DNA of 64,000 bases. It comes from Isoetes taiwanensis. Its lineage: Eukaryota; Streptophyta; Lycopodiopsida; Isoetales; Isoetaceae. This document shows positions 1 through 64,000 of the stretch, piece after piece (position 1 is the first letter of the stretch; each line of letters opens with the position of its first letter). Made by a program: the position numbers and the translations under genes. Location: NCBI GenBank assembly GCA_021234155.1, contig JAJEKV010000062.1, positions 1,074,261 through 1,138,260 on the forward strand. The letters are read 5' to 3'. Below the pieces are notes generated by a model that saw nothing but the letters and a program-made list of their open reading frames with translations, made no database searches and was not told the DNA's origin.

Positions 1-930
1 ATAGATTTTTTTTAAACATCCACAGAGACCAATAGGTCATGGGACCCATACAATGGGCTAGTACAATCATTACTACTAGGATTAAAAAACTCCTGCCTCG
101 AAAGGTTTTCAAGGGAAAAACCTTTGCAGTAATGATGATACTAGACAATCGGAGATAATGACTACTGAGGGCTCAGTAATTGAAGACGTGCATCTAGAAC
201 CTCAAGTATGTATAATGCCAAGTCATGCACAGATGGTGCTCTGAGAAGTTGTGGAAGCGTGGAATGGAATGCTTAGGTCAAAAAATGATTCCGGACTATC
301 TCAAAAGCAGGGCAACTCAGAAGAGTATGGCTTTCATCTTCAATAACCTGTAACTGGCAACAGGCACATACTCTCGCTTCTCGCGGCAATTGTGGCCGCT
401 CCCATCTACCTGTCTCAATCCGTAGCCTGTGGGACCCTGTGCGAATTGATGCAATAGCTACAAGCTTGTTCCTGGACAATGAAGCAAGCAAATAAGCTTG
501 GGGCCCTGGTGCCAAGGTGGGATTTATGTGTGCATGATAATCACCAGTTTTCACTTGGGCCAAGGTAACTGCGTCCCATATCTTTTAAGAAAAACGACCA
601 TTGAGATATTGTTGCAAAAGCTCAGGATCAGAACTGGCAAGCATCAGGCAGTGCTCTGGTTACACAGCCCAACGAGCAAACCATGTAGTGCAATGCTCTT
701 TCCAACATCGTTTCAAACGCTGAGGAGATTCAGGCATGGCAAGTGCAAGAACAGGATACCTATCATCATTCATGTAGTGCACCTTGCAGATATAGTGAAG
801 ATGGCGCTTCATGGCAGAATGTTGAAGAGGCCAAAAACATGTCTCTTGTAAGAGAAGAACAAAAATGTCAATGAGCCAAGTAGCTATCAGAGGAGCAAGA
901 CGTCTACCAATGAGCTATAAATCACAAATC
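1..930 (-). mobile_element. LINE 3' end, decayed
   Basis: This is the 3' part of a non-LTR retrotransposon read on the minus strand. The minus frame at 563-273 ends in a zinc-type C-terminal segment: IASIRTG, IETGRW, CACC and IEDESHTLLSCP, which match the end of the plus-strand LINE at about 8590-8770. Upstream in the same frame the reading continues to about 850, broken by at least two stops. The non-coding tail at 1-150 matches the 3' ends near 8940-9095 and 21470-21640: the segment that reads GTCCACGGAGACCAACTGG in the best copy, followed by the conserved gggtttttccc / ttcgggg hairpin block. The tail itself is cut by the window edge. The upstream limit near 930 is approximate, because homology fades. 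Confidence 0.75.
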
Positions 931-3425
931 AGTGTTAAGACTAAGAATCAAAGAGATGCATGTTGGCCTACTCTTTTGGCCTGCAACATAATTGCATGCT
1001 TAAAGGCTCCAACCCTAATTTTAGATCCATTCATGAACTAAAGGGGATAATCGAGAATCCTCTTTTAGAATGGAGTAATAAGGATGATCAAAAAGGCAAA
1101 GGCAATGGAATCTCAGCCAAATAGAATACATAATAATCCAAAAACTGGTGCAAGTGTAACATTGATAGAAAGGGCATAATGCATGGAAATAATACAATTC
1201 CGAGAACTCTCAATTCTAAATCAAGGGAAAGAGGCAATTGCCAAATTGACCCAGAAGAGGTATTGAATGCAATGGTTCTATGACAACATAGAATCATTAT
1301 TCTTGGGGAAGACGGGCTCTTTTGGTCTTATTTTTGCCATATTGCCTCTTTTACAGTCTACTATTCTTGGTGTTCTAGACTCTCTTCATCGGCCTTCTCT
1401 TGAACGTTTCTTCATTTTGCTTTTGTCTTTCTACTTTCTTAGTTTACTTAGTTCTATTGATTTCTCTTGAACGTTTCTTCTTTTTGCTTTTGTCTTTCTA
1501 CTTTCTTAGTTTGCTTAGTTCTATTGATTGATTTGTGTAGGTAGCATAGTTCGTAGAATTGGTGGTAGTTTTTAGATGGTTTTTATGGTAGTATCTTGCT
1601 CCTCCTCCTTTGTTTATGGCATGGTACAGTGGTACACTTGTCTAAGGATTGTCTGCTTGTATAAGGATTCTGGAATTTCTGTGTCGAAGTGGTTTTGGTG
1701 GATTCTGGAATTTCTGTGTCGAAGTGGTTTTGGTATTCCGTCATATAATTCTTTGCTCTTCTTTAGTTATTCCTTTGCTCTTCTTTAGTTATTCCAATTT
1801 TTTGCACGTACTGTAGGGCTCTTGGCGTCTATGTTTTTCCTTTCTTATTTCTCCTTCAACAAGAACTAGCTTTTTTCTGCTTGTTCGGAGGTTTCTTTCT
1901 GGTCCACCCAGAAGCCAAAGATATTTCCAGGTCTATCCGTTTCTTATTTCTTATTTTCTATAAAGATCGTTATGCTTTGATGGTGATCTTCTATGGAGTC
2001 CTTGTCTTGCGATCTCAAAATTTGAGATTACGGTTTTTTCTCGTTCCATCTTCAAACCTTTTCTGTTCGGACTTTTGGCTTTTTGATATGTGATAATTCC
2101 TGACCGTGATTTCTTAATCCAAATCTTGCTCTGAACTGTTTGGCCTTCCGGCTTTTTGTTATGTGATAATTCTTGGCCTTGATTTCTTAATCCAAATCTT
2201 GCTCTAAAATTTGTTTTTCTATCCAAATCTGGTTCTCTGTGGCATAACTTGTCCTTGCTGACACACTCCATGGCTGGGTGACCTTCTGGCTTTTCTTTGT
2301 TTTTCCAACTATTTTAAGCCCAACTGTTTGTTGCCATCACTTAATTGTGGTTTATTTATGGCTCCTTTTTCATTGCAACCAGCTATTGCCAGTTTCACAA
2401 ACATTCAACACTGCTGCAGAACTTGCCAATAAGTCTTTTCAATATTCGATGCTATCAGACTACCGAAAATAAAAAATCCAAGCAGGCTTTTCACTTTTTG
2501 ATGCTATGGCAGATTTCAAAGCCTTCATGCCATATGCTGCTGCTGTAGAATTCAAAGCCTTCTGCTTTGTCTACCGCCACTGCAAAATTTGGGCAGTCAG
2601 TCCAATATAAGATCTTCTATCCGCTGTTAGCACCTGCCAACTCCCCAATGTTACAACATTTAGAAGCTTTGCTTCTTTTTTGTGATCACTTTTCGATACA
2701 ACCCCCTTTCTAATATATTGTCTTCAAACATTTAGATCAGAATTGATGCCTTTTAAAATCATAGAGACTGATGATTGTGTCCCTTTTCAACAAAGTACTC
2801 TATCTAAGGTGAAATTTTTCACCATAGTTTTTTCTACAATTTATTAGACATCAAGTGTTGTGTGTTGTTTCTTCGGATCTTTTTCTAGATTTGCCTTTGG
2901 TCCATGGTTTTTTAGATTCTGCTTCTTATTGAAGCTTGTGATTTATATATCCTTTTAGAACAAATCTATTAAAACAATAATTTCATTTCATGCCTTTGGT
3001 CCATGGCTTCTTAGATTTTGCTTCTTATTGAAGCTTAAGATTTTTATATCCTTTTAGAACAAATCTATCAAGACAATAATTTTATTTCATGACCCTTCCA
3101 TGCAACAACATCCGTTTCATGTTTTTTGCTCTACGTCGACCTATATAGACTTTTTTTGTTATAGAAAGTGCACCCAAATTTCTTATAGGTATATTCTTCT
3201 CTGTTAGCCAAACAATGCGTATTTGTTGCCATCGCCTTATTATATTAAGATAATTTTTCTCTATTCCTTGCCATCAACTAGCTTTCTAACCTCTTCATTT
3301 GGTTCGAAGAGAGTTCTAGCCTCTTCATCTGATCTGATGTCTAATTGTGGGCACTCCCCTTTGCTTGATCAAGGTACTGGGTCGGCTCCATCTTGAATGG
3401 AGGGGACTACATGTATTGGGTTCAT
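930..3425. other. AT-rich non-coding stretch with tandem duplications
   Basis: I see no convincing gene here. The stretch is T-rich on the plus strand and holds several short direct duplications: a unit of about 66 bp around cttgaacgtttcttc at 1398-1533, a unit of about 36 bp around tttctgtgtcgaagtgg at 1669-1738, a 24-bp unit around ctttgctcttctttag at 1749-1795, a unit around aatccaaatcttgctc at 2115-2205, and a unit of about 75-90 bp around ccttttagaacaaatct at 2935-3075. The small open frames found here lack start context, splice sites or recognisable motifs. Confidence 0.5.
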
Positions 3426-3429
3426 GCTT

Positions 3430-3812
3430 AGGGCTTAGGGTTTTTGCGGCACAATTTTGATCGGTCATATCTCTCACATCCGGTGTCATATTTTCATGTG
3501 CTTGGGCTTGTTGGAAAGCTGGTTCAGAGATCTTTCCAATGGTGTATGGTACCTACATGCTTGGCTTTGTTTATGTGTTCAAATTGGCACTTTTCCGGGC
3601 TGTGTGCTAGGGTTTCTGTGGCAACCTGTAGACACTTCGACGGACTGTATCTCTCACATCCGGTGTCAGATTTTTCATGTGCTTGGGCTTATTGGAAAGC
3701 TGGTTCAGAGAGCTTTCCAACGGTGTATGATACCTGCATGCTTGTCTTTGTTTTAGTGCTCAAATCTGCACTTTTCCGGGCTGTGTGCTAGGGTTTTGGT
3801 GGCAGCCGGTAC
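3430..3812. repeat. Two tandem ~190-bp repeats (ggaaagctggttcagag type)
   Basis: Two diverged copies lie head to tail. Each carries tctcacatccggtgtca, then cttgggct, then ttggaaagctggttcagag, then ctttcca and ggtgtatg, and ends with ttttccgggctgtgtgctag. A related unit recurs at 21720-22020 (ccggtgtcagattcagg, ggaaagctt, gagctttcc). Such units are common in plant retroelement-derived repeats; which element this one comes from is not clear from the sequence. Confidence 0.6.
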
Positions 3813-4074
3813 ACACTAGATATCCAGGAGTCTATTAGCCACTTTCCTTTTTGCCCCCTTTCAGCCCCTTTGCTCCCAACCCTAATTTGGGCAGTCAGAG
3901 CATACAAATTAATGTTGAACTAGGCTCCAACATCTACCTGACATTGCCATAGCCCAACCAACTGCCTCTTGGCCTTGCCTAGCAAGGCCACATGCACCGC
4001 CTACCTACCGCCTAGCCCCGCTGCACCGATAAGCCCCCCTGCCATAACCTACCTAAACCCCTGTTTGACCTGCC

Positions 4075-5139
4075 ATGGCCCAAGTCATACCTCAAGCCAT
4101 GGCCACAGACACAGTCCCGTGTGTGGACCCACACTTGGTTGGTGAGCTACCTCAGACCATAGCAACCCATCCTGGGAAGGCCCAAACACACCAACCACCG
4201 GTTGACCCCACGCAGTCGAGCCCTCCGGGAAGACCATGAAGCGGGCCACCAAGGAAGAGGCCTCGCAGGGGAGAGACGCCTTCCATGAAGAGGGAGGCCC
4301 GGCAAAGGCCCGGTCGACCCGACAGGCGGGCCACACAGCAATCCGCCCGGTCCAAAACCTTGGAGCCGCATCAGGCGAGGGTTGAGGCCAACAAAGTGCA
4401 CCTTTGCGTGCCTCCCCGCGAGGGTGGAGAACATAACATCTCTGGATGTTGCGCGGGCAGCTTGGTGCCGTAAAAACGACGGTAATCATGTAATGGAGGA
4501 TCGCTGCACGACAAAGTGCATGAAAGCATCCGGCTTGCTATAATTTGAAAGACAGCAATACCGGCAGAGCTTGCGATATGAGGGGGCGCGGTAGACACCG
4601 TGTTGGTAGCTATGGAAGCCGGGACGCAGACGAACCGGGTAGAGCAGGAGACACTGTAACCCCGCTCCTGATCCAGCCGAGGTTGAGGAGGCTAAGGCCA
4701 CGCGACGATGAGCACAGCCGCCTCCCCGCCGAGGTTGAGGAGGCCGCCATCTGTGAGACAAGGAGTCCAGCCGCTTTGGAAGCTAGCCAGCGTAACCGAA
4801 GGCCGGAGTAAGGATTTAACACGAGATCGGGAGCTGCAGGAGGGGCTTCGGCCGTTGCCCAGCAAGGCAAGGCCCTCCATGCCGAGGCATGAGCAACTCG
4901 CCATTGCACGCGGGAGATGGCAAGACATGACAACGCCCCGCAAGAGCCGAGCCCGGACTCTGCAGAATAGAAACCCGACAAAAAGAACACACCAACCCCG
5001 CCCACCAACCTCTGGGCGTCAACACAGAACACTGGCTGCCCGGACACATGGGATCACGGGCACCACCACCCGGCGCCCCCTGACCTATGCCTCACCCACC
5101 TCAACCAACACACAGTGCGGCCCCAATCGAACTCCGTGA
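4075..5139 (+). pseudogene. LINE ORF1-like region
   Basis: Coding-like GC-rich sequence lies upstream of the endonuclease. A frame starting ATG at 4075 (MAQVIPQAMATDTV) runs to 4473 with one internal stop near 4238. A second open frame at 4708-5139 is rich in Arg, Thr and Pro (143 residues). The position fits the nucleic-acid-binding ORF1 protein of LINEs, but I see no RRM, coiled coil or CCHC knuckle. The assignment rests on location and base composition only. Several overlapping frames are open here because of the high GC content, so the true frame is uncertain. Confidence 0.35.
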
Positions 5140-5639
5140 ACGAGGCATGCAAGAGCCGCAATGTGGTAGTCGGAGGGCCGGACGAGGAGTCGAGAGAACA
5201 TCTCACTTCCGGCTCGGACCACCGGATCTTGGACCGGATGATGTTCCCAAAGCACAGTGACCATTGTAAAGGCGAGTCGTCATGGAATTCAAATGCCCTG
5301 ATCGCCCCGGTGGTCATCTTCCGCGATTGAGGCGTGCGGGCGGGTGGCCATCTAGCGTCGAGGCCGGAAGTTGAAGGGGGCGGCTCATGCGTTGATCGAG
5401 ACTTGACCCCAAAGACAAGAGAGACCAAGGCGTGAGTTGGCCAAAGTCGAGGGCTACGCCTTGGACATGGAGGGGCAGCGGGGCTGGTCCGGGAAGGATG
5501 CGGAATTCGTGCAGACAAACAGGGATGCGAGGCACTCGCCCCTCGAGTCCCTCCGAGGGGGGCCCCGCGCAGTGCATCCACATCTTCCGCTCCCCCAGGA
5601 CCACCACTACCACCGGACCTGAAGTGGCGATGCCCGCCA

Positions 5640-6440
5640 CTAAATAGGGATCGTGCCTCGGGCGGTATCCCGGAATTGCCGTGGCTTCCCATGGCGTAAG
5701 GGGACGATCTCAATTCCATCGCCATGGACATGGACCTTATCTTCCTCATGGAAACATGGGAACATGCTGGTCACAGGCTACCTGATTTGCCAGGATACCA
5801 GCGCTACTCCGTCTTCAATGAGTGCACCGGGAAACGAGGACACGGAGGAATTGCGTGTTACTACCAGACAGCCTTGGCCCAATCGGTCTCCCTGTGCAAG
5901 GCAGACAGGCACAACAGATACCTGTGGGTACGAGTGCAGAACAGCGATGGCAGCCCTCTCTTTGTGGCGGCTTGCTACTTCCCACATACCGAGAGCAACT
6001 TTTACCACACGCACTTGGATGTGGACAGACAGGAGCCCTATGTCGATCTATATGATGACATACAACATTACAGACAATTGGGCAAGGTCATGTTGCTTGG
6101 AGATTTCAATGCGCGCACAGGGGCAGAGCAGATGGACCCCGCAGAGATGGTTTGGCCAAGGGCGTCAGATGACAGCCAGGTGACACGGTATGGCCGGCAG
6201 CTGCTGTTGCTGGGCAGTATCTTTGACCTGGTCATTTGCAATGGGCTAGCACAGTGGCCGTCCTCCAGCCGCTTCACTTGTAGACAGGAGAACCAGGCAC
6301 GGTGGTGGTGGATTACGTGCTAGCAGACGAGCAATGCCTACACTTGATCACTCGCCCGGTGGTCGGAACGAGGAAGTAGACTCACCATCACCGTTTCTTC
6401 TTGCGGATAGATTAGCGGTGCCAACCAAAGCACCCATTGC
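5640..6440 (+). pseudogene. LINE endonuclease (exonuclease/endonuclease/phosphatase fold)
   Basis: The longest open piece is 5724-6323 (199 residues). In LINEs this domain nicks target DNA to start reverse transcription. Visible motifs in order: DLIFLMETW with the metal-binding Glu, KRGHGGIACYY, RYLWVRVQ, FVAACYFPH, then MLLGDFNARTG with the catalytic Asp and Asn. The end of the domain continues in another frame after 6305 (VVDYVLADEQCLHLITRP, then a degraded HHRF), showing a frameshift near the poly-G run at 6301-6312. Upstream, in the frame of the domain, there is a stop just before AMDMDLIF, so the start at 5724 is only the first ATG left in the open piece. Confidence 0.85.
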
Positions 6441-8780
6441 CCCAACACCCCATGTACCACGGTTGCGTCTGGACTATGATCATGCGGCGGTCTATGCGAG
6501 GATGCTTGAGCATGAGCTGCCGGGAGTGCTGCAGCTCCCCACACTTCAACAGCAGACGGCCCAGCAACCAGGCTCCTTCCGAGGGGGGGGGATGATGCAT
6601 TGGGAGAGGCCGCCTCGGCGATCCACGAGCTACAACCACCTTCCCCGAATCACCGGGTTCGATGACGAATGTCGGGAGCTGAAACGATGGCTCCGCCAAG
6701 TGCTGGACCCCACGATTCGCCCGCAGGCCGTCCGTCAATACCGCTCCTTCCTCAAGACCAAGAAAGCCAGGTACCTTGCGGAGCACCAGCAACAGATGTT
6801 TGGTCTACTAGACCGCCACCCTAGGGCCTTCTGGAGAAAGGTCTTGAGTAAGCCCCCTGTTCCACGGGAAATATTACCCCTAACAATGGGTGAGATACTT
6901 GGTGCAGCAATTTGTATGACCCAATGGGAAGCCGCAGCGCGATAGCATACCTCCATGAGGCAGGGCCTAGCACCGGGTTATTACCGGGGATGTCATAATG
7001 GGCACCGCAACGCCTAATAACGGGAAGGCGCCAGATTTGGATGGTATGCGCAGAGCTTCTCAAGTGGGCGGGCCCCCAATGGTGTCGGTTCTCCAAAGCA
7101 CTCTTCAACGGGGGCATTGCAAGAAGCCTTCCCCCACTTTGGACTACCAAGAGTTGTGCCCATATACAAAGCGGGGGACCCCCACGGCCCACCCAACTAT
7201 CGTACCATTATGGTCGGGTCTGTCTTTGTCAAGTTGCTTGCCAGGATTCTTGAGCAGCGACCGACACTTTGGGCATAGGATGGAGAAGTCACGGGCTCTC
7301 ACAGGCGGGCTTCCACCCCCGACATTCTACTATTGACCATATCTTCACTCTGCGAACACTCATAGAGGATAGCCTGAATCAACGCCAGAACATGTACTGT
7401 TGCTTTGTGGATTTCGCAAAGGCTTTTGACACGCATTGCCTCTGGGATAAGTTGTGGGACAGATTGAGGCAATTTGGGACCCCCGTCGACTTGTAGAATG
7501 CTATATCTGCACTATCTCGAGGCTTGCTCCTGGCCGTCTCTCACCGCCGGGGACCCCGTTGTTAGTAGCATTGGGATGCACCGGGGCTGCCCTCTATCTC
7601 CGACGCCTCTTGGCTTGTACATTGACCAGCCTAGAAGAATGGCTAGCCGAGCACCTGGGAGGGGGCGGCGCCGTTGATGCACCACATAATCCGCAACTCA
7701 TATATCTTTGATGATGTTGACCTGCTTTCATATACCCCGAAGGACATGCAATGCCACCGGATGCTATGGACACTTTCGCCAATTCACCGGCATGAGAGTT
7801 AACTTGGCCAAGACGAGGGTGCTGCTGGTCCCATCATCCTCGGCACCCACGCCTTCCCTCATTCACTTACCAGGCGTGTAGTGGAGGTGGCTCGATCTTA
7901 TAAGTATTTGGGCATCGAAGTTTTCTACTACCACACACTTGGATGCATCCATCGTTTCTGGGTCACTGCAGTTTGGAAGGCCACCAGATGCAATGCAAAA
8001 CAACATCCTGGGCGTAGCCAGATGCATGGGGTCACCAGCACACTTGTTCGGGGCCTTGGTTGAACCGGTCCTCCTCTATGGGGCGGCGAGTGTGGGGCCA
8101 AAGATATCCCTCACCACTTGGAACGATTTAGAGCAGTACGAAGGCCTTCTTGGCCCTGCACCGGGAGTGAAATCCACGGTCCCATATCGATCTTGCTCCA
8201 GAGACAGGCTTCCTTCCATTCTGAGAGGGCTGCTACTGAACGTCACATTATTTACTTCCGAAGGTGGTGGCTATGGATGAAGCCCGGCTGCCCAACCTTG
8301 CTTTGGCGCATGGCGATGGGCCCGCAAATGACTCAAAGCCCGCTGAAAGACAAGCAAGCCCAAGGTTCTCGCGATGGAATGTGCGGGCACACAGATGTGG
8401 ACTAGTGCATACACCAAGGAACGCTACGCCTTGAAGCAAGATTTGGATGCTTGCTTCATGGCCAAGCTTTGGGATGCAGAGGCCCCGGTCACATGTCAAG
8501 GTGGCAAATTATCGACAAAGCAGTTAATCCCATGCTCACGAGGGGCCCACACCACTACCTCACACACCCATCTACCCATGAAAAGCGCAGGTGATTGCTT
8601 CCATTCGCACAGTGCACACCACCTCCGCGATTGAGACAGGGGAGATGGATTCGAGCCGCATGAGGACAGAGTTTGTCGGTCTTGTCAACGTGGCGCCATT
8701 GAGGATGAAAGTCACGCCCTCCGTGCCCTGTCCCACGACGACGAGCATATCCGGCCTCGGTATGCTTTCGGTTAGTTGTG
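6334..8780 (+). pseudogene. LINE reverse transcriptase and C-terminal zinc region, broken
   Basis: The linker before the RT is open at 6334-6945 (FDDECRELKRWLRQVL, RYLAEHQQQMFGLLDRHP). The RT follows in pieces in several frames: GKAPDLDG near 7022; the fingers/palm segment at 7269-7496 with QAGFHPRHSTIDHIFTLR and CFVDFAKAFD; a block with SIGMHRGCPLSP near 7570; and the active-site region near 7700 reading IFDDVDLLS instead of the usual FADDV-type motif. The C-terminal region near 8590-8770 includes IASIRT, IETG, VCRSCQRG and IEDESHALR across two frames. Multiple frameshifts and stops make it non-functional. The same C-terminal signature at 273-563 shows that both elements belong to one family. 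Confidence 0.85.
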
Positions 8781-8929
8781 CCCCATTAGGCCCTGCATGA
8801 GCTACTGAGCACGGCCTCTGTAGGCTTGTTGGGATCGTACCTCCGGGAGGTAATGGATACGCGGACTCAGTTATGCCCCCCTGTCCGACATTAACCTCAG
8901 CTGTACTTGTGATTATGTATATAACTCGC

Positions 8930-9096
8930 GGCAAGATGTCAAGATCCTTATTGTATCCCAGAAAAACCTTCTTGGTGGGGGTTTTTATCCTTATAGTAAT
9001 ACCGCTTTGCTTTGCTCTCTCTTTGTACTTGGGTCCCATAGGCCAGTTGGTCTCCGTGGATGATAAAATCATATTCTATTCTATTCTATTCATCTG
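8930..9096 (+). repeat. LINE 3' end with hairpin block and ATTCT tail
   Basis: The block contains aaaaaccttcttggtggggg and tttttatccttatagtaat, a diverged form of the hairpin block seen at 21545-21605 and 23425-23490. It is followed by gggtcccataggccagttgg, tctccgtggatgataaaatc and a tail of tattc repeats. Homologous 3' ends occur at 1-150, 9712-9880, 21450-21645 and 23395-23985. Confidence 0.75.
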
Positions 9097-9711
9097 ATGC
9101 TAATAGCATTTAGACTTAGGAGTCTCTGCATGTTTCCTTTTCCATTTTTGCACACCATGATTGGCATTTTATATGGTTAACCTGGTTAATAAAGGCAAGA
9201 TGTCTCTATTCTGTTTGCATTTATATCACTGTTTTTTTGTTGACGAAGACATGGTAGCTTTCTTCTCTACATAAACATGTATTTAATCGTGTATTTTAAG
9301 TTGATTTGATGACTTACCATTGCTATATATTTTTCAAGTCAATTTAACCACTACCCATTTGTACTTCATTAACCATTCCCCTTTAGCTTTTTTTTTTTTT
9401 TTTGGAAGGTACGAGATGATTTTTTCATTAATTAAGGAAAATCATACAATATAATTCGATTGCCTAGAGACATAGGCAAATCAGAATATAATAAACTTAT
9501 GTATATAAGCAAGCTTAGCAAAGTGTTTTCAAATTCATATGGAAAACTAGGTCTTCCAAAATAGTGAAGGTCTTCAGTCAAGATCAGAGTAAGTCAACGT
9601 CTTCAGTCAGGATCAGAATACAACAACCTCAAATATAGCCTTCGAAGAAACAAAAGGAATCGTCTGGAAAACTTTATATTGGCAATAGGAAGCTTGCACT
9701 CCCAGAAGATC
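9097..9711. other. AT-rich spacer, no gene seen
   Basis: AT-rich DNA with a T15 run near 9390. A short duplication, gtcttcagtcaagatcagagtaa / gtcttcagtcaggatcagaata, lies at about 9570-9625. No reading frame with coding character or splice signals was found. Confidence 0.4.
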
Positions 9712-9880
9712 AGAATAAGAATAAGAATAATTTTTTATCGTCCACTGAGGCCAATCGGCCTATGGGCATAAGGAGCGCATCAAACTTATTACCGTCGGGT
9801 TAACCCGAAGGGTTTTCGAGGGAAAAACCGTGGTAGTAATAAGAATGCTGTCAAACTGTACAAGTATATATCAATGTATA
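9712..9880 (-). repeat. LINE 3' end fragment (minus strand)
   Basis: The sequence ttttttatcgtccactgagg, gccaatcggcctatggg, acccgaagggttttcgaggg and aaaaaccgtggtagtaataa is the reverse-strand form of the LINE 3' tail block found elsewhere in the window. Only the 3' end is present, as expected for a 5'-truncated insertion. Confidence 0.7.
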
Positions 9881-9939
9881 TATACATGTCATGTGTGTGC
9901 CCGAGGACATAGCTGATCTCGCATGTCAAGTGTGTGTGC

Positions 9940-10209
9940 TCATTTCGAGAAAGATACCTTCAGGTGTCCTACAAAACCAAAAGATTTTATTGCATTTAGA
10001 AAGAAGCAATTGCTGTCAATTTGGGATGTGGAAATGGTAGGTATTTTAGGATCATCAGAATCAGAGGCAGATGAGAAAAGAAGGTTGGTGAATTTATCAG
10101 CAGTATCAATAGTATAGGAGTCAGCCATCCACATGTTGTCTCTTATCAATCTGTAGAAGTCCTGTTGGATCATTAGCAAAAGGAAAGTACCATAAGCATC
10201 AGCAATCAT
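9940..10209 (-). CDS. Unknown open frame, possibly an exon
   Basis: An open frame of 89 residues lies in otherwise AT-rich DNA (IADAYGTFLLLMIQQDF, IRDNMWMADSYTID, FTNLLFSSASDSDDPKIPT). I do not recognise the family. The composition (few Lys/Asn runs, mixed hydrophobic segments, an acidic Ser-rich stretch) looks more like protein than chance. However, no ATG start, splice site or poly(A) context could be fixed. It lies just upstream (in minus sense) of a LINE 3' fragment. Confidence 0.25.
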   Translation of the reverse strand: MIADAYGTFLLLMIQQDFYRLIRDNMWMADSYTIDTADKFTNLLFSSASDSDDPKIPTISTSQIDSNCFFLNAIKSFGFVGHLKVSFSK

Positions 10210-12300
10210 CCTATGAGGCTGTAGACTGTAAAGAAAGCTAAACCTAATTATATGTGTCTTGGACCTACGAAAATTGTGTTTTTATTTGTCCACAAGGACA
10301 AACTAAACTAGGTGTGACACAACACATTTCTAACAAAGTCAGACTATATTTACATTTTACGTGGCGATTGTAGTGTGGTCCAATTTTACTTGGGTCTCAC
10401 AGCTTTTATAACCAACTCAGTATTAGTATTTTGCCACATAACAATTTTCCTTTCGATGACAAACTACTTACAAATAAGGTGATACGCATTCAAAAAATTG
10501 AATTCTAAAGACATATAGACTCGGGCCAAATTTTCATTTTACTTGGAAAAAAAATGTAACTACAAGTAATGTGATGTTATGCATAGTCCATAGAGTTTAC
10601 AAGGGAGCATAAGTGTGCAAGAGATTTAAGAGGCATTTATAGTGGCCTTTAATATTTGGTTATTAATGTTTGTAGACATGGGTGGAATCTGGTATTTGCC
10701 ATCCAATGCCCCTCACCCAAATATTGTAACGAATTCCTTGAAAAGAAGACATTAGATAGAATCTGATCCTTCAAATTTGCTATCAAATGGCCTTCATCGA
10801 AAATAGTATGAGAAATTCCTTAAGAAAACTAAATACAACGTATGAGGTTGATATTTCAAGATGATTTATTAACAATTTGTATTGTAGTGCTTTTAGATTC
10901 TGTTGGGCCCAGCCTTGGGCCAGTACTTGAAGCATCTCTCAATCCCACTACCCGGTGAGACGCAGAGCCATTGTGGTATGATATGTGCCACTTTTAGCAT
11001 GTGGCAATGTGGAAACCTAACAATTGCTATGAACAAGCATCATCCTGTTCTACTCAAAGCTCTCAGATAGATACTGATGCAACACTATCTAACATGAAGG
11101 AGCTAGATGTCTTATAGACATTGTTATACCTTTGAAAAGTTTCCGCTATAATAAAAAATTATATAGTTGGATTATTCCCGCAAGCTTTTCTTTTGCGACC
11201 AAAAACTTACAGGCTCCCAATATACTGGGCACCATTACTAGTATTAGAATAGTGTCTCACCAAAAAAAATTCATTATGAACATAATGATAATTTGACCAT
11301 TGTTAAAACCTTTAATGTTATGCAGCAGTTACATTTTCAGCACTTGAAATGCTGCAATTATAAGAACAATTTCGTTAGGTTAGTCCTATCTTCCTTTTTA
11401 AGACCTCCCAAGTTTATTTCTTTGCAAAGCTAGATTGATAATAAAGAGTCATAGGGCATGTACAATTCTACAAGAATGAAGTGAAGTTATTAAATTGGTA
11501 AAGGTGCAATATGAAGGATGGATAGCTTAATGAAATTGAGCTTAATTTAAACCCTCCAAGCAGGAAAATGATCGAAGTCAATGCTTAACAATCCTTTCGA
11601 TGCAAATCTTCCGCTCTTGTGGACTGCCATGCTGCAGGAATGTAAAAGAGCTTTAGTCTAAATCTGCTAATATGCCCATGCAAGAGAATCGTATAGTTTC
11701 AAGTTAACCACAAGCTCCTATAAAGGAAAGCCTACATCAAAAATGTTGATACAGAAGATACAATCGACAGCTCCACTACTACAAATAATCTCCATTGGCT
11801 TCCAATATTAGTGGACTATACAAAGATGATTTTGAATAAGAAGAGATGTAGTAGAAAACCAGGATCCTTATTGCGGGAACGTCTTCTCTGATTGCTCTCT
11901 TTCATCTGTAGAGTGCTGCCAATGCATGAAGAGATATCTTGGTTTTCTTCAACTCCTCCCTTCTGGAGTCTCTTGTAAAAATTGCATATCTATTGCTTAT
12001 TAACCTTTGAAGCATGTAGATGATTGTTTCTCAGGCTGCAATCTTGTATCAAGATCAAAACCCTGCACACATTTCAATTAGATTCAAATTATAAACATAA
12101 GAAAGAATCTGCAAGACTTTAATGAAGGGTTAGGTTACTGTTGGTGCTTTACTAAGGCATATATGCTTAGAAATGCACCAGCATGCCAGATTTGAGTATC
12201 ATTACATTTTGCATAAACAATCAAGAGACTCATCTCCTCGGGCAATCATGTGGCTATTCTTGAAATTGGCGCATTTGCATGTGCTACAGTGCTATAAATA
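10210..12300. other. AT-rich stretch without recognised genes
   Basis: No frame of note and no repeat structure stands out. It may be intron or 3' flank of the putative minus-strand gene at 12386-16080, but nothing in the sequence proves this. Confidence 0.35.
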
Positions 12301-12385
12301 TATAATGTTTAGATTCTGGTCAAAGTTTGCGTATAGTCCAGTGCATGACAATGATATAGAATAAGCAATAGTTGTTATTAAAGGG

Positions 12386-15300
12386 TCAAAATCTGGCATT
12401 TTTCTTCTGTAAAATTAACGCATCAGATTCATCTAAAGTGATGCCAAAGATTTGAACTGCAACCGCTGGAAAGAAAATGGTAAAAATCATTGCTAGAAGT
12501 AGAAATCCGCCAAGTTTTACAGACAATGCATCTTGCCAGGGAAGCCAAGAACATCTTGTTTGAGATCTCCCAAAAACCCTTAACATGAAATGGCAAATAT
12601 GCAGCTCATCATAGGACCTAATATATTAATAGAAATCCTCTAGCTATCCATCTGAAAAAGCAAGATATTTGTACATGCAAGAATGTTTAAGCAAAAGATA
12701 GGATGCTTACCTAGGATGCTCACCGGCCCAAAAGTATGTCTAGCTCAATCTTCTAAACTATTATTTTAACTATTCGTTTTCAGAAGCAATATATGAAACA
12801 ATAGAAGAATTTCTGCTGATAGAGTGTCATATAAGAGTGCATGAAAAACAAATATCACTATAGCAACTGAGTTGAGGAGTGTCAAAAGAGTTTTGTTCTA
12901 TCTGCACGGACCACTTGTCGTTGTCAGCATGTATGTCTTAGCATAATGCTTCTTAGCATAATGCTTAAGCAACAAATTAGAACGTTGAATACTATGACAG
13001 CAGCTATAATTCAACATCTCAAACACTGCAATTATAAGGACATTGATTGCATGAAAGCTGGTTGTAAATACAACAAAAATGACAACCTAGGTGTTGAAGC
13101 CCATTTCAAATTGAAACCTGTACATGAAAATGTAGTTGAATCCATATGCGAAAACCAATGTTGATCCACAATCTCGCGTAGTTTGTACGCTTATAAAATG
13201 CGCATGAATGCCACTGCACGACATATTTGATTGCTATGGAGTACCTCATTTTGTAAACATGTGGTTCTCACATCTAAAATGTTCGAGACTGTGCGACTGA
13301 CTATATGAAAGACTCTTAGCGTCTAAAGCTATCATGTACCTGCCATAAACCTCCAAAAACATAAGCGACATCATCAAGCACCATGGTAGATAGTTATAAC
13401 TATCTACCATGGTGCATTTCCCGATCCCTTGCCAAATCCTTCTCCCGAAGGGCGCTCAGTGCTGCCTGGTTAACCTCCAAAAACATAAGCGACATCATCA
13501 AGCACCATGGTAGATAGTTATAACTATCTTGAATTAATGGAATAAGGAGATTTATGTCTAGTCTGGACATCTGTATCACACAGATTGGTCGCTGAAGGTG
13601 CTTTTGGATCAAACTTGCTATACTTATAGGCCAATAGTACATCATAAAAGATCAATCATATTGAGCTTACCTTTTTAATCGCTACAGCTTGGAGGAGGAG
13701 CTAAAAGAGCCTATAGAGCGAGCGTCCGAGTTTCCCAGAATCAATACGTAGTTTCTCGTAATACACCAAGTTTGTTGGCATCTTAAATTCCCCTGGCAAT
13801 TAAAAATTATGTGTAATCAACAATCAAGTTAACTATGCAACATGTACCCAGTGCCTAAACTAATGCTCACGCAAGTTTCATCATTTAAAGCAGATAGATT
13901 ATGCACCTCATTCTTGGGTACTTGAGCATCTGACACATTTACTTGAGCATTTTTGCCAACTCTTTCATTTTCAAAATCATTGTTGGCACTACAAATTACA
14001 ATATGGAATGCCCTAAAAATGCTACATGGAATAACAAATCTGGGCAATGCATCTATGACAAACCAGCCTACTATGAATCCAACTCGACCAAAACCCTCTT
14101 ATTTAGAAGCTTCAAAACTAAAGATTTATATGCTTCTTATAATTCAAAAAGAGATTCTAGCCTACACATGGGCTCTGGAAATTTACGGGCTACAGAATGT
14201 GAGCTAAAACTATGCGCTATTTGAAAGCGTTGCAGAATCTGAAACTAAATCCATCATAGAACACAAATTAAAACATATAAAAAGATGTTAAAGGATACTG
14301 ACCAATTTGTAGTAGAATTTCATTCCATATAGGGTACTGAGAAGGGTAGAAACATGCATCCATCTGTCTTTCTGCTGCCACTCAATTGTAGAACTGCAAA
14401 TAAGTAAAATATTGTTCATTTAGCAATGCAGATCTAAATACGCTAAAAGCATGATAGCATGATGAGACAATCTATTGTGTACAGACCTATTTCGAAGCCC
14501 TTGCAATGCAATTTCAAATTGCCGCGATTTGCTAGCAAATTTTAATCAAAGATACAACCTCAGCCAATACCTCTAACACTCATTTTTTTGCAGAGACAAA
14601 ATTTGCATGCAAGTAAAAGAATACCAGTTCTTATTCCAAGGATTAAAGAATTTCCTAAACAGCAGCACCACCCACAGTATAATTATTCTTAGATAGAAAA
14701 AACCAATAAAGTAAATTCTAAAAAGCATATTTAGACTAACCTGGAAGTGACTGTATATTGCGCGGCCTTTAGATTTGCTTGTGTGATTTTATTATCTATT
14801 GAACCTCTTAAGTAAATGCATTCAAATAGCAAAAGTATGAATGCATCAAGATCATCCTGGAACATCATTCATGGCAGGAAGCAACTTTGACTGCAAAGAG
14901 ACAATGCCGTCTAGTGCCTTCTGCTCAGTCAATGATGTCTAGTGCCTTTTGCTCTAGCAAATCCCGCATTAGAAGTACACTTTTAAGTATCATAAACATG
15001 TATATATTCAAGTGAGCTTACTTGTAATCTATGTTGTGCATATGGACCGAACGTTGAGCCATGGTGTCTGCCCTAGTCTATTCCACTAAATGAAGCCATT
15101 GAAAATGCATAGTGAGGATGATGCTTTCTTCCTCACATGCATCAAGAGACCATGATTTATTGCACAACCCATCATCAGCACAATCATATGCAGTCCATAA
15201 CAACAAGTATGAAAGTTAATTGTGACTCATACCATAAGAGAAAAAAAATGTTAAACTCATACCCAACAGCAAAATCTTACAACAATGATTGGATCATGAA

Positions 15301-16080
15301 TCTAGAGGCCACTTACCTGCCCAATCTAGCTTTGTTCTAGCCAATCTCCTACCCCAGTTAATTAAAAACAATTCCGATAAGAGCTCCTGTGATAATATAG
15401 AGCTTAGGCAATACATGATCTGTTAGGGCTAAATGCAGAGTCTGCTAGAACACCACAGGAAAACACAGAGTATGAGCAATCATGGTATGGCAGAGGCAGA
15501 CATATGTGCTCCATACATTTTTCCTCAAGTATTTGGAGCCCCGAGCTTGTTTTAACCTGGAAAAAACGAAGTAAAATGAAGACAAATAATTCAAGAGAAA
15601 AACCTTACAACAACGATAGGATCCTAGGGCAATCAGGTTGCATCCCTACAACCATATAGGCGTCATCCATGCTAATGTAGTGGTGCTGCAACAAAAATAT
15701 TTCAAAGTGGTGCACTGAATTGCACACAGAAGAAGCAAGCATCATATACAAAGCTTTAAAAGATTGAACATGCATGCGCAGAAGACGTCTCTGTTTGGAG
15801 ATCAGATGCATCTCAAAAATGATTCAACCGGAATTCCACAAAAATAGGAAAATACGCAAGAGACAACCTACTCCTATTTCTAATCTATCCGGCAAATCCA
15901 CGATATTCTCCATGCCATTCATCACGACATACGCATGCCGGATTGGAAGGACCGAAATCAGAAAGGGGCAAAAATTGAAACCCCAAACTAAGCTAAGAAA
16001 ATTTTTCCGATTTTTGGCAAATCGGAATTGTTTTCCGGCCGCTAAAACCCTCGAAATCTTAGGAAATCAAGTTAAGAGAA
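12386..16080 (-). pseudogene. Putative multi-exon gene or gene relic, unknown product
   Basis: Short coding-like blocks on the minus strand are bounded by plausible splice sites. 15685-15609 follows TTTTTGTTGCAG and ends at GTAAGG (ISMDDAYMVVGMQPDCPR). 14393-14303 follows TATTTGCAG and ends at GTCAGT (STIEWQQKDRWMHVSTLL). 13988-13871 follows AATTTGTAG and ends at GTGAGC (NNDFENERVGKNAQV). 13792-13671 follows TTGCCAG and ends at GTAAGC (EFKMPTNLVYYEKLRIDSGK), but has an internal stop. 12586-12386 encodes a hydrophobic span (GGFLLLAMIFTIFFPAVAVQ). The 16080-15800 region, with AGGGTTTTAGCGGCCGG, resembles a plant 5' leader. I do not recognise the protein. Exon phases do not all match, so exons are missing or the gene is decaying. 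Confidence 0.3.
13348..13529. repeat. 58-bp direct repeat with a perfect 38-bp palindrome
   Basis: The segment aacctccaaaaacataagcg through ggtagatagttataactatct occurs at 13348-13405 and again at 13472-13529. At the end of the first copy the sequence folds back on itself: 13378-13415 is a perfect palindrome whose arms read gcaccatggtagatagtta and its complement. The 56 bp between fold-back and second copy (cccgatcccttgccaaatcc onwards) looks coding on the minus strand (ALSALREKDLARDREMHHG). Confidence 0.8.
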
Positions 16081-18054
16081 AATTCTAAAAAAAATTCGGA
16101 ACCCCGGAGAAACTGAATTTAAACAATAGGATACCACAATCTTCTTAAAAACGCAAGGACTGACATTATTTTAGTATTGATTTGGCAAACCTGTGGATCA
16201 CTAGAGTCGCTTGGGTTATCAATGGCCCCTTCACTCTCGGTTGCCTTATCAATTAGATCCTTGTTAACCTATGAATCTATTTTATTGTTGCTTGCATCAC
16301 CCGCAAGGGAGGCAAGGATATTCCCTATGTTCGCCTTCATCACATTACTTTGAGCAGCCAGTTTAGCAACCACTTGGTCATTACTTTCCTTATCAGGCCG
16401 TGGATTACTAGTTCCCTCACCAGAACCATCGTCCATCTTTGAATTGGACAAGTCTACGAGGCTTTTGATTGCTGAAGATTTCAAGTTGCCATAAGAGCCT
16501 TTAGGAGAATTGGCAAGTACATGCATGAGGAATGGTTCAAGAAAGTCTTTGGTCTGCTCATCACTCACAAAGCAGTGACATCTTCTAACACCCATAAGAG
16601 CCTCTGGGCAATATAACCTCCAACATGAAGCTCCAAGCACGTTGTATCAATTGGAGCAAATGCCTCGACGAGGTAAGCAGCCATAGATGGGGGAAATCCA
16701 TTTTATTTAAGGGGCCCTTCTCCTTAGTTAGTAGCTCGTACTTGATTTCACCACTTAGGAGAGGGTCCTGATCCTCATCCTCTTCTGAATCATCATGTTC
16801 CTGATCCTGATCCTAATTCGTATGATAGAATATAGTTGTTAAGTCTGGATCATCTAGAAGAAAACATTCTCATGCACTGCTATTGTCACCCTTGGCCTTA
16901 GCATTATCATATTTCTCGTCTGACAGCATGGATATCATAATGAAGATCACATGTGCCATCTTCCGTGCTGTTCGCAGCTCATTATCCTTAACATCATATA
17001 TTAGGCATCCCTCCCTAATAACTTTGAGGCACTCCAGATCATGAGCAGCGGATAGTGCATGCAGATGTGAGTCACCCGAAGGACAAACAATGACAATAGT
17101 AAAGGACCTCTCAGTTGTCAATCCTATACAGCTGGTAAAGAAGATGATGTTGTCCTTCTGGTTCATGCCAATATCTCCTCTCCCACCCCTGCTGTCCAAC
17201 ACAAAGAGTGATATGTTTCTAAGGTAAGTAGTTGATTCTAGCAAGAGACCTTTGTACCCAATGGAGACTGAATATTGGACAATGTCTTCTTCTCCAGTAA
17301 TCTTCTTCACAAGGGCCACTTTTCTTCTCAACTCGGCCAGTACCTTAGAGGGTAGAGTCTCTTTATGTTTTGCATTTTTAGCCTTCCAATTCTTTAGGAA
17401 GTCCTTTGACCAGAATACAAACTTCTTGATGTCATCACTACTGACCTTGTATTTGTCCAGCAATCCAATTTCAGATAATGCCACATCCCCAATAGCCTTT
17501 GTTACTCAGCTCCTACATCTGACTTCATTATACGTACATCCTTCACATGGCTACAGCACTCAACGAAGGACATTCTATCCTTAGTGAAAGTACTCTTCTT
17601 GTATAAGACTTCCTTCTTCAGGCACTGGTCTAAAATCCAAATGGTCTCAGTGTCGTCTAGCCCCTGAGTCTTTCTCATCTATGTCACATTCAAGTCAAAG
17701 ATGCTTACATCAACAGAAGGCACCCTACCCATAGTATCTGACAGCTTCTTTTGTGCATAAGCGTCCCAGAATTCATTCCACTTGAGCCATACTGCCTCCT
17801 TACAAAAGACAATCTTATACGAGTCTGTTGGACCTGACCTACTAGATGTGCTATCAGAAGGATCTGCAATGTCATCACCACCTTTTTTCTTTGATTTTCT
17901 TGGAGTCTTCTTCTTCTCCTGTATAATTGTCTGTGACAGAGTCCATTCCAGCAGCTTGAACGCCTCAGACTTTGACCCGCCCTGTCTGGTGGGTAATGGG
18001 CAGCCATATTCCACCCACTGTTGACGGGCGTGGCGCAGTTGCTCCACGTATGGA

Positions 18055-18337
18055 CTATAATAGTACAGACATTGAATAAGTAAACACGCCGGGCGCGATT
18101 TGAATAGAACTGAATTGATCAGAAACACGCCTGGCGTGAAATGAATTAAGCTACTAATGCAATTCACGCCAGGTGTGCTTTTAAAACAAAGCAATTCATG
18201 TCAGGCGTGGTTTTAAAGCAATTGAATTCATGCCAGGCGTGCTTTTAAATCAATTGAATTTACGCCGGGGGTGAATTCAATTGATTTAAAAGCACGCCTG
18301 ACTATTAAAATGATAACATCCTAATGTAGTTAACTAC
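18055..18337 (-). repeat. Intron made of CACGCC/GGCGTG palindrome repeats
   Basis: This intron of the ParB-like gene contains about seven degenerate copies of a motif such as cacgcctggcgtg, separated by 25-40 bp of AT-rich sequence (aattgaattc, ttttaaa). Its last part, 18234-18300, is a near-perfect 67-bp hairpin with arms caggcgtgcttttaaatcaa and ttgatttaaaagcacgcctg. Related motifs occur in intron 1 (about 19570-19800: cacgtggcgtg, cacgcttggcgtg, cacgctgagcgtg). Confidence 0.85.
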
Positions 18338-19478
18338 CTTTTGTATAGAAATGTCTTCCCCATTTCATTTAAAGTTGCACTAATCTCAGCCATATCTGCA
18401 GGTGAAGTATTGGCATCCAAGAGTCGACACCTCCTATACACATAGTAATTGTAGAACATGGTTTGACCTGTTTGTTCTGCCTGCCTGATGAGGGCCCTTT
18501 CTGCCTCAACAAAATGCTGCCCGTCGATGATGACGAATTTAATGTTATCATTTGATAATAACTCCTCGGCGTTCGTCCACACAGCAGGCTTGTTCGAAAT
18601 CATATCCCAAGGTAACACATCTGCTGGCATAGGCATTTGACCTGGATTACTAATCATGCTCTGAACAATCCTCATGGCATGTGCTGGATCATATCTTCTG
18701 CTAACATAAATGGAGCTTGGTGAACGGATGAGGGACTTCACATGGATCTGAAAAGTTGCCTTAAGCCCACATGGATAATGGTCAGAGTACTTATTCAGCT
18801 TGTTCATGGCCTCTAGATGCGCCACCCTGTCCTTTTCATTCTAAAAAACAGAAGCCTCCAAGCCTTCGACAACTGCAGGTTGAACATCCTTCCGTAGATT
18901 TAGGACCCTCCTAGAAGCTTTCAAGTCAGCTAATTCTCTAGCTTGCTGCAAATAGTGACTTGGTGTCGGTTTATTGAACATGCCTCTACGCACAGCTGTA
19001 ATCCCGTGGCAAATAGATATTGGCGTAACTGCTACATTGGTGGGCCAGCCATACTTAAAACATGTCTCACCGTTCACATCTGTCTTCATGAACGTATCTT
19101 TGTATGCAATAGCTCTACAATGAGTAAGTCTGAGCAGATCTTTCTTCTGCTTATGTGTCATCTCCAAGAGCAATTTGCAGTTGGTGTTGTCTTCTTCCTC
19201 ACAAGAGATTAGGATCCCTTGTTTGGTCATCTTGTCTGCTTCCTTTTTCCTCGAGAAGAGCGTTAAGTCGAGCTTGCCATTTGTCTTGGCGAGGTCAACG
19301 TACCACTCGGCACCCTCGTCCATTTCCTCTTCATGGCACGCAGGGTCAGTGGTTGCTATAAGAATAAGCCCTTCATCATCTAAGGTGAGATCATATGGTA
19401 TTGCATCTGGGTCGTCTACCCTTGGTTTCTTACCAGGAATAGACCTTAAATTATTAGGGGTTTTCTTCCTCTTGGGCA

Positions 19479-20008
19479 CTGCAAAAGAAGATGAACATTA
19501 TTTAGAATACTTTTCAGACTCTAGCTCTCTCTCAAAAAAAAAAAAAAAAAATACTTTTCAGAACAGGAGATCACACGTGGCGTGAATTTAAAGCTAAATT
19601 AGTATAATTCACGCTTGGCGTGTTGGTAGCTCCTATTGTGAACCATGCTTGACGTGAACTTGAAGCTAAATTCGTAGGCATCCACATTTTAAGCTATGTA
19701 CCCTTTATGCATCTATATTTCACACTATGCACCCTCATTGAAGACTGCTATCTGTAATTGTCAAACCTCTAGTTCACGCTGAGCGTGAACCTCGCTATTT
19801 ATAACTACTAAGAATTATATTCTAAATGGGTGTGTACCCCTCTGTTAAAACTACTAAGAACTATATTCAAAAAAACTGAGCAAAATTATATTCTAAAAAA
19901 CAGAGAATCAGAGCATTAACTGAAGCTTGCAAGGAAATAACTCAAACTCATGCAAAGCATAATACTCTCTACACAGTGTATTCTGTGGCGAAAAAGCATA
20001 TTAAATAC
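19479..20008 (-). other. Intron 1 of the ParB-like gene
   Basis: The 530-bp intron is bounded by GTATTT and a pyrimidine-rich TTTTGCAG. It contains an A17 run (19531-19549) and at least four CACG..CGTG palindromic motifs of the same family as in the downstream intron. No coding sequence is seen. Confidence 0.6.
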
Positions 20009-20111
20009 CTTGAATAGAGGTCTGATCAACATCCTCTGAAACTTGAGAAGAGCCGGGTTTTGAGTTTCCTCTGCCCCGTCCGCCTCGACCACCTCTCGTT
20101 TTAGAAGACAT

Positions 20112-20940
20112 CTCCGGATCGCCTAGTAACAGTGTCGGAAGGTCGTCTGGATAAGCGCTCGAGCTGCTCGAAGATAACGAGCTGCCAAAAAATAGCTTTT
20201 TCTACCTGTACGAGAAATTTGAATTTCAAGAAAACTCAATGTGCAGTTTCATAATATTCTTGACACAAAAAAATAATAATGACGAAGATTCACTTTCAAA
20301 AAAAAAAAAAGAACCCGTCCGCCGACTTCTTTCATTGAGTTTTTAAAAACCAATCTACCGTGTTCTTTCATTGATTACTTTTATACCACCTAAATGTAGT
20401 TAACCTAATCTTTCTTCTAATTCGAATTTTTCCCGACCGCCTGCATTTCCATAGCGCCTGTGATTTCGAGAACTCGAATCGGCTTCTCAAGAATGGCTAC
20501 AGAATTCTGGTACGCATCCTATAGCTTGTACAATAATTTCCAATAATAGGCGTCTGAATAGGCAATTGTCTGCAGTGTCGAAGATGAATGTTTCATGTTA
20601 ACTACAAATTAGAAAAGGAAAGTAGGATTATGCAAGATCGACTCCATCGATCCGACTGCAAACTGTCATGGAATTCTGCTCGGGGATAAGTATGTCCGAG
20701 TTACAGTGATTAACTGATGCGCTATGGATGAAGCTTTACCTCGCAGACACCCTGCTGGGGATACAGTTGGTGAAAGTGTTGGAACTTTTGTTGCATGGCC
20801 AAGAAACCGCTTAAAAAAAGTATGTAACATGTATTATATTGTAGAAATATAGAAGTAGACAAAATTTGTTGTATTGATTGGCAAAATTTTACAATTATAA
20901 TCTGGATAAACCAGACATACAAAAACCCAGACTGCTTCAA
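20112..20940. other. Upstream region of the ParB-like gene
   Basis: Mixed-composition DNA upstream of exon 1. No clear TATA box at a convincing distance was found on the minus strand. The open frame at 20940-20722 (minus) looks like chance continuation past the stop of the neighbouring frame. Confidence 0.35.
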
Positions 20941-20955
20941 GCTTCCATTTCCATT

Positions 20956-21300
20956 CTAGGGCGTAGTGAATTCTTCAGGTAAAACCTCAGGCTCCAGCTC
21001 CACCTCCCCTGCCTGCTCCACCACCACCTCCTGCTCCTGGTCCTGCTCCATTGGTTGAGGCATTGCGTTGTATGTCACCTGCGGTAGTGGTTCGTGTTGA
21101 GGCATGCGGGCATAGAGGCTGGCTACTAAGAAACGAAGCTCGTGATTTTGAATCTCAAGCTGGCGGTTGTGAGACTCGCTCTCGATCAATGCATGAACAG
21201 CATTATCGAAGTGGTCAGATAATACAGCCAGTCTCCGTATGATGTCACGGGCCTCAGAGCCCAGATGTAAAATGGCCCTGCGCTCTGCATTCATCAACAT
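20956..21300 (-). CDS. Small coiled-coil-like acidic protein, unknown
   Basis: An intact frame of about 114 residues runs from the first ATG (MLMNAERRAILHLGSEARD) to a stop at 20956. The first 75 residues are rich in Leu, Arg, Glu and His with heptad-like spacing (IIRRLAVLSDHF, ALIESESHNRQLEIQNHELR), suggesting a helical or coiled-coil segment. The rest is Pro/Gln/Glu-rich (MEQDQEQEVVVEQAGEVELE). A stop lies just upstream in frame, and the sequence CTCCAG before TCCAATAC could be a splice acceptor, so a further 5' exon is possible. It sits upstream of, and on the same strand as, the ParB-like gene. The family is not recognised. Confidence 0.4.
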   Translation of the reverse strand: MLMNAERRAILHLGSEARDIIRRLAVLSDHFDNAVHALIESESHNRQLEIQNHELRFLVASLYARMPQHEPLPQVTYNAMPQPMEQDQEQEVVVEQAGEVELEPEVLPEEFTTP

Positions 21301-21449
21301 CACTTGATCCAAGTATTGGACTGGAGCTTAGAGGGGCTTCAACCGGACTGAAGCCGACCTGTGTGTTTGCTGCCTTAAATGGACGTAACCCACTATTGCA
21401 TCTTGTTCACCAACTGGGTGATTTATGTAACTTGGCATCTAACAATAGG

Positions 21450-21645
21450 AAGTTAGAGAATAGAATAGAATAGAATATGATTTTATCGTCCACGGAGACC
21501 AACTGGCCTATGGGACCCAAGTAAAGAGAGAGCAGCAGGCGTATTACTACCAGGATTAAAAAACCCCCGCCCCGAAGGGTTTTCGGGGGAAAAACCCTAG
21601 TAGCAATAAGGATGCTGACATACTGCACAGTATCAGTATTCACGC
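21450..21645 (-). repeat. LINE 3' end fragment (minus strand)
   Basis: A tail of agaatagaatagaatagaat (the complement of TATTC repeats) is followed by atgattttatcgtccacgga, gaccaactggcctatgggac and the clearest copy of the hairpin block: aaaaaacccccgccccgaag then ggttttcgggggaaaaaccc. A CACGCCTGGCGTG palindrome abuts its end at 21641-21653. Confidence 0.85.
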
Positions 21646-21699
21646 CTGGCGTGTTATATTTATTACATATCTCTTACCTACTATATTTTTAACTTCGAC

Positions 21700-22050
21700 A
21701 TACAGGAGGGCGCTTATGGAGGGCGCTTAGGGTTTCAGCCCTGCTCTTTTGCTCATAACTCGGGATTCCGGTGTCAGATTCAGGTGTTCTTGGGCTCATT
21801 GGAAAGCTTATCGAACGAGCTTTCCGTCGGTGTATGATTTGTATGGTGTTTCCTCTGTTTTAGTCGATGGAATCCACCTGACAGTCCCGGCCCTCTTTTG
21901 GCGGTGCTAGGGTTTGGCTGCAATTTCTTTTGGCCATAACTTCTGGATCTGGTGGCAGTTTTGGGTGTGTTTGGGCTTGTTGGAAAGCTCTTTGAGTACT
22001 CTATCCAATGGTGTTTAAGCTTTTCAGAGATTGGCCTGTTAGAAAAGACG
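21700..22050. repeat. Two ggaaagct-type repeat units
   Basis: Two diverged units (ggattccggtgtcagattca, tcattggaaagcttatcg, gagctttccgtcggtg; then ttctggatctggtggcag, cttgttggaaagctctttg) resemble the tandem pair at 3430-3812. They look like fragments of an older repeat element. Confidence 0.5.
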
Positions 22051-22109
22051 GTTCAGCTCTGAAACTTCGGCCTCTGAAACTTTGCACACGAACGAACGAA
22101 CGGCTTTCA

Positions 22110-23390
22110 GATAAGTTTTCTGTTTCATTTTGAATCAAGGCAATGACCAATTCTGTTAGCTTGGGGTAGCATATATTTTGATTTCAAGACATTGCATTTA
22201 GTAAAGACATTTTCTGGCATGTTAGTCACTCTAATTTGCTCTCTACTTTTCTCTGGCTTTGAGATTTCTTTAGCTCTTAAGTTTATAAGAGAGATCAAAT
22301 ATTTCTAGTTTATATTCAGACACAAATTAGGGAATACAAAATCTTTAGGGGCTGCATAGGCAAGGCAAATGCATTTGAGTAAAAGGTGGACGGAATAAGT
22401 TACGGGACAGAGAGGCTCAGCCTCCGCCGTACACCAGGATAGCGAGGGCTGGACCCACCAACTGGTAATCGGACCACTATAAACTCCCGCCATAGAATAA
22501 CAACCAGCATGAAAAGACAGCATGAAAAGACACAATGCATATGTATATAAGTGTGGTATTTGTAGTCAAAAAGGAGATCGATATGCTAATGGACCGAGGG
22601 GTCTAACCCCCATAGGCCAGGATAGCGAGGGCACGACCCTCCAACCGGTTCCCCGGATCACCAAAATGATCAAGGAGAACCTAAAGACTTTAATAAATAA
22701 TAGCTTACAAGTGCTCTTACATCAAAGTGCTTGAGGATGTGTTGCAGATTATGTGAAGACATCTATAGAATAATCAAAAACCATGTTTGGGACTCTACAA
22801 GAAGTTTTGTCAACTGCAGAATGTCCAACAAAGTGGAACATGGAATAGCATAATCAATTATGTTTGCAGCCTTCAAAAACTCAAGATGAGGACTTTCATC
22901 TAATCGGTTTTTTCATTTGAATTGAATAGCTAGTAACACACAAAACAAGGGAAGGGTGATACCACTATCCACATAACTGATGATTGATCTTTTATTTCTT
23001 TTATCATCATTAGGTATAAATATAGATTGGCTGTTGTAAGCTATGAAATTGGACGGTTTCTTTGCACAATGCATCAGTTCTATCAACATAGTATATGCAT
23101 GCTATGTATGAAATTAGGAAGTTTCTTTAGACGCTTTACACTAATATAAATCTGACTATTAGGCGCGACTACATAAGTTGGGGATTGTGTTAACATAGTG
23201 TAGTTAGAATATTTCAAGATGGTTTATAAACATGGACCTCCTCAACACGTGATGTTATGTTGACAAGAAATTACTACATATTCATAGCTCCGGATTGGAG
23301 CTCTAATCAATTACTAATCGAGTTTAGTTTAGAGTTTTTGCAGCCTAACAATAATGGCGTGGGAAAAATCCAAAATCCGTAATGACTAAA
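22110..23390. other. Intergenic repeat fragments
   Basis: AT-rich DNA. Two related 40-bp blocks contain ggatagcgagggc and a ccaac(t/c)ggt run, at about 22436-22476 and 22619-22665; a weaker third copy lies at 23626-23665 within the next element. They could be pieces of a small non-autonomous retroelement. No gene was recognised. Confidence 0.35.
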
Positions 23391-23394
23391 ACGG

Positions 23395-23985
23395 ATATGA
23401 TAATAATGTTTGTATCATCGCTGAGCCCATTACTATTAAGGTTTTTCCTCGAAAACCCTTCGGTGGCGGGGTTTTTAATCCCGATAGTAATCGGCGCCAC
23501 TAATGTAGTCCGTGCCGTCGCGACTCAAATCACCGACACCACTATTGGGCACCAAGACTATGCGTAACAATTGTAAAAAGGAAAGGGACTAAGTGTCCGG
23601 GTCGGTGAGGGCCTCCGACCCGACCACCGTGATAGAGCGGGTACAACCCACCTACCGGGTGTTCTATTTCCACATTCGAAGTTCTCGTGCGCCAAAAACT
23701 TAGGGTTCATAATCCCACCCACTACTAAAGGTGGGACAAATGGAATCCGCAATGTGTACAGAATCAAAGTTGTTGATAGCGAAGATCACCGCATCTTTGG
23801 GCCGGGCAAAAAGCGGGATGCTGGTAATAATAGAAAAAAGTCAGCCTTCAGAAAAGGCTACATCATAACAGCGTGATGTGCTAGTAGCACCCTTTTAGGG
23901 AGCTCGCCCATGCTACACAAGTCCAGGGGCCTTATGGCACAAGGGACATAAATGTATTCTATTCTATTCTATTCTATATCTACAC
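23395..23985 (+). repeat. LINE-family 3' end (plus strand), hairpin-rich
   Basis: This copy has ggtttttcctcgaaaaccct, tcggtggcggggtttttaat and cccgatagtaat, the plus-strand form of the hairpin block. It is followed by several further potential hairpins (gggtcggtgagggcctccgacccg near 23601-23622 and cccacccactactaaaggtggg near 23714) and a (TATTC)n tail at 23956-23980. The middle part differs from the other copies, so it is either a different subfamily or a non-autonomous element borrowing the LINE tail. Confidence 0.65.
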
Positions 23986-24145
23986 GTATTAGATGTGTGT
24001 TTTGTCATCCCATGGGCATGTTCATAGAGATTCATCCCAGCCGTCCAATCACGAAATGAAAGGCCAGGATAATGCCACCTCATTGAGGTGCATGGATGGC
24101 CATGATGGGCATGCATGGACATGCATAGGGGCATGCACCATATCC

Positions 24146-25961
24146 CAGAACCGTTGGATTGAAAGGGGAGAATAAATCCTAGCCCTTGATTTTTGTGAAG
24201 AAGGTGCAAGGAAGGTGCTAAAAAAATGAATTTGGTGCAGCAGATCTGAACCGTTAGATTAAAAGGTGAGCATAAATCCTAGCCATTAACTTTTTAATAT
24301 TAAATTGGTTTTTTTCTTTTAAAGGATGTGAGGTGGCACCCACATTAATAAAAAAAGTAATGAGGTGGCAAAGTATTTATGAATGGACTTTCTAGGAAGC
24401 TTCCTTCTGTTTAATCGCCTTCGAAGACATGTAGCTTGCAGTAGAGGGGGTCGGATGAAGGTGGGGCCCACGCTGTTGGATTCCTCTCGTCGAGATCTTT
24501 CCAATGAGTGGGCTTTGGCACTATTTTGTCGCAGTTGGAGCAAACATGATCGAATACTAAGAATCTTCTTGGAATCTTCGAGTTTCAAGGAATCTATAGT
24601 ATGTTGAGGGAATCTAGGGGAATCTTCATGGAATCTTGGAGAATCTAGAGGAACCTTGGAGTATTCTTTTGGAATCTAGACGAATCTTTAGAGAATCTTA
24701 GGGAGTCTCAAACAAATCTTTGGAAATCTAGGACAATCTAGAGGAATCTTCATGAAATCTTTAAGAATCTATGGGAATGTAGATGGAATCTTGGAGAATC
24801 TTGGGGAATCTTAATAAAATCTAGGGGAATCTCCGTAGGATCTTAGAATCTAGGGAAATCTTTGTAGAACTTTAAGGAATCTAAGAGAATCTTTGCGAAT
24901 CTAGGGGAATCTTCTTGAAATTTTTGAGAATCTAAGGGAATCTCGATGGAATCTTAGAGAATCTGAGAGAATCTTCATAGAATCTTGGGTAATCTAGGGG
25001 AATCTTTATAGAATCTTGGGGAACATAGAGGAATCATGGAATAATTTTTGGGACAGAACCGTTGGATTGAAAGGGGAGAATAAATCCTAGCCCTTGATTT
25101 TTGTGAAGAAGGTGCAAGGAAGGTGCTAAAAAAATGAATTTGGTGCAGCAGATCTGAACCGTTAGATTAAAAGGTGAGCATAAATCCTAGCCATTAACTT
25201 TTTAATATTAAATTGGTTTTTTTCTTTTAAAGGATGTGAGGTGGCACCCACATTAATAAAAAAAGTAATGAGGTGGCAAAGTATTTATGAATGGACTTTC
25301 TAGGAAGCTTCCTTCTGTTTAATCGCCTTTGAAGACATGTAGCTTGCAGTAGAGGGGGTCGGATGAAGGTGGGGCCCACGCTGTTGGATTCCTCTCGTCG
25401 AGATCTTTCCAATGAGTGGGCTTTGGCACTATTTTGTCGCAGTTGGAGCAAACATGATCGAATACTAAGAATCTTCTTGGAATCTTCGAGTTTCAAGGAA
25501 TCTATAGTATGTTGAGGGAATCTAGGGGAATCTTCATGGAATCTTGGAGAATCTAGAGGAACCTTGGAGTATTCTTTTGGAATCTAGGCGAATTTTTAGA
25601 GAATCTTAGGGAGTCTCAAACAAATCTTTGGAAATCTAGGACAATCTAGAGGAATCTTCATGAAATCTTTAAGAATCTATGGGAATGTAGATGGAATCTT
25701 GGAGAATCTTGGGGAATCTTAATAAAATCTAGGGGAATCTCCGTAGGATCTTAGAATCTAGGGAAATCTTTGCAGAACTTTAAGGAATCTAAGAGAATCT
25801 TTGTAAATCTAGGGGAATCTTCTTGAAATTTTTGAGAATCTAAGGGAATCTCGATGGAATCTTAGAGAATCTGAGAGAATCTTCATAGAATCTTGGGTAA
25901 TCTAGGGGAATCTTTATAGAATCTTGGGGAACCTAGAGGAATCATGGAGTAATTTTTGGGA
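24146..25961. repeat. 908-bp tandem duplication
   Basis: The segment starting cagaaccgttggattgaaag at 24146 repeats at 25054 with very few differences (for example cgaatcttta versus cgaattttta). Each copy holds a unique-looking 5' half (gatctgaaccgttagattaa, aggaagcttccttctgttta, gtagcttgcagtagaggggg) and a 3' half of GAATCT minisatellite. The high identity points to a recent event. The open frames on the minus strand (24588-24319 and 25496-25227) are the same sequence twice. Confidence 0.85.
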
Positions 25962-26590
25962 ACCTAGGGAAATCTTCATAGGATCTTGGAGAATCTAGGG
26001 GAACCTTTATAGAATCTTAGAAAACCTAGGAGAATCTACATGGAATCTTGGAAAATCTAGAGGAATCTTGGGATAATCTTTGAAAATGTAGGGGAATCTC
26101 AAGATAATCTTAGGAAATTTAGGGGAATCTAAGGAAATGTTTATAAAATCTTTGAGAATCGAGAGGAATCTTGATAGAATCTTGATAGAATCTTGGAGAA
26201 TCTAGGGAAATCTTCATAAAATCTATGGAAATTAAGGAGAATCTACATAGAATATTGCAGAATCTAAAGGAACCTTTAGAAATGTAGGGGAATCTTCCTA
26301 GAATCTTAAGAATCTAAAGGAATCTCTGAGAATCTAAAGGAATCTTGATAGAATCTTAAGAATCTAAGAAAATCTTCATAGAATCTAAGGGAATATAGAA
26401 GAACTTTACATAGAATCTTGCAGAATCTAGAGGAATCTTAGGATAATCTTTAGAAATTTAGGAGAATTTTATAAGAATCTTGGAGAATCCTTAAGAATCC
26501 TTATCGAATCTTAGGGAGTCTATGGAAATCTTCATATAATCTTATAGAATCTTAGGGAATTCAAGACAGCCTTAATGATATCTCACAATC
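24540..26590 (+). repeat. GAATCT minisatellite array
   Basis: About 2 kb of irregular tandem repeats of a motif like gaatctaggggaatctt, period roughly 10-20 bp, with variants such as agaatcttcatggaatctt. The array is part of both copies of the 908-bp duplication and then runs on to 26590. It has no coding capacity. Confidence 0.85.
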
Positions 26591-26689
26591 CAAGTAAAAT
26601 TTTATACTACGTCATCTTTTGCAGGCCCTAAACTTAACAATTTCTTGTATATATCTTATAAATATAGAAACTCATGGGGGTAGTTACAA

Positions 26690-29600
26690 AATGGCACATT
26701 ATATATAAATTTTCGATCTTGGCCCTTGGATAAAAAGTTAGTGAGGTGGCAAATCCTTATCCCTTGAATTTTGAAGGGGGCATGCATGGGCATTCATGGG
26801 GGCATGCACCACATCCCCGGACCGTTAGATCGAAAGGGGAGGATAAATCCTGGCCCTTGATTTTTGTGAGGAAGGTGCGAGGAAGGTAGCCAAAAAATGA
26901 ATTTGGTATAGCAGATCTTAACCGTTAGATCAAAAGGTGAGTATAAATCCTAGCCATTAACTTTTTAATATTAAATTATTATTATTTTTTTTAAGGAGGT
27001 GAGGTGGCACTAATGAGGTGGCAAAACATTTATCAAATAGACTTTCTAGGAAGCTTCCTTTTGTTTAATCGCCTTGAAAGACACGTAGCTTGCAGTAGAG
27101 GGGTCCGACGAAGGTGGGACCCACGCCATTGGACTCCTCTCATCGAAAGCTTTCTAATGAGTGGTGCTTTGCAACTATTTTGTCGCAGCTGCAACCAACG
27201 TGATCGAACACTAAGAATCTTTTTGGAATCTTTGAGATTCAAGGAATCTATAGTAAGTCGAGGGAATCTAGGGGAATAGGATCGCAGGGAATCTAGAGGA
27301 ATATCATGAGAATCTTAGAGAATCTATGGGAATCCCAAGAGAGCATCTTTGAGAATGTAAGGGAATCTAAAGGAATCTTGATAAAATCTTTAAGAACCTA
27401 AAGGAATCTTGATGGAATCTTGGGGAAATCTTCATAGAATCTATGGGAACTATAGGAATCTGAAGAGAATCTATCGGAATCTCAAGCGCTTCTTTGGGAA
27501 TCCAGGGGAATCTTGATAAAATCTTTAAGAATCTAGAGGAATCTTACCAAATTGTATTGTTAAAGTGCAGGAACCTAGATTAATATTTGGGAAATTTACC
27601 AAAATAACCTTAATTATTGACTTAATTCCCAAAAAGCCCTTTATATTTTTGAAATTCTCAAAATGCCCTTAATTTTTAAGTATTTTCCCAAATAGCCCTT
27701 TGTATTTTAAAAATCATCAAAAACCACGTTTTCACAATAGATGGTCATTATTTACACAAGGAAATGTTTCTTACATATCACAGCAATTTGAAAAATAAAT
27801 TTTAGAACACCACATTAAGACAAAATATGCAATGGAAATATCAAATAGGATTTCTGCGACCGTGTTCATTATGGCCACCATTACCACAACATGTGCACTT
27901 AGAAGCATCCTTTTGTTTAATCGCCTTCAAAGGCACGTAGCTTGCAGTAGAGGGGTCGGACGAAGGTGGGACCCACGCCATTGGACTCCTCTCGTCGAGG
28001 AGCTTTCCAATGAGTGGTGCTTTGCAACTATTTTGTCGCAGCTGCAACCAACGTGATTGAACAATAAGAATCTTTTTGGAATCTTTGAGATTCAAGGAAT
28101 CTATAGTAAGTTGAGGGAATCTAGGAGAATCTTTATAGGATCGTAGGGAATCTAGAGGAATATCATGAGAATCTTAGAGAATCTATGGGAATCCCAAGAG
28201 AGCATCTTTGAGAATGTAAGGGAATGTAAGGGAATCTTGATAAAATCTTTAAGAACCTAGAGGAATCTTGATGGAATCTTGGGGAAATCTTCATAGAATC
28301 TATGGCAACTAGAGGAATCTGAAGAGAATCTATAGGAATCTCAAGCGCTTCTTTGGGAATCTAGGGGAATCTTGATAAAATCTTTAAGAACCTAGAGGAA
28401 TCTTGCCAAATTGTATTGTCAAAGTGCAAAGTGCAGGAACCTAGATTAATATTTGGGAAATTTACCAAAATAACATTAATTATTGATTTAATTCCCCAAA
28501 AGCCCTTCATATTTTTGAAATTCTCAAAATGCCCTTGATTTTTAAGTATTTTTCCAAATAGCCCTTTGTATTTTAAAAATCATCAAAAACCACGTTTTCA
28601 CAATAGATGGTCATTATTTACATTAGGAAATGTTTCTTACATATCACAACAATTTGGAAAATAAATTTTAAAACTCCACATTAAGACAAAATATGCAATG
28701 GAAATATCAAATAGGATTTCTGCGACCATGTTCATTATGACCACCATTACCACAACATGTGCACTTTGTATAACAAAATGGCACATTATATATAAATTTT
28801 CGATCTTCGCCCTTGGATAAAAAGTTAGTGAGGTGGCAAATCCTTATCCCTTGAATTTTGATGGGGGCATGCATGGGCATTCATGGGGGCATGCACCACA
28901 TCCCCGGACCGTTAGATCGAAAGGGGAGGATAAATCCTGGCCCTTGATTTTTGTGAGGAAGGTGCGAGGAAGGTAGCCAAAAAATGAATTTGGTGTAGCA
29001 GATCTTAACCGTTAGATCAAAAGGTGAGCATAAATCCTAGCCATTAATAAAAAGGCACTCTCATTAATAAAAAGGTAATGAGGTTGGCAAAACATTTATC
29101 AAATAGACTTTCTAGGAAGCTTCCTTTTGTTTAATCGCCTTCAAAGGCACGTAGCTTGCAGTAGGGGGGTCGGACGAAGGTGGGACCCACGCCATTGGAC
29201 TCCTCTCGTCGAGAGCTTTCCAATGAGTGGTGCTTTGCTACGATTTTGTCACAGCTGCAACCAACGTGATCGAACACTAAGAATCTTCTAGGAATCTTCG
29301 AGATTCAAGGAATCTATAGTAAGTTGAGGGAATCTAGGAGAATCTTTATAGGATCGCAGGGAATCTAGAGGAATATCATGAGAATCTTAAAGAATCTATA
29401 GGAATCCCAAGAGAGCATCTTTGAGAATGTAAGGGAATCTTGATAAAATCTTTAAGAACCTAGAGGAATCTTGATGGAATCTTGGGGAAATCTTCATAGA
29501 ATCTATGGGAACTATCGAATCTGAAGAGAACCTATAGGAATCTCAAGCGCTTCTTTGGGAATCTAGGGGAATCTTGATAAAATCTTTAAGAACCTAGAGG

Positions 29601-29945
29601 AATCTTACCAAATTGTATTGTCAAAGTGCAGGAACCTAGATTAATATTTGGGAAATTTACCAAAATAACCTTAATTATTGGCTTAATTCCCAAAAAGCCC
29701 TTCATATTTTTGAAATTCTCAAAATGTCCTTAATTTTTAAGTATTTTCCCAAATAGCCCTTTGTATTTTAAAAACCATCAAAAACCACGTTTTCACAATA
29801 GATGGTCATTATTTACACAAGGAAATGTTTCTTACATATCACAACAATTTGGAAAATAAATTTTAGAACACCACATTAAGACAAAATATGCAATGGAAAT
29901 ATCAAATAGGATTTTTGGGACCGTGTTCATTATGGCCACCATTTG
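26690..29945. repeat. Composite block repeat with minisatellite modules
   Basis: The segment starting tggcacattatatataaatt at 26690 recurs at about 28780 with high identity (offset about 2090 bp). Inside, a module with tgtttaatcgcc, gtagcttgcagtagagggg and a short GAATCT array (27200-27550, 28060-28420, 29270-29620) is followed by a 350-bp AT-rich module beginning caaattgtattg and containing cacgttttcacaatagatgg (27549-27900, 28408-28765, 29607-29945). The first modules are the same family as at 24146-25961. The block therefore holds three copies of a module pair plus two longer flanks, arranged by nested duplication. Confidence 0.8.
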
Positions 29946-30175
29946 GCCTTAATACCGGCCCCAGGTATATTCGCCACGTCATCTTTTAATACCGGCCCCG
30001 GTATACAATAGTTTGACCGCGTCTTCCGTTTTCGCTCACGTAATCATTAATTTATACCGGCCCCGGTATATAATCTTTTATACCGACCCCGTCATATGCC
30101 ACGTTTTATACCGGCACCGTGTTCAGCTTAATACTGGCCCCCGTATTCAAAAATTACGGGGCCGATATTAAAAGG
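29943..30175. repeat. Array of ATACCGG-CC-CCGGTAT palindromes
   Basis: Seven copies, some degenerate, of a motif like ataccggccccggtat lie within about 230 bp (near 29950, 29990, 30055, 30080, 30108, 30132 and 30158). They are spaced unevenly and lie 5' of a TATA box (30311) and a small gene. Such clustered palindromes could be protein-binding sites of a promoter or the subterminal repeats of a DNA transposon. Confidence 0.75.
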
Positions 30176-30310
30176 GCCAAAAGCGAGCCACTTCGGGGGC
30201 CTTTACACGCACCGCGCAAACTTGGATACCGCCAACGATTCTTCCAACAAAACTTGGCACCAATAGCTTCTTTGAGCTCAAGGTCGATCTGCTCCGTTTG
30301 CTCCTCCATT

Positions 30311-30405
30311 TATAAATGGCCCTCAAGACATACGTTTTATCCCATGCTGACATGTAAAGCTCGGGCCTACGTGACCTGAGCTTTACACGTCAGCAGGGGA
30401 TAAAA
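30311..30405 (+). promoter_or_regulatory. TATA box and long hairpin upstream of small gene
   Basis: TATAAATGG lies at 30311-30319. Immediately downstream, 30335-30405 forms an imperfect hairpin with arms ttttatcccatgctgacatg/taaagctcggg and its near-complement ending cagcaggggataaaa. If transcription starts about 30 bp after the TATA box, the hairpin would sit in the 5' leader of the mRNA of the gene at 30505. Confidence 0.45.
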
Positions 30406-30504
30406 GCGGTGACTCACAATTTTCGCTCCTCTTTATGCTCTTCTTCTGCGAGAGCTATACTTCCGGAGATGTATCTTCCGACGATGAGAGGTGATGTCTG
30501 AACA

Positions 30505-31203
30505 ATGGCTTCCGGCACCAGGTTAGCTCTTGATTTTAGGTTAGTTAATTAGATTATTTTGGTTTCTGGCAATAGGTTAGTTCTTGATTTTAGGTTAGTT
30601 GATTAGGTTATTTTGGTTTCTGTTTGACGATTGCATATCTAAGGAAAGCCGAGCAAAAATCAGAGTATGATGCTTTCTGGTAGGCAGAGGGTGTCAAGAA
30701 GCTCGTCCTAGCCTTTTCTGATGTCATAGAACTTGCCTTCCGATGCTAGATTGTAGTTGCAAGTCCTTGCATCTTTCTGAAGTGGCAGAATGGAAAGGAA
30801 CATAACTCAGATGGTGCTTCAAATTGTGTACAGAGCTATTCCTTGTGTTGGCATGTATCTGGCCGCCCCTCATGTGGGTGAAAAAGGATTATTCCAGATT
30901 GGACAAGATATCAAAGAGGGGTTACAAAAAGCAGGAGCCAATATCAAAAGTGGTTTGGAAGAAGGATTAATTCAAGGTATTGAAAGGGCAGGAACCAACT
31001 TAAAAACTGGTCTAGAGGAGGGTTTGATTAAAGGGAGTAGCGCATTCGAATTATTTACTTTAAAAAACACATTGAAAAAAATAAGGTAAATTCTTTTTTC
31101 TTTTATCAGATCTTTGGTGTTTGATATAATTTTGTTGATTTTTTGTTTTTTTGTTTTTTTTTTTTATTCCAGGAAGTTTTTCAGAAAAAAGAGTAAGGGC
31201 TGA
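30505..31203 (+). CDS. Small three-exon gene, amphipathic-repeat protein
   Basis: The coding exons are 30505-30521 (donor AG/GTTAGC), 30789-31085 (acceptor GTGGCAG, donor AAG/GTAAAT) and 31173-31203 (acceptor TTTTATTCCAG). All phases agree and give 114 residues ending in a stop. The protein has a hydrophobic N-terminal stretch (MVLQIVYRAIPCVGMYLAAP), then a repeated helical unit: IKEGLQKAGANIKSGLEEGL, IQGIERAGTNLKTGLEEGL, IKG, with Gly/Ala-Gly turns every 8-11 residues. It ends in a very basic tail (KKIRKFFRKKSKG). This suggests an amphipathic membrane- or lipid-binding helix bundle, but I do not recognise a family. No other intact gene neighbours it; upstream are a hairpin and a palindrome array. 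The short first exon is inferred from phase and splice sites only. Confidence 0.55.
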
Positions 31204-31715
31204 TTCTGTATTTACATGGAGCTCGCAGAAATTGCAGTAAGGGTACATACCAGGAGTAATTTCTAGATAAATGAGCTTATGAATTTCTGCTCAATCATTG
31301 AATCAAACCTATGATCAGGCTAGACTGCATGTGGATCTTAAAAGACCTTTGTGTTTGCAAATCAAATGGCAAATAAATAAATAAATACTGTTTTCCTTTT
31401 TTATTGCTTCTTTTGTCTTATGTATGCTTAATCTAGAGCCAAAAACCTATAGAATGGAAGAAAAGAACAAACTGCGGTATTGCAAATCTGAACGAATTGT
31501 TATTGTTAGAAACATTTAAGAGCAAAATGTACCACAAACGTAGGACTATGATAGCACCACAAACGTAGGAAGAAGTTTGAAAAATTGTCATCACATAACC
31601 TTCACTGGCAGGCCAACTTCGAAAAGGAATCAGCACCTCACAATAACATCAACAACACTACAAAGTCCATCAGATGGTCTTGACTTTTCCAACGTTTGGA
31701 TTCAGTCCATTACCT
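31204..31715. other. 3' flank of the small gene, no feature seen
   Basis: AT-rich DNA containing a short duplication, accacaaacgtagga, at 31530-31545 and 31557-31571. No coding sequence was recognised. Confidence 0.35.
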
Positions 31716-31719
31716 TCTT

Positions 31720-31915
31720 TTTGGATATATGACACATGACAGACATATGACATATATAATAGACAGACATATGGCATATATAATAGATATATGACATATA
31801 TAACATATATATGACATGACATATATATGTCATATGACTCGATATTTATATGATATGTCATACATGCAATAGATATATGACATATGATATAGGTCATATA
31901 CAATAGATATGTGAC
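31720..31915. repeat. ATATGAC-type AT-rich satellite (left block)
   Basis: Tandem and inverted variants of gacatatgacatatataatag. The last 36 bp (gacatatgatataggtcata, then caatagatatgtgac) are nearly identical, in the same orientation, to the start of the right block at 35067-35104. Confidence 0.8.
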
Positions 31916-31954
31916 ACGGTGCTTCGATCGACTCCCGAAATTGACTCGAGCCGC

Positions 31955-32410
31955 CAGTTGGGTTCGCCTCGGCGAACTTCACAGTCCTCGCCAAGCGAAC
32001 CCGTCGCGTCGCCTAAGCGAACCCGCAATTAGCGTGGCGGTGGATGGGGGCCGTCAAGCACAAGTGGCACCTCTACGGGTCGCCCGGGCGAACCACGAAC
32101 CCGATCGATATGGCCGGGCTCTCGCCCAGAATGGCGGGGCATGCAAGGAAAGCGGGGCATTTTATTGCCTTCTTACCGGGTTCGCCCAGGCGAACCCTCT
32201 GGCACGTCAGGTCAGAATGGAAGGGCATGCCCTGTGGCACGTCAGGTCATAATGGGAGGCAGGCATTTATTGTCGTCCTGCCAGGTTCGCCCAGGCGAAC
32301 CCATTGGCGAACATTGGCAGGGCTGGCGGATTCTGGCGGATCCGGTTCTGCCGGTCGCGCGGGCCGTTACACCGCGTGACCGGAGGGTTCGCCCGGCGAA
32401 TCCTCCACTC
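31955..32410. repeat. GGGTTCGCC/GGCGAACCC palindrome array
   Basis: At least seven copies of a motif such as gggttcgcccaggcgaaccc lie near 31962, 31990, 32012, 32078, 32180, 32283 and 32388, several followed by tggcacgtcaggtcagaatg. A degenerate copy, gttcgctgaagcgaaac, and single half-sites (gtgttcgctgg) recur near the right end of the island at 34830-34990. Confidence 0.75.
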
Positions 32411-32499
32411 CGCATTAACTTCGGCGGCCTTAATGAAGAAGCGGTCGGCGAGTACGCCTTCCTTCACCGCCTTCCTACTCCATTTTTCCTTGAGCGACC

Positions 32500-33278
32500 A
32501 TGTCTTACTTAGAGGCAGTCCCGCCAGTCGGCATGGATGAGTGTCTCCTGCCGTTTGGCCTGGAGAGCGGTGTTCTCCATCCTGGATGCATCGGTAGCAT
32601 CGTAGAATGGTACGCCAACTCGCACTGTCTTTACCCGTTAAGTCTGTTGAGTGTGCTTGTTTACCATATTTGTTTTGTTGTAGGGAATACCACGGCACTT
32701 GGTGCCTCGTAAGAAGGGTGACCCAGGTTGAAAGCGGTCGGGCCCCTACCGTTGCCCAGAGGTGGATTTGCACTGCACTTGGGTGTACTCACTTCGTCGA
32801 CAAGATATGCCGTGACCCTGGATTTCTGGGTTTGACACGTGATGGAGCTTGGGGCCACCATCAGAGCCACCACGCAGATCTTTGGTGGCCCATCGACGAC
32901 ATTCCAGACCCGCCACCTGACCGCAGAAAATTGAATTGCGCATGCAGTGGTGTCCGAAGCGTGAGAGGGCGGCTTTCGGCGTCGAAGATCCCCGCCAAAG
33001 CCGCACGAATGCCGGAGGCCGCCGCATTACGTGAGATGCGTGGAAACAAGGCACTACAAGAATGCGCTGCAGCGCGTCCTAACCCCCGAGGCGCCCCGAG
33101 GCTTTTCCGAAGGACCGGGACGCTATGTTGCATGAGGCCGCGACACAAAGATAAAGCGGGGCGTGAGAGGATGCAAACCTTTCATGAAGGTAGCATCGTA
33201 GTCGAGCTAGTGCCACAGTGGGGTTCTACGAAGATCGACCGCGATATGCTCTTCTCAATGATCGGGCCATTGCATTGA
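32500..33278 (+). CDS. Two-exon reading frame, Cys/Arg-rich protein, unknown
   Basis: Exon 1, 32500-32609, begins MSYLEAVPPVGMDECLLPFG and ends at a GTACGC donor. A 74-bp intron ends in TTTTGTTGTAG; exon 2 runs 32684-33278. The phases match exactly and give 234 residues without a stop. Features: WEYHGTWCLVRRVTQ across the junction, a Cys cluster RWICTALGCTHFVDKICRD, an Asp/Pro-rich WWPIDDIPDPPPDRR, and an Arg/Ala-rich basic second half. I do not recognise the family. Downstream pieces (PEHLQIPARLQLPSLFWEEV near 33860; LIPDLIEACTPDGQWEEGH near 34050; EAERRELLMMDPRVYHDYVQ near 34220) also look coding but are split among frames, so the gene could once have been longer. It belongs to the GC-rich island and is probably its cargo or transposase. 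Confidence 0.4.
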
Positions 33279-33799
33279 CAGGTTGGCGGGCCATTTGCCC
33301 ACGAGGCGTGAGCCGCTAGCCGAGCTCCTCGGGATACAAGAGTCTCACCTAGGGTATGGTGTGGGTCCATCTTCGCCACTAGTTTCGGGTCGGGGTCCAC
33401 ACTCCATCCGATCCCTCCTTCGCCGAGGAGAGTGCATTGCAGCCGACAGGGGATGAATTTGCAGCGCATGGTAGGAACACCGAAGTTCCAAATCGGGAGG
33501 GAGGTCGATTCGTGCTCCATTCATGGGACAGTCCGCCTCAAACGGCCGATCTCTATATGGCCACCCCTCCTTCCATAGGCCGCTTATAGGTGACAGTGGT
33601 CCCATTAGGGGCCGCCAGTCTTTGACGACATAGTGAGGATCGCAATGGTCGGCACAGGCATGGCACATACCTTGACCTCACCGCTTTACCCCCGATCGTA
33701 ATGTCGAGGGAGCCGAGGCATGGATGACGCATCGAAACCACGCGGTTTCTTCATGTACCACCATGGAGAGTTTGACAGGCACACCATCTAGAGCTACCT

Positions 33800-34388
33800 G
33801 GTGTGTGTACCCATTCGAGGATGGTCCCAGCCCCACAGAAGGTCAGCAGAGTTCCCCGAGCACTTGCAGATCCCGGCCAGGTTGCAGCTTCCGTCCCTCT
33901 TCTGGGAGGAGGTTAGGGTCTTCACCCACTTTTACGACCGGCCAGGATCACCGGCCACCTTGCTCGGGTCACAGCGGCAAGGCGGCGGATAGTGTAGCTA
34001 CTTGGATATGCGCGGAGGCGGCTTGCAGGGCCAAAGCATGCGACGTGCAGCTCATACCTGACCTCATCGAGGCTTGCACACCCGATGGACAGTGGGAGGA
34101 GGGACACATTCGAGTGCTGATGAGGTACATCTTGGGTTTACTTTGTATGCATCGTCGTTCCGCGACTAACCACCGGGCGCCTACAATGCGTCAGGCGCCT
34201 TGCGGCACATGTTGGGAGAAGCAGAGCGTCGTGAGTTGCTGATGATGGACCCCCGTGTCTATCACGACTACGTTCAGTCGGAGTCATACAACGTGCCTCC
34301 TGAGAAGTGCATGTCCCGCCTTCTTCCTGCTGAGCATCCTGACTGGGGTACACTCCGTCTGGTCCTATGGCCCATCGTCACAAAGTAA
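33800..34388 (+). pseudogene. Decayed coding pieces of the GC-rich island
   Basis: Three pieces with protein-like composition lie in different frames: VFTHFYDRPGSPATLLGS near 33920, LIPDLIEACTPDGQWEEGH near 34050 with a GTACAT donor-like site at 34122, and a last piece at 34200-34388 with EAERRELLMMDPRVYHDYVQ and LLPAEHPDWGTLRLVLWPIV. An acceptor-like GCGTCAG lies before the last piece, but the phases differ by one base. No family was recognised. Downstream, 34400-34830, no coding unit could be assigned. Confidence 0.3.
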
Positions 34389-35049
34389 GCACGCACGTCA
34401 TTGCTTTAGTTTCAATTCTAAAGGTCATTTCTGCCTTGAACGTGCACATAGAAGAGCTGAAAATATTACATCTTTGGCGTGCAGTGGTCATTGGATGCTT
34501 GTTGCCCTCATACGAGACGCGGACCTGCGTACCAGCCTGGGCCTTAGAGATGACGATCATGCGAGTGGTGGTGCCGACAACACTACCACCCACCGTCTCG
34601 GTCTTTATCAACCTCCGGCGCTTAAGCTCGTGGAGTGTTTCTTGTGCCCTTGTGGTCTCCCACTTCATGCGCCCTTGTGCTCCATTGTGGCGATCTCACC
34701 TGCACTCTCTTGCCCTGGGTAGCGACGACTACGGGTCTTCGGCGGCCCAGGCGTGCCGTGGCTTACATCCGGTGGGGTGCCGCGGCGTATATGCGGCCAA
34801 TGAGTTTGCGTGCCATTAATGCCGCCTGGGGTTCGCTGAAGCGAAACCGTGCTTGCCACGCACGCCGTGCCCACCCGCACGCCACTTTCGCCAGGGCCAG
34901 CAGGGGTTATTGTGTTCGCTGGGCCCCTTACCCCGCCCCTTTCCGCGTCATTTTTGTGTTCGCTGGGAGAATGCATAGGAGTTCGCTGGTAATTTCTGGG
35001 TTAAACTGGGAGAACTTCGGTTGGCTGACGAGTCAATTTTGGGAGCCAA

Positions 35050-35278
35050 TAAAGTGGGCGTATATGACATATGATATATGTCATATATGCAATAGATATG
35101 TGACATATGATATATGTTATGACGTATCATATATAGGAGATATATGACATATGATGTATATATTATGATATATCTCATATATTAAAGATATATGAAATTT
35201 GTAACATATATATGACATATCTTATACATATCATATCATTATAAATACTACTATCTATCTATCTTATATATATTCTTA
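35050..35278. repeat. ATATGAC-type AT-rich satellite (right block)
   Basis: Tandem and inverted variants of catatgatatatgtcatat with caatagatatgtgacatatg. It matches the left block at 31720-31915 in sequence and orientation, and ends in a ctat microsatellite. Confidence 0.8.
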
Positions 35279-35279
35279 T

Positions 35280-36060
35280 AGGGCGCTGTCTGGAAGGACG
35301 ATCGTTTGAGGTTAAGGCATTGTGGGCCGTTGATTTGGCCACGTGGCGAGATGTGCGGCTGGAGTTGCTTGGGAGGATGAAAACATCGGTTGCGTGTGTG
35401 CCTCTGTGCCTTCTTGCCTATCCCGTTCGGGGGTCTAGCTAATCCGGCATCCCTGCGGGCAGGCGAACGCCTGCACTATTCCATCTGGATTGTGGAGGAA
35501 TTGTGTAGCTCGGTTGATGTTTTGCTTAAGAATTTTGTGAAGCCCAGTTGCGAAGTTGTTCTGAGTTAGTTGCAGATGGATATGGCTATCAACAATTTTG
35601 CTGCAAATTTGACTTCGTTCTTTTTGCTCTGAAGCTGGCGTGAGAATCGAGAGGGATTTAGCTACGGGTTTTGTGTCTGGGTTCTGCTTGCACCTCCTGG
35701 AGTTTACACCATCTTTGATGAATAGGTCTATAACCATCTCTCGACGAATCAATTGCTCAAAATTTTCCTAGGGTTTTGCTCAGGGGCACGTTTTTTACAA
35801 ATCCGATGCCATTTATCTATCGTCAGTGGGACTTGCTTCTGCAGTAAATTACTCTATTCCTACTGAATATGGCAGTTTTATGACGATTAGAATGGCTGAT
35901 ATCTTCGGCAAATGCAAATGTGAGTGAAGGTTAGTTGGGTTTTGCATTCTAGGTTGTTTGGTTTATGTTGACAAAGGCATCCCAATCTATATTCCATCGG
36001 TTTGTAGTCCACTAAGTTCTCTTGGTGTAGTTATTGTGATACTCCAGCATGATCTTGTTT
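35280..36060. other. Mixed region, no gene assigned
   Basis: A GC-richer beginning (35280-35480) grades into AT-rich DNA. A minus-strand open frame at 35752-35435 (105 residues) has no motif that I recognise and no clear splice or start context. On the plus strand, tttttag before gtatggatctaaatgctg at 36066 resembles an acceptor, followed by a short frame MDLNAGTDGSKGKPMV. Confidence 0.3.
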
Positions 36061-36114
36061 TTAGGTATGGATCTAAATGCTGGTACTGATGGCAGCAAGG
36101 GCAAGCCTATGGTT

Positions 36115-36840
36115 TAGAAATGAATTCGAGAAGCATTGATGATGCACGGCCATTTACAGATATGTTGTGGTGTACATGAATTTATTCGGATAGAATTATC
36201 GGAATATGGCCACAATGAAGTGAGGAAGAATTGGCTAGATCCGGATGTATGATATCTAGAAAGGCTGTTAATGCGAAATGCAGCAGTCGTGGGCATGCAT
36301 ATGGTACTGCATTGGTTATACAAGAAAGTCATGGAGCTATGATCAATGAGACTAGATAAGAACGTTGCAACAAGAATCGAGCTAATCAGGTTTGGAAGAA
36401 TTGATTCCAAATAAAAGCAACAATAATGTAAAATAGATGCATGAATTCAGTTTAAAATGCATGAAATATACGATTCAATAGGATATTTTACATGAAATCG
36501 GTCATATTCAATAAATGCTGTGGGGATGCATCTATTTGCTACAGGTTTCCTGCTTCTAATATGCCAGAGGCCTATGGGTGCACTGTTAATGCGAAATGCA
36601 GCAGTCTTGGGCATACATATGATACTGCATTGGATATACAAGAAAGTCATGGAGTTATGATCAGTGAGATTATACAAGAACACTGCAACAAGAATCGAGC
36701 CATTGGTCAGATCCTTGGTGGGGCAAGCTCTGGTGTGAAATTAGTTGAGCAATCTGATACATGCATGGAGCAAGCTGGAGGCAGCACCAGAATGGAAGCC
36801 ATGGAGAAATATTTCTATCTCCAACGAACTCTTAAGGTTT
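36115..36840 (+). pseudogene. Duplicated exon-like blocks, unknown protein
   Basis: Two diverged copies of one block lie at about 36265-36395 and 36585-36715 (gttaatgcgaaatgcagcag, ggcatgcatatggtactgca, caagaaagtcatggag, gcaacaagaatcgagc). The second copy is open from a CTACAG acceptor near 36545 to a donor-like AAG/GTTTGA near 36838. It reads MPEAYGCTVNAKCSSLGHTY then ESHGVMISEIIQEHCNKN and GGASSGVKLVEQSDTCMEQA. The first copy is broken by stops. I do not recognise the protein; one intact and one decayed exon of the same gene or family is the simplest reading. Confidence 0.3.
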
Positions 36841-36849
36841 GAGGCATTT

Positions 36850-38735
36850 TTTTCAATTTTGAGTTTGGACAGTAATAGATATGACTATGGAAGATGGTTT
36901 ATGAGTTCTTTGTAAATTTGCTTGAAAATTATTTGCTAGTATTATATATAAATGGACTTAGTATGGACTGATTCATGCATTGGGCTAGTAAATTTTCCTG
37001 AATAATCTTGAAGATCAGATTTCTTTAGGCCTTTGTCTGAATATGAATGGCCATGGAACTGCATCTGCATCAGTTAGAATCAGTAAGTGTCACTGGTAAG
37101 TATTCGAGACTGCATGTGGCAAAATGTTTACCACATCTGGAGTGAAGATCATGATAAAAGCTTTAATCAGTGAGGCAAACATATAATAATGGATAAGCGA
37201 TTTTTTAAGCGGTTCTTGATGATATTAAGTAGCATGTGTGACCATGCAAGCACTGTTTTACAAGCATGCAGACTGTTTTGGCATATGGATGCTTGAGACA
37301 ATACTTTGCTTTTGTGAATAGTACAGATATGTGCAGACGCGCTATTGTAAATCTATCCTGCATTCATGATATTGCATATAGCTAAGAATATGTTTTTCTT
37401 AACTCTAAGGCTTAAAGTATGGTTTCTTAGACGGGTGCAGCAATTTGCATAATGATTAAGGCGTATGCAGAATATATGGCCGCTGCATGGTAGATTTCTG
37501 CATGGTAGAAATCAACAAGCCTCGGGATGGTGGGAAAAAGATGTTGGTCCTTTGAGTAATAATTGCTAGGCTCCATTGGGTAATATTTGCTTTGTTTCTG
37601 ATTATTAACAGCGACATAAGGATGTTCTTGAGTGCACGGCATTTTTTGCAAAAAAAGTGGAGCCAGTAGATGTACATGAGAAATAAACAAAATGCATATT
37701 AAACAGTTTATGTCCTTTTTGCATTTGGTTAGATCTGAGCATTTGGAGATATTTAAGCCCATTCATAATTGCTTGGGCATGTAGTTATGCATTTACAATT
37801 GAATAGCTATAAAAATTGGAGAAGTCTTCTTAGTGACTAGGTCTAGATGCTATAAGGAGTATTAGATTACCGTGGCTTTAATTCATTTATGTTGGAGAAA
37901 CATAAAGGCTGCTGCATGGTAGCTGGTCTATCGATGGCAGCGTCAGAATTATTGGCTGATATTTATTGCTCTTAAGCATTCCATACTGATTCTAAAGGGC
38001 TCTTAAATGTGAAGCTTACGAGACACAAATGAGGGCAGTTTGGAAAAAAGGCTGCTGCATGAAAATTTGGTTTCTGACCTTTCTTCCAGTGAAAATTTAT
38101 GACTAAAATAGACATCTCTTGCATGCCTTTTATTAGGAAAGAGGCCTCCAGACCTCGTTGTGTATGCTTAAGTCTTTGTTTTTTAGCATGCATGCTAATC
38201 TAATGGCTGCATGTGAGTTAAGTGTGTTGGCCAGAGTAAGGCAACATGCTTTGATGGATGAATAAACCTAGCTATTATGTTTATGATTACATGCAAGGTG
38301 AAGGGCGAAAAGCTCAAGAAATCTAAAGCTTACCTGTTAGTGACTTAGGCTCTTACCCTTCTTAGGCTAACTGTCCTCTGGTTTCACTACAGGTAACGGG
38401 ATTTCTTGCTCCTCTGTGTGTTTTCCATTTATTCAAGTTGGAAAAGCTACAAGACAAGATGACATCAAAGATACAATTTTAACAAGTTTGTTGAGCTCTA
38501 CGGTGCTGATTTGAAATATCAGGAACAATTCTGAACTTTATTTTTATGATTATGTTGTTCTAGAATCAATTATGAACTCTTTTGAAGGTAAAAATGACGT
38601 ATTGTACAAGAAAATGAATTAAATTGACAAAAGAAAACTGTTGTCTATTATAGAACGTGGTAGATTCTTTTGCTTTGATAAATATTAACCATTTTTAAGG
38701 CTTAAGTCAAATTTGCACCTGTTTTGGCTTAAGGC
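36850..38735. other. AT-rich stretch without recognised genes
   Basis: The phrase ggctgctgcatg recurs (37460-37505, 37905-37920, 38048-38060), hinting at an old repeat family. No coding frame or element was identified. Confidence 0.35.
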
Positions 38736-38738
38736 TGC

Positions 38739-39094
38739 AAAACCATTACACACCTTAAAACCCTTAAACCCCTTTTTGTTTGGGTGTATATTCACACGGG
38801 GGGTGACTCCGGGCAACGAGAGCTGTTAAACAGGCATATTCACCCATTATTCCTTAATCTACACCGTCCACAAAATTCCTCGTTTATGGGGTATGGATGT
38901 ATAGAAATTATGATACTGTATAACAAGATTTGAAAAATACTATAAGATTTCAGGTAACATACTATATGGTGTTGATTTTGTAATGCATAAAACATAATTA
39001 TAGGGGCTCTCGTTTGTTCAAGTCACCCCCATGTGAATATACACCCAAACAAAAAAAAGGGTTTAAGGGTTTTAAGGTGTGTAATGTAATGGTT
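38739..39094. mobile_element. MITE-like element with ~85-bp inverted repeats
   Basis: The left arm 38739-38824 (aaaccattacacaccttaaa, acccttaaacccctttttgt, ttgggtgtatattcacacgg, gggtgactcc) is the reverse complement, with small differences, of the right arm 39004-39094 (cacccccatgtgaatataca, cccaaacaaaaaaaagggtt, taagggttttaaggtgtgta). The 180 bp between arms is AT-rich and non-coding. The total length of about 355 bp is typical of a non-autonomous DNA transposon. The outermost bases and a target duplication could not be fixed. Confidence 0.75.
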
Positions 39095-39269
39095 TGTATT
39101 ATAACTTTAAAATTTTTTGCCCTTCTGGGCAAAAAAAACAAACATTATATCATACTTGGAAGAAGAGCACTTAAACCATGTGCTTTGCGATGGGTGATAT
39201 GTTGTCGTATATTTAAAAAATGCCATCTTGGATACATATGTTATGGGGAATAATCAAACATCTCCACAA

Positions 39270-40740
39270 GTAAATAGAGTTAAGATTTGCCTTGCATAGG
39301 GTGTTATAGAATTGCAAGGCAACTTAAATGGATGGGCATAAACTCAAATGAACATAAATACTTGAGCACTTCAACTTCGAATAAGCACAACTTTTACAAG
39401 AACTCGGGGGGTATTCTATGTTCCAATAAGGCCCCATTGCAAAAAATCACTTGTATTTCTTGCTTCATAGCCTTGGGCCCATATGTATCTCAACGATTGT
39501 AACGATCTAACTGTGGGTCGCAATTCCACCTCGCAATAGGACAATCCCCGAGTTCAAGCTTCCTAAGCCCCAACCCCTCATTATTCTCTCCAACACGACC
39601 CAAAAGAAGCCACCTAATCTTTCCACCATATCTGCCAATGTGGGCTAAACTTCATTTGTAAGTCCACCATGGCGTATATAAATAGCCAAACGAACCATAT
39701 TTGAACATCCCTCTAGCAAATTCTTCACGCCATCATCAAATGAAGGTGTGGTTCTCATGTCACCGAATGCGATAATGCTTGGCCGGTGATATTTGATGCA
39801 TAAATTGCAACGGATCAAAACATCCGCAGCTTTGAGCCGCATAAAGTAGCCCCCAATGTGATACAAAACCATGCCGGTGCTCTAAATTTTCAACTGAAGG
39901 CTCCTAAGCTTTTACAATGGTTGCCAAGCACTTCAAGTCCTCGCATCTCCAATGATGTTTCGCACCTATATAGAAACATGAAATGAGAAACGTAATTAAC
40001 TGAGGTATCTCATGCGTTGAAATAATCGCTATATGAAGCATATCATTAGACCCCGTAATTAGATGAAATCCAAATCTTCTTGAAGCAAATGTTGATTTTT
40101 CACGAGATTCTACCACATAATATGAGAAATAAAGAGTACAGATGCGATGATGCCCAAGACCGAAAAGCCGCCCGAAGCACAAATACCACAAATTTCAAGG
40201 TACAAATTTTGGAAAGACGATAATGTAGCACAAATCCGGGGAAGGTCTAAGGAATGGTGAAGCTTCTTGGAAGGCACTAAATAAGTGCTCTCTCTTTGTT
40301 GCTCGTTATCGCCAAATAGGCTAAAATCCAACTTTTAAGGGTTTCTCGCCAACCGTGCTTTTGAGCTAGAAACCTATAGACGCCCTTTCGTTGTGCTACC
40401 ATTCTTTGCGTGAGCTTTCCTTTTCTCAGAGTTGCCGAAATGCACTTCTTAAAATTGCAATCATGGCCACGAGGTCTCCCCGACATAACCTGAATCTAAG
40501 AGCTCGAGGGTTCTTCCAAAGATTTGTGCTTCCCGTGATTTTCTCGATCTTTTCCTCTCCCATGCGAAAAAATCTTGCACAACCGAGTAGAGAAATGCAC
40601 CGATGCTCTCTGAAGCCGTTTTTCCTAGTTCTTCCATCCGCCATTTGCCCGACCCATTTTCATATCCATATCCATAGTTCTATCTCGCTTCATTGCATCT
40701 CCGCAAGAGGGAGAAACTTATTAAATCTTTCTTCATGAAC
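39270..40740 (-). pseudogene. COI1-like F-box/LRR receptor pseudogene
   Basis: COI1 is the F-box leucine-rich-repeat receptor for jasmonate-type signals in SCF ubiquitin ligases. On the minus strand, fragments in several frames follow the COI1 order: VFPKF near 40215; VRNIIGDAR, overlapping in another frame with EDLKCLATIVKA, near 39950; KLRSLQLK near 39900; HGFVSHWGLLYAAQSCG near 39850; FDDGVKNLLEGCSNMVRLAI then YIRHGGLTNE near 39680; IGRYGGKIRWLLLGRVGENN near 39620; PYWNIEYPP near 39415. In plant COI1 these correspond to VRNVIGD, VSQRGL, GLTD, IGQYSPNVRWMLLGYVGE and the WNIE block. Stops and frameshifts occur throughout and no introns are needed, so this may be a processed or decayed copy. 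The N-terminal part (40300-40740) is only tentatively included. Confidence 0.65.
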
Positions 40741-40744
40741 AATG

Positions 40745-41366
40745 GAAGCAAAGGAGCAGATTCCAAGATGCGGCCAGGAAGGGAGCAAAGTGGCAAAATC
40801 CAATCCGGCAGAAATACAATGTCATTATTTCGATCTTGATTCCATTCCATACCCTAACAAATGCCGTTTTACCTTCGCCCCACCATACCCTAACCACGGC
40901 CGTATACGCCAATAGTGAAGTGGAGAAGGAAAAAATAAACTAGCAAAGTCGAATGCTAGATCTTCAAACCCAATGTTAAATCTTATTCTTGAAGCCGAAT
41001 GTCAATCTTGAAGCATGTTCGAACCTCCCAAAGATTTGTATTGCTTTCGATTCTTGCCTTCTTTCGCCTAACCCTAAAATAACCCTAAAACATGATGGCG
41101 GGGATGCTTGCATGCAAAACTCAAAATGGCAACTGAAATAAAAAGAGGGCTTTTGTTGTGAGCCCTTGGATGTTGGACCATTGAAAAAAAAAAGCTAAAT
41201 AAACAACTAAAAAATGGTGCACTCTAGATGTACGCATTAGTACATCTATTCGAATACGCCATGAAATCTTAGGAAAACCTTTGTGAAAAGTGTACAAAAA
41301 CACAAAGCAAACCCCCTGTTATTATGCTACATATTGGCTGGAAGTGGTCTTTGCAAAAGTCCATGG
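40745..41366. other. Flank between COI1 relic and LTR element
   Basis: Non-coding DNA. It includes accctaaaataaccctaaaa near 41070 and A-rich runs. Nothing else was recognised. Confidence 0.35.
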
Positions 41367-41371
41367 AAGGT

Positions 41372-43030
41372 TGTGACGTTCCAGACGATTATACCTGTCC
41401 CCGTGATCGCGATATCAGATCGCTGCCACGCCGCATTACGCCACTCGACCGACGCGGTACGCTTAACGCAGTAGCCGTGGGTAGCCCTAGGGGGCAACGT
41501 GCCAGAAATATGTGTAACTATTAATGTGCACATTTTCCAATGTACACATTAATGTGGGCACACATTTCCATGTGGTCACTTGATGCCAAGTGGGCCACAC
41601 CCATAGGTGCAATTAATGTGCACATTTTCCAATGCACATTAATGTGGGCACACATTTCCATGTGGGCACATTTTGCCACCTAGCCATTAAAGGCAAGTGG
41701 GCCCATTACCAATTATCCCACATGCCTAAAGGGGATAATTGGAAACCCTAGCCAACCCCTTGTCTATTAAGGGAGGGAAACCCTAACTTGCCCAATTTTC
41801 GTTTCTAGGGTTTTAGAACTCTGTTCTGGCTGCCTCAACAGCCAAAACCGCCTCCCAGACTCTGCCTGAGAGGTTTGCACCATTGGTTTCCCCTTGATTC
41901 GAAGCGCCAAACAGATGGTCGAAGCTCAGTCGAGGAGCCACTCAAGGATCAGGTATTTGGCCAATTAGATAGTCTAAACCCTATTTCAGTCATAGAATCA
42001 GTAGGTTTAGCCTATTAAATTGCCCATAGCAGCCTTCTAGATCTCTAGATACCAACCTCTAACTAAAGAACCTAACTTTATGATGTAGATTAGATATAGT
42101 TCTTTAGTTCCTCTGTGATGTATGTGGATGATGTATCTCTATGAACTCCTTGTATTGGGAAGGGGGGTAGAGACCTAAAGCTTGGTAGTAGATGCTCCTA
42201 GAGTAGCCTCTCTAGCACACTATAGATTCGGCCTGTGTACAAGAGCCACACCAGGTTGTGGGTGAAGGGGCCAGACTGGCTAAGAAGGAGGTTCATGTCC
42301 CGACTCCTGAAAGATCCCTCTGGTGTGTAAGGCCTACCAGGGATCATTGTGACTAGGTCTAATGGCTCACCACTGAGTGCGGGTGAGGCATGGACTCAAC
42401 ACCCGTGAAGTGGTGTACACTTTCCAAAGGGTTCACCGAATACGGGCAAAGGGCCCTCTAGTCACCTTGAGCTCCAAGATGTAGACTTCTGGAGGGAGTG
42501 ATCCCTTCCTGCCCCATCGGAACTGGGAGGATGAAGCCCAGGAATAGCCCTTCTGGCTATGCATCCGGCGGGCTACAGTCAGGTCCCGACGCTTTTCAGC
42601 CTACTCTGCAAAGTGTGCACAGGAGGGGCGGATGGAGTGGACAACCCTATGCCATGTTCATATGCCAGCCCAATCCATTGCCATGAATTCTCGCCAAGAA
42701 TGAACTCGAGACCCCCGCCGGGCCATCCCCTTGAGTCCGAGCCTTGGGTAGAACTCCCCATATGTATTGTGCTCACCTTGTTTATGCAGATGTGATGGAC
42801 CACCCCTCGAGGTGGATATGTGCTTATGTTATATACTGACATGTATGTTTACGCTTCCGCAGCTAGGTAGGCCCTGAGGGAGACGGGGTAAAATGACCCC
42901 TTCACTCTTCCCACTGGAACCAGTCACGGTCGCAGTGTTATGTGGAGGGCCCTGTATCGGCATGGAGCTGGTATGGGGGAGGAACTCCTGTTTGTATTGA
43001 GAGCACCTTATACGAGTAGGGGACGTCACA
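41372..43030 (+). repeat. 5' long terminal repeat
   Basis: It starts TGTGACGTTCC and ends GGACGTCACA, so its ends form the inverted repeat TGTGACGT/ACGTCACA. Internal landmarks shared with the 3' repeat include gtgggtagccctaggggg, atgtgggcacacatttccat, agccaaccccttgtctatta, ggaaaccctaacttgcccaa and cgcttccgcagctaggtagg. The short segment gtgggcacacatttccatgtgg is itself present twice (about 41562 and 41645). The copy lacks about 0.85 kb that the 3' repeat has after aacgcag (41471). Confidence 0.9.
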
Positions 43031-43031
43031 G

Positions 43032-43045
43032 AGGTATCAGAGCCA
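43032..43045 (+). promoter_or_regulatory. Primer-binding site (initiator tRNA-Met)
   Basis: AGGTATCAGAGCCA directly follows the 5' repeat; it matches the usual plant retroelement primer site TGGTATCAGAGCC complementary to the 3' end of initiator methionine tRNA, except for the first base. Confidence 0.8.
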
Positions 43046-43234
43046 TGTTCTTGGAGACCAAGAGCAAAGCACTGGCCATGTTCCCAGTAGTACTAACTTG
43101 ATAGGATCCTTAAACCTCGAAAAATGGGAAATTTTTTTCTCATTTTTGTAGTTTATGCTAAGCTAGTAACAGTTAAAAGGGATAAAAACGTAAGAAGACT
43201 AAAATTGGTGAGCCAACATCCAAAAAGGAGGGTG

Positions 43235-43586
43235 GTCTCACACGTCGCGCCAGGACAGGAAATGAGATTTTCATTTTCGGGCTGGGCGCAACGTGTGAGA
43301 CATTCAGCTTAAACACACCAAAAAGTTGTAAATTGCAGTAAAATAACTTGATAATTCTAAATTAGAGCTAAGAATCAGTAGAATTAGCATGTTACATGTT
43401 CAAAAAGTACAAAATTTGGTAGTGGGCCCCACCATGTCTCACACGTCGCGCCAGGACAGGAAATGACTTTTTCAAAATCGGGCTGGGCGCAACGTGTGAG
43501 ACCTTGCTTAATTAGGTGTTTTAGATGTTTTAAGCACCCCAAAAAGGTAGTTTAAAAGTTGACCTAAAATTGACACCTATAAATAG
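43235..43586 (+). promoter_or_regulatory. Internal promoter module 1: paired palindromes and TATA box
   Basis: Two copies of a 67-bp imperfect palindrome lie at 43235-43301 and 43436-43502, 201 bp apart. Each starts gtctcacacgtcgcgccagg and ends gggctgggcgcaacgtgtga+gac. A TATA box, TATAAATAG, follows at 43578-43586, 107 bp before the ATG of the histone-like frame. The leader contains ttcgccaaggcgatcttctg. The arrangement repeats upstream of the second cargo unit (45066-45519), which argues for function. Confidence 0.65.
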
Positions 43587-43684
43587 ACCTAGACCCCTCC
43601 CATTTCCGCGTTCTTCCCTTAGAAGCTTGCTCGTGTTCGCCAAGGCGATCTTCTGGCGCCTAGCTCCGATCGACGAACCAGCAA

Positions 43685-44922
43685 ATGATGGCCCGCACAA
43701 AACAAACTGCTCGGAAGCCTCGTGGGAGCGAATCCTCCAGCGCCAGCGGTTCTGGCCTTTTTCAGAGAGTCCTTCAGGAACGCCTTTTCCGGGAAGGCGA
43801 ATCTTCTTCGAGCGAAGATGCAGGATCGGATCGGAGCGACCACACTGAGATCATAGACGACGACCGACCAGACATCATGCATCAAATCCTCGAGGAGATC
43901 GCAGAGGAGGAGGGAAGGAGCAGGGAGCAAAGGGAGCAGACAGGGCAGCCAATAGCCGAGGAGCAACACCAGACTGAGACCCACATGCAGGAGGAGCAAG
44001 GGAGAGAAGAGCAGCAGCCGCCGAAGCTCACCCCGGATGAGGAAGCCGATCTTGCACGCTTCATCAGCAAGTATGAAGCCAAAGAGCCACGGAGCAGAGG
44101 ACTAAGAGTCGAAGACGACCCACCACAACCAAATGGGCCAAAGAAGAGAAAGGCCAAAGCCATCAAGGCAAAGCGGCAGAAACTTGTGAAGGTCGTGAAG
44201 CGAAGCAGGGGCCCCGCCATCAACGAACCATCAGCGAAGAGACCCCGCCTTCCACCGACGACATTCTGGACGACGACATACATCCCCAACCCGAGGGGGC
44301 GAAGCTCTTCAAAACCCCACCTGCGGAGAAGGAGGTACCCGGCAGTGGCACCCGAGGAAGATCAGGCCGGGCAGACACCGGCCCCCCACCTTTTCCAACG
44401 GGATAGGGTTAAAGCCCCGCCACCACAACGGAGGCGACGGATAGACCCGGCCAAGGTCTATCGAAGAAGATCAAGGAGCACAACGCTGCACATGGTGAAG
44501 TGGGAGGCATACAATGCCTACTATCGAGCACAGTGGTAAGAACAATCGGCGACATCCGACAAGAAGTCGACCTTGAAACCTCCGCCACCCAGCCCAAGCC
44601 TCCCCGAAAGCACCGTGGGAAGAAGCGAGCAAGAAGAAGAAGTTGAGGACGAGCTCTCAAGGAGATCCGCCACTTCCAGAAGAGTTACGGACTCTTGATC
44701 CCCCGGGCGCCGTTCCAGCGCTTAGTCCGTGAAGTCATGCAGGAATACAACACGGACATGCGAGTAACCGACAAAATGTTGCTGTGCCTATAGGAGGCAG
44801 CAGAGGCAAAGATAGTGCAGCATTTTGAAGATTCAACGGCCTGCACAGTGCACGCGAAGAGGGTTACCCTCATGAGGCAGGATATGTATCTTGCCAGGCA
44901 CATCAAGGGAGAACGCCCTTGA
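43685..44922 (+). pseudogene. Histone H3-tail / chromodomain-like / H3-fold protein carried by the retrotransposon
   Basis: The frame 43685-44539 (284 residues) starts MMARTKQTARKPRGS: residues 3-11, ARTKQTARK, equal histone H3 positions 1-9, including Lys4 and Lys9. Then come Ser/Glu-rich and Gln-rich acidic segments, a basic nuclear-targeting-like run (KKRKAKAIKAKRQKLVKVVK, about residues 157-176) and, at 252-284, a chromodomain-like end (DPAKVYRRR, LHMVKWEAYNAYYRAQW). After a frameshift near 44530 the downstream frame reads [76 protein letters not shown]. This is the H3 histone fold from the alphaN helix to the C-terminus. [14 protein letters not shown] and VTLMR resemble centromeric CENH3; the loop 1 length and GER ending resemble canonical H3. 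Defects: frameshift, a TGA near 44643 and TAG at 44791. H3 identity is firm; the role is inferred. Confidence 0.8.
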
Positions 44923-45065
44923 AACCTTTTTGTAAATAATGAACATTTTTTAATATAAAGAATTTTTGTGTAGATAAAGCGTCAAATCTTGTTTAAATAA
45001 GTTAAGATATTGATTTCTAGCTTTTGTTTCAGTTAAATTGGAGCTTTGAGCAAAATAGAGACGAT

Positions 45066-45519
45066 GTCTCACACGTCGCGCCAGGACAGAAAATGAGAAT
45101 CTCATTTTCGGGCTGGGCGCAACGTGTGAGACCATGCCCAAAAGTGCCCAAAACAGCTCCAAATCGACCAAATAAGGGGTCAATTCTGCCTAACTCGACG
45201 AGTTTAGTGGAATTACAGCCTTAGATCACCCAAATTGAGTAGGTCTAGCCCAATTAGGACCCATGTCTCACACGCCGCCAGCCAGACGTAAAATGAGATT
45301 CTCAAAATCGGTCGGCGCAAACGGTGAGACCTCGCACCATTTTCTTCACCAAATGATCTCCAGCTTTGCAATAGGTTCATTAGTTGTTCTTAGCATGCTT
45401 TAAACCAAAAATTAGCCTCCAAACACTCAATTGCACCTCCTAATAGGTCGGTCGAATCGCCAACTCCAAGGAATTCTAGGTCATCCAAAAATTAGGGTTT
45501 TCCACTTTTCTATAAATAG
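45066..45519 (+). promoter_or_regulatory. Internal promoter module 2: paired palindromes and TATA box
   Basis: A second pair of the same imperfect palindromes lies at 45066-45132 and 45265-45330 (199 bp apart; the second is more diverged, cacgccgccagccagacg). A TATA box, TATAAATAG, follows at 45511-45519, 116 bp after which the next cargo frame starts. The leader contains ctcgcttaggcgatcttcca, related to the module 1 leader. Between the modules and the first gene lies 44923-45065, AT-rich, likely the 3' region of the histone-like gene. Confidence 0.65.
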
Positions 45520-45634
45520 ATCCATCATTTTTCATTTGGCACCCCGCAAGTTTGCTCTCCACTCGCTTAGGCGATCTTCCAGCCCCCCGAGGCGCTTCTA
45601 CATCCGGCCTGTTACTCCCTTCTTCGCTAGATCA

Positions 45635-46170
45635 ATGACCACCGCCGACTTCAAGCGATGGTACAAATACAAGACCCATGTCGCCGAGGCGGATGTCAAC
45701 GACATCTTCCAAGTTTTGGGAAAGAAATTGATATCCAAGCCACGCTAAATGCAACCCCAAAGATACGTGCAAGTGCTAGCAGAGTTTCAAGCTAGGGTAG
45801 GACCCTCCCTTGTTCATGTTCCCCTTGCATAGGATATTTTGTTCCCCGCCCATCCTTTCAAGCGCCTTTGGAGGATGTCCCCAACATCGCCAAGTACCTA
45901 ACCAACAAAGCGCAAAGGCTGCCAGATTACATGGTCCTTACAGCCAACAGGACCAAGCACTTCTCCTACACCGCGGCCTTAGCCATTTTTTTATCCCACC
46001 GTGCCGAAAACCCAATGGGGGCAACCTCTATCCCTCCGATGGAGGTGGACCCCATAGCAGTGCAGGAAGAAGAGCAGATGCGTTTGCAATATCAGCAAGA
46101 GCAGGAAGGAGAAGACGAAGAAGAAGAGGAGTCCGACGAGCACTCGCAGGAGGAACGGCAACAAGCGTAA
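45635..46170 (+). pseudogene. Second cargo gene of the retrotransposon, unknown acidic protein
   Basis: The frame starts MTTADFKRWYKYKTHVAEAD at 45635 and is stopped at 45746-45748; the reading continues in the same frame (MQPQRYVQVLAEFQARVG) and then, after a shift near 45850, in the frame ending at 46170. That last part has VPNIAKYLTNKAQRLPDYMV, LTANRTKHFSYTAALAIFLS, HRAENPMG and a Glu/Gln-rich acidic tail (EEEQMRLQYQQEQEGEDEEE). It has its own promoter-like module like the histone-like gene. I compared it by eye with the H2A, H2B and H4 folds and saw no convincing match. The family is not recognised. Confidence 0.45.
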
Positions 46171-47460
46171 TCAGAGATGGCTTAACTTTGAGCAGAGCCG
46201 CGTAACATCGATTGCTTCCTCACTGCTAGGCATCACAAGCCTAGCCCCAATCATCATCAACCGAGAGGAGTAGTTACCCTCAACATCCGTAACCTTCCCC
46301 GAAAGTGCAGAGGGGAGCTCGATTGGACGAACTACTCCACCAGCTACGGGCAGCCGACTTGGACGACTTCATCGTCCGGGGAGCCCCTGACTTTCCGCCC
46401 AAGTGAGGGAAGCCGACACTTACACAGAGAGTCGACTTCGCATATCCGTGCCTACAAAGAAAGATCGTGCAAATGATGGACGAGCGAGAGCCGCCAACAG
46501 AGGAGGAGTTCCTCGCCTCCGTGAACGATGGGGATCCGTGGGGAAGACCACAAGCATTTTAATGCCGAGGCCTTCGACACCACCTCCATCAAGAGGAGCA
46601 GAATCGACCTCAGCGAAGTCGACTCCACAATTGAAGACCACCGACCTCACCGAAATAGAAGTCGATCTTTAATACGGAGGCAATGTGGCTCGAGGCCAAA
46701 CAAGCGAGAGGTTTCAAACGACGACAATGACAGTCCCCGAGGTACTACCGCCGCCGCCGCTAGATGGGGAGAATAGCGGTAATCAACCGCAAGTTCAGCC
46801 CCCCGTGAGGTGAAGAAGGAGTATTCATGCCGATTGCACTCTCGTGCTTCTAAGCAGGCATGCTCGCGATAGCGCCAAATGTCGACTACGCCGTCCCGGG
46901 TCAAGAGGGCAATGGCACTTGACCTCTTTCGACTTCGCCATACCCCATCGACGCCAGCGAGATTACGGTCACCGCAGCCCTTACATCCAACCGGGGTGGA
47001 AGAGCCGGTGAGAGCCTTTGCGTATGCTCGCCGCCAGTAAGCATCAGAACTTGGGTCATTCTAGGAACGACCCAAGTTAAGAAGTTCCTTGAGGACAACC
47101 CGTCGTCACCGGGCATTTCAAGATTAGTTAGACTCTTGATCCCTGAGACTTTTTGTACTAAAAATATTATATAATATATGAATATAATCTCTGCATAGCA
47201 CTTTAAATGTTTTGTTGATATATTTTTGCCCCACAACTATACCAACAAACATAAACAATGCAAGAGAACAAGGAAAACTAACCATATAGCCATGAACTAC
47301 TTGTGTATGCGCTAGAGGCCTAGGCTCGGGGAACGACAATGCCAAGACCTTAGGGAAGAAATGCACCCCCCTGCACTCCACCCCCGGCAAGGAACCTATT
47401 TGAAGATATGGAACCCATGACCCCAGAGGAAGAGATATCCCGATGAGGACGGACCTTGAG
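46171..47460 (+). other. Decayed spacer or third cargo region
   Basis: GC-rich sequence with many short frames, for example 46528-46776 (FNAEAFDTTSIKRSRIDLSE) and 46403-46672, none with a recognised motif. The segment near 47000-47110 (VKKFLEDNPSS) also looks weakly coding. Given the two units before it, a third decayed gene is possible but unproven. Confidence 0.3.
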
Positions 47461-47462
47461 CG

Positions 47463-47471
47463 TATATAAAG
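47463..47471 (+). promoter_or_regulatory. TATA box ahead of gag
   Basis: TATATAAAG lies 45 bp before the ATG at 47508. No 67-bp palindrome pair lies upstream of this one. Confidence 0.35.
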
Positions 47472-47507
47472 GCTCATAGCCGCATGCTGTGAGCTGGTTC
47501 GGGGGCA

Positions 47508-48590
47508 ATGCTCAACCGCCACAAGCATCAGCTCGAAAAACAGAAGGGACAAGAAGAGGAGCAAGAGAAGAAGATCCCCAGCTCGACCTCCTCCGACTCA
47601 AGCTCGAGTCGACCGACCGAGGAAGAAGAAGAGCAGCCCAGACCTAACAGACGCAAGGCAAAGGAACACCAAGAGGAAGGCGAGGGAACACCCCGATGGA
47701 TCGACAAAGAGACACCAGTGGCCTCCGACTACCGTAAGAAGGTAGATTCCGTGATTGGGCAATGTATGGAAGGCCCAGAATCGAATAGTTCTCTGGGAGA
47801 ACAGTCGATTGGAAGCAGAGGCATGGTCGGACTAAATGAGTGAGTACCTGCAATGCTTATGGCATGAAGGATAAAGACAAAGGAAGAGTGGCAAATGTAG
47901 CCAACTTGAAAGGAGCCGCACGGATTTGGTGGAAGGGTTATGCAAAGGCACATGGCTTGAGCAGGATGCTTGTAAGTTCGTGAAGTTTGCTAAAGCCTTC
48001 AAACGCCATTACGCCCCAAGGGAACATAAGTCTAGTATGATGCAAAGAGCTTCTACGTGTGCTGCAAAGAAGGCAACAAATCAGTCTGTAAGTATACAGA
48101 GGAATTCATGAGACTGAGGTCAGATGAAAAAGTAAATTGGGTGAGAAGCATGCAAGAGAAAGCTATATTGAGGGGTCAATGAGGAGATCCGCAAGTTTGT
48201 GAGGGCAATAAACCCTAAGACAAGATCGTAAGGCAGTCCAAGGCTATAAGCTTGCAAGGGACTGACCTCGTAATAGCGGGCGAGGGCAAAAAGATTTCCG
48301 TGACAAAGGCAAGGCGACAGAAGCTATAGCCCTAGAGCAGCCAAATTCCCAGTCCAAATTTAGAGCCCCATATGGTGGCAAACTGGGAAACAAACAAAGA
48401 GAAGAAGCAGTGTGTCCTTCAAGGACAAGCAGAGGGGTCAAACTACTCCAAAGCAAAGGCGATCCTTTTGCAGCGATGCCCAAGGAAAAGAGACAGAGTG
48501 CATAGAAAAGCAAAATTTTGTTTCAAAAAAGCTTCCAACATAGGACAAATGAAACCCGCCTCTACGCCATGAATGCAAATACTTAGCGGA
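47508..48590 (+). pseudogene. Retrotransposon gag
   Basis: Gag forms the particle that packages element RNA. The frame starting 47508 (MLNRHKHQLEKQKGQEEEQE) is a charged, Ser/Glu-rich N-terminal part of 111 residues. After a shift come the conserved gag core pieces: VANLKGAARIWWKGYAKAHG near 47900, then DACKFVKFAKAFKRHYAPRE near 47970, then YTEEFMRLRSDEKVNW near 48095. These match the capsid core of plant Ty3/Gypsy gag (retrotransposon gag family). I see no intact zinc knuckle before the protease. Several frameshifts make it non-functional. Confidence 0.75.
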
Positions 48591-48591
48591 G

Positions 48592-49254
48592 TTGGGAGAT
48601 TGGGACACTCTGTCTGACGACGACGGCGAGGAAGCCCACGACTACATTCAGGGTGAGTGTCATATCTTTGCCGCAATAGATACAGAGCAAGCAGAGAGCC
48701 AATATAAAGTAATTTCCACAATAGGGAAGGCCAAGGCCAAGTCCTTCATAGTCTTGATAGACTCAGGAAGTAGCCATAACTTTGCATCCCCCAGAATGGT
48801 CCAAATGTTGAAGTTGAAACCACTAAAGTCAAAGCCAAGGCCTGTTGTCTTAGCAAGTGGTGCAGTAAGGCAGATGGCAGGCAAAAGAATTAACTTCGAC
48901 ATCGACTTGCCAGGGATTAAGATCCAGATGGGAGCAGAAGTAATGGGCATTGGCAAGTACGACCTGATCATAGGAATGGAGTACCTTGGACCAGCAGGGG
49001 CCATTATCGATTGTGGAAAGCGGAAGGTGACCTTCCCAACACCCGACGGCAAGATCATTGAGATCACAGGTAAAGAAGTTGTTCCCATCATGCGTTGTAT
49101 GTCTTCTAAGCGAATCGCTCAAGTGCATCAAGAGCGAACAGTGGCATACATCTTCAAGCTTGAGATTGACGAGCCCGGGCGAGGAAAGCAAAGAAGACAG
49201 AGTGCTCGCCAAGTTGCCGAAGCAAATAGCTCAGCTGATCACGGAGTTCCATGA
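48592..49254 (+). pseudogene. Retrotransposon aspartic protease
   Basis: An open frame of 220 residues. The active-site motif is VLIDSGSSHNFAS (near 48755), preceded by an approach segment YKVISTIGKAKAKSFI. The second conserved block is GKYDLIIGMEYLGPAGAIID near 48955, the usual flap-side motif of plant Ty3/Gypsy proteases. The domain itself looks intact, but its upstream and downstream neighbours are in other frames. The start at 48592 is only the first usable codon; in an intact element it would be part of the gag-pol polyprotein. Confidence 0.85.
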
Positions 49255-49349
49255 TCTCTTTCCGTGATGAGATCAAACAGCTCACCAGATAGGGGAGTCG
49301 AAAGTGTGAGATAGCACTCGAACCGAGCAAAGCCGACAAGTAAGGCTCC

Positions 49350-50582
49350 ATACGTAATGACGACGCAGAGTTGACGGAGCCGAAGAAGCAATTGTAGTGG
49401 AGTTGCTCGACCTAGGCTTCATTAGACCTAGTGTCTCGCCATTTGGAGCCCATTCTCTTTGTAAAGAAGAAGGATGGCGCTTTAAGAATGTGCATAGACT
49501 ATAGGCGCTTGAACAAGCACACCATTAAGAACAAGTACGCCCCCCCCCGTGATCGTATTTAATTTGATGGATCAACTCCAAGGTGCAAAGGTCTTCCAAA
49601 ATCGACTTAAGGTCGCTTATCATCGATCGATAAAGGAAGAAGATATCCATAAGTCCGCCTTCTAACGCGGTATGGGCATTATGAGTTCACGGTAATGCCT
49701 TTCGCTTATCGAATGCCCCGCCGACGCTCATGAGGCTCATGAACGACATCTTCGTGGGAGTTTTGAGACACCTTTGTGATTGTATTCTTTGATGACATTT
49801 TGGTGTATAGCGATCCCTTGAAGAGCACGCATAACACTTAAGGAGAGTGCTAGAGAAGTTGAAGAGGCACCAGTAAATGCCAAGTTGTCGGGCGTCACTT
49901 CGCAAAATGGGAAGGTGGAATACCGTGGTCATGTGATCTCGCAGTAAGGAATCTCGACGGATCCCCGCCAAGATTGAAGCCGCCATTCAAAGGGCCGGGC
50001 CGAAGAATATGCATGAAGTCGGTTTTTCTACCAGCAGTGGTACTACAGAAGTTCGTGGAAGAATCTTTGCTAAGATAGCGCCCCGCTAACGACTTGACGA
50101 GGGTGGAGAAAGTGAAAGATTGGGCGTAGCATTGGCACAAGAAAGCCCGCTGTGGTTTGAATTGTTGAAGGAAGCTTTAACAACCGCCCCGCCTTAACCC
50201 CGCTGACCCTCGAGAAAGATAAGCTTGTAGCAACAGACGCGAGTAAGATAGCTACAAAAAGCAGCCCTCATGCAAGAAGAGCGCGTGGTAGCGATGATTC
50301 TAGGAAGATGAACGACGCAACGCCGCTTACCCCACCCACGCATCGTGAATTGCTTGCGGTTGTCGTGGCATTAAGAATTTGGAGGCACTACCTTTTGGGA
50401 AGGAAGTTCCAGCTTGGATACGCACTCATCGAGCCTCCAAGATGTATTCACGCGAACCACACCTCAACCCGAGGCGTAGAAGGTGGATGGAGTTCCTTGA
50501 AGAGTATGACTTTGATATAGTCTACAAGCCGTGGAAGCTCAATGTGGTAGCGATGCGCTTTCAAGGCATCCCCGACAACTAG
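49350..50582 (+). pseudogene. Retrotransposon reverse transcriptase and RNase H
   Basis: The RT pieces in order: [16 protein letters not shown] near 49405, [20 protein letters not shown] near 49465, LMDQLQGAKVF near 49565, and the active site VIVFFDDILVYSD near 49785. RNase H pieces: LVATDASKIA near 50225, HRELLAVVVALRIWRHYLLG near 50340, then SKMYSREPHLNPRRRRWMEF and LEEYDFDIVYKPWKLN near 50500. The order and motifs are those of Ty3/Gypsy. Frameshifts between nearly every block show old decay. Confidence 0.85.
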
Positions 50583-50599
50583 AGTGCATTGCAATGCAA

Positions 50600-52080
50600 T
50601 TTCAACGCCTCCAAATGAACTTTGGTAAGAAGATTGAAGAGTCCTTGCCAACGGACGGGGATTTCAAGGAAGTGATGGGCAAGCCTCTCTAGAGAGGCTA
50701 GAACAGATAAGGAGCGGGAAACCTTTAAACATTATAAGAAGGAAGGCAACCTGTTATACCATAAGAACAAGTTGTGCGCACCAATCATCGTGTAAGGAAA
50801 TTGATCCTCCACGACACGCGACAACAAAATTCAATAGCCGGCCATGCGATTCATGAAAACATATTTCAAAGTGCGCAGCAGCCTATTATTGGCCAGAATG
50901 AAGAAGCAAGTAGCTCGCTACATCGAGAATGCCGCTTATGTCGCCAGACGAAGGCGAAGCAACTTCAATTCCAGTGAGCATTAGAGCCATTGGCGGTGCC
51001 AAACGCTAAGTGGGAGGTGATTAGCATGGATTTCATCACAGACTCCCAAGGACCGCAAGAGGGAAAGATGCTGATGGTAGTAGCCTCGATAAGTTGTCGA
51101 AAATGGCACATTTTGTGCCTTGCAGACCACGATACAGCCTATGGATACAAATGGGCTCTTCACCAAAGAGATTTTCGTGCTTCATGGCATGCCAAGGGAG
51201 ATTATCTCCCATGTGGATCCGGTTCATGAGTGCCTTCCGCAAGACCTCTTTACGACGATTCTCGACCAAGTTATCCATGAGCACGCATATCATCCCCGCA
51301 TCGATGGCCAAACGGAGCTTTACCAACAGATTTTAGAGGACATGCTACTTAAACTATGTCCGAATAAGCAAGGTATGTGGGAAGAATTTATTCACTTGGT
51401 GGAATTTGCCTACAATAGCACCAAGCGTGAATCATCCCAAATGTCGCCGCTTATGATTAATTACGCTATCGCTGTAACTCCGCATTAATTTGGCACAACC
51501 CCGCGGTCAAAAGTGGAAGTTTCAAGCAGCCAGATGTTGGCCGATATGCGCAGCCTTGTGGAAGAAGTTCGAGGGTATTTGCTAGCAGCAAGAAGTCGAT
51601 AAAAAGCATCGCCGACAAGCATCGAACAAATGAGAGTTCAAAGTTGGAGATGATGTATGGCTCAAGATCAAGGTGAAGCAGCTAAGCTCGACCTGAATTG
51701 CAAGAAGCTTGCTCCAAGGTGGGCTGGACCTTCGTAATAGTCAAGAGAGTAGGTAATCAATCCTACAAGCTAGACTTGCCAAAGACACCTAAAGATTCAT
51801 AAGGTCTTCCACGTGAGTTTGTTGAAGAAGCACACTCCAAATCCGCACGGTCTTGGACTCTCAACGTTGTTGGAAATGACGGAGGAGCAAATTGAAATAG
51901 TTCCGCAATTGATTCTTGATAAAGCTTTCAAGAAAACGAGGAGATCGAATTCCTCCAAGATTTGGTCAAGTGGGGACACTTACCGCTGGAAGACGCGACA
52001 TGGGTACTTAAGAAAGATTTAGTGAAGCAAAGTACCACGCTTTATGGAGCAATGGGACGGCAAGGTCATCTCCCAAGAAA
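50600..52080 (+). pseudogene. Retrotransposon integrase with chromodomain-like end
   Basis: The zinc-binding part near 50810-50960 has the H..H...C..C arrangement (LHDTRQQNSIAGHAIHENIF, HRECRLCRQTKAK). The catalytic core has MDFITDSQGPQEGKMLMVVA (first Asp) near 51025, MSKMAHFVPC near 51094, LHGMPREIISHVDPVH with the second Asp near 51180, and HPRIDGQTELYQQILEDMLL (Glu region) near 51300. Downstream FHVSLLKKH near 51810 opens the C-terminal module, and across a shift LILDKAFKKTRR and LVKWGHLPLEDATWVLKKDL (about 51918-52020) form a chromodomain-like segment as in chromoviruses. In that group the chromodomain recognises modified histone tails and steers integration. Confidence 0.8.
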
Positions 52081-52962
52081 TCGGCTCAGCATGTCGATTT
52101 GTGTAGATTAATTCTATGTTTAGTTAAGATTAATCTACGATGCAACCTACGCTTGGTATGGGTCGCATGCGTTGTTATCGGCGATGAGACCACTACGGTG
52201 ATCTCTAGGGCGTGGTATAATGTCAATGTAGGCATGACCGCTGCTTTCCTTTGGGCGAAAGTGGAAGGTAGATTAGAAAGTCTACTGTCCGACGGTAGAG
52301 ACGACCTCGAGAAAAGGAGGTCATGAAGGAATGCACCGATAGGAAAAGCACCTCTAGCCCCATATATGCTTTGATAGGAGGAATCGGCCTTCACGCCCAT
52401 ATACCGAAGGACCTATCCTCCACGCCGGGCAACTAGGGTGTAGGCATGAGCGCATATAGGCATATAGGTGTCGCCTCCACGGCCATAATGGAAGATTCAC
52501 CCTCTTCCTACGGAGATTAGCCATGCATCCATGTAGATAGGTGGGTGGTCACCATATAACCAAAAAATTTTATTAATAATTATAATGGTACTAACGTAGT
52601 ATCGACCGCAAGCAGCCAATAGAGCCTCGAGGGCAAGGAGGTCGAAGAAGTTTAAGACTTGCAACACAAATTTTGTTGGAATGTGTTGCAAGGAATGAAG
52701 AAGTACCTCTGGACGTTAATTTTAATTTTGATAAACTTAATTGTCATGTTAACTGAATTATTGAGTAATCTCTTTTAATGATGTTATGAATTGATAAGTT
52801 ATTTCATAATGTGATGGCGTGATAATGTCCTAAAAATATTACCTTAAGGTAATCTTAATAAATGTGTAAGTATTATAGTAGTTATAGTATGCATCAGGTT
52901 GATTGCAGGTTAGGACGATCCCAAGGTGGGGAGACCCACGATGTTGCGGACAGCATCATTTC
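52081..52962 (+). other. 3' non-coding region of the LTR element
   Basis: Between integrase and the polypurine tract lies about 0.9 kb without recognisable coding sequence. A second polypurine-like stretch, caaggtggggaga, lies at 52922-52934, duplicating the one at the LTR border. Confidence 0.5.
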
Positions 52963-52975
52963 AAGGTGGGGAGAA
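52963..52975 (+). promoter_or_regulatory. Polypurine tract
   Basis: AAGGTGGGGAGAA directly precedes the 3' repeat, as required for priming plus-strand DNA. Confidence 0.75.
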
Positions 52976-55517
52976 TGTGACGTTTCCAGACGATACGGTC
53001 CCGTGATCGATATCGCATCGCCTGTCACGCCGCATTAACGCCCCACCGACCGACGGTACGCCAAACGCAGGGCATAAAATTGATACTGGGTAGCAGAAAT
53101 CACCGTCCGGACGTCGCTTAAAGTGCTTAAACGCAGCGATTTTTCAGCACATAATAAGCATTTAACGTGCGGCAAGCACCCGATGAAATATTTTTTGGTT
53201 GATTCACAATAATTCTTCACGAAAGTGACTCAAATTTGATCTCCTAATACGTTTTTGCATCTCCAATCTAATGGAAGAGACGGCATTAGATTTTATGAAG
53301 CCATTTGTGAGATATAAGCTTTTCCCTTATAGATACCAGAAATCATTTTTTAGCTTTTTTCACTATCAATCCTCTATGGAATGATCTGAAACTTGACCTC
53401 CAAAGACGTTTTTGCATCACGAATCCAATGGAACAGACGGCATCAAATTCTGTATTGTAGTTTGTAAGATATTAGGCTTTTACTTGGAAAATATCAGAAA
53501 TCGTTTTTGGCCTCTTGCGGTGAAAATACTCAATGGATTTACCTGAAACTTGGTGTCCTAGAACGTTTTGTACTAAAAATCCATAGGAACCGACGGCAAT
53601 CCATTTCGGCAAGTAGTTTATGAGATATTGGCTTCTACTCTATGGCAACCTTGATCGAATTTTTCATGATTGTGCTCAAAATATGCAATGTAGAAGCCGC
53701 AATTTCATAAGGATCCTTAGTTTTGGATGCCGATTCCAATGAGCCATAGCTTGTCAGATTTGGTGAAGTAGATCAAATGCCACAAATGGAGTGCCCCTCG
53801 CCGTTACTGAAGCATCTGCTCATATCAAGAAATTTTAGCCGCTGATTGATTTTGATGGTCCTAATGGTCCGTGTCTTCTCATAGTGTCCATTTATTTACG
53901 CAGCTTAATATGTGCTTCGCCAAAAGTGTACCCCACTAGCAATTTTGTACCCGTAGCCGTGGGTAGCCCTAGGGGTAACGTGCCGTAAATATGTGCAACT
54001 ACTAATGTGCATTTTTCCAATGTACACATTAATGTGGGCACACATTTCCATGTGGTCACTTGATGCCAAGTGGGCCACACCCATAGGTGCAATTAATGTG
54101 CACATTTTCCAATGTACACATTAATGTGGGCACACATTTCCATGTGGGCACATTTTGCCACCTAGCCATTAAAGGCAAGTGGGCCCATTACCAATTATCC
54201 CACATGCCTAAAGGGGATAATTGGAAACCCTAGCCAACCCCTTGTCTATTAAGGGAGGGAAACCCTAACTTGCCCAATTTTCGCTTCTAGGGTTTTAGAA
54301 CTGCTCGCTCGCCGCCTCAACAGCCAAAACCGCCTCCCACTCGAGAGGTTTGCACCATTGGTTTCCCTTGATTCGAAAGCGCCAAAGAGGGATGGTCGAG
54401 CTCAGTCGAGGAGCCACTCAAGGATCAGTATTTGGTTAATTAGATAGTCTAAACCCCTGCTTCACCATAGAATCAAGAGGTTTAGCCTATTAAATTGCCC
54501 ATAGCAGCCTTTCTAGATCTCTAGATACCAACCTCTAACTAAAGAACCTAACTTTATGATGTAGATTAGATATAGTTCTTTAGTTCTTCCTCACATGTAT
54601 GTGGATGGTGTATCTCTATGAACTCCTTGTATTGGGAAGGGGGTAGAGACCTAAAGCTTGGTAGTAGATGCTCCTAGAGTAGCCTCTAGCACACTATAGA
54701 TTCGCCTCAGGTACAAGAGCCACACCAGTGTTGTGGGTGAAGGGGCCACCGGGCTAAGAAGGAGGTTCATGTCCCGACTCCTCAAAGATCCCTCCGGGTG
54801 TGTAAGGCCTACCAGGATCATTGTGACTAGGTCTAATGGCTCACCACCGAAAGCGGGTGAGGCATGGACCCGACACCGCGGAAGTGGTGTACACTTTCCG
54901 CTGGGTTCACTCAATACCGGCAAAGGGCCTCTAGTCACCTTGAGTCGGCATGTAGACTTCGAGGGGAGTGATCCCTTCCCGCCCCATCGAATCGGGAGGA
55001 TGAAGCCCAGAATAGCCCTTCCGGGCTATGCATCCCACTGGCTACAGTCAAAGTCCCGACGCTTTTCAAATTACCTACTCGCAAAGTGTGCACAGAGGGG
55101 CGGATGGAGGGACAACCCTATGCCATGTTCATATGCCACCAATCCATTGCCATGAATTCTGCCCAGAATGAACTCGAGACCCCAGCCGTCCATCCATCCC
55201 CTTGAGTCCGGAGCCTTGGGTAGAACTCCCCATATGTATTGTGCTCACCTTGTTTATGCAGATGTGATGGACCACCCCTCGAGGTGGATATGTGCTTATG
55301 TTATATACTGACATGTATGTTTACGCTTCCGCAGCTAGGTAGGCCCTGAGCGAGACGGGGTAAAATGACCCCTTCACTCTTCCCACTGGAACCAAATACG
55401 GTTGCAGCAAAGTTGTTATGTGGAGGGCCCCAGATCGCATGGAGCTGGTATGGGGAGGAACTTCCTCGCTTGTATACCTGGTGAGAGCAATCGTGATACC
55501 AGTAGGGGACGCCATTA
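52976..55517 (+). repeat. 3' long terminal repeat, with an extra 0.85 kb
   Basis: It starts TGTGACGTTTCC and ends at a degraded GGGGACGCCATT, with the target duplication AAGGT following. It matches the 5' repeat except that about 0.85 kb (about 53087-53945) has no counterpart there. This extra part holds three diverged tandem units of about 150 bp (gtttttgcatc, aatggaa, gacggcat, gagatat.gctttt; near 53250-53370, 53400-53520, 53550-53660). Confidence 0.85.
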
Positions 55518-55754
55518 AAGGTAAAAGTCCGCTGACCGTGACCGTAAAGGTTTTTTTTTTTAATGAGAAATATGCTAAAAGCTTGGAACAATATCTATCC
55601 TGCCTTTGCTTTCTCAAAAGTGGATCTAGTACATTTTGAGATGTCTATCTTTTGATCCCTATCTATAGTGATCATCCAAACTATGTTCTTGCTCTTAAGC
55701 ACCCCCAAATTTACAAAAAGTGGAAATCAAGTGGCTTAAATTTTATTAAAGACC

Positions 55755-56400
55755 TCTAGAATAATAGAATAGAATATGATTTTATAATGGTAGATGGATA
55801 TCTTGGTCTAATTTGAAGATGAAAATCAAGGGTACTGTGTCAGATAGAAAGATCTCATATTAAACAAACTGTTGGGAATATTGCGCCATCTACTACTCCT
55901 AACTTTGAATTTGATTAGTTGCTTAATGATAAACATTACTACAAGGTTAGTACCATCTATTTCCTCAACCAAAATGCCAATCTAGCTATGTCAGCTTCCC
56001 AATGGAATCTTAGTTTGCTGGCTTCTAAAACTCTAATTGGCAATATCTGGAATTCTTATGCTTCCAAGAAGATCTCTTTCTTCATTTGGCTTATTGCCGA
56101 TAAAAGTGTTCTCTGTCTGCTGAGCTATTCCAAGAGAGATCAAAGATGATCTCCTCTTTGCCCTCTAAATTGCAATGACATTGAAAGCATGGAGCATATC
56201 TTCTTCTGTTCCAAGCTTAAGCCCTTTTGGAGATGGTTTGATAATTACTTTGGTACCCATGATAGAAGCTCCATAATTCATTTCCTACAAGCTAACAATT
56301 CCTTCAAAAACACTATTGTTTTCCTTGCTTTATGGAATGTCTAGAAATCCAGAAATAGGTGCTTATATGGCCATAAGAGATTCTAACCATCATTCAATTA
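55755..56400 (+). pseudogene. Remnant of a second LINE type (zf-RVT region)
   Basis: The frame 55919-56149 and its continuation past a stop read NIWNSYASKKISFFIWLIAD, SVLCLLSYSKRDQR, then CPLNCNDIESMEHIFFCSKL and FWRWFDNYFG. This is the zinc-binding region found at the C-terminus of plant L1-type reverse transcriptases (W....P.K..FFIWL, C..C...E...H.FF.C....W). It differs clearly from the LINE at 4075-9096. A short agaatagaatatgattttat stretch at 55758-55780 is a trace of the other family's 3' tail. Confidence 0.7.
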
Positions 56401-56584
56401 AATTGAGATTATGTCTTAATTTTGGGACAAATTTCATATTGTATATTTTTTATAGCATATTCAAATTCACACAAACCACCTCAAAAGTATGAAAATGTAA
56501 TCTCATATTATTTACAAAATAGTCAATATTTCACAATATAGCACCATATTATAAAAACGTGATGTAGAAAATTTACATAGTTAT

Positions 56585-59347
56585 TCACTTTTCTTCAAGC
56601 ACCTCCAATGATATCATAGCCTTCTTCCTGACATCCTGAGGTATTGTAATTCTCGCATTTCTAGCTGGAACAGTTTTTGGAGTCCATGAGTATAATACAC
56701 TTTCATAGTCTAGCCAAAGATCAGGATCACTAAGTACCTTTCTTTATCCGATATATTGGTCAACTGATGCACTGGACACCACCATTCTACCCGCACATGG
56801 TTGCAGTTAATATTACCTTCTTCTTTGCAAATATCAGAGATGGTGAACCCCAACCACGCTGGATAGGTATCTAAATCTGCTGGATTTACTACCACAAATT
56901 GGTGGCATTCTAAGTCAGTGGAAGGTTCATAAGCATCCATGCCTAGAAACGTTGGCCTATTGTTCTTAGGACCAACATAGTGTTTGTCAAAAGGAGGAGG
57001 GCTTACGAATGCTACTAATAGTCACCTAGTTTTAAGCAACCACCCTTCTTTCAATTCATCTGAGGATGTGTCTATCTCCCCCAACAGGTTAATCACCTTC
57101 TTCCAATAAGCCACCAAGGCATGGTTGGTATCATCGGGGTTGGTTTGCCAATGCTTTATATAGTCCTGGATTCCTTCCTTAGTCAATCCCAATTGCTTCA
57201 CTTCTTTAGTAGGTTTTAGAGCTTTTGGTTGACCTGAGGTATCATAGGTTTGCCATTCTCATCTCTACGCCTATATTTCCTCCCTCCTCTCCACTCCTCC
57301 TCTGAAGGTCTCATCTTCTATTGGAAGATTGGAATCCCATTTCTCACCCAAAAAGTGAATTGCAGAGGCCTAGAATGACCTTCAAGATCCAATGCATAAT
57401 CATCCACAAAGCTCTTCCAATTGGGCACTTCTTCTATGAGAGAAGCTATAGGGTTTGGAGTAGTGCATTCATGCATAATTTCCATTAGCCTATGAAAGTT
57501 GATCACTGTCTGCTGCTTCAGTATACAACTATATTTGCCAAATAACGCATCCACATCCTCATGGGTATGCCCAGGCATCAGAAACCCTAAATTAACTCTT
57601 TCAAATATCCCCACAGCTGTTAAGTAGGATAGGAAAGAAAACATCCACCGTTTCTTATTTTGGCCCCATAAATTATCAAGTTGCAAGAGGAACCTTCTTG
57701 GTAGATCTTGAGCTCTAGCACGTGAAGTTGAAGCTCCAACATGTTCACTAGACCCATGCTTCCTAAACCTTGCCTTGCTAAACTTTTCAATATTGTTAGG
57801 GTTTCCATCTAACAATGCACTATGTAGTGCCTGGATAGTTGTAGGGTCCTGGAGGTGATATTGTATCCATTTTCATAGTTTCTCAAACACTTCATGATAC
57901 TCCCAATATGAAAATCTGGACCATCACTCCATAACTCCAAACTAAGATGGCCATAGTAGGTTTGAGTCTGCCCATGCAAGATTGCCCCAGTCATTGAGAT
58001 CTGTAAAGGGTATGATATTCCACATGACTTTGGTATGTACTTGAATTGTGGAAGACAAGTCTTTTGCTGGTCCATCTTGTCATGTATAATACATAAATAG
58101 TTTAGGTTCCAATGCAGATAAAGTCCTCCACATCCAATAACATGATCTACATGATAGTTGATCACCATATGGTCCTTCATATGCTCCCCTTATCCTAGCC
58201 CTTTGACTCGGGTTGCAAAGTTGTTCAAGTTGCTATGGTGACATGATTGAAATGCTTCTTCCATAGCCTACTAAAGCTAGGTTGGGATATTGGAAGAATT
58301 TCCACCCTCGGGTTGGAAATTCACTTCCAAAAATACTCTTTTGAGTACAATGTGATGGTAACCTTTTCTCAACAACTGTTCTTCCCTTTTCATCCCTTCT
58401 GCTTTTGTGTGGCATACACTCTGCATTGAAATCAATATATTTTCCAAATATCTCCCTGGCAGCCAAGATCCTAGCAGTTGGTCTTAACAAACCATTATTT
58501 TCATGCAAAGCAATCCTCGCTCCCTTCTCACTGTTTTTTTTGCCAATTATGCCATGAAGACGTTGGAATTGCATGGATATCCGCCATGCTTTTTTACATA
58601 TCCATTTGCGAGCAAAGGGGTATCTTTTTCTCGCTTGGATTTCTTTCATCCCGGCGCGTGTTCAAGATTGTGTACATGTAGGTCCTCCTCTCATCAATAG
58701 TATACTCTTAAAAAGTTGCTCTTGCTTCCACCAATTGTTCTATTGTAAAGAATTGCATACAACCACTCCAACAATAATTCGAGCTCCTAACCTTCGCCAT
58801 TGTCTCATGTTTAGTGTCACTAATCAACTTGGTTCTTTTGCTAGGATAATGTCTAGCAATTGATACTTCTCCCCTTTTGCTTAGGTTTAGAGTTCCCACT
58901 GCTAATGGATCAATATCAAGACAATCATTATCCCCAACAACCTCAGACTCTGGAAAAAGATAATCCTCCACAAATTGAGCACTATTTATAGGCCATGCCA
59001 TGATGCAAGGAACCTCCAATTGCTTGACACAACCAAAACATTCCTTGTCACCCAAACCTTTACCTTTCCAGTTGTCTTCCAACATAGAAATTGCAATACT
59101 AAGATTGTCTTCCCCTAGCCTTTCATCATTAACAGTTTGACCAGGATCTACTAGTACAATGACTCCTTGGCCTACTATTTCCTTGTTGCACTTGTGCATG
59201 ATTCTCACCTTCTTGTTCCTCCATTGCACCCTACTATGGAGGACTGATTGTTTTTCTTCAACATTCTTGGTAGGAGGTGCTTTTTCATTGAAATTGCTCT
59301 TTTCAATATTTTGCACACCATCTTCAGTTGGAGAGGCACCAATGACC
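56585..59347 (-). pseudogene. DUF7869/IS3EU-like transposase gene, broken
   Basis: Minus-strand pieces follow one another in protein order. An N-terminal part at 59316-58708 ends FFTIEQLVEARATF and continues, past a stop, as EYTIDERRTYMYTIL. Next comes 58649-58233 (FARKWICKKAWRISMQFQRL, HENNGLLRPTARIL). Next is 58180-57809 (LCIIHDKMDQQKTCLPQFKY, ISMTGAILHGQTQTYYGHLS). Next is 57815-57318, with LQLDNLWGQNKKRWMFSFLS and LGFLMPGHTHEDVDALFGKY. C-terminal pieces run down to the stop at 56585 (SVLYSWTPKTVPARNARITI). DKMDQ, LDN and GHTHEDVDALFG are the conserved acidic/His motifs of a transposase-like family seen in animals and seed-free plants; the family name is from memory. An acceptor (TTTGCCTAG) at about 59347 implies an upstream exon. 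Stops and frameshifts make it inactive. Confidence 0.6.
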
Positions 59348-59349
59348 TA

Positions 59350-59755
59350 GGCAAATTGCACTCCTTTTAATCAATGAATAGGAAATAATTATATACCATA
59401 AGAAAAGTACGTACATTTATGATATATATAGAGGTAAATCAAATTTTTTAAAAAGTAAGAAAGTCCTTGGAAATAGGTTTAATATAATAATAACAATGGA
59501 TATAAACCAAATTGTTTAAAACAAGAATTTTCGTGGCAATAACAAGGAAATGACATTTAAAATATATCCAAATTTTAATTATCGAAAATTTAGCCTTTAG
59601 AATACGAAAAGACATATCTGATTTTCCAAAAAGGTAGACGTGAGAATTTATTCTCCATAATATACCCTAGATGCTATAGCTGTCGGGAAGATCGTACGCT
59701 TGGTGTGTTATTTGAGGCAATCATTTATTCATGCTAACATATTTCTAATTTAGCC
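59350..59755. other. Intergenic region between divergent genes
   Basis: AT-rich DNA between the transposase-like gene (minus) and the acidic-protein gene (plus). No terminal inverted repeat was visible. The missing first exon of the transposase-like gene may lie here or beyond. Confidence 0.35.
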
Positions 59756-59765
59756 TATATAAATA
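59756..59765 (+). promoter_or_regulatory. TATA box of the acidic-protein gene
   Basis: TATATAAATA lies 62 bp before the ATG at 59818, followed by a pyrimidine-rich leader (ctctcaacacttctattcct). Confidence 0.5.
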
Positions 59766-59817
59766 CACTTCATGCTCTCAACACTTCTATTCCTTCCAAA
59801 AAAAAATTCTGCCTGCC

Positions 59818-60223
59818 ATGAAGCGTTCGGTCTCTGCAGCGGAGCTTCATGAAGAACTCGAGGTCTTTTCAAAAAGACCTCAGGTTGAATCCCCCCCAAT
59901 TGATTTCTTTTTTCAGCAATCCTCTGATTCCGATTCAGAGGATGAAGAGGAGGAAGAAGTGGAAGAATCGGATCAGAATTCATAGGAATTCTCGACCGCC
60001 CCTGCTTGTGGTTGGCTCGATCCTCAAAACGTATAATGAACTGTCTGAAAAAGAGTCGGAGGAAGAAGAAGAAGAAGATTCAGAACAAGGTCGCGACTTC
60101 GATGATTTTCTCGAATGGCTGGCAGCGGACTCAGGTTTACATGTCTGTTTTTTTTTTCCTTTTCGTACTTTGTAGTATAATTCTAACACTCTTCTTTCTT
60201 GCAGACATGGAAGAAGAGAAGTG
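59818..60223 (+). pseudogene. Small acidic protein gene, frame-disrupted
   Basis: The first frame starts MKRSVSAAELHEELEVFSKR and runs into an acidic stretch (SSDSDSEDEEEEEVEESDQN), ending at a stop near 59983. A second frame continues with SYNELSEKESEEEEEEDSEQ-type acid-rich sequence (from about 60035) and GRDFDDFLEWLAADSG. It then meets a donor (CAG/GTTTAC near 60135), a 70-bp intron ending TTTCTTGCAG, and a last exon MEEEK with a TGA at 60221-60223. Phases across the intron agree. A one-base change between the two halves would explain the break. The EFLEWL-like end and acidic runs suggest a protein-interaction role, but no family is recognised. It is divergent to the transposase-like gene and may be its partner gene. 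Confidence 0.4.
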
Positions 60224-60584
60224 ATGCAGTTCCCGGGTCCCCTTTTTTTTTGTTAAAGAAATCATGGTCATGCCTTCGGGCTTTTTTCTGTAAAAAATAG
60301 TGTGAAAAGCCTTCGGACATCCTGACATAAGCCTCCCGCTTGGACCAGAATGAATCCAATTTTTGAATGAATTCAAATTGTTGTCTCTCCAAAATTTTGT
60401 CTCTAAAATTCGCCTCTCCAATTGTCTCTCAAAAGTCCAAGGAACATTATAAACCAATCGGTTGAAATTGCATTAATGGGGATTTTCAAGGTAGATTGAG
60501 TAGAGTGAAATTTATATAATAGATAGATAAGTAAACAGCTAACTGTTTACTTATCTACCTGTATAGGTTTTTTTTTCACTCTGC

Positions 60585-60765
60585 TCAATGCACGCCAAGC
60601 GTGTATATTTTTTTCCTATATCAGTTTACACGCCGAGCGTGTAAAAAATTTTATCCTCAGAATGTACACCAAGCGTATATTTAGTTTCTGAGTTATATAT
60701 ATATACAAGTTTTTGTAATATGATGGACTGCATGATGCCAACCCTTTAAAACACACCCAGCGTCA
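60585..60765. repeat. CACGCC/GCGTG palindromes
   Basis: Three copies, cacgccaagcgtg near 60591, cacgccgagcgtg near 60629 and acaccaagcgtat near 60666, plus a half-site acacccagcgtc near 60753. They belong to the same motif family as those in the introns of the ParB-like gene at 18.0-19.8 kb. Confidence 0.75.
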
Positions 60766-60769
60766 AAGA

Positions 60770-62390
60770 TTCCCCTAGATTTCTGAAGATTAGCCCAAGG
60801 TCCCTTTAAATTCTGCAATATTCTATGTAGATTCTCCTAGGTTCTCGCAGATTCTACAAAGATTCCCCTAGATTCTCTAAGATTCTATCAAGATTCCTCT
60901 AGATTCTCAAAGATTTTTCTAGATTTTCTAAGATTCTCTTGAGATTCCCCTAGGTTTTCAAAGATTATCCCAAGATTCCTCTAAATTTTTCAAGATTCCA
61001 TATAGATTCTCTTAGATTTTCCAAAAGTCTATAAAGATCCCCTAGAATCCCTAAGATTTTCTTGAGATTTGTCTAGATTCTCTAAGATTCTATGAAGATT
61101 CCCCTAGATTCCTCTAGGTTCTTATAGATTTTATCAAGATTCCATTAGATTCCCTTACATTCTCAACGATTCTCTCTTGAACCATGTAGATTCCCTTAGG
61201 TTTCCCAATATTCTATAGAGATTCCCTTAAAGTACCTAAGATTCTCTTGAGATTCCTCTGAATTCTCTAAGAGCATATGAAAATTCCCCTAGATTTTCCA
61301 AAATTGCACCAAGATTCCCGTAGATACCCTAGATTCTTAAGATTCTATGGAGATTTCCCTAGATTTTATTAAGATTCCCTTATATTCTCCTAGATTCTAT
61401 CTAAATTCTCATATATTCTTAAAGATTTTTTGACAATTTCCTTAGATTCTCCCAGATTTCCATAAATTCTCTTAAGATTCCCTAAGATTCACCTAGATTC
61501 CCAAAGATTATCTCATGATTCCTCTAGGTTCTCAAAGATTCTATGAAGATTCTCCTAGATTCTATGAAGATTCTTTAAGATTCCATCAAGATTCCCTTAG
61601 ATTCTCAAAAAAATTAAGAAGATTCCTCTAGATTCCCAAAGATTCTCTTAGATTCTTCTAGATTCCCAAAGATACTCCTAGATTCCTAATGTTCTACAAA
61701 GATTCCCCTAGACTCTTAAGATTCTACAGAGATTCCCCTAGATTTTATTAAGATTCTCCAAAATTCCATCTAGATTCCCATAGATTCTTAAAGATTTTAT
61801 GAAGACTCCTTCAAATTCAGATTCCTCAAGATTCTCCAAAATTTCATCTAGATTCCCATAGATTCTTAAAGATTTTATGAAGACTCCTTCAGATTCTCCT
61901 AGATTCCCAAAGACTCATTTTAGATTCCCTAAGATTCTCTAAAGATTCCCCTAGGTGCCAAAAGAATACCCTAAGATTCCTCTAGATTCTCCAAGATTCT
62001 ATCAAGATTCTCCTAGATTCTTCTAGATTCTTCTAGATTCTCTAAGATTCCATTAAGATTCCTCTAGCTTCTTAAAGATTTTATCAAGATTCCCCTAGAT
62101 TCCCAAGGAAACACTTGAGATTCCTATAGATTATCTTGAGATTCCTCTATTTCCCATAGATTCTATGAAGATTCCTTAGAATTCTCAAGATTCCATCAAG
62201 ATTCCTCTAGGTTCTTAAAGATTTTATCAAGATCCCCTTAGGTTCCTTTTTACATTCTCGTGAGATGCTCTCTTTGGGATTCCCATAGATTCTCTAAGAT
62301 TCTTATGATATTCCTCCTGATTCCCTAAGGTCCTATAAAGATTCACCTAGATTCCCTCAACTTACTATAGATTCCTTTGATCATAATATA
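60770..62390 (-). repeat. GAATCT minisatellite array (opposite orientation)
   Basis: About 1.6 kb of irregular repeats like agattcccctagattctcta and agattctatcaagattcctc. This is the reverse complement of the motif at 24540-29620, so the two regions are inverted with respect to each other. No coding capacity. Confidence 0.85.
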
Positions 62391-62411
62391 ATATCCTATT
62401 GTTTAAATTTG

Positions 62412-62535
62412 GTTTTTCCGACAAGTGGAAAACTTTTTAGATTTTTTTTTCCGTGTTGATATCCTAAGGTTTTGGCGACAAGTGGAAAACTTTTTAGATT
62501 TTTTTCCAAGTTGATATCCTAAGGTTTTGGAGTTT
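62412..62535. repeat. ~60-bp tandem duplication
   Basis: The unit gacaagtggaaaacttttta then gttgatatcctaaggttttgg occurs twice in a row (about 62420-62475 and 62480-62530), with a third partial ttttcaacccacggaaaa block after it. Confidence 0.7.
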
Positions 62536-62539
62536 TCAA

Positions 62540-64000
62540 CCCACGGAAAAAACTTCCTAGATTCCAAAATTGATTTGTGCATTTTCCTATGATTTGAAAA
62601 ATCGCTGGAAATTGTGATTGTTGAGTTGAAGCCAGCCTATATGCTCGCTACATGCGGGTCAAAAGCGGGTCAAAAGCTGGTTTGATTGTAAAAGTTCGCT
62701 CTGACGCTCTCCCTATTCCCAAGAAGCGATCTTCTTCTAGGTGTGCCTCGCTTCTCCTTTCAACAAGCAAGGGCAAGGATGCATGAAGTTTAAAATTGGT
62801 TTCTGTTTGCCCTAAATCGGCCACTACAGGCATGATTGATGCTATTAGGCCATTAGTGCATATAGTTACCACGAAATTCAATTATGGGGGCTCTTTGAGG
62901 TTATCCATCCCCTATTTTTGCAAAAAGATGGGCATGGCATGAGAGCCACGCTTCTAAGCAAACCCGCCACCGATGCCAATTCGATATGGTATTGGAGCTG
63001 CAAAATCTAGATGTTCTTTGGTTGCATGCAGAGTCTCGATTCTTTCTGTCATGGCTGGGTTGCATGCTTTCTAATCCTTTTTTACATTTTATCCAAAAAG
63101 ATTTTGATGCCGGAGTCAAATGATTGGTATGACGAGAGGTTTTCTATCTCCAGCGTTTGTTTAGGAATTAAATTCGTTTTTAATTGCCCTTTATGATTAA
63201 ATTGGATCGCTTGTGCTCAAAGATTTGTCGTGATCAAATCAGCATGTACATTTTGGCTCCAAGATTCCAAATGCTTCTACTTCCTTCTATTTGTAAGTTT
63301 CTACCACCATGAATCATGTTTTCTTCATCAAATTTGTTGTATAGCGTATGAGTAAGTATAGGTTCAATATCCAGTCATCTAGATTCTATCAACAATCTAA
63401 AGTGGAAGGTTTTCCTACAATCTAAAGTCTTTGTTCGTGTGTGAAGTCTATCATTTATTCTTTTGCGAATCTAAGTGCTAGAAAATACTGTTGCACTTCA
63501 AAACGTACATCTATATTTGGTTTCTTAAATAGTTCAAAAATGCCGTGAGTCGGGTCCCTTTGATGCCAACGAAAGGTGGTTCTCCGTGAAACGATGGATC
63601 ATGTTTGGCTGGAGGTGAGTTTGATGAAAGCGTTTAGGATTATGATTTCTTTGTGGAGGGTTAAATTGATTGTGGTGTATGGTGGCTTGGTTCATTCTAT
63701 TATCTGTGTAGTTACATCTTAAAGTCTTATGGCTTTGTGCATTGCATGCTGGAGCACAGTTTACTCAGAAGCCTCAGGGAACTATTTTCTTCAGCTATTT
63801 TTTGCATTCATCATCATCACTTATAGATCAGGCTTGAATAGCTATGTTCTGGCCGAAGCAAAAACGTATCTACTTTGCAAGCCTCGGCCCAAATTTCCGT
63901 GATTAAGGTTTTATTTTGTTGCTGATGGAGGAGGCCGCTTGCATGCACTGGATCGATTCAAGGTAAAGCCTCTCTACTACATGCAATAATAATGTATTCT
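62540..64000. other. No feature recognised
   Basis: Mixed-composition DNA at the window end. Open frames are short and without motifs on both strands. It could be part of a gene or element continuing beyond the window. Confidence 0.35.

Follow-up and report, generated by a model that had tools for sequence, protein, structure and literature searches.

Does a retrotransposon own a histone gene and, if so, what would it do with the protein? In a 64,000-nucleotide stretch of the Isoetes taiwanensis genome (contig JAJEKV010000062.1; hereafter the window), an earlier sequence-only reading had noticed an exact histone H3 tail and an H3 fold inside a Ty3/Gypsy element, and had proposed that a captured host H3 serves the element as a decoy, in chromatin assembly or in targeting. 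Transposons are silenced via H3 marks, and an H3 that is made and preserved by an element would offer a direct route to questions about elements and chromatin.

A chromovirus with two accessory genes

We found that the window contains a decayed Ty3/Gypsy chromovirus at 41372–55517, lying between two copies of AAGGT (41367–41371 and 55518–55522; limits set by eye). Its 5' LTR (1,659 bp, 41372–43030) and 3' LTR (2,542 bp, 52976–55517, approximately 0.88 kb longer) were delimited by LTR alignment with the ends placed by eye. The two LTRs are 95.7% identical (1,527 aligned bases with 66 mismatches, plus 83 gap columns), indicating that the insertion is not new. The element with its LTRs stands as the sequence-only reading had described it, but the AAGGT target-site duplication is probable rather than proven, because the ends of the LTRs differ slightly. 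A stretch of about 0.88 kb in the 3' LTR (53078–53952), which contains diverged internal repeats, has no counterpart in the 5' LTR.

All coding parts of the element are on the plus strand. The primer binding site GGTATCAGAGCC (43033–43044) fits the end of the plant initiator tRNA-Met, and a polypurine tract AAGGTGGGGAGAA was identified by eye at 52963–52975. Two accessory genes are located between the primer site and gag: the H3-like gene (43685–44922) and a gene that we call ORF2 (45637–47140, end approximate), which is also decayed. A TATAAATA box precedes each gene, at 43578–43585 and 45511–45518, respectively. Downstream of ORF2 are gag (47408–48590, placed by position and by likeness to frames in copies), protease (48592–49251; PF08284, E 1.5e-10), reverse transcriptase (RT) and RNase H (49300–50580; RNase H by PF17919, E 2.4e-9, RT by eye), integrase (50765–51900, by eye) and a chromodomain at the integrase C-terminus (51923–52108). 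Gag, RT–RNase H and integrase are decayed and their limits approximate; the window copy retains only short open pieces. In another copy, L011, the integrase was recognized by PF17921 (E 1.5e-20) and PF00665 (E 1.1e-9). The chromodomain matched PF00385 at E 0.0029 in the window and at 2.5e-5 in copy L019, where it is cut by the end of the stretch; both values are below the Pfam cut-off, the latter just so. Thus, the LTRs, the primer site, the gene order from gag to integrase (RT by eye) and the terminal chromodomain are those of a chromovirus.

Four palindromes of about 70 bp lie before the accessory genes, two before each, and three of them fold far better than shuffled sequences: 43233–43303 (z −7.2) and 43434–43506 (z −4.4) before the H3-like gene, and 45064–45134 (z −9.5) and 45259–45334 before ORF2, the last being degenerate in the window (z −1.6; 13 of 200 shuffles were equally good). 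They recur, the first two included, at the same places in most copies of the family.

The H3-like gene starts MMARTKQTARKPRG at 43685: ATGATG leads into codons for ARTKQTARKPRG, and the frame stays open for 284 codons (43685–44539). The exact tail had been noticed correctly; the codons for ARTKQTARK, H3 residues 1–9, occupy 43691–43717. The fold downstream of the tail (44659–44919) was likewise borne out: it matched PF00125 at E 1.1e-23 with an in-frame stop entered as X (1.6e-27 for the fold of copy L011), and among 175 matched PDB sequences the best 60 were all histone H3 (best E 1.1e-25). In the window copy, however, the gene has decayed: the fold is out of frame with the tail and itself contains one in-frame stop.

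Elsewhere in the window, a plus-strand frame at 5724–6323, within a GC-rich stretch at 4–9 kb, matched the endonuclease/exonuclease/phosphatase domain PF03372 (E 1.3e-7) and probably represents a LINE. A second GC-rich stretch (32001–35000; 57–59% versus about 40% around it) contains overlapping open frames, one of which was scanned and matched no Pfam family above the cut-off. On the minus strand, five open frames of 123–212 codons at 16269–19479, likewise matching no Pfam family above the cut-off, are perhaps another mobile element. Long, degenerate GATTCT-rich tandem arrays occupy 24107–29943 and 60735–62377 in mutually opposite orientations.

Copies across the genome

We searched the I. 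taiwanensis assembly (1,658,258,908 bases in 1,110 contigs) with the H3 fold. The published figures are 1658.30 Mb, 204 scaffolds and 909 contigs, for a polished nanopore assembly (PMC8566536), so some frameshifts may be sequencing errors. From 8,923 first-look candidates, 150 places were scored and all 150 matched, the window copy at 100% and the others at 93–98%; the gene is therefore present at no fewer than 150 places, and a frame confined to this one copy, which would have pointed to a one-off insertion, was not what we found. An open frame of at least 400 codons, with no stop inside the match, surrounded 37 of the 150 matches.

Twenty of the 149 other copies, drawn from the top of the list and partly picked for long open frames, were read over 10 kb. 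An LTR end with the primer-site leader was present upstream in 19 of them and gag downstream in 19, and the full order of LTR, leader, H3, ORF2, gag, protease and RT was found in 15; the remaining five (L012, L014, L015, L016 and L027) each miss one part. The stretch from LTR to gag was colinear between copies, with the same spacing, on many contigs. With the window included, tail and fold formed one open frame of 415–439 codons in 7 of 21 copies, encoding a protein of approximately 417 residues with the layout MARTKQTARKP (6/7 copies; L012 is intact with one tail residue changed), a long linker and then the H3 fold. The exact tail codons were present in the window and in 12 of the 20 other copies. 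In addition, 18 of 21 copies have the TATAAATA TATA box before the H3-like gene (for L013 the scan did not reach the position where it would lie) and 19 of 21 have it before ORF2, which suggests that both accessory genes may have promoters of their own.

ORF2 comprises about 505 codons (508 in L025 and 504 in L023) and matched no Pfam family. Among 7,997 database candidates scored, it had one relative, P0104, which was 46% identical over the full query; folded alone, this relative gave a useless model (mean pLDDT 31.6).

Selection on tail, linker and fold

We calculated dN/dS by the Nei–Gojobori method over pooled pairs of copies, using our own script. In the seven intact copies, dN/dS was 0.016 over codons 2–11 and 0.009 over the fold, against 0.171 over the linker (pS 0.37–0.50). 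Across the 15 copies with an in-frame tail (six of the 21 were left out as out of frame or missing), tail dN/dS was 0.024 over codons 2–11, and ARTKQTARKP was exact in 13 of the 15, with synonymous changes. Over all 21 copies the fold gave 0.006. Values for the fold are too low by some amount, because the copies taken were those whose protein matched it best; the tail was not part of the query that selected them. For comparison, dN/dS was 0.039 for the protease (in the 8 of 20 copies where its frame is open) and 0.014 for a 44-codon block of ORF2 (11 of 20 copies). These estimated ratios (about 0.02 for the tail and about 0.01, biased low, for the fold) show strong purifying selection on both. 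Such conservation is not unique to the tail: of 313 ten-residue segments of the linker, 19 were as conserved or more, and a linker block at alignment codons 261–311 (dN/dS 0.037) may represent an additional domain.

Related families in the same genome

When a canonical plant H3 was used as the genome query, the 150 scored places comprised 15 host H3 genes, each complete in one frame (96–98%), and 135 further places (71–86%). Three of the latter (L033–L035), read over 8.5 kb, had the primer-site leader upstream (3/3) and a gag match downstream (2/3), and L033 also had RT. Their first gene encodes an H3 fusion of about 410 codons whose N-terminal part differs from that of the window's family; we call these type B. 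In L033, the second gene is a homologue of ORF2 (25% identity; E 2e-10, in a single comparison), and over 258 residues the RT core shares 83% identity with its counterpart in the window's family. Twelve more type B loci, read over 2 kb without their surroundings, encode the same kind of protein. None of the 15 type B loci starts with the H3 tail; three N-terminal types were distinguished (L041 lacks the N-terminus). Neither the palindrome core nor the exact TATAAATA box was present in L033–L035. The histone fold and ORF2 are common to the window's family and type B, and the tail is not. In the three type B copies compared, dN/dS was 0.112 for the N-terminal part and 0.037 for the fold.

Both families align to host H3 without gaps over 87 residues, with 76 of 87 identical in type B and 50 of 87 in the window's family (one form each). 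Of the DNA-contact (19) and H3–H3 contact (15) positions in the fold, type B keeps 18 and 14, respectively, and the window's family 10 and 10 (again one form each). In an H3 tree of 72 rows and 89 columns, which was mostly unresolved, type B was placed beside host H3, though support for this was weak (80/77), and type A (the window's family) was on a long branch.

Given the many colinear copies, the constraint and the occurrence of the H3 fusion with ORF2 in other families as well, we conclude that the H3-like gene is a gene of the retrotransposon and not a one-off capture. The sequence-only reading was thus correct in regarding the H3 as a gene of the element, but a plain captured H3 it is not. 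Histone H3 has about 135 residues with the tail directly before the fold; here the intact proteins have 415–439 residues, with a long linker in between, and ARTKQTARK begins the protein in the window's family and not in type B. Nor does the protein resemble CENH3, which would have a lengthened loop 1 and a divergent tail; the alignment to host H3 is gapless and the tail canonical.

Database relatives and residue 10

A protein database search was scored on the fold, with a length limit that shut out ordinary H3. The fold was matched by 102 of 139 candidates (226–520 residues), most of which are known as proteins alone; some are plainly other things, such as a chytrid protein, a green-alga protein and an orchid CENH3. 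Under our pattern definition, an H3 tail opens 28 of the 102 sequences, and in 18 of these it reads exactly ARTKQTARK. Residue 10 in these 28 was Asn (23), Thr (3), Asp (1) or Ala (1) and never Ser, although the 28 fall into few families and are therefore not independent. In the window's family, residue 10 was Pro in all 15 in-frame tails; it is Ser in host H3. Ser after the tail Lys was kept by two of the 102, both outside the 28: P0033 (an H4–H3 fusion) and P0061 (chytrid). In six H3 fusions (P0076, P0079, P0080, P0081, P0087 and P0090), loop 1 of the fold is seven residues longer, a lengthening also seen in some CENH3s; P0080 has 305 residues and 50 member sequences.

The tail frame alone (43685–44536) had no relative among 1,578 database candidates; the database seemingly lacks these copies, which are abundant in the genome. 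The N-terminal 176 residues of the P0014 type were matched at none of 106 scored places in the I. taiwanensis genome, and profile comparisons for a shared N-terminal domain (A3/A2, A2/A5 and A4/A2) aligned only the fold. A model of an H3-fusion database relative (mean pLDDT 53.4) matched 28 PDB entries at E values up to 10, all of them above 0.001. In viral contigs, 267 and 133 stretches fitted the pattern, none of which was confirmed.

Proposed function and rival explanations

Taken together, a high-copy chromovirus lineage carries a conserved H3-fusion gene between primer site and gag, followed by a conserved ORF2, and in the window's family the product consists of H3 residues 1–9, Pro, a long charged linker and an H3 fold. 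We give a probability of roughly one half to the reading that this protein acts with host H4 in chromatin, showing its tail there, to the benefit of the element. It would be made from its own TATA promoter, enter the nucleus, pair with host H4 through the conserved fold and be laid into chromatin, whether at target sites or on the DNA of the element itself. The displayed tail would offer Lys4 and Lys9 for writing or reading, with a residue 10 that could not be phosphorylated, and the element would gain control of the chromatin state of its copies, or their targeting. Since fold and ORF2 are common to the families and the tail is not, a chromatin role with H4 is favoured over a decoy that consists of the tail alone. 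For the window's family, formation of a normal nucleosome is doubtful in view of the DNA-contact and H3–H3 positions that are not kept; its protein might form a loose nucleosome or just an H3–H4 pair. ORF2 accompanies the H3 fusion in both families, which suggests that the two may work jointly.

The sequence-only reading had also linked the tail to chromodomain integrases that read Lys9 methylation. This link is weaker than claimed. By eye, the chromodomain is of plant type II, in which two of the aromatic cage residues are missing: in L019 the first cage position is Ile and the third Leu, with the middle Trp kept. Published work describes the partner of such chromodomains as unidentified (PMC6317226, PMC3350952), so that a Lys9-reading integrase is not a given. 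A broader proposal, that a chromovirus lineage in several plants regularly carries H3 fusions as an accessory gene and that these proteins are laid into host nucleosomes at new copies, where tails with Lys4 and Lys9 and without the Ser10 phospho-switch would form an element-controlled or mitosis-proof mark, we regard as speculative.

Alternatively, the protein could stay off DNA, its tail occupying the host enzymes and readers of H3 Lys9 or Lys4 so that silencing is loosened. The exactness of the tail amid synonymous change, its distance from the fold along the chain and the altered DNA-contact positions in the window's family argue for such a decoy, but a decoy needs no whole H3 fold, and the fold is constrained at least as much as the tail. 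Moreover, the related type B families lack the tail, so mimicry cannot be the function common to all, and we consider the decoy rather unlikely. Action in the particle or as a tether is also improbable in our judgement: here the fold would compact the cDNA or tie the integration complex to nucleosomes via H4, with ORF2 as partner. The joint occurrence of H3 fusion and ORF2 in both families, and the constraint on both, are in keeping with it; conversely, TATA boxes of their own and a place outside gag–pol do not favour particle proteins, ORF2 has no known domain and the model of its relative is of no use.

Three further explanations carry very little weight. Host gene capture by plant elements is common, and the window copy is broken, as expected of a passenger gene without function for the element; such a gene would hardly show strong purifying selection alongside many synonymous changes, nor the same architecture in two families, and we ruled it out on colinearity and selection as very improbable. 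A captured CENH3 that steers the element to centromeres would suit the fact that CRM-clade chromoviruses live at centromeres, and the database group of P0080 does have a lengthened loop 1. However, the gapless alignment of both families to host H3 led us to reject this reading, and the canonical tail also speaks against it, leaving it a slim chance at best. That the assembly is at fault, or that a single element happens to harbour an unrelated nested gene, has next to no probability: some frameshifts in this assembly may be of sequencing origin, but the same order and spacing recur on many contigs, and this colinearity refutes it.

If the broader proposal of fusions laid into nucleosomes at new copies is true, genomes like that of I. 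taiwanensis carry a histone variant written by a parasite. An element lineage that makes and preserves an H3 lets one ask whether host nucleosomes can take up a parasite's histone, and what is recognised by plant type II chromodomains. Furthermore, a naturally selected H3 tail that keeps Lys9 and has lost Ser10 is a test of the methyl/phospho switch.

Comparison with known systems

Retand/Ogre-type elements, a non-chromovirus lineage, have a long internal region with extra ORFs. The window element shares the long internal region and the extra coding; we know of no histone in Retand/Ogre-type elements. The tail of influenza NS1 is a histone mimic, a short copy of the H3 N-terminal tail. The window's family resembles such mimics in placing the short H3 tail on a foreign protein, but adds a real H3 fold, which means that its protein has H3 ancestry.

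Plant chromoviruses have the same LTRs, tRNA primer site, gag–pol order and chromodomain after the integrase (PMC6317226); the window element differs in its two accessory genes before gag, one of them an H3 fusion. In the text of that survey, "histone" occurs once, and not for a gene of an element (PMC6317226). We found no description of a histone-encoding LTR retrotransposon in the open-licence literature, a scope outside which preprints and most subscription papers fall; the sequence-only reading had likewise known of none. The word "histone" is absent from the main texts of the genome papers on I. taiwanensis (PMC8566536) and I. sinensis (PMC10541799).

Single histones are carried by viruses, namely H4 by bracoviruses and H3 by giant viruses; they are host-derived and thought to enter host nucleosomes (PMC9145170). 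The words retrotransposon and retrovirus are absent from the main text of that review (PMC9145170). In both cases, a host histone resides in a genetic parasite, but the viral carriers are DNA viruses (PMC9145170). A chromovirus that keeps an H3 gene under constraint would be doing something like what histone-bearing DNA viruses do.
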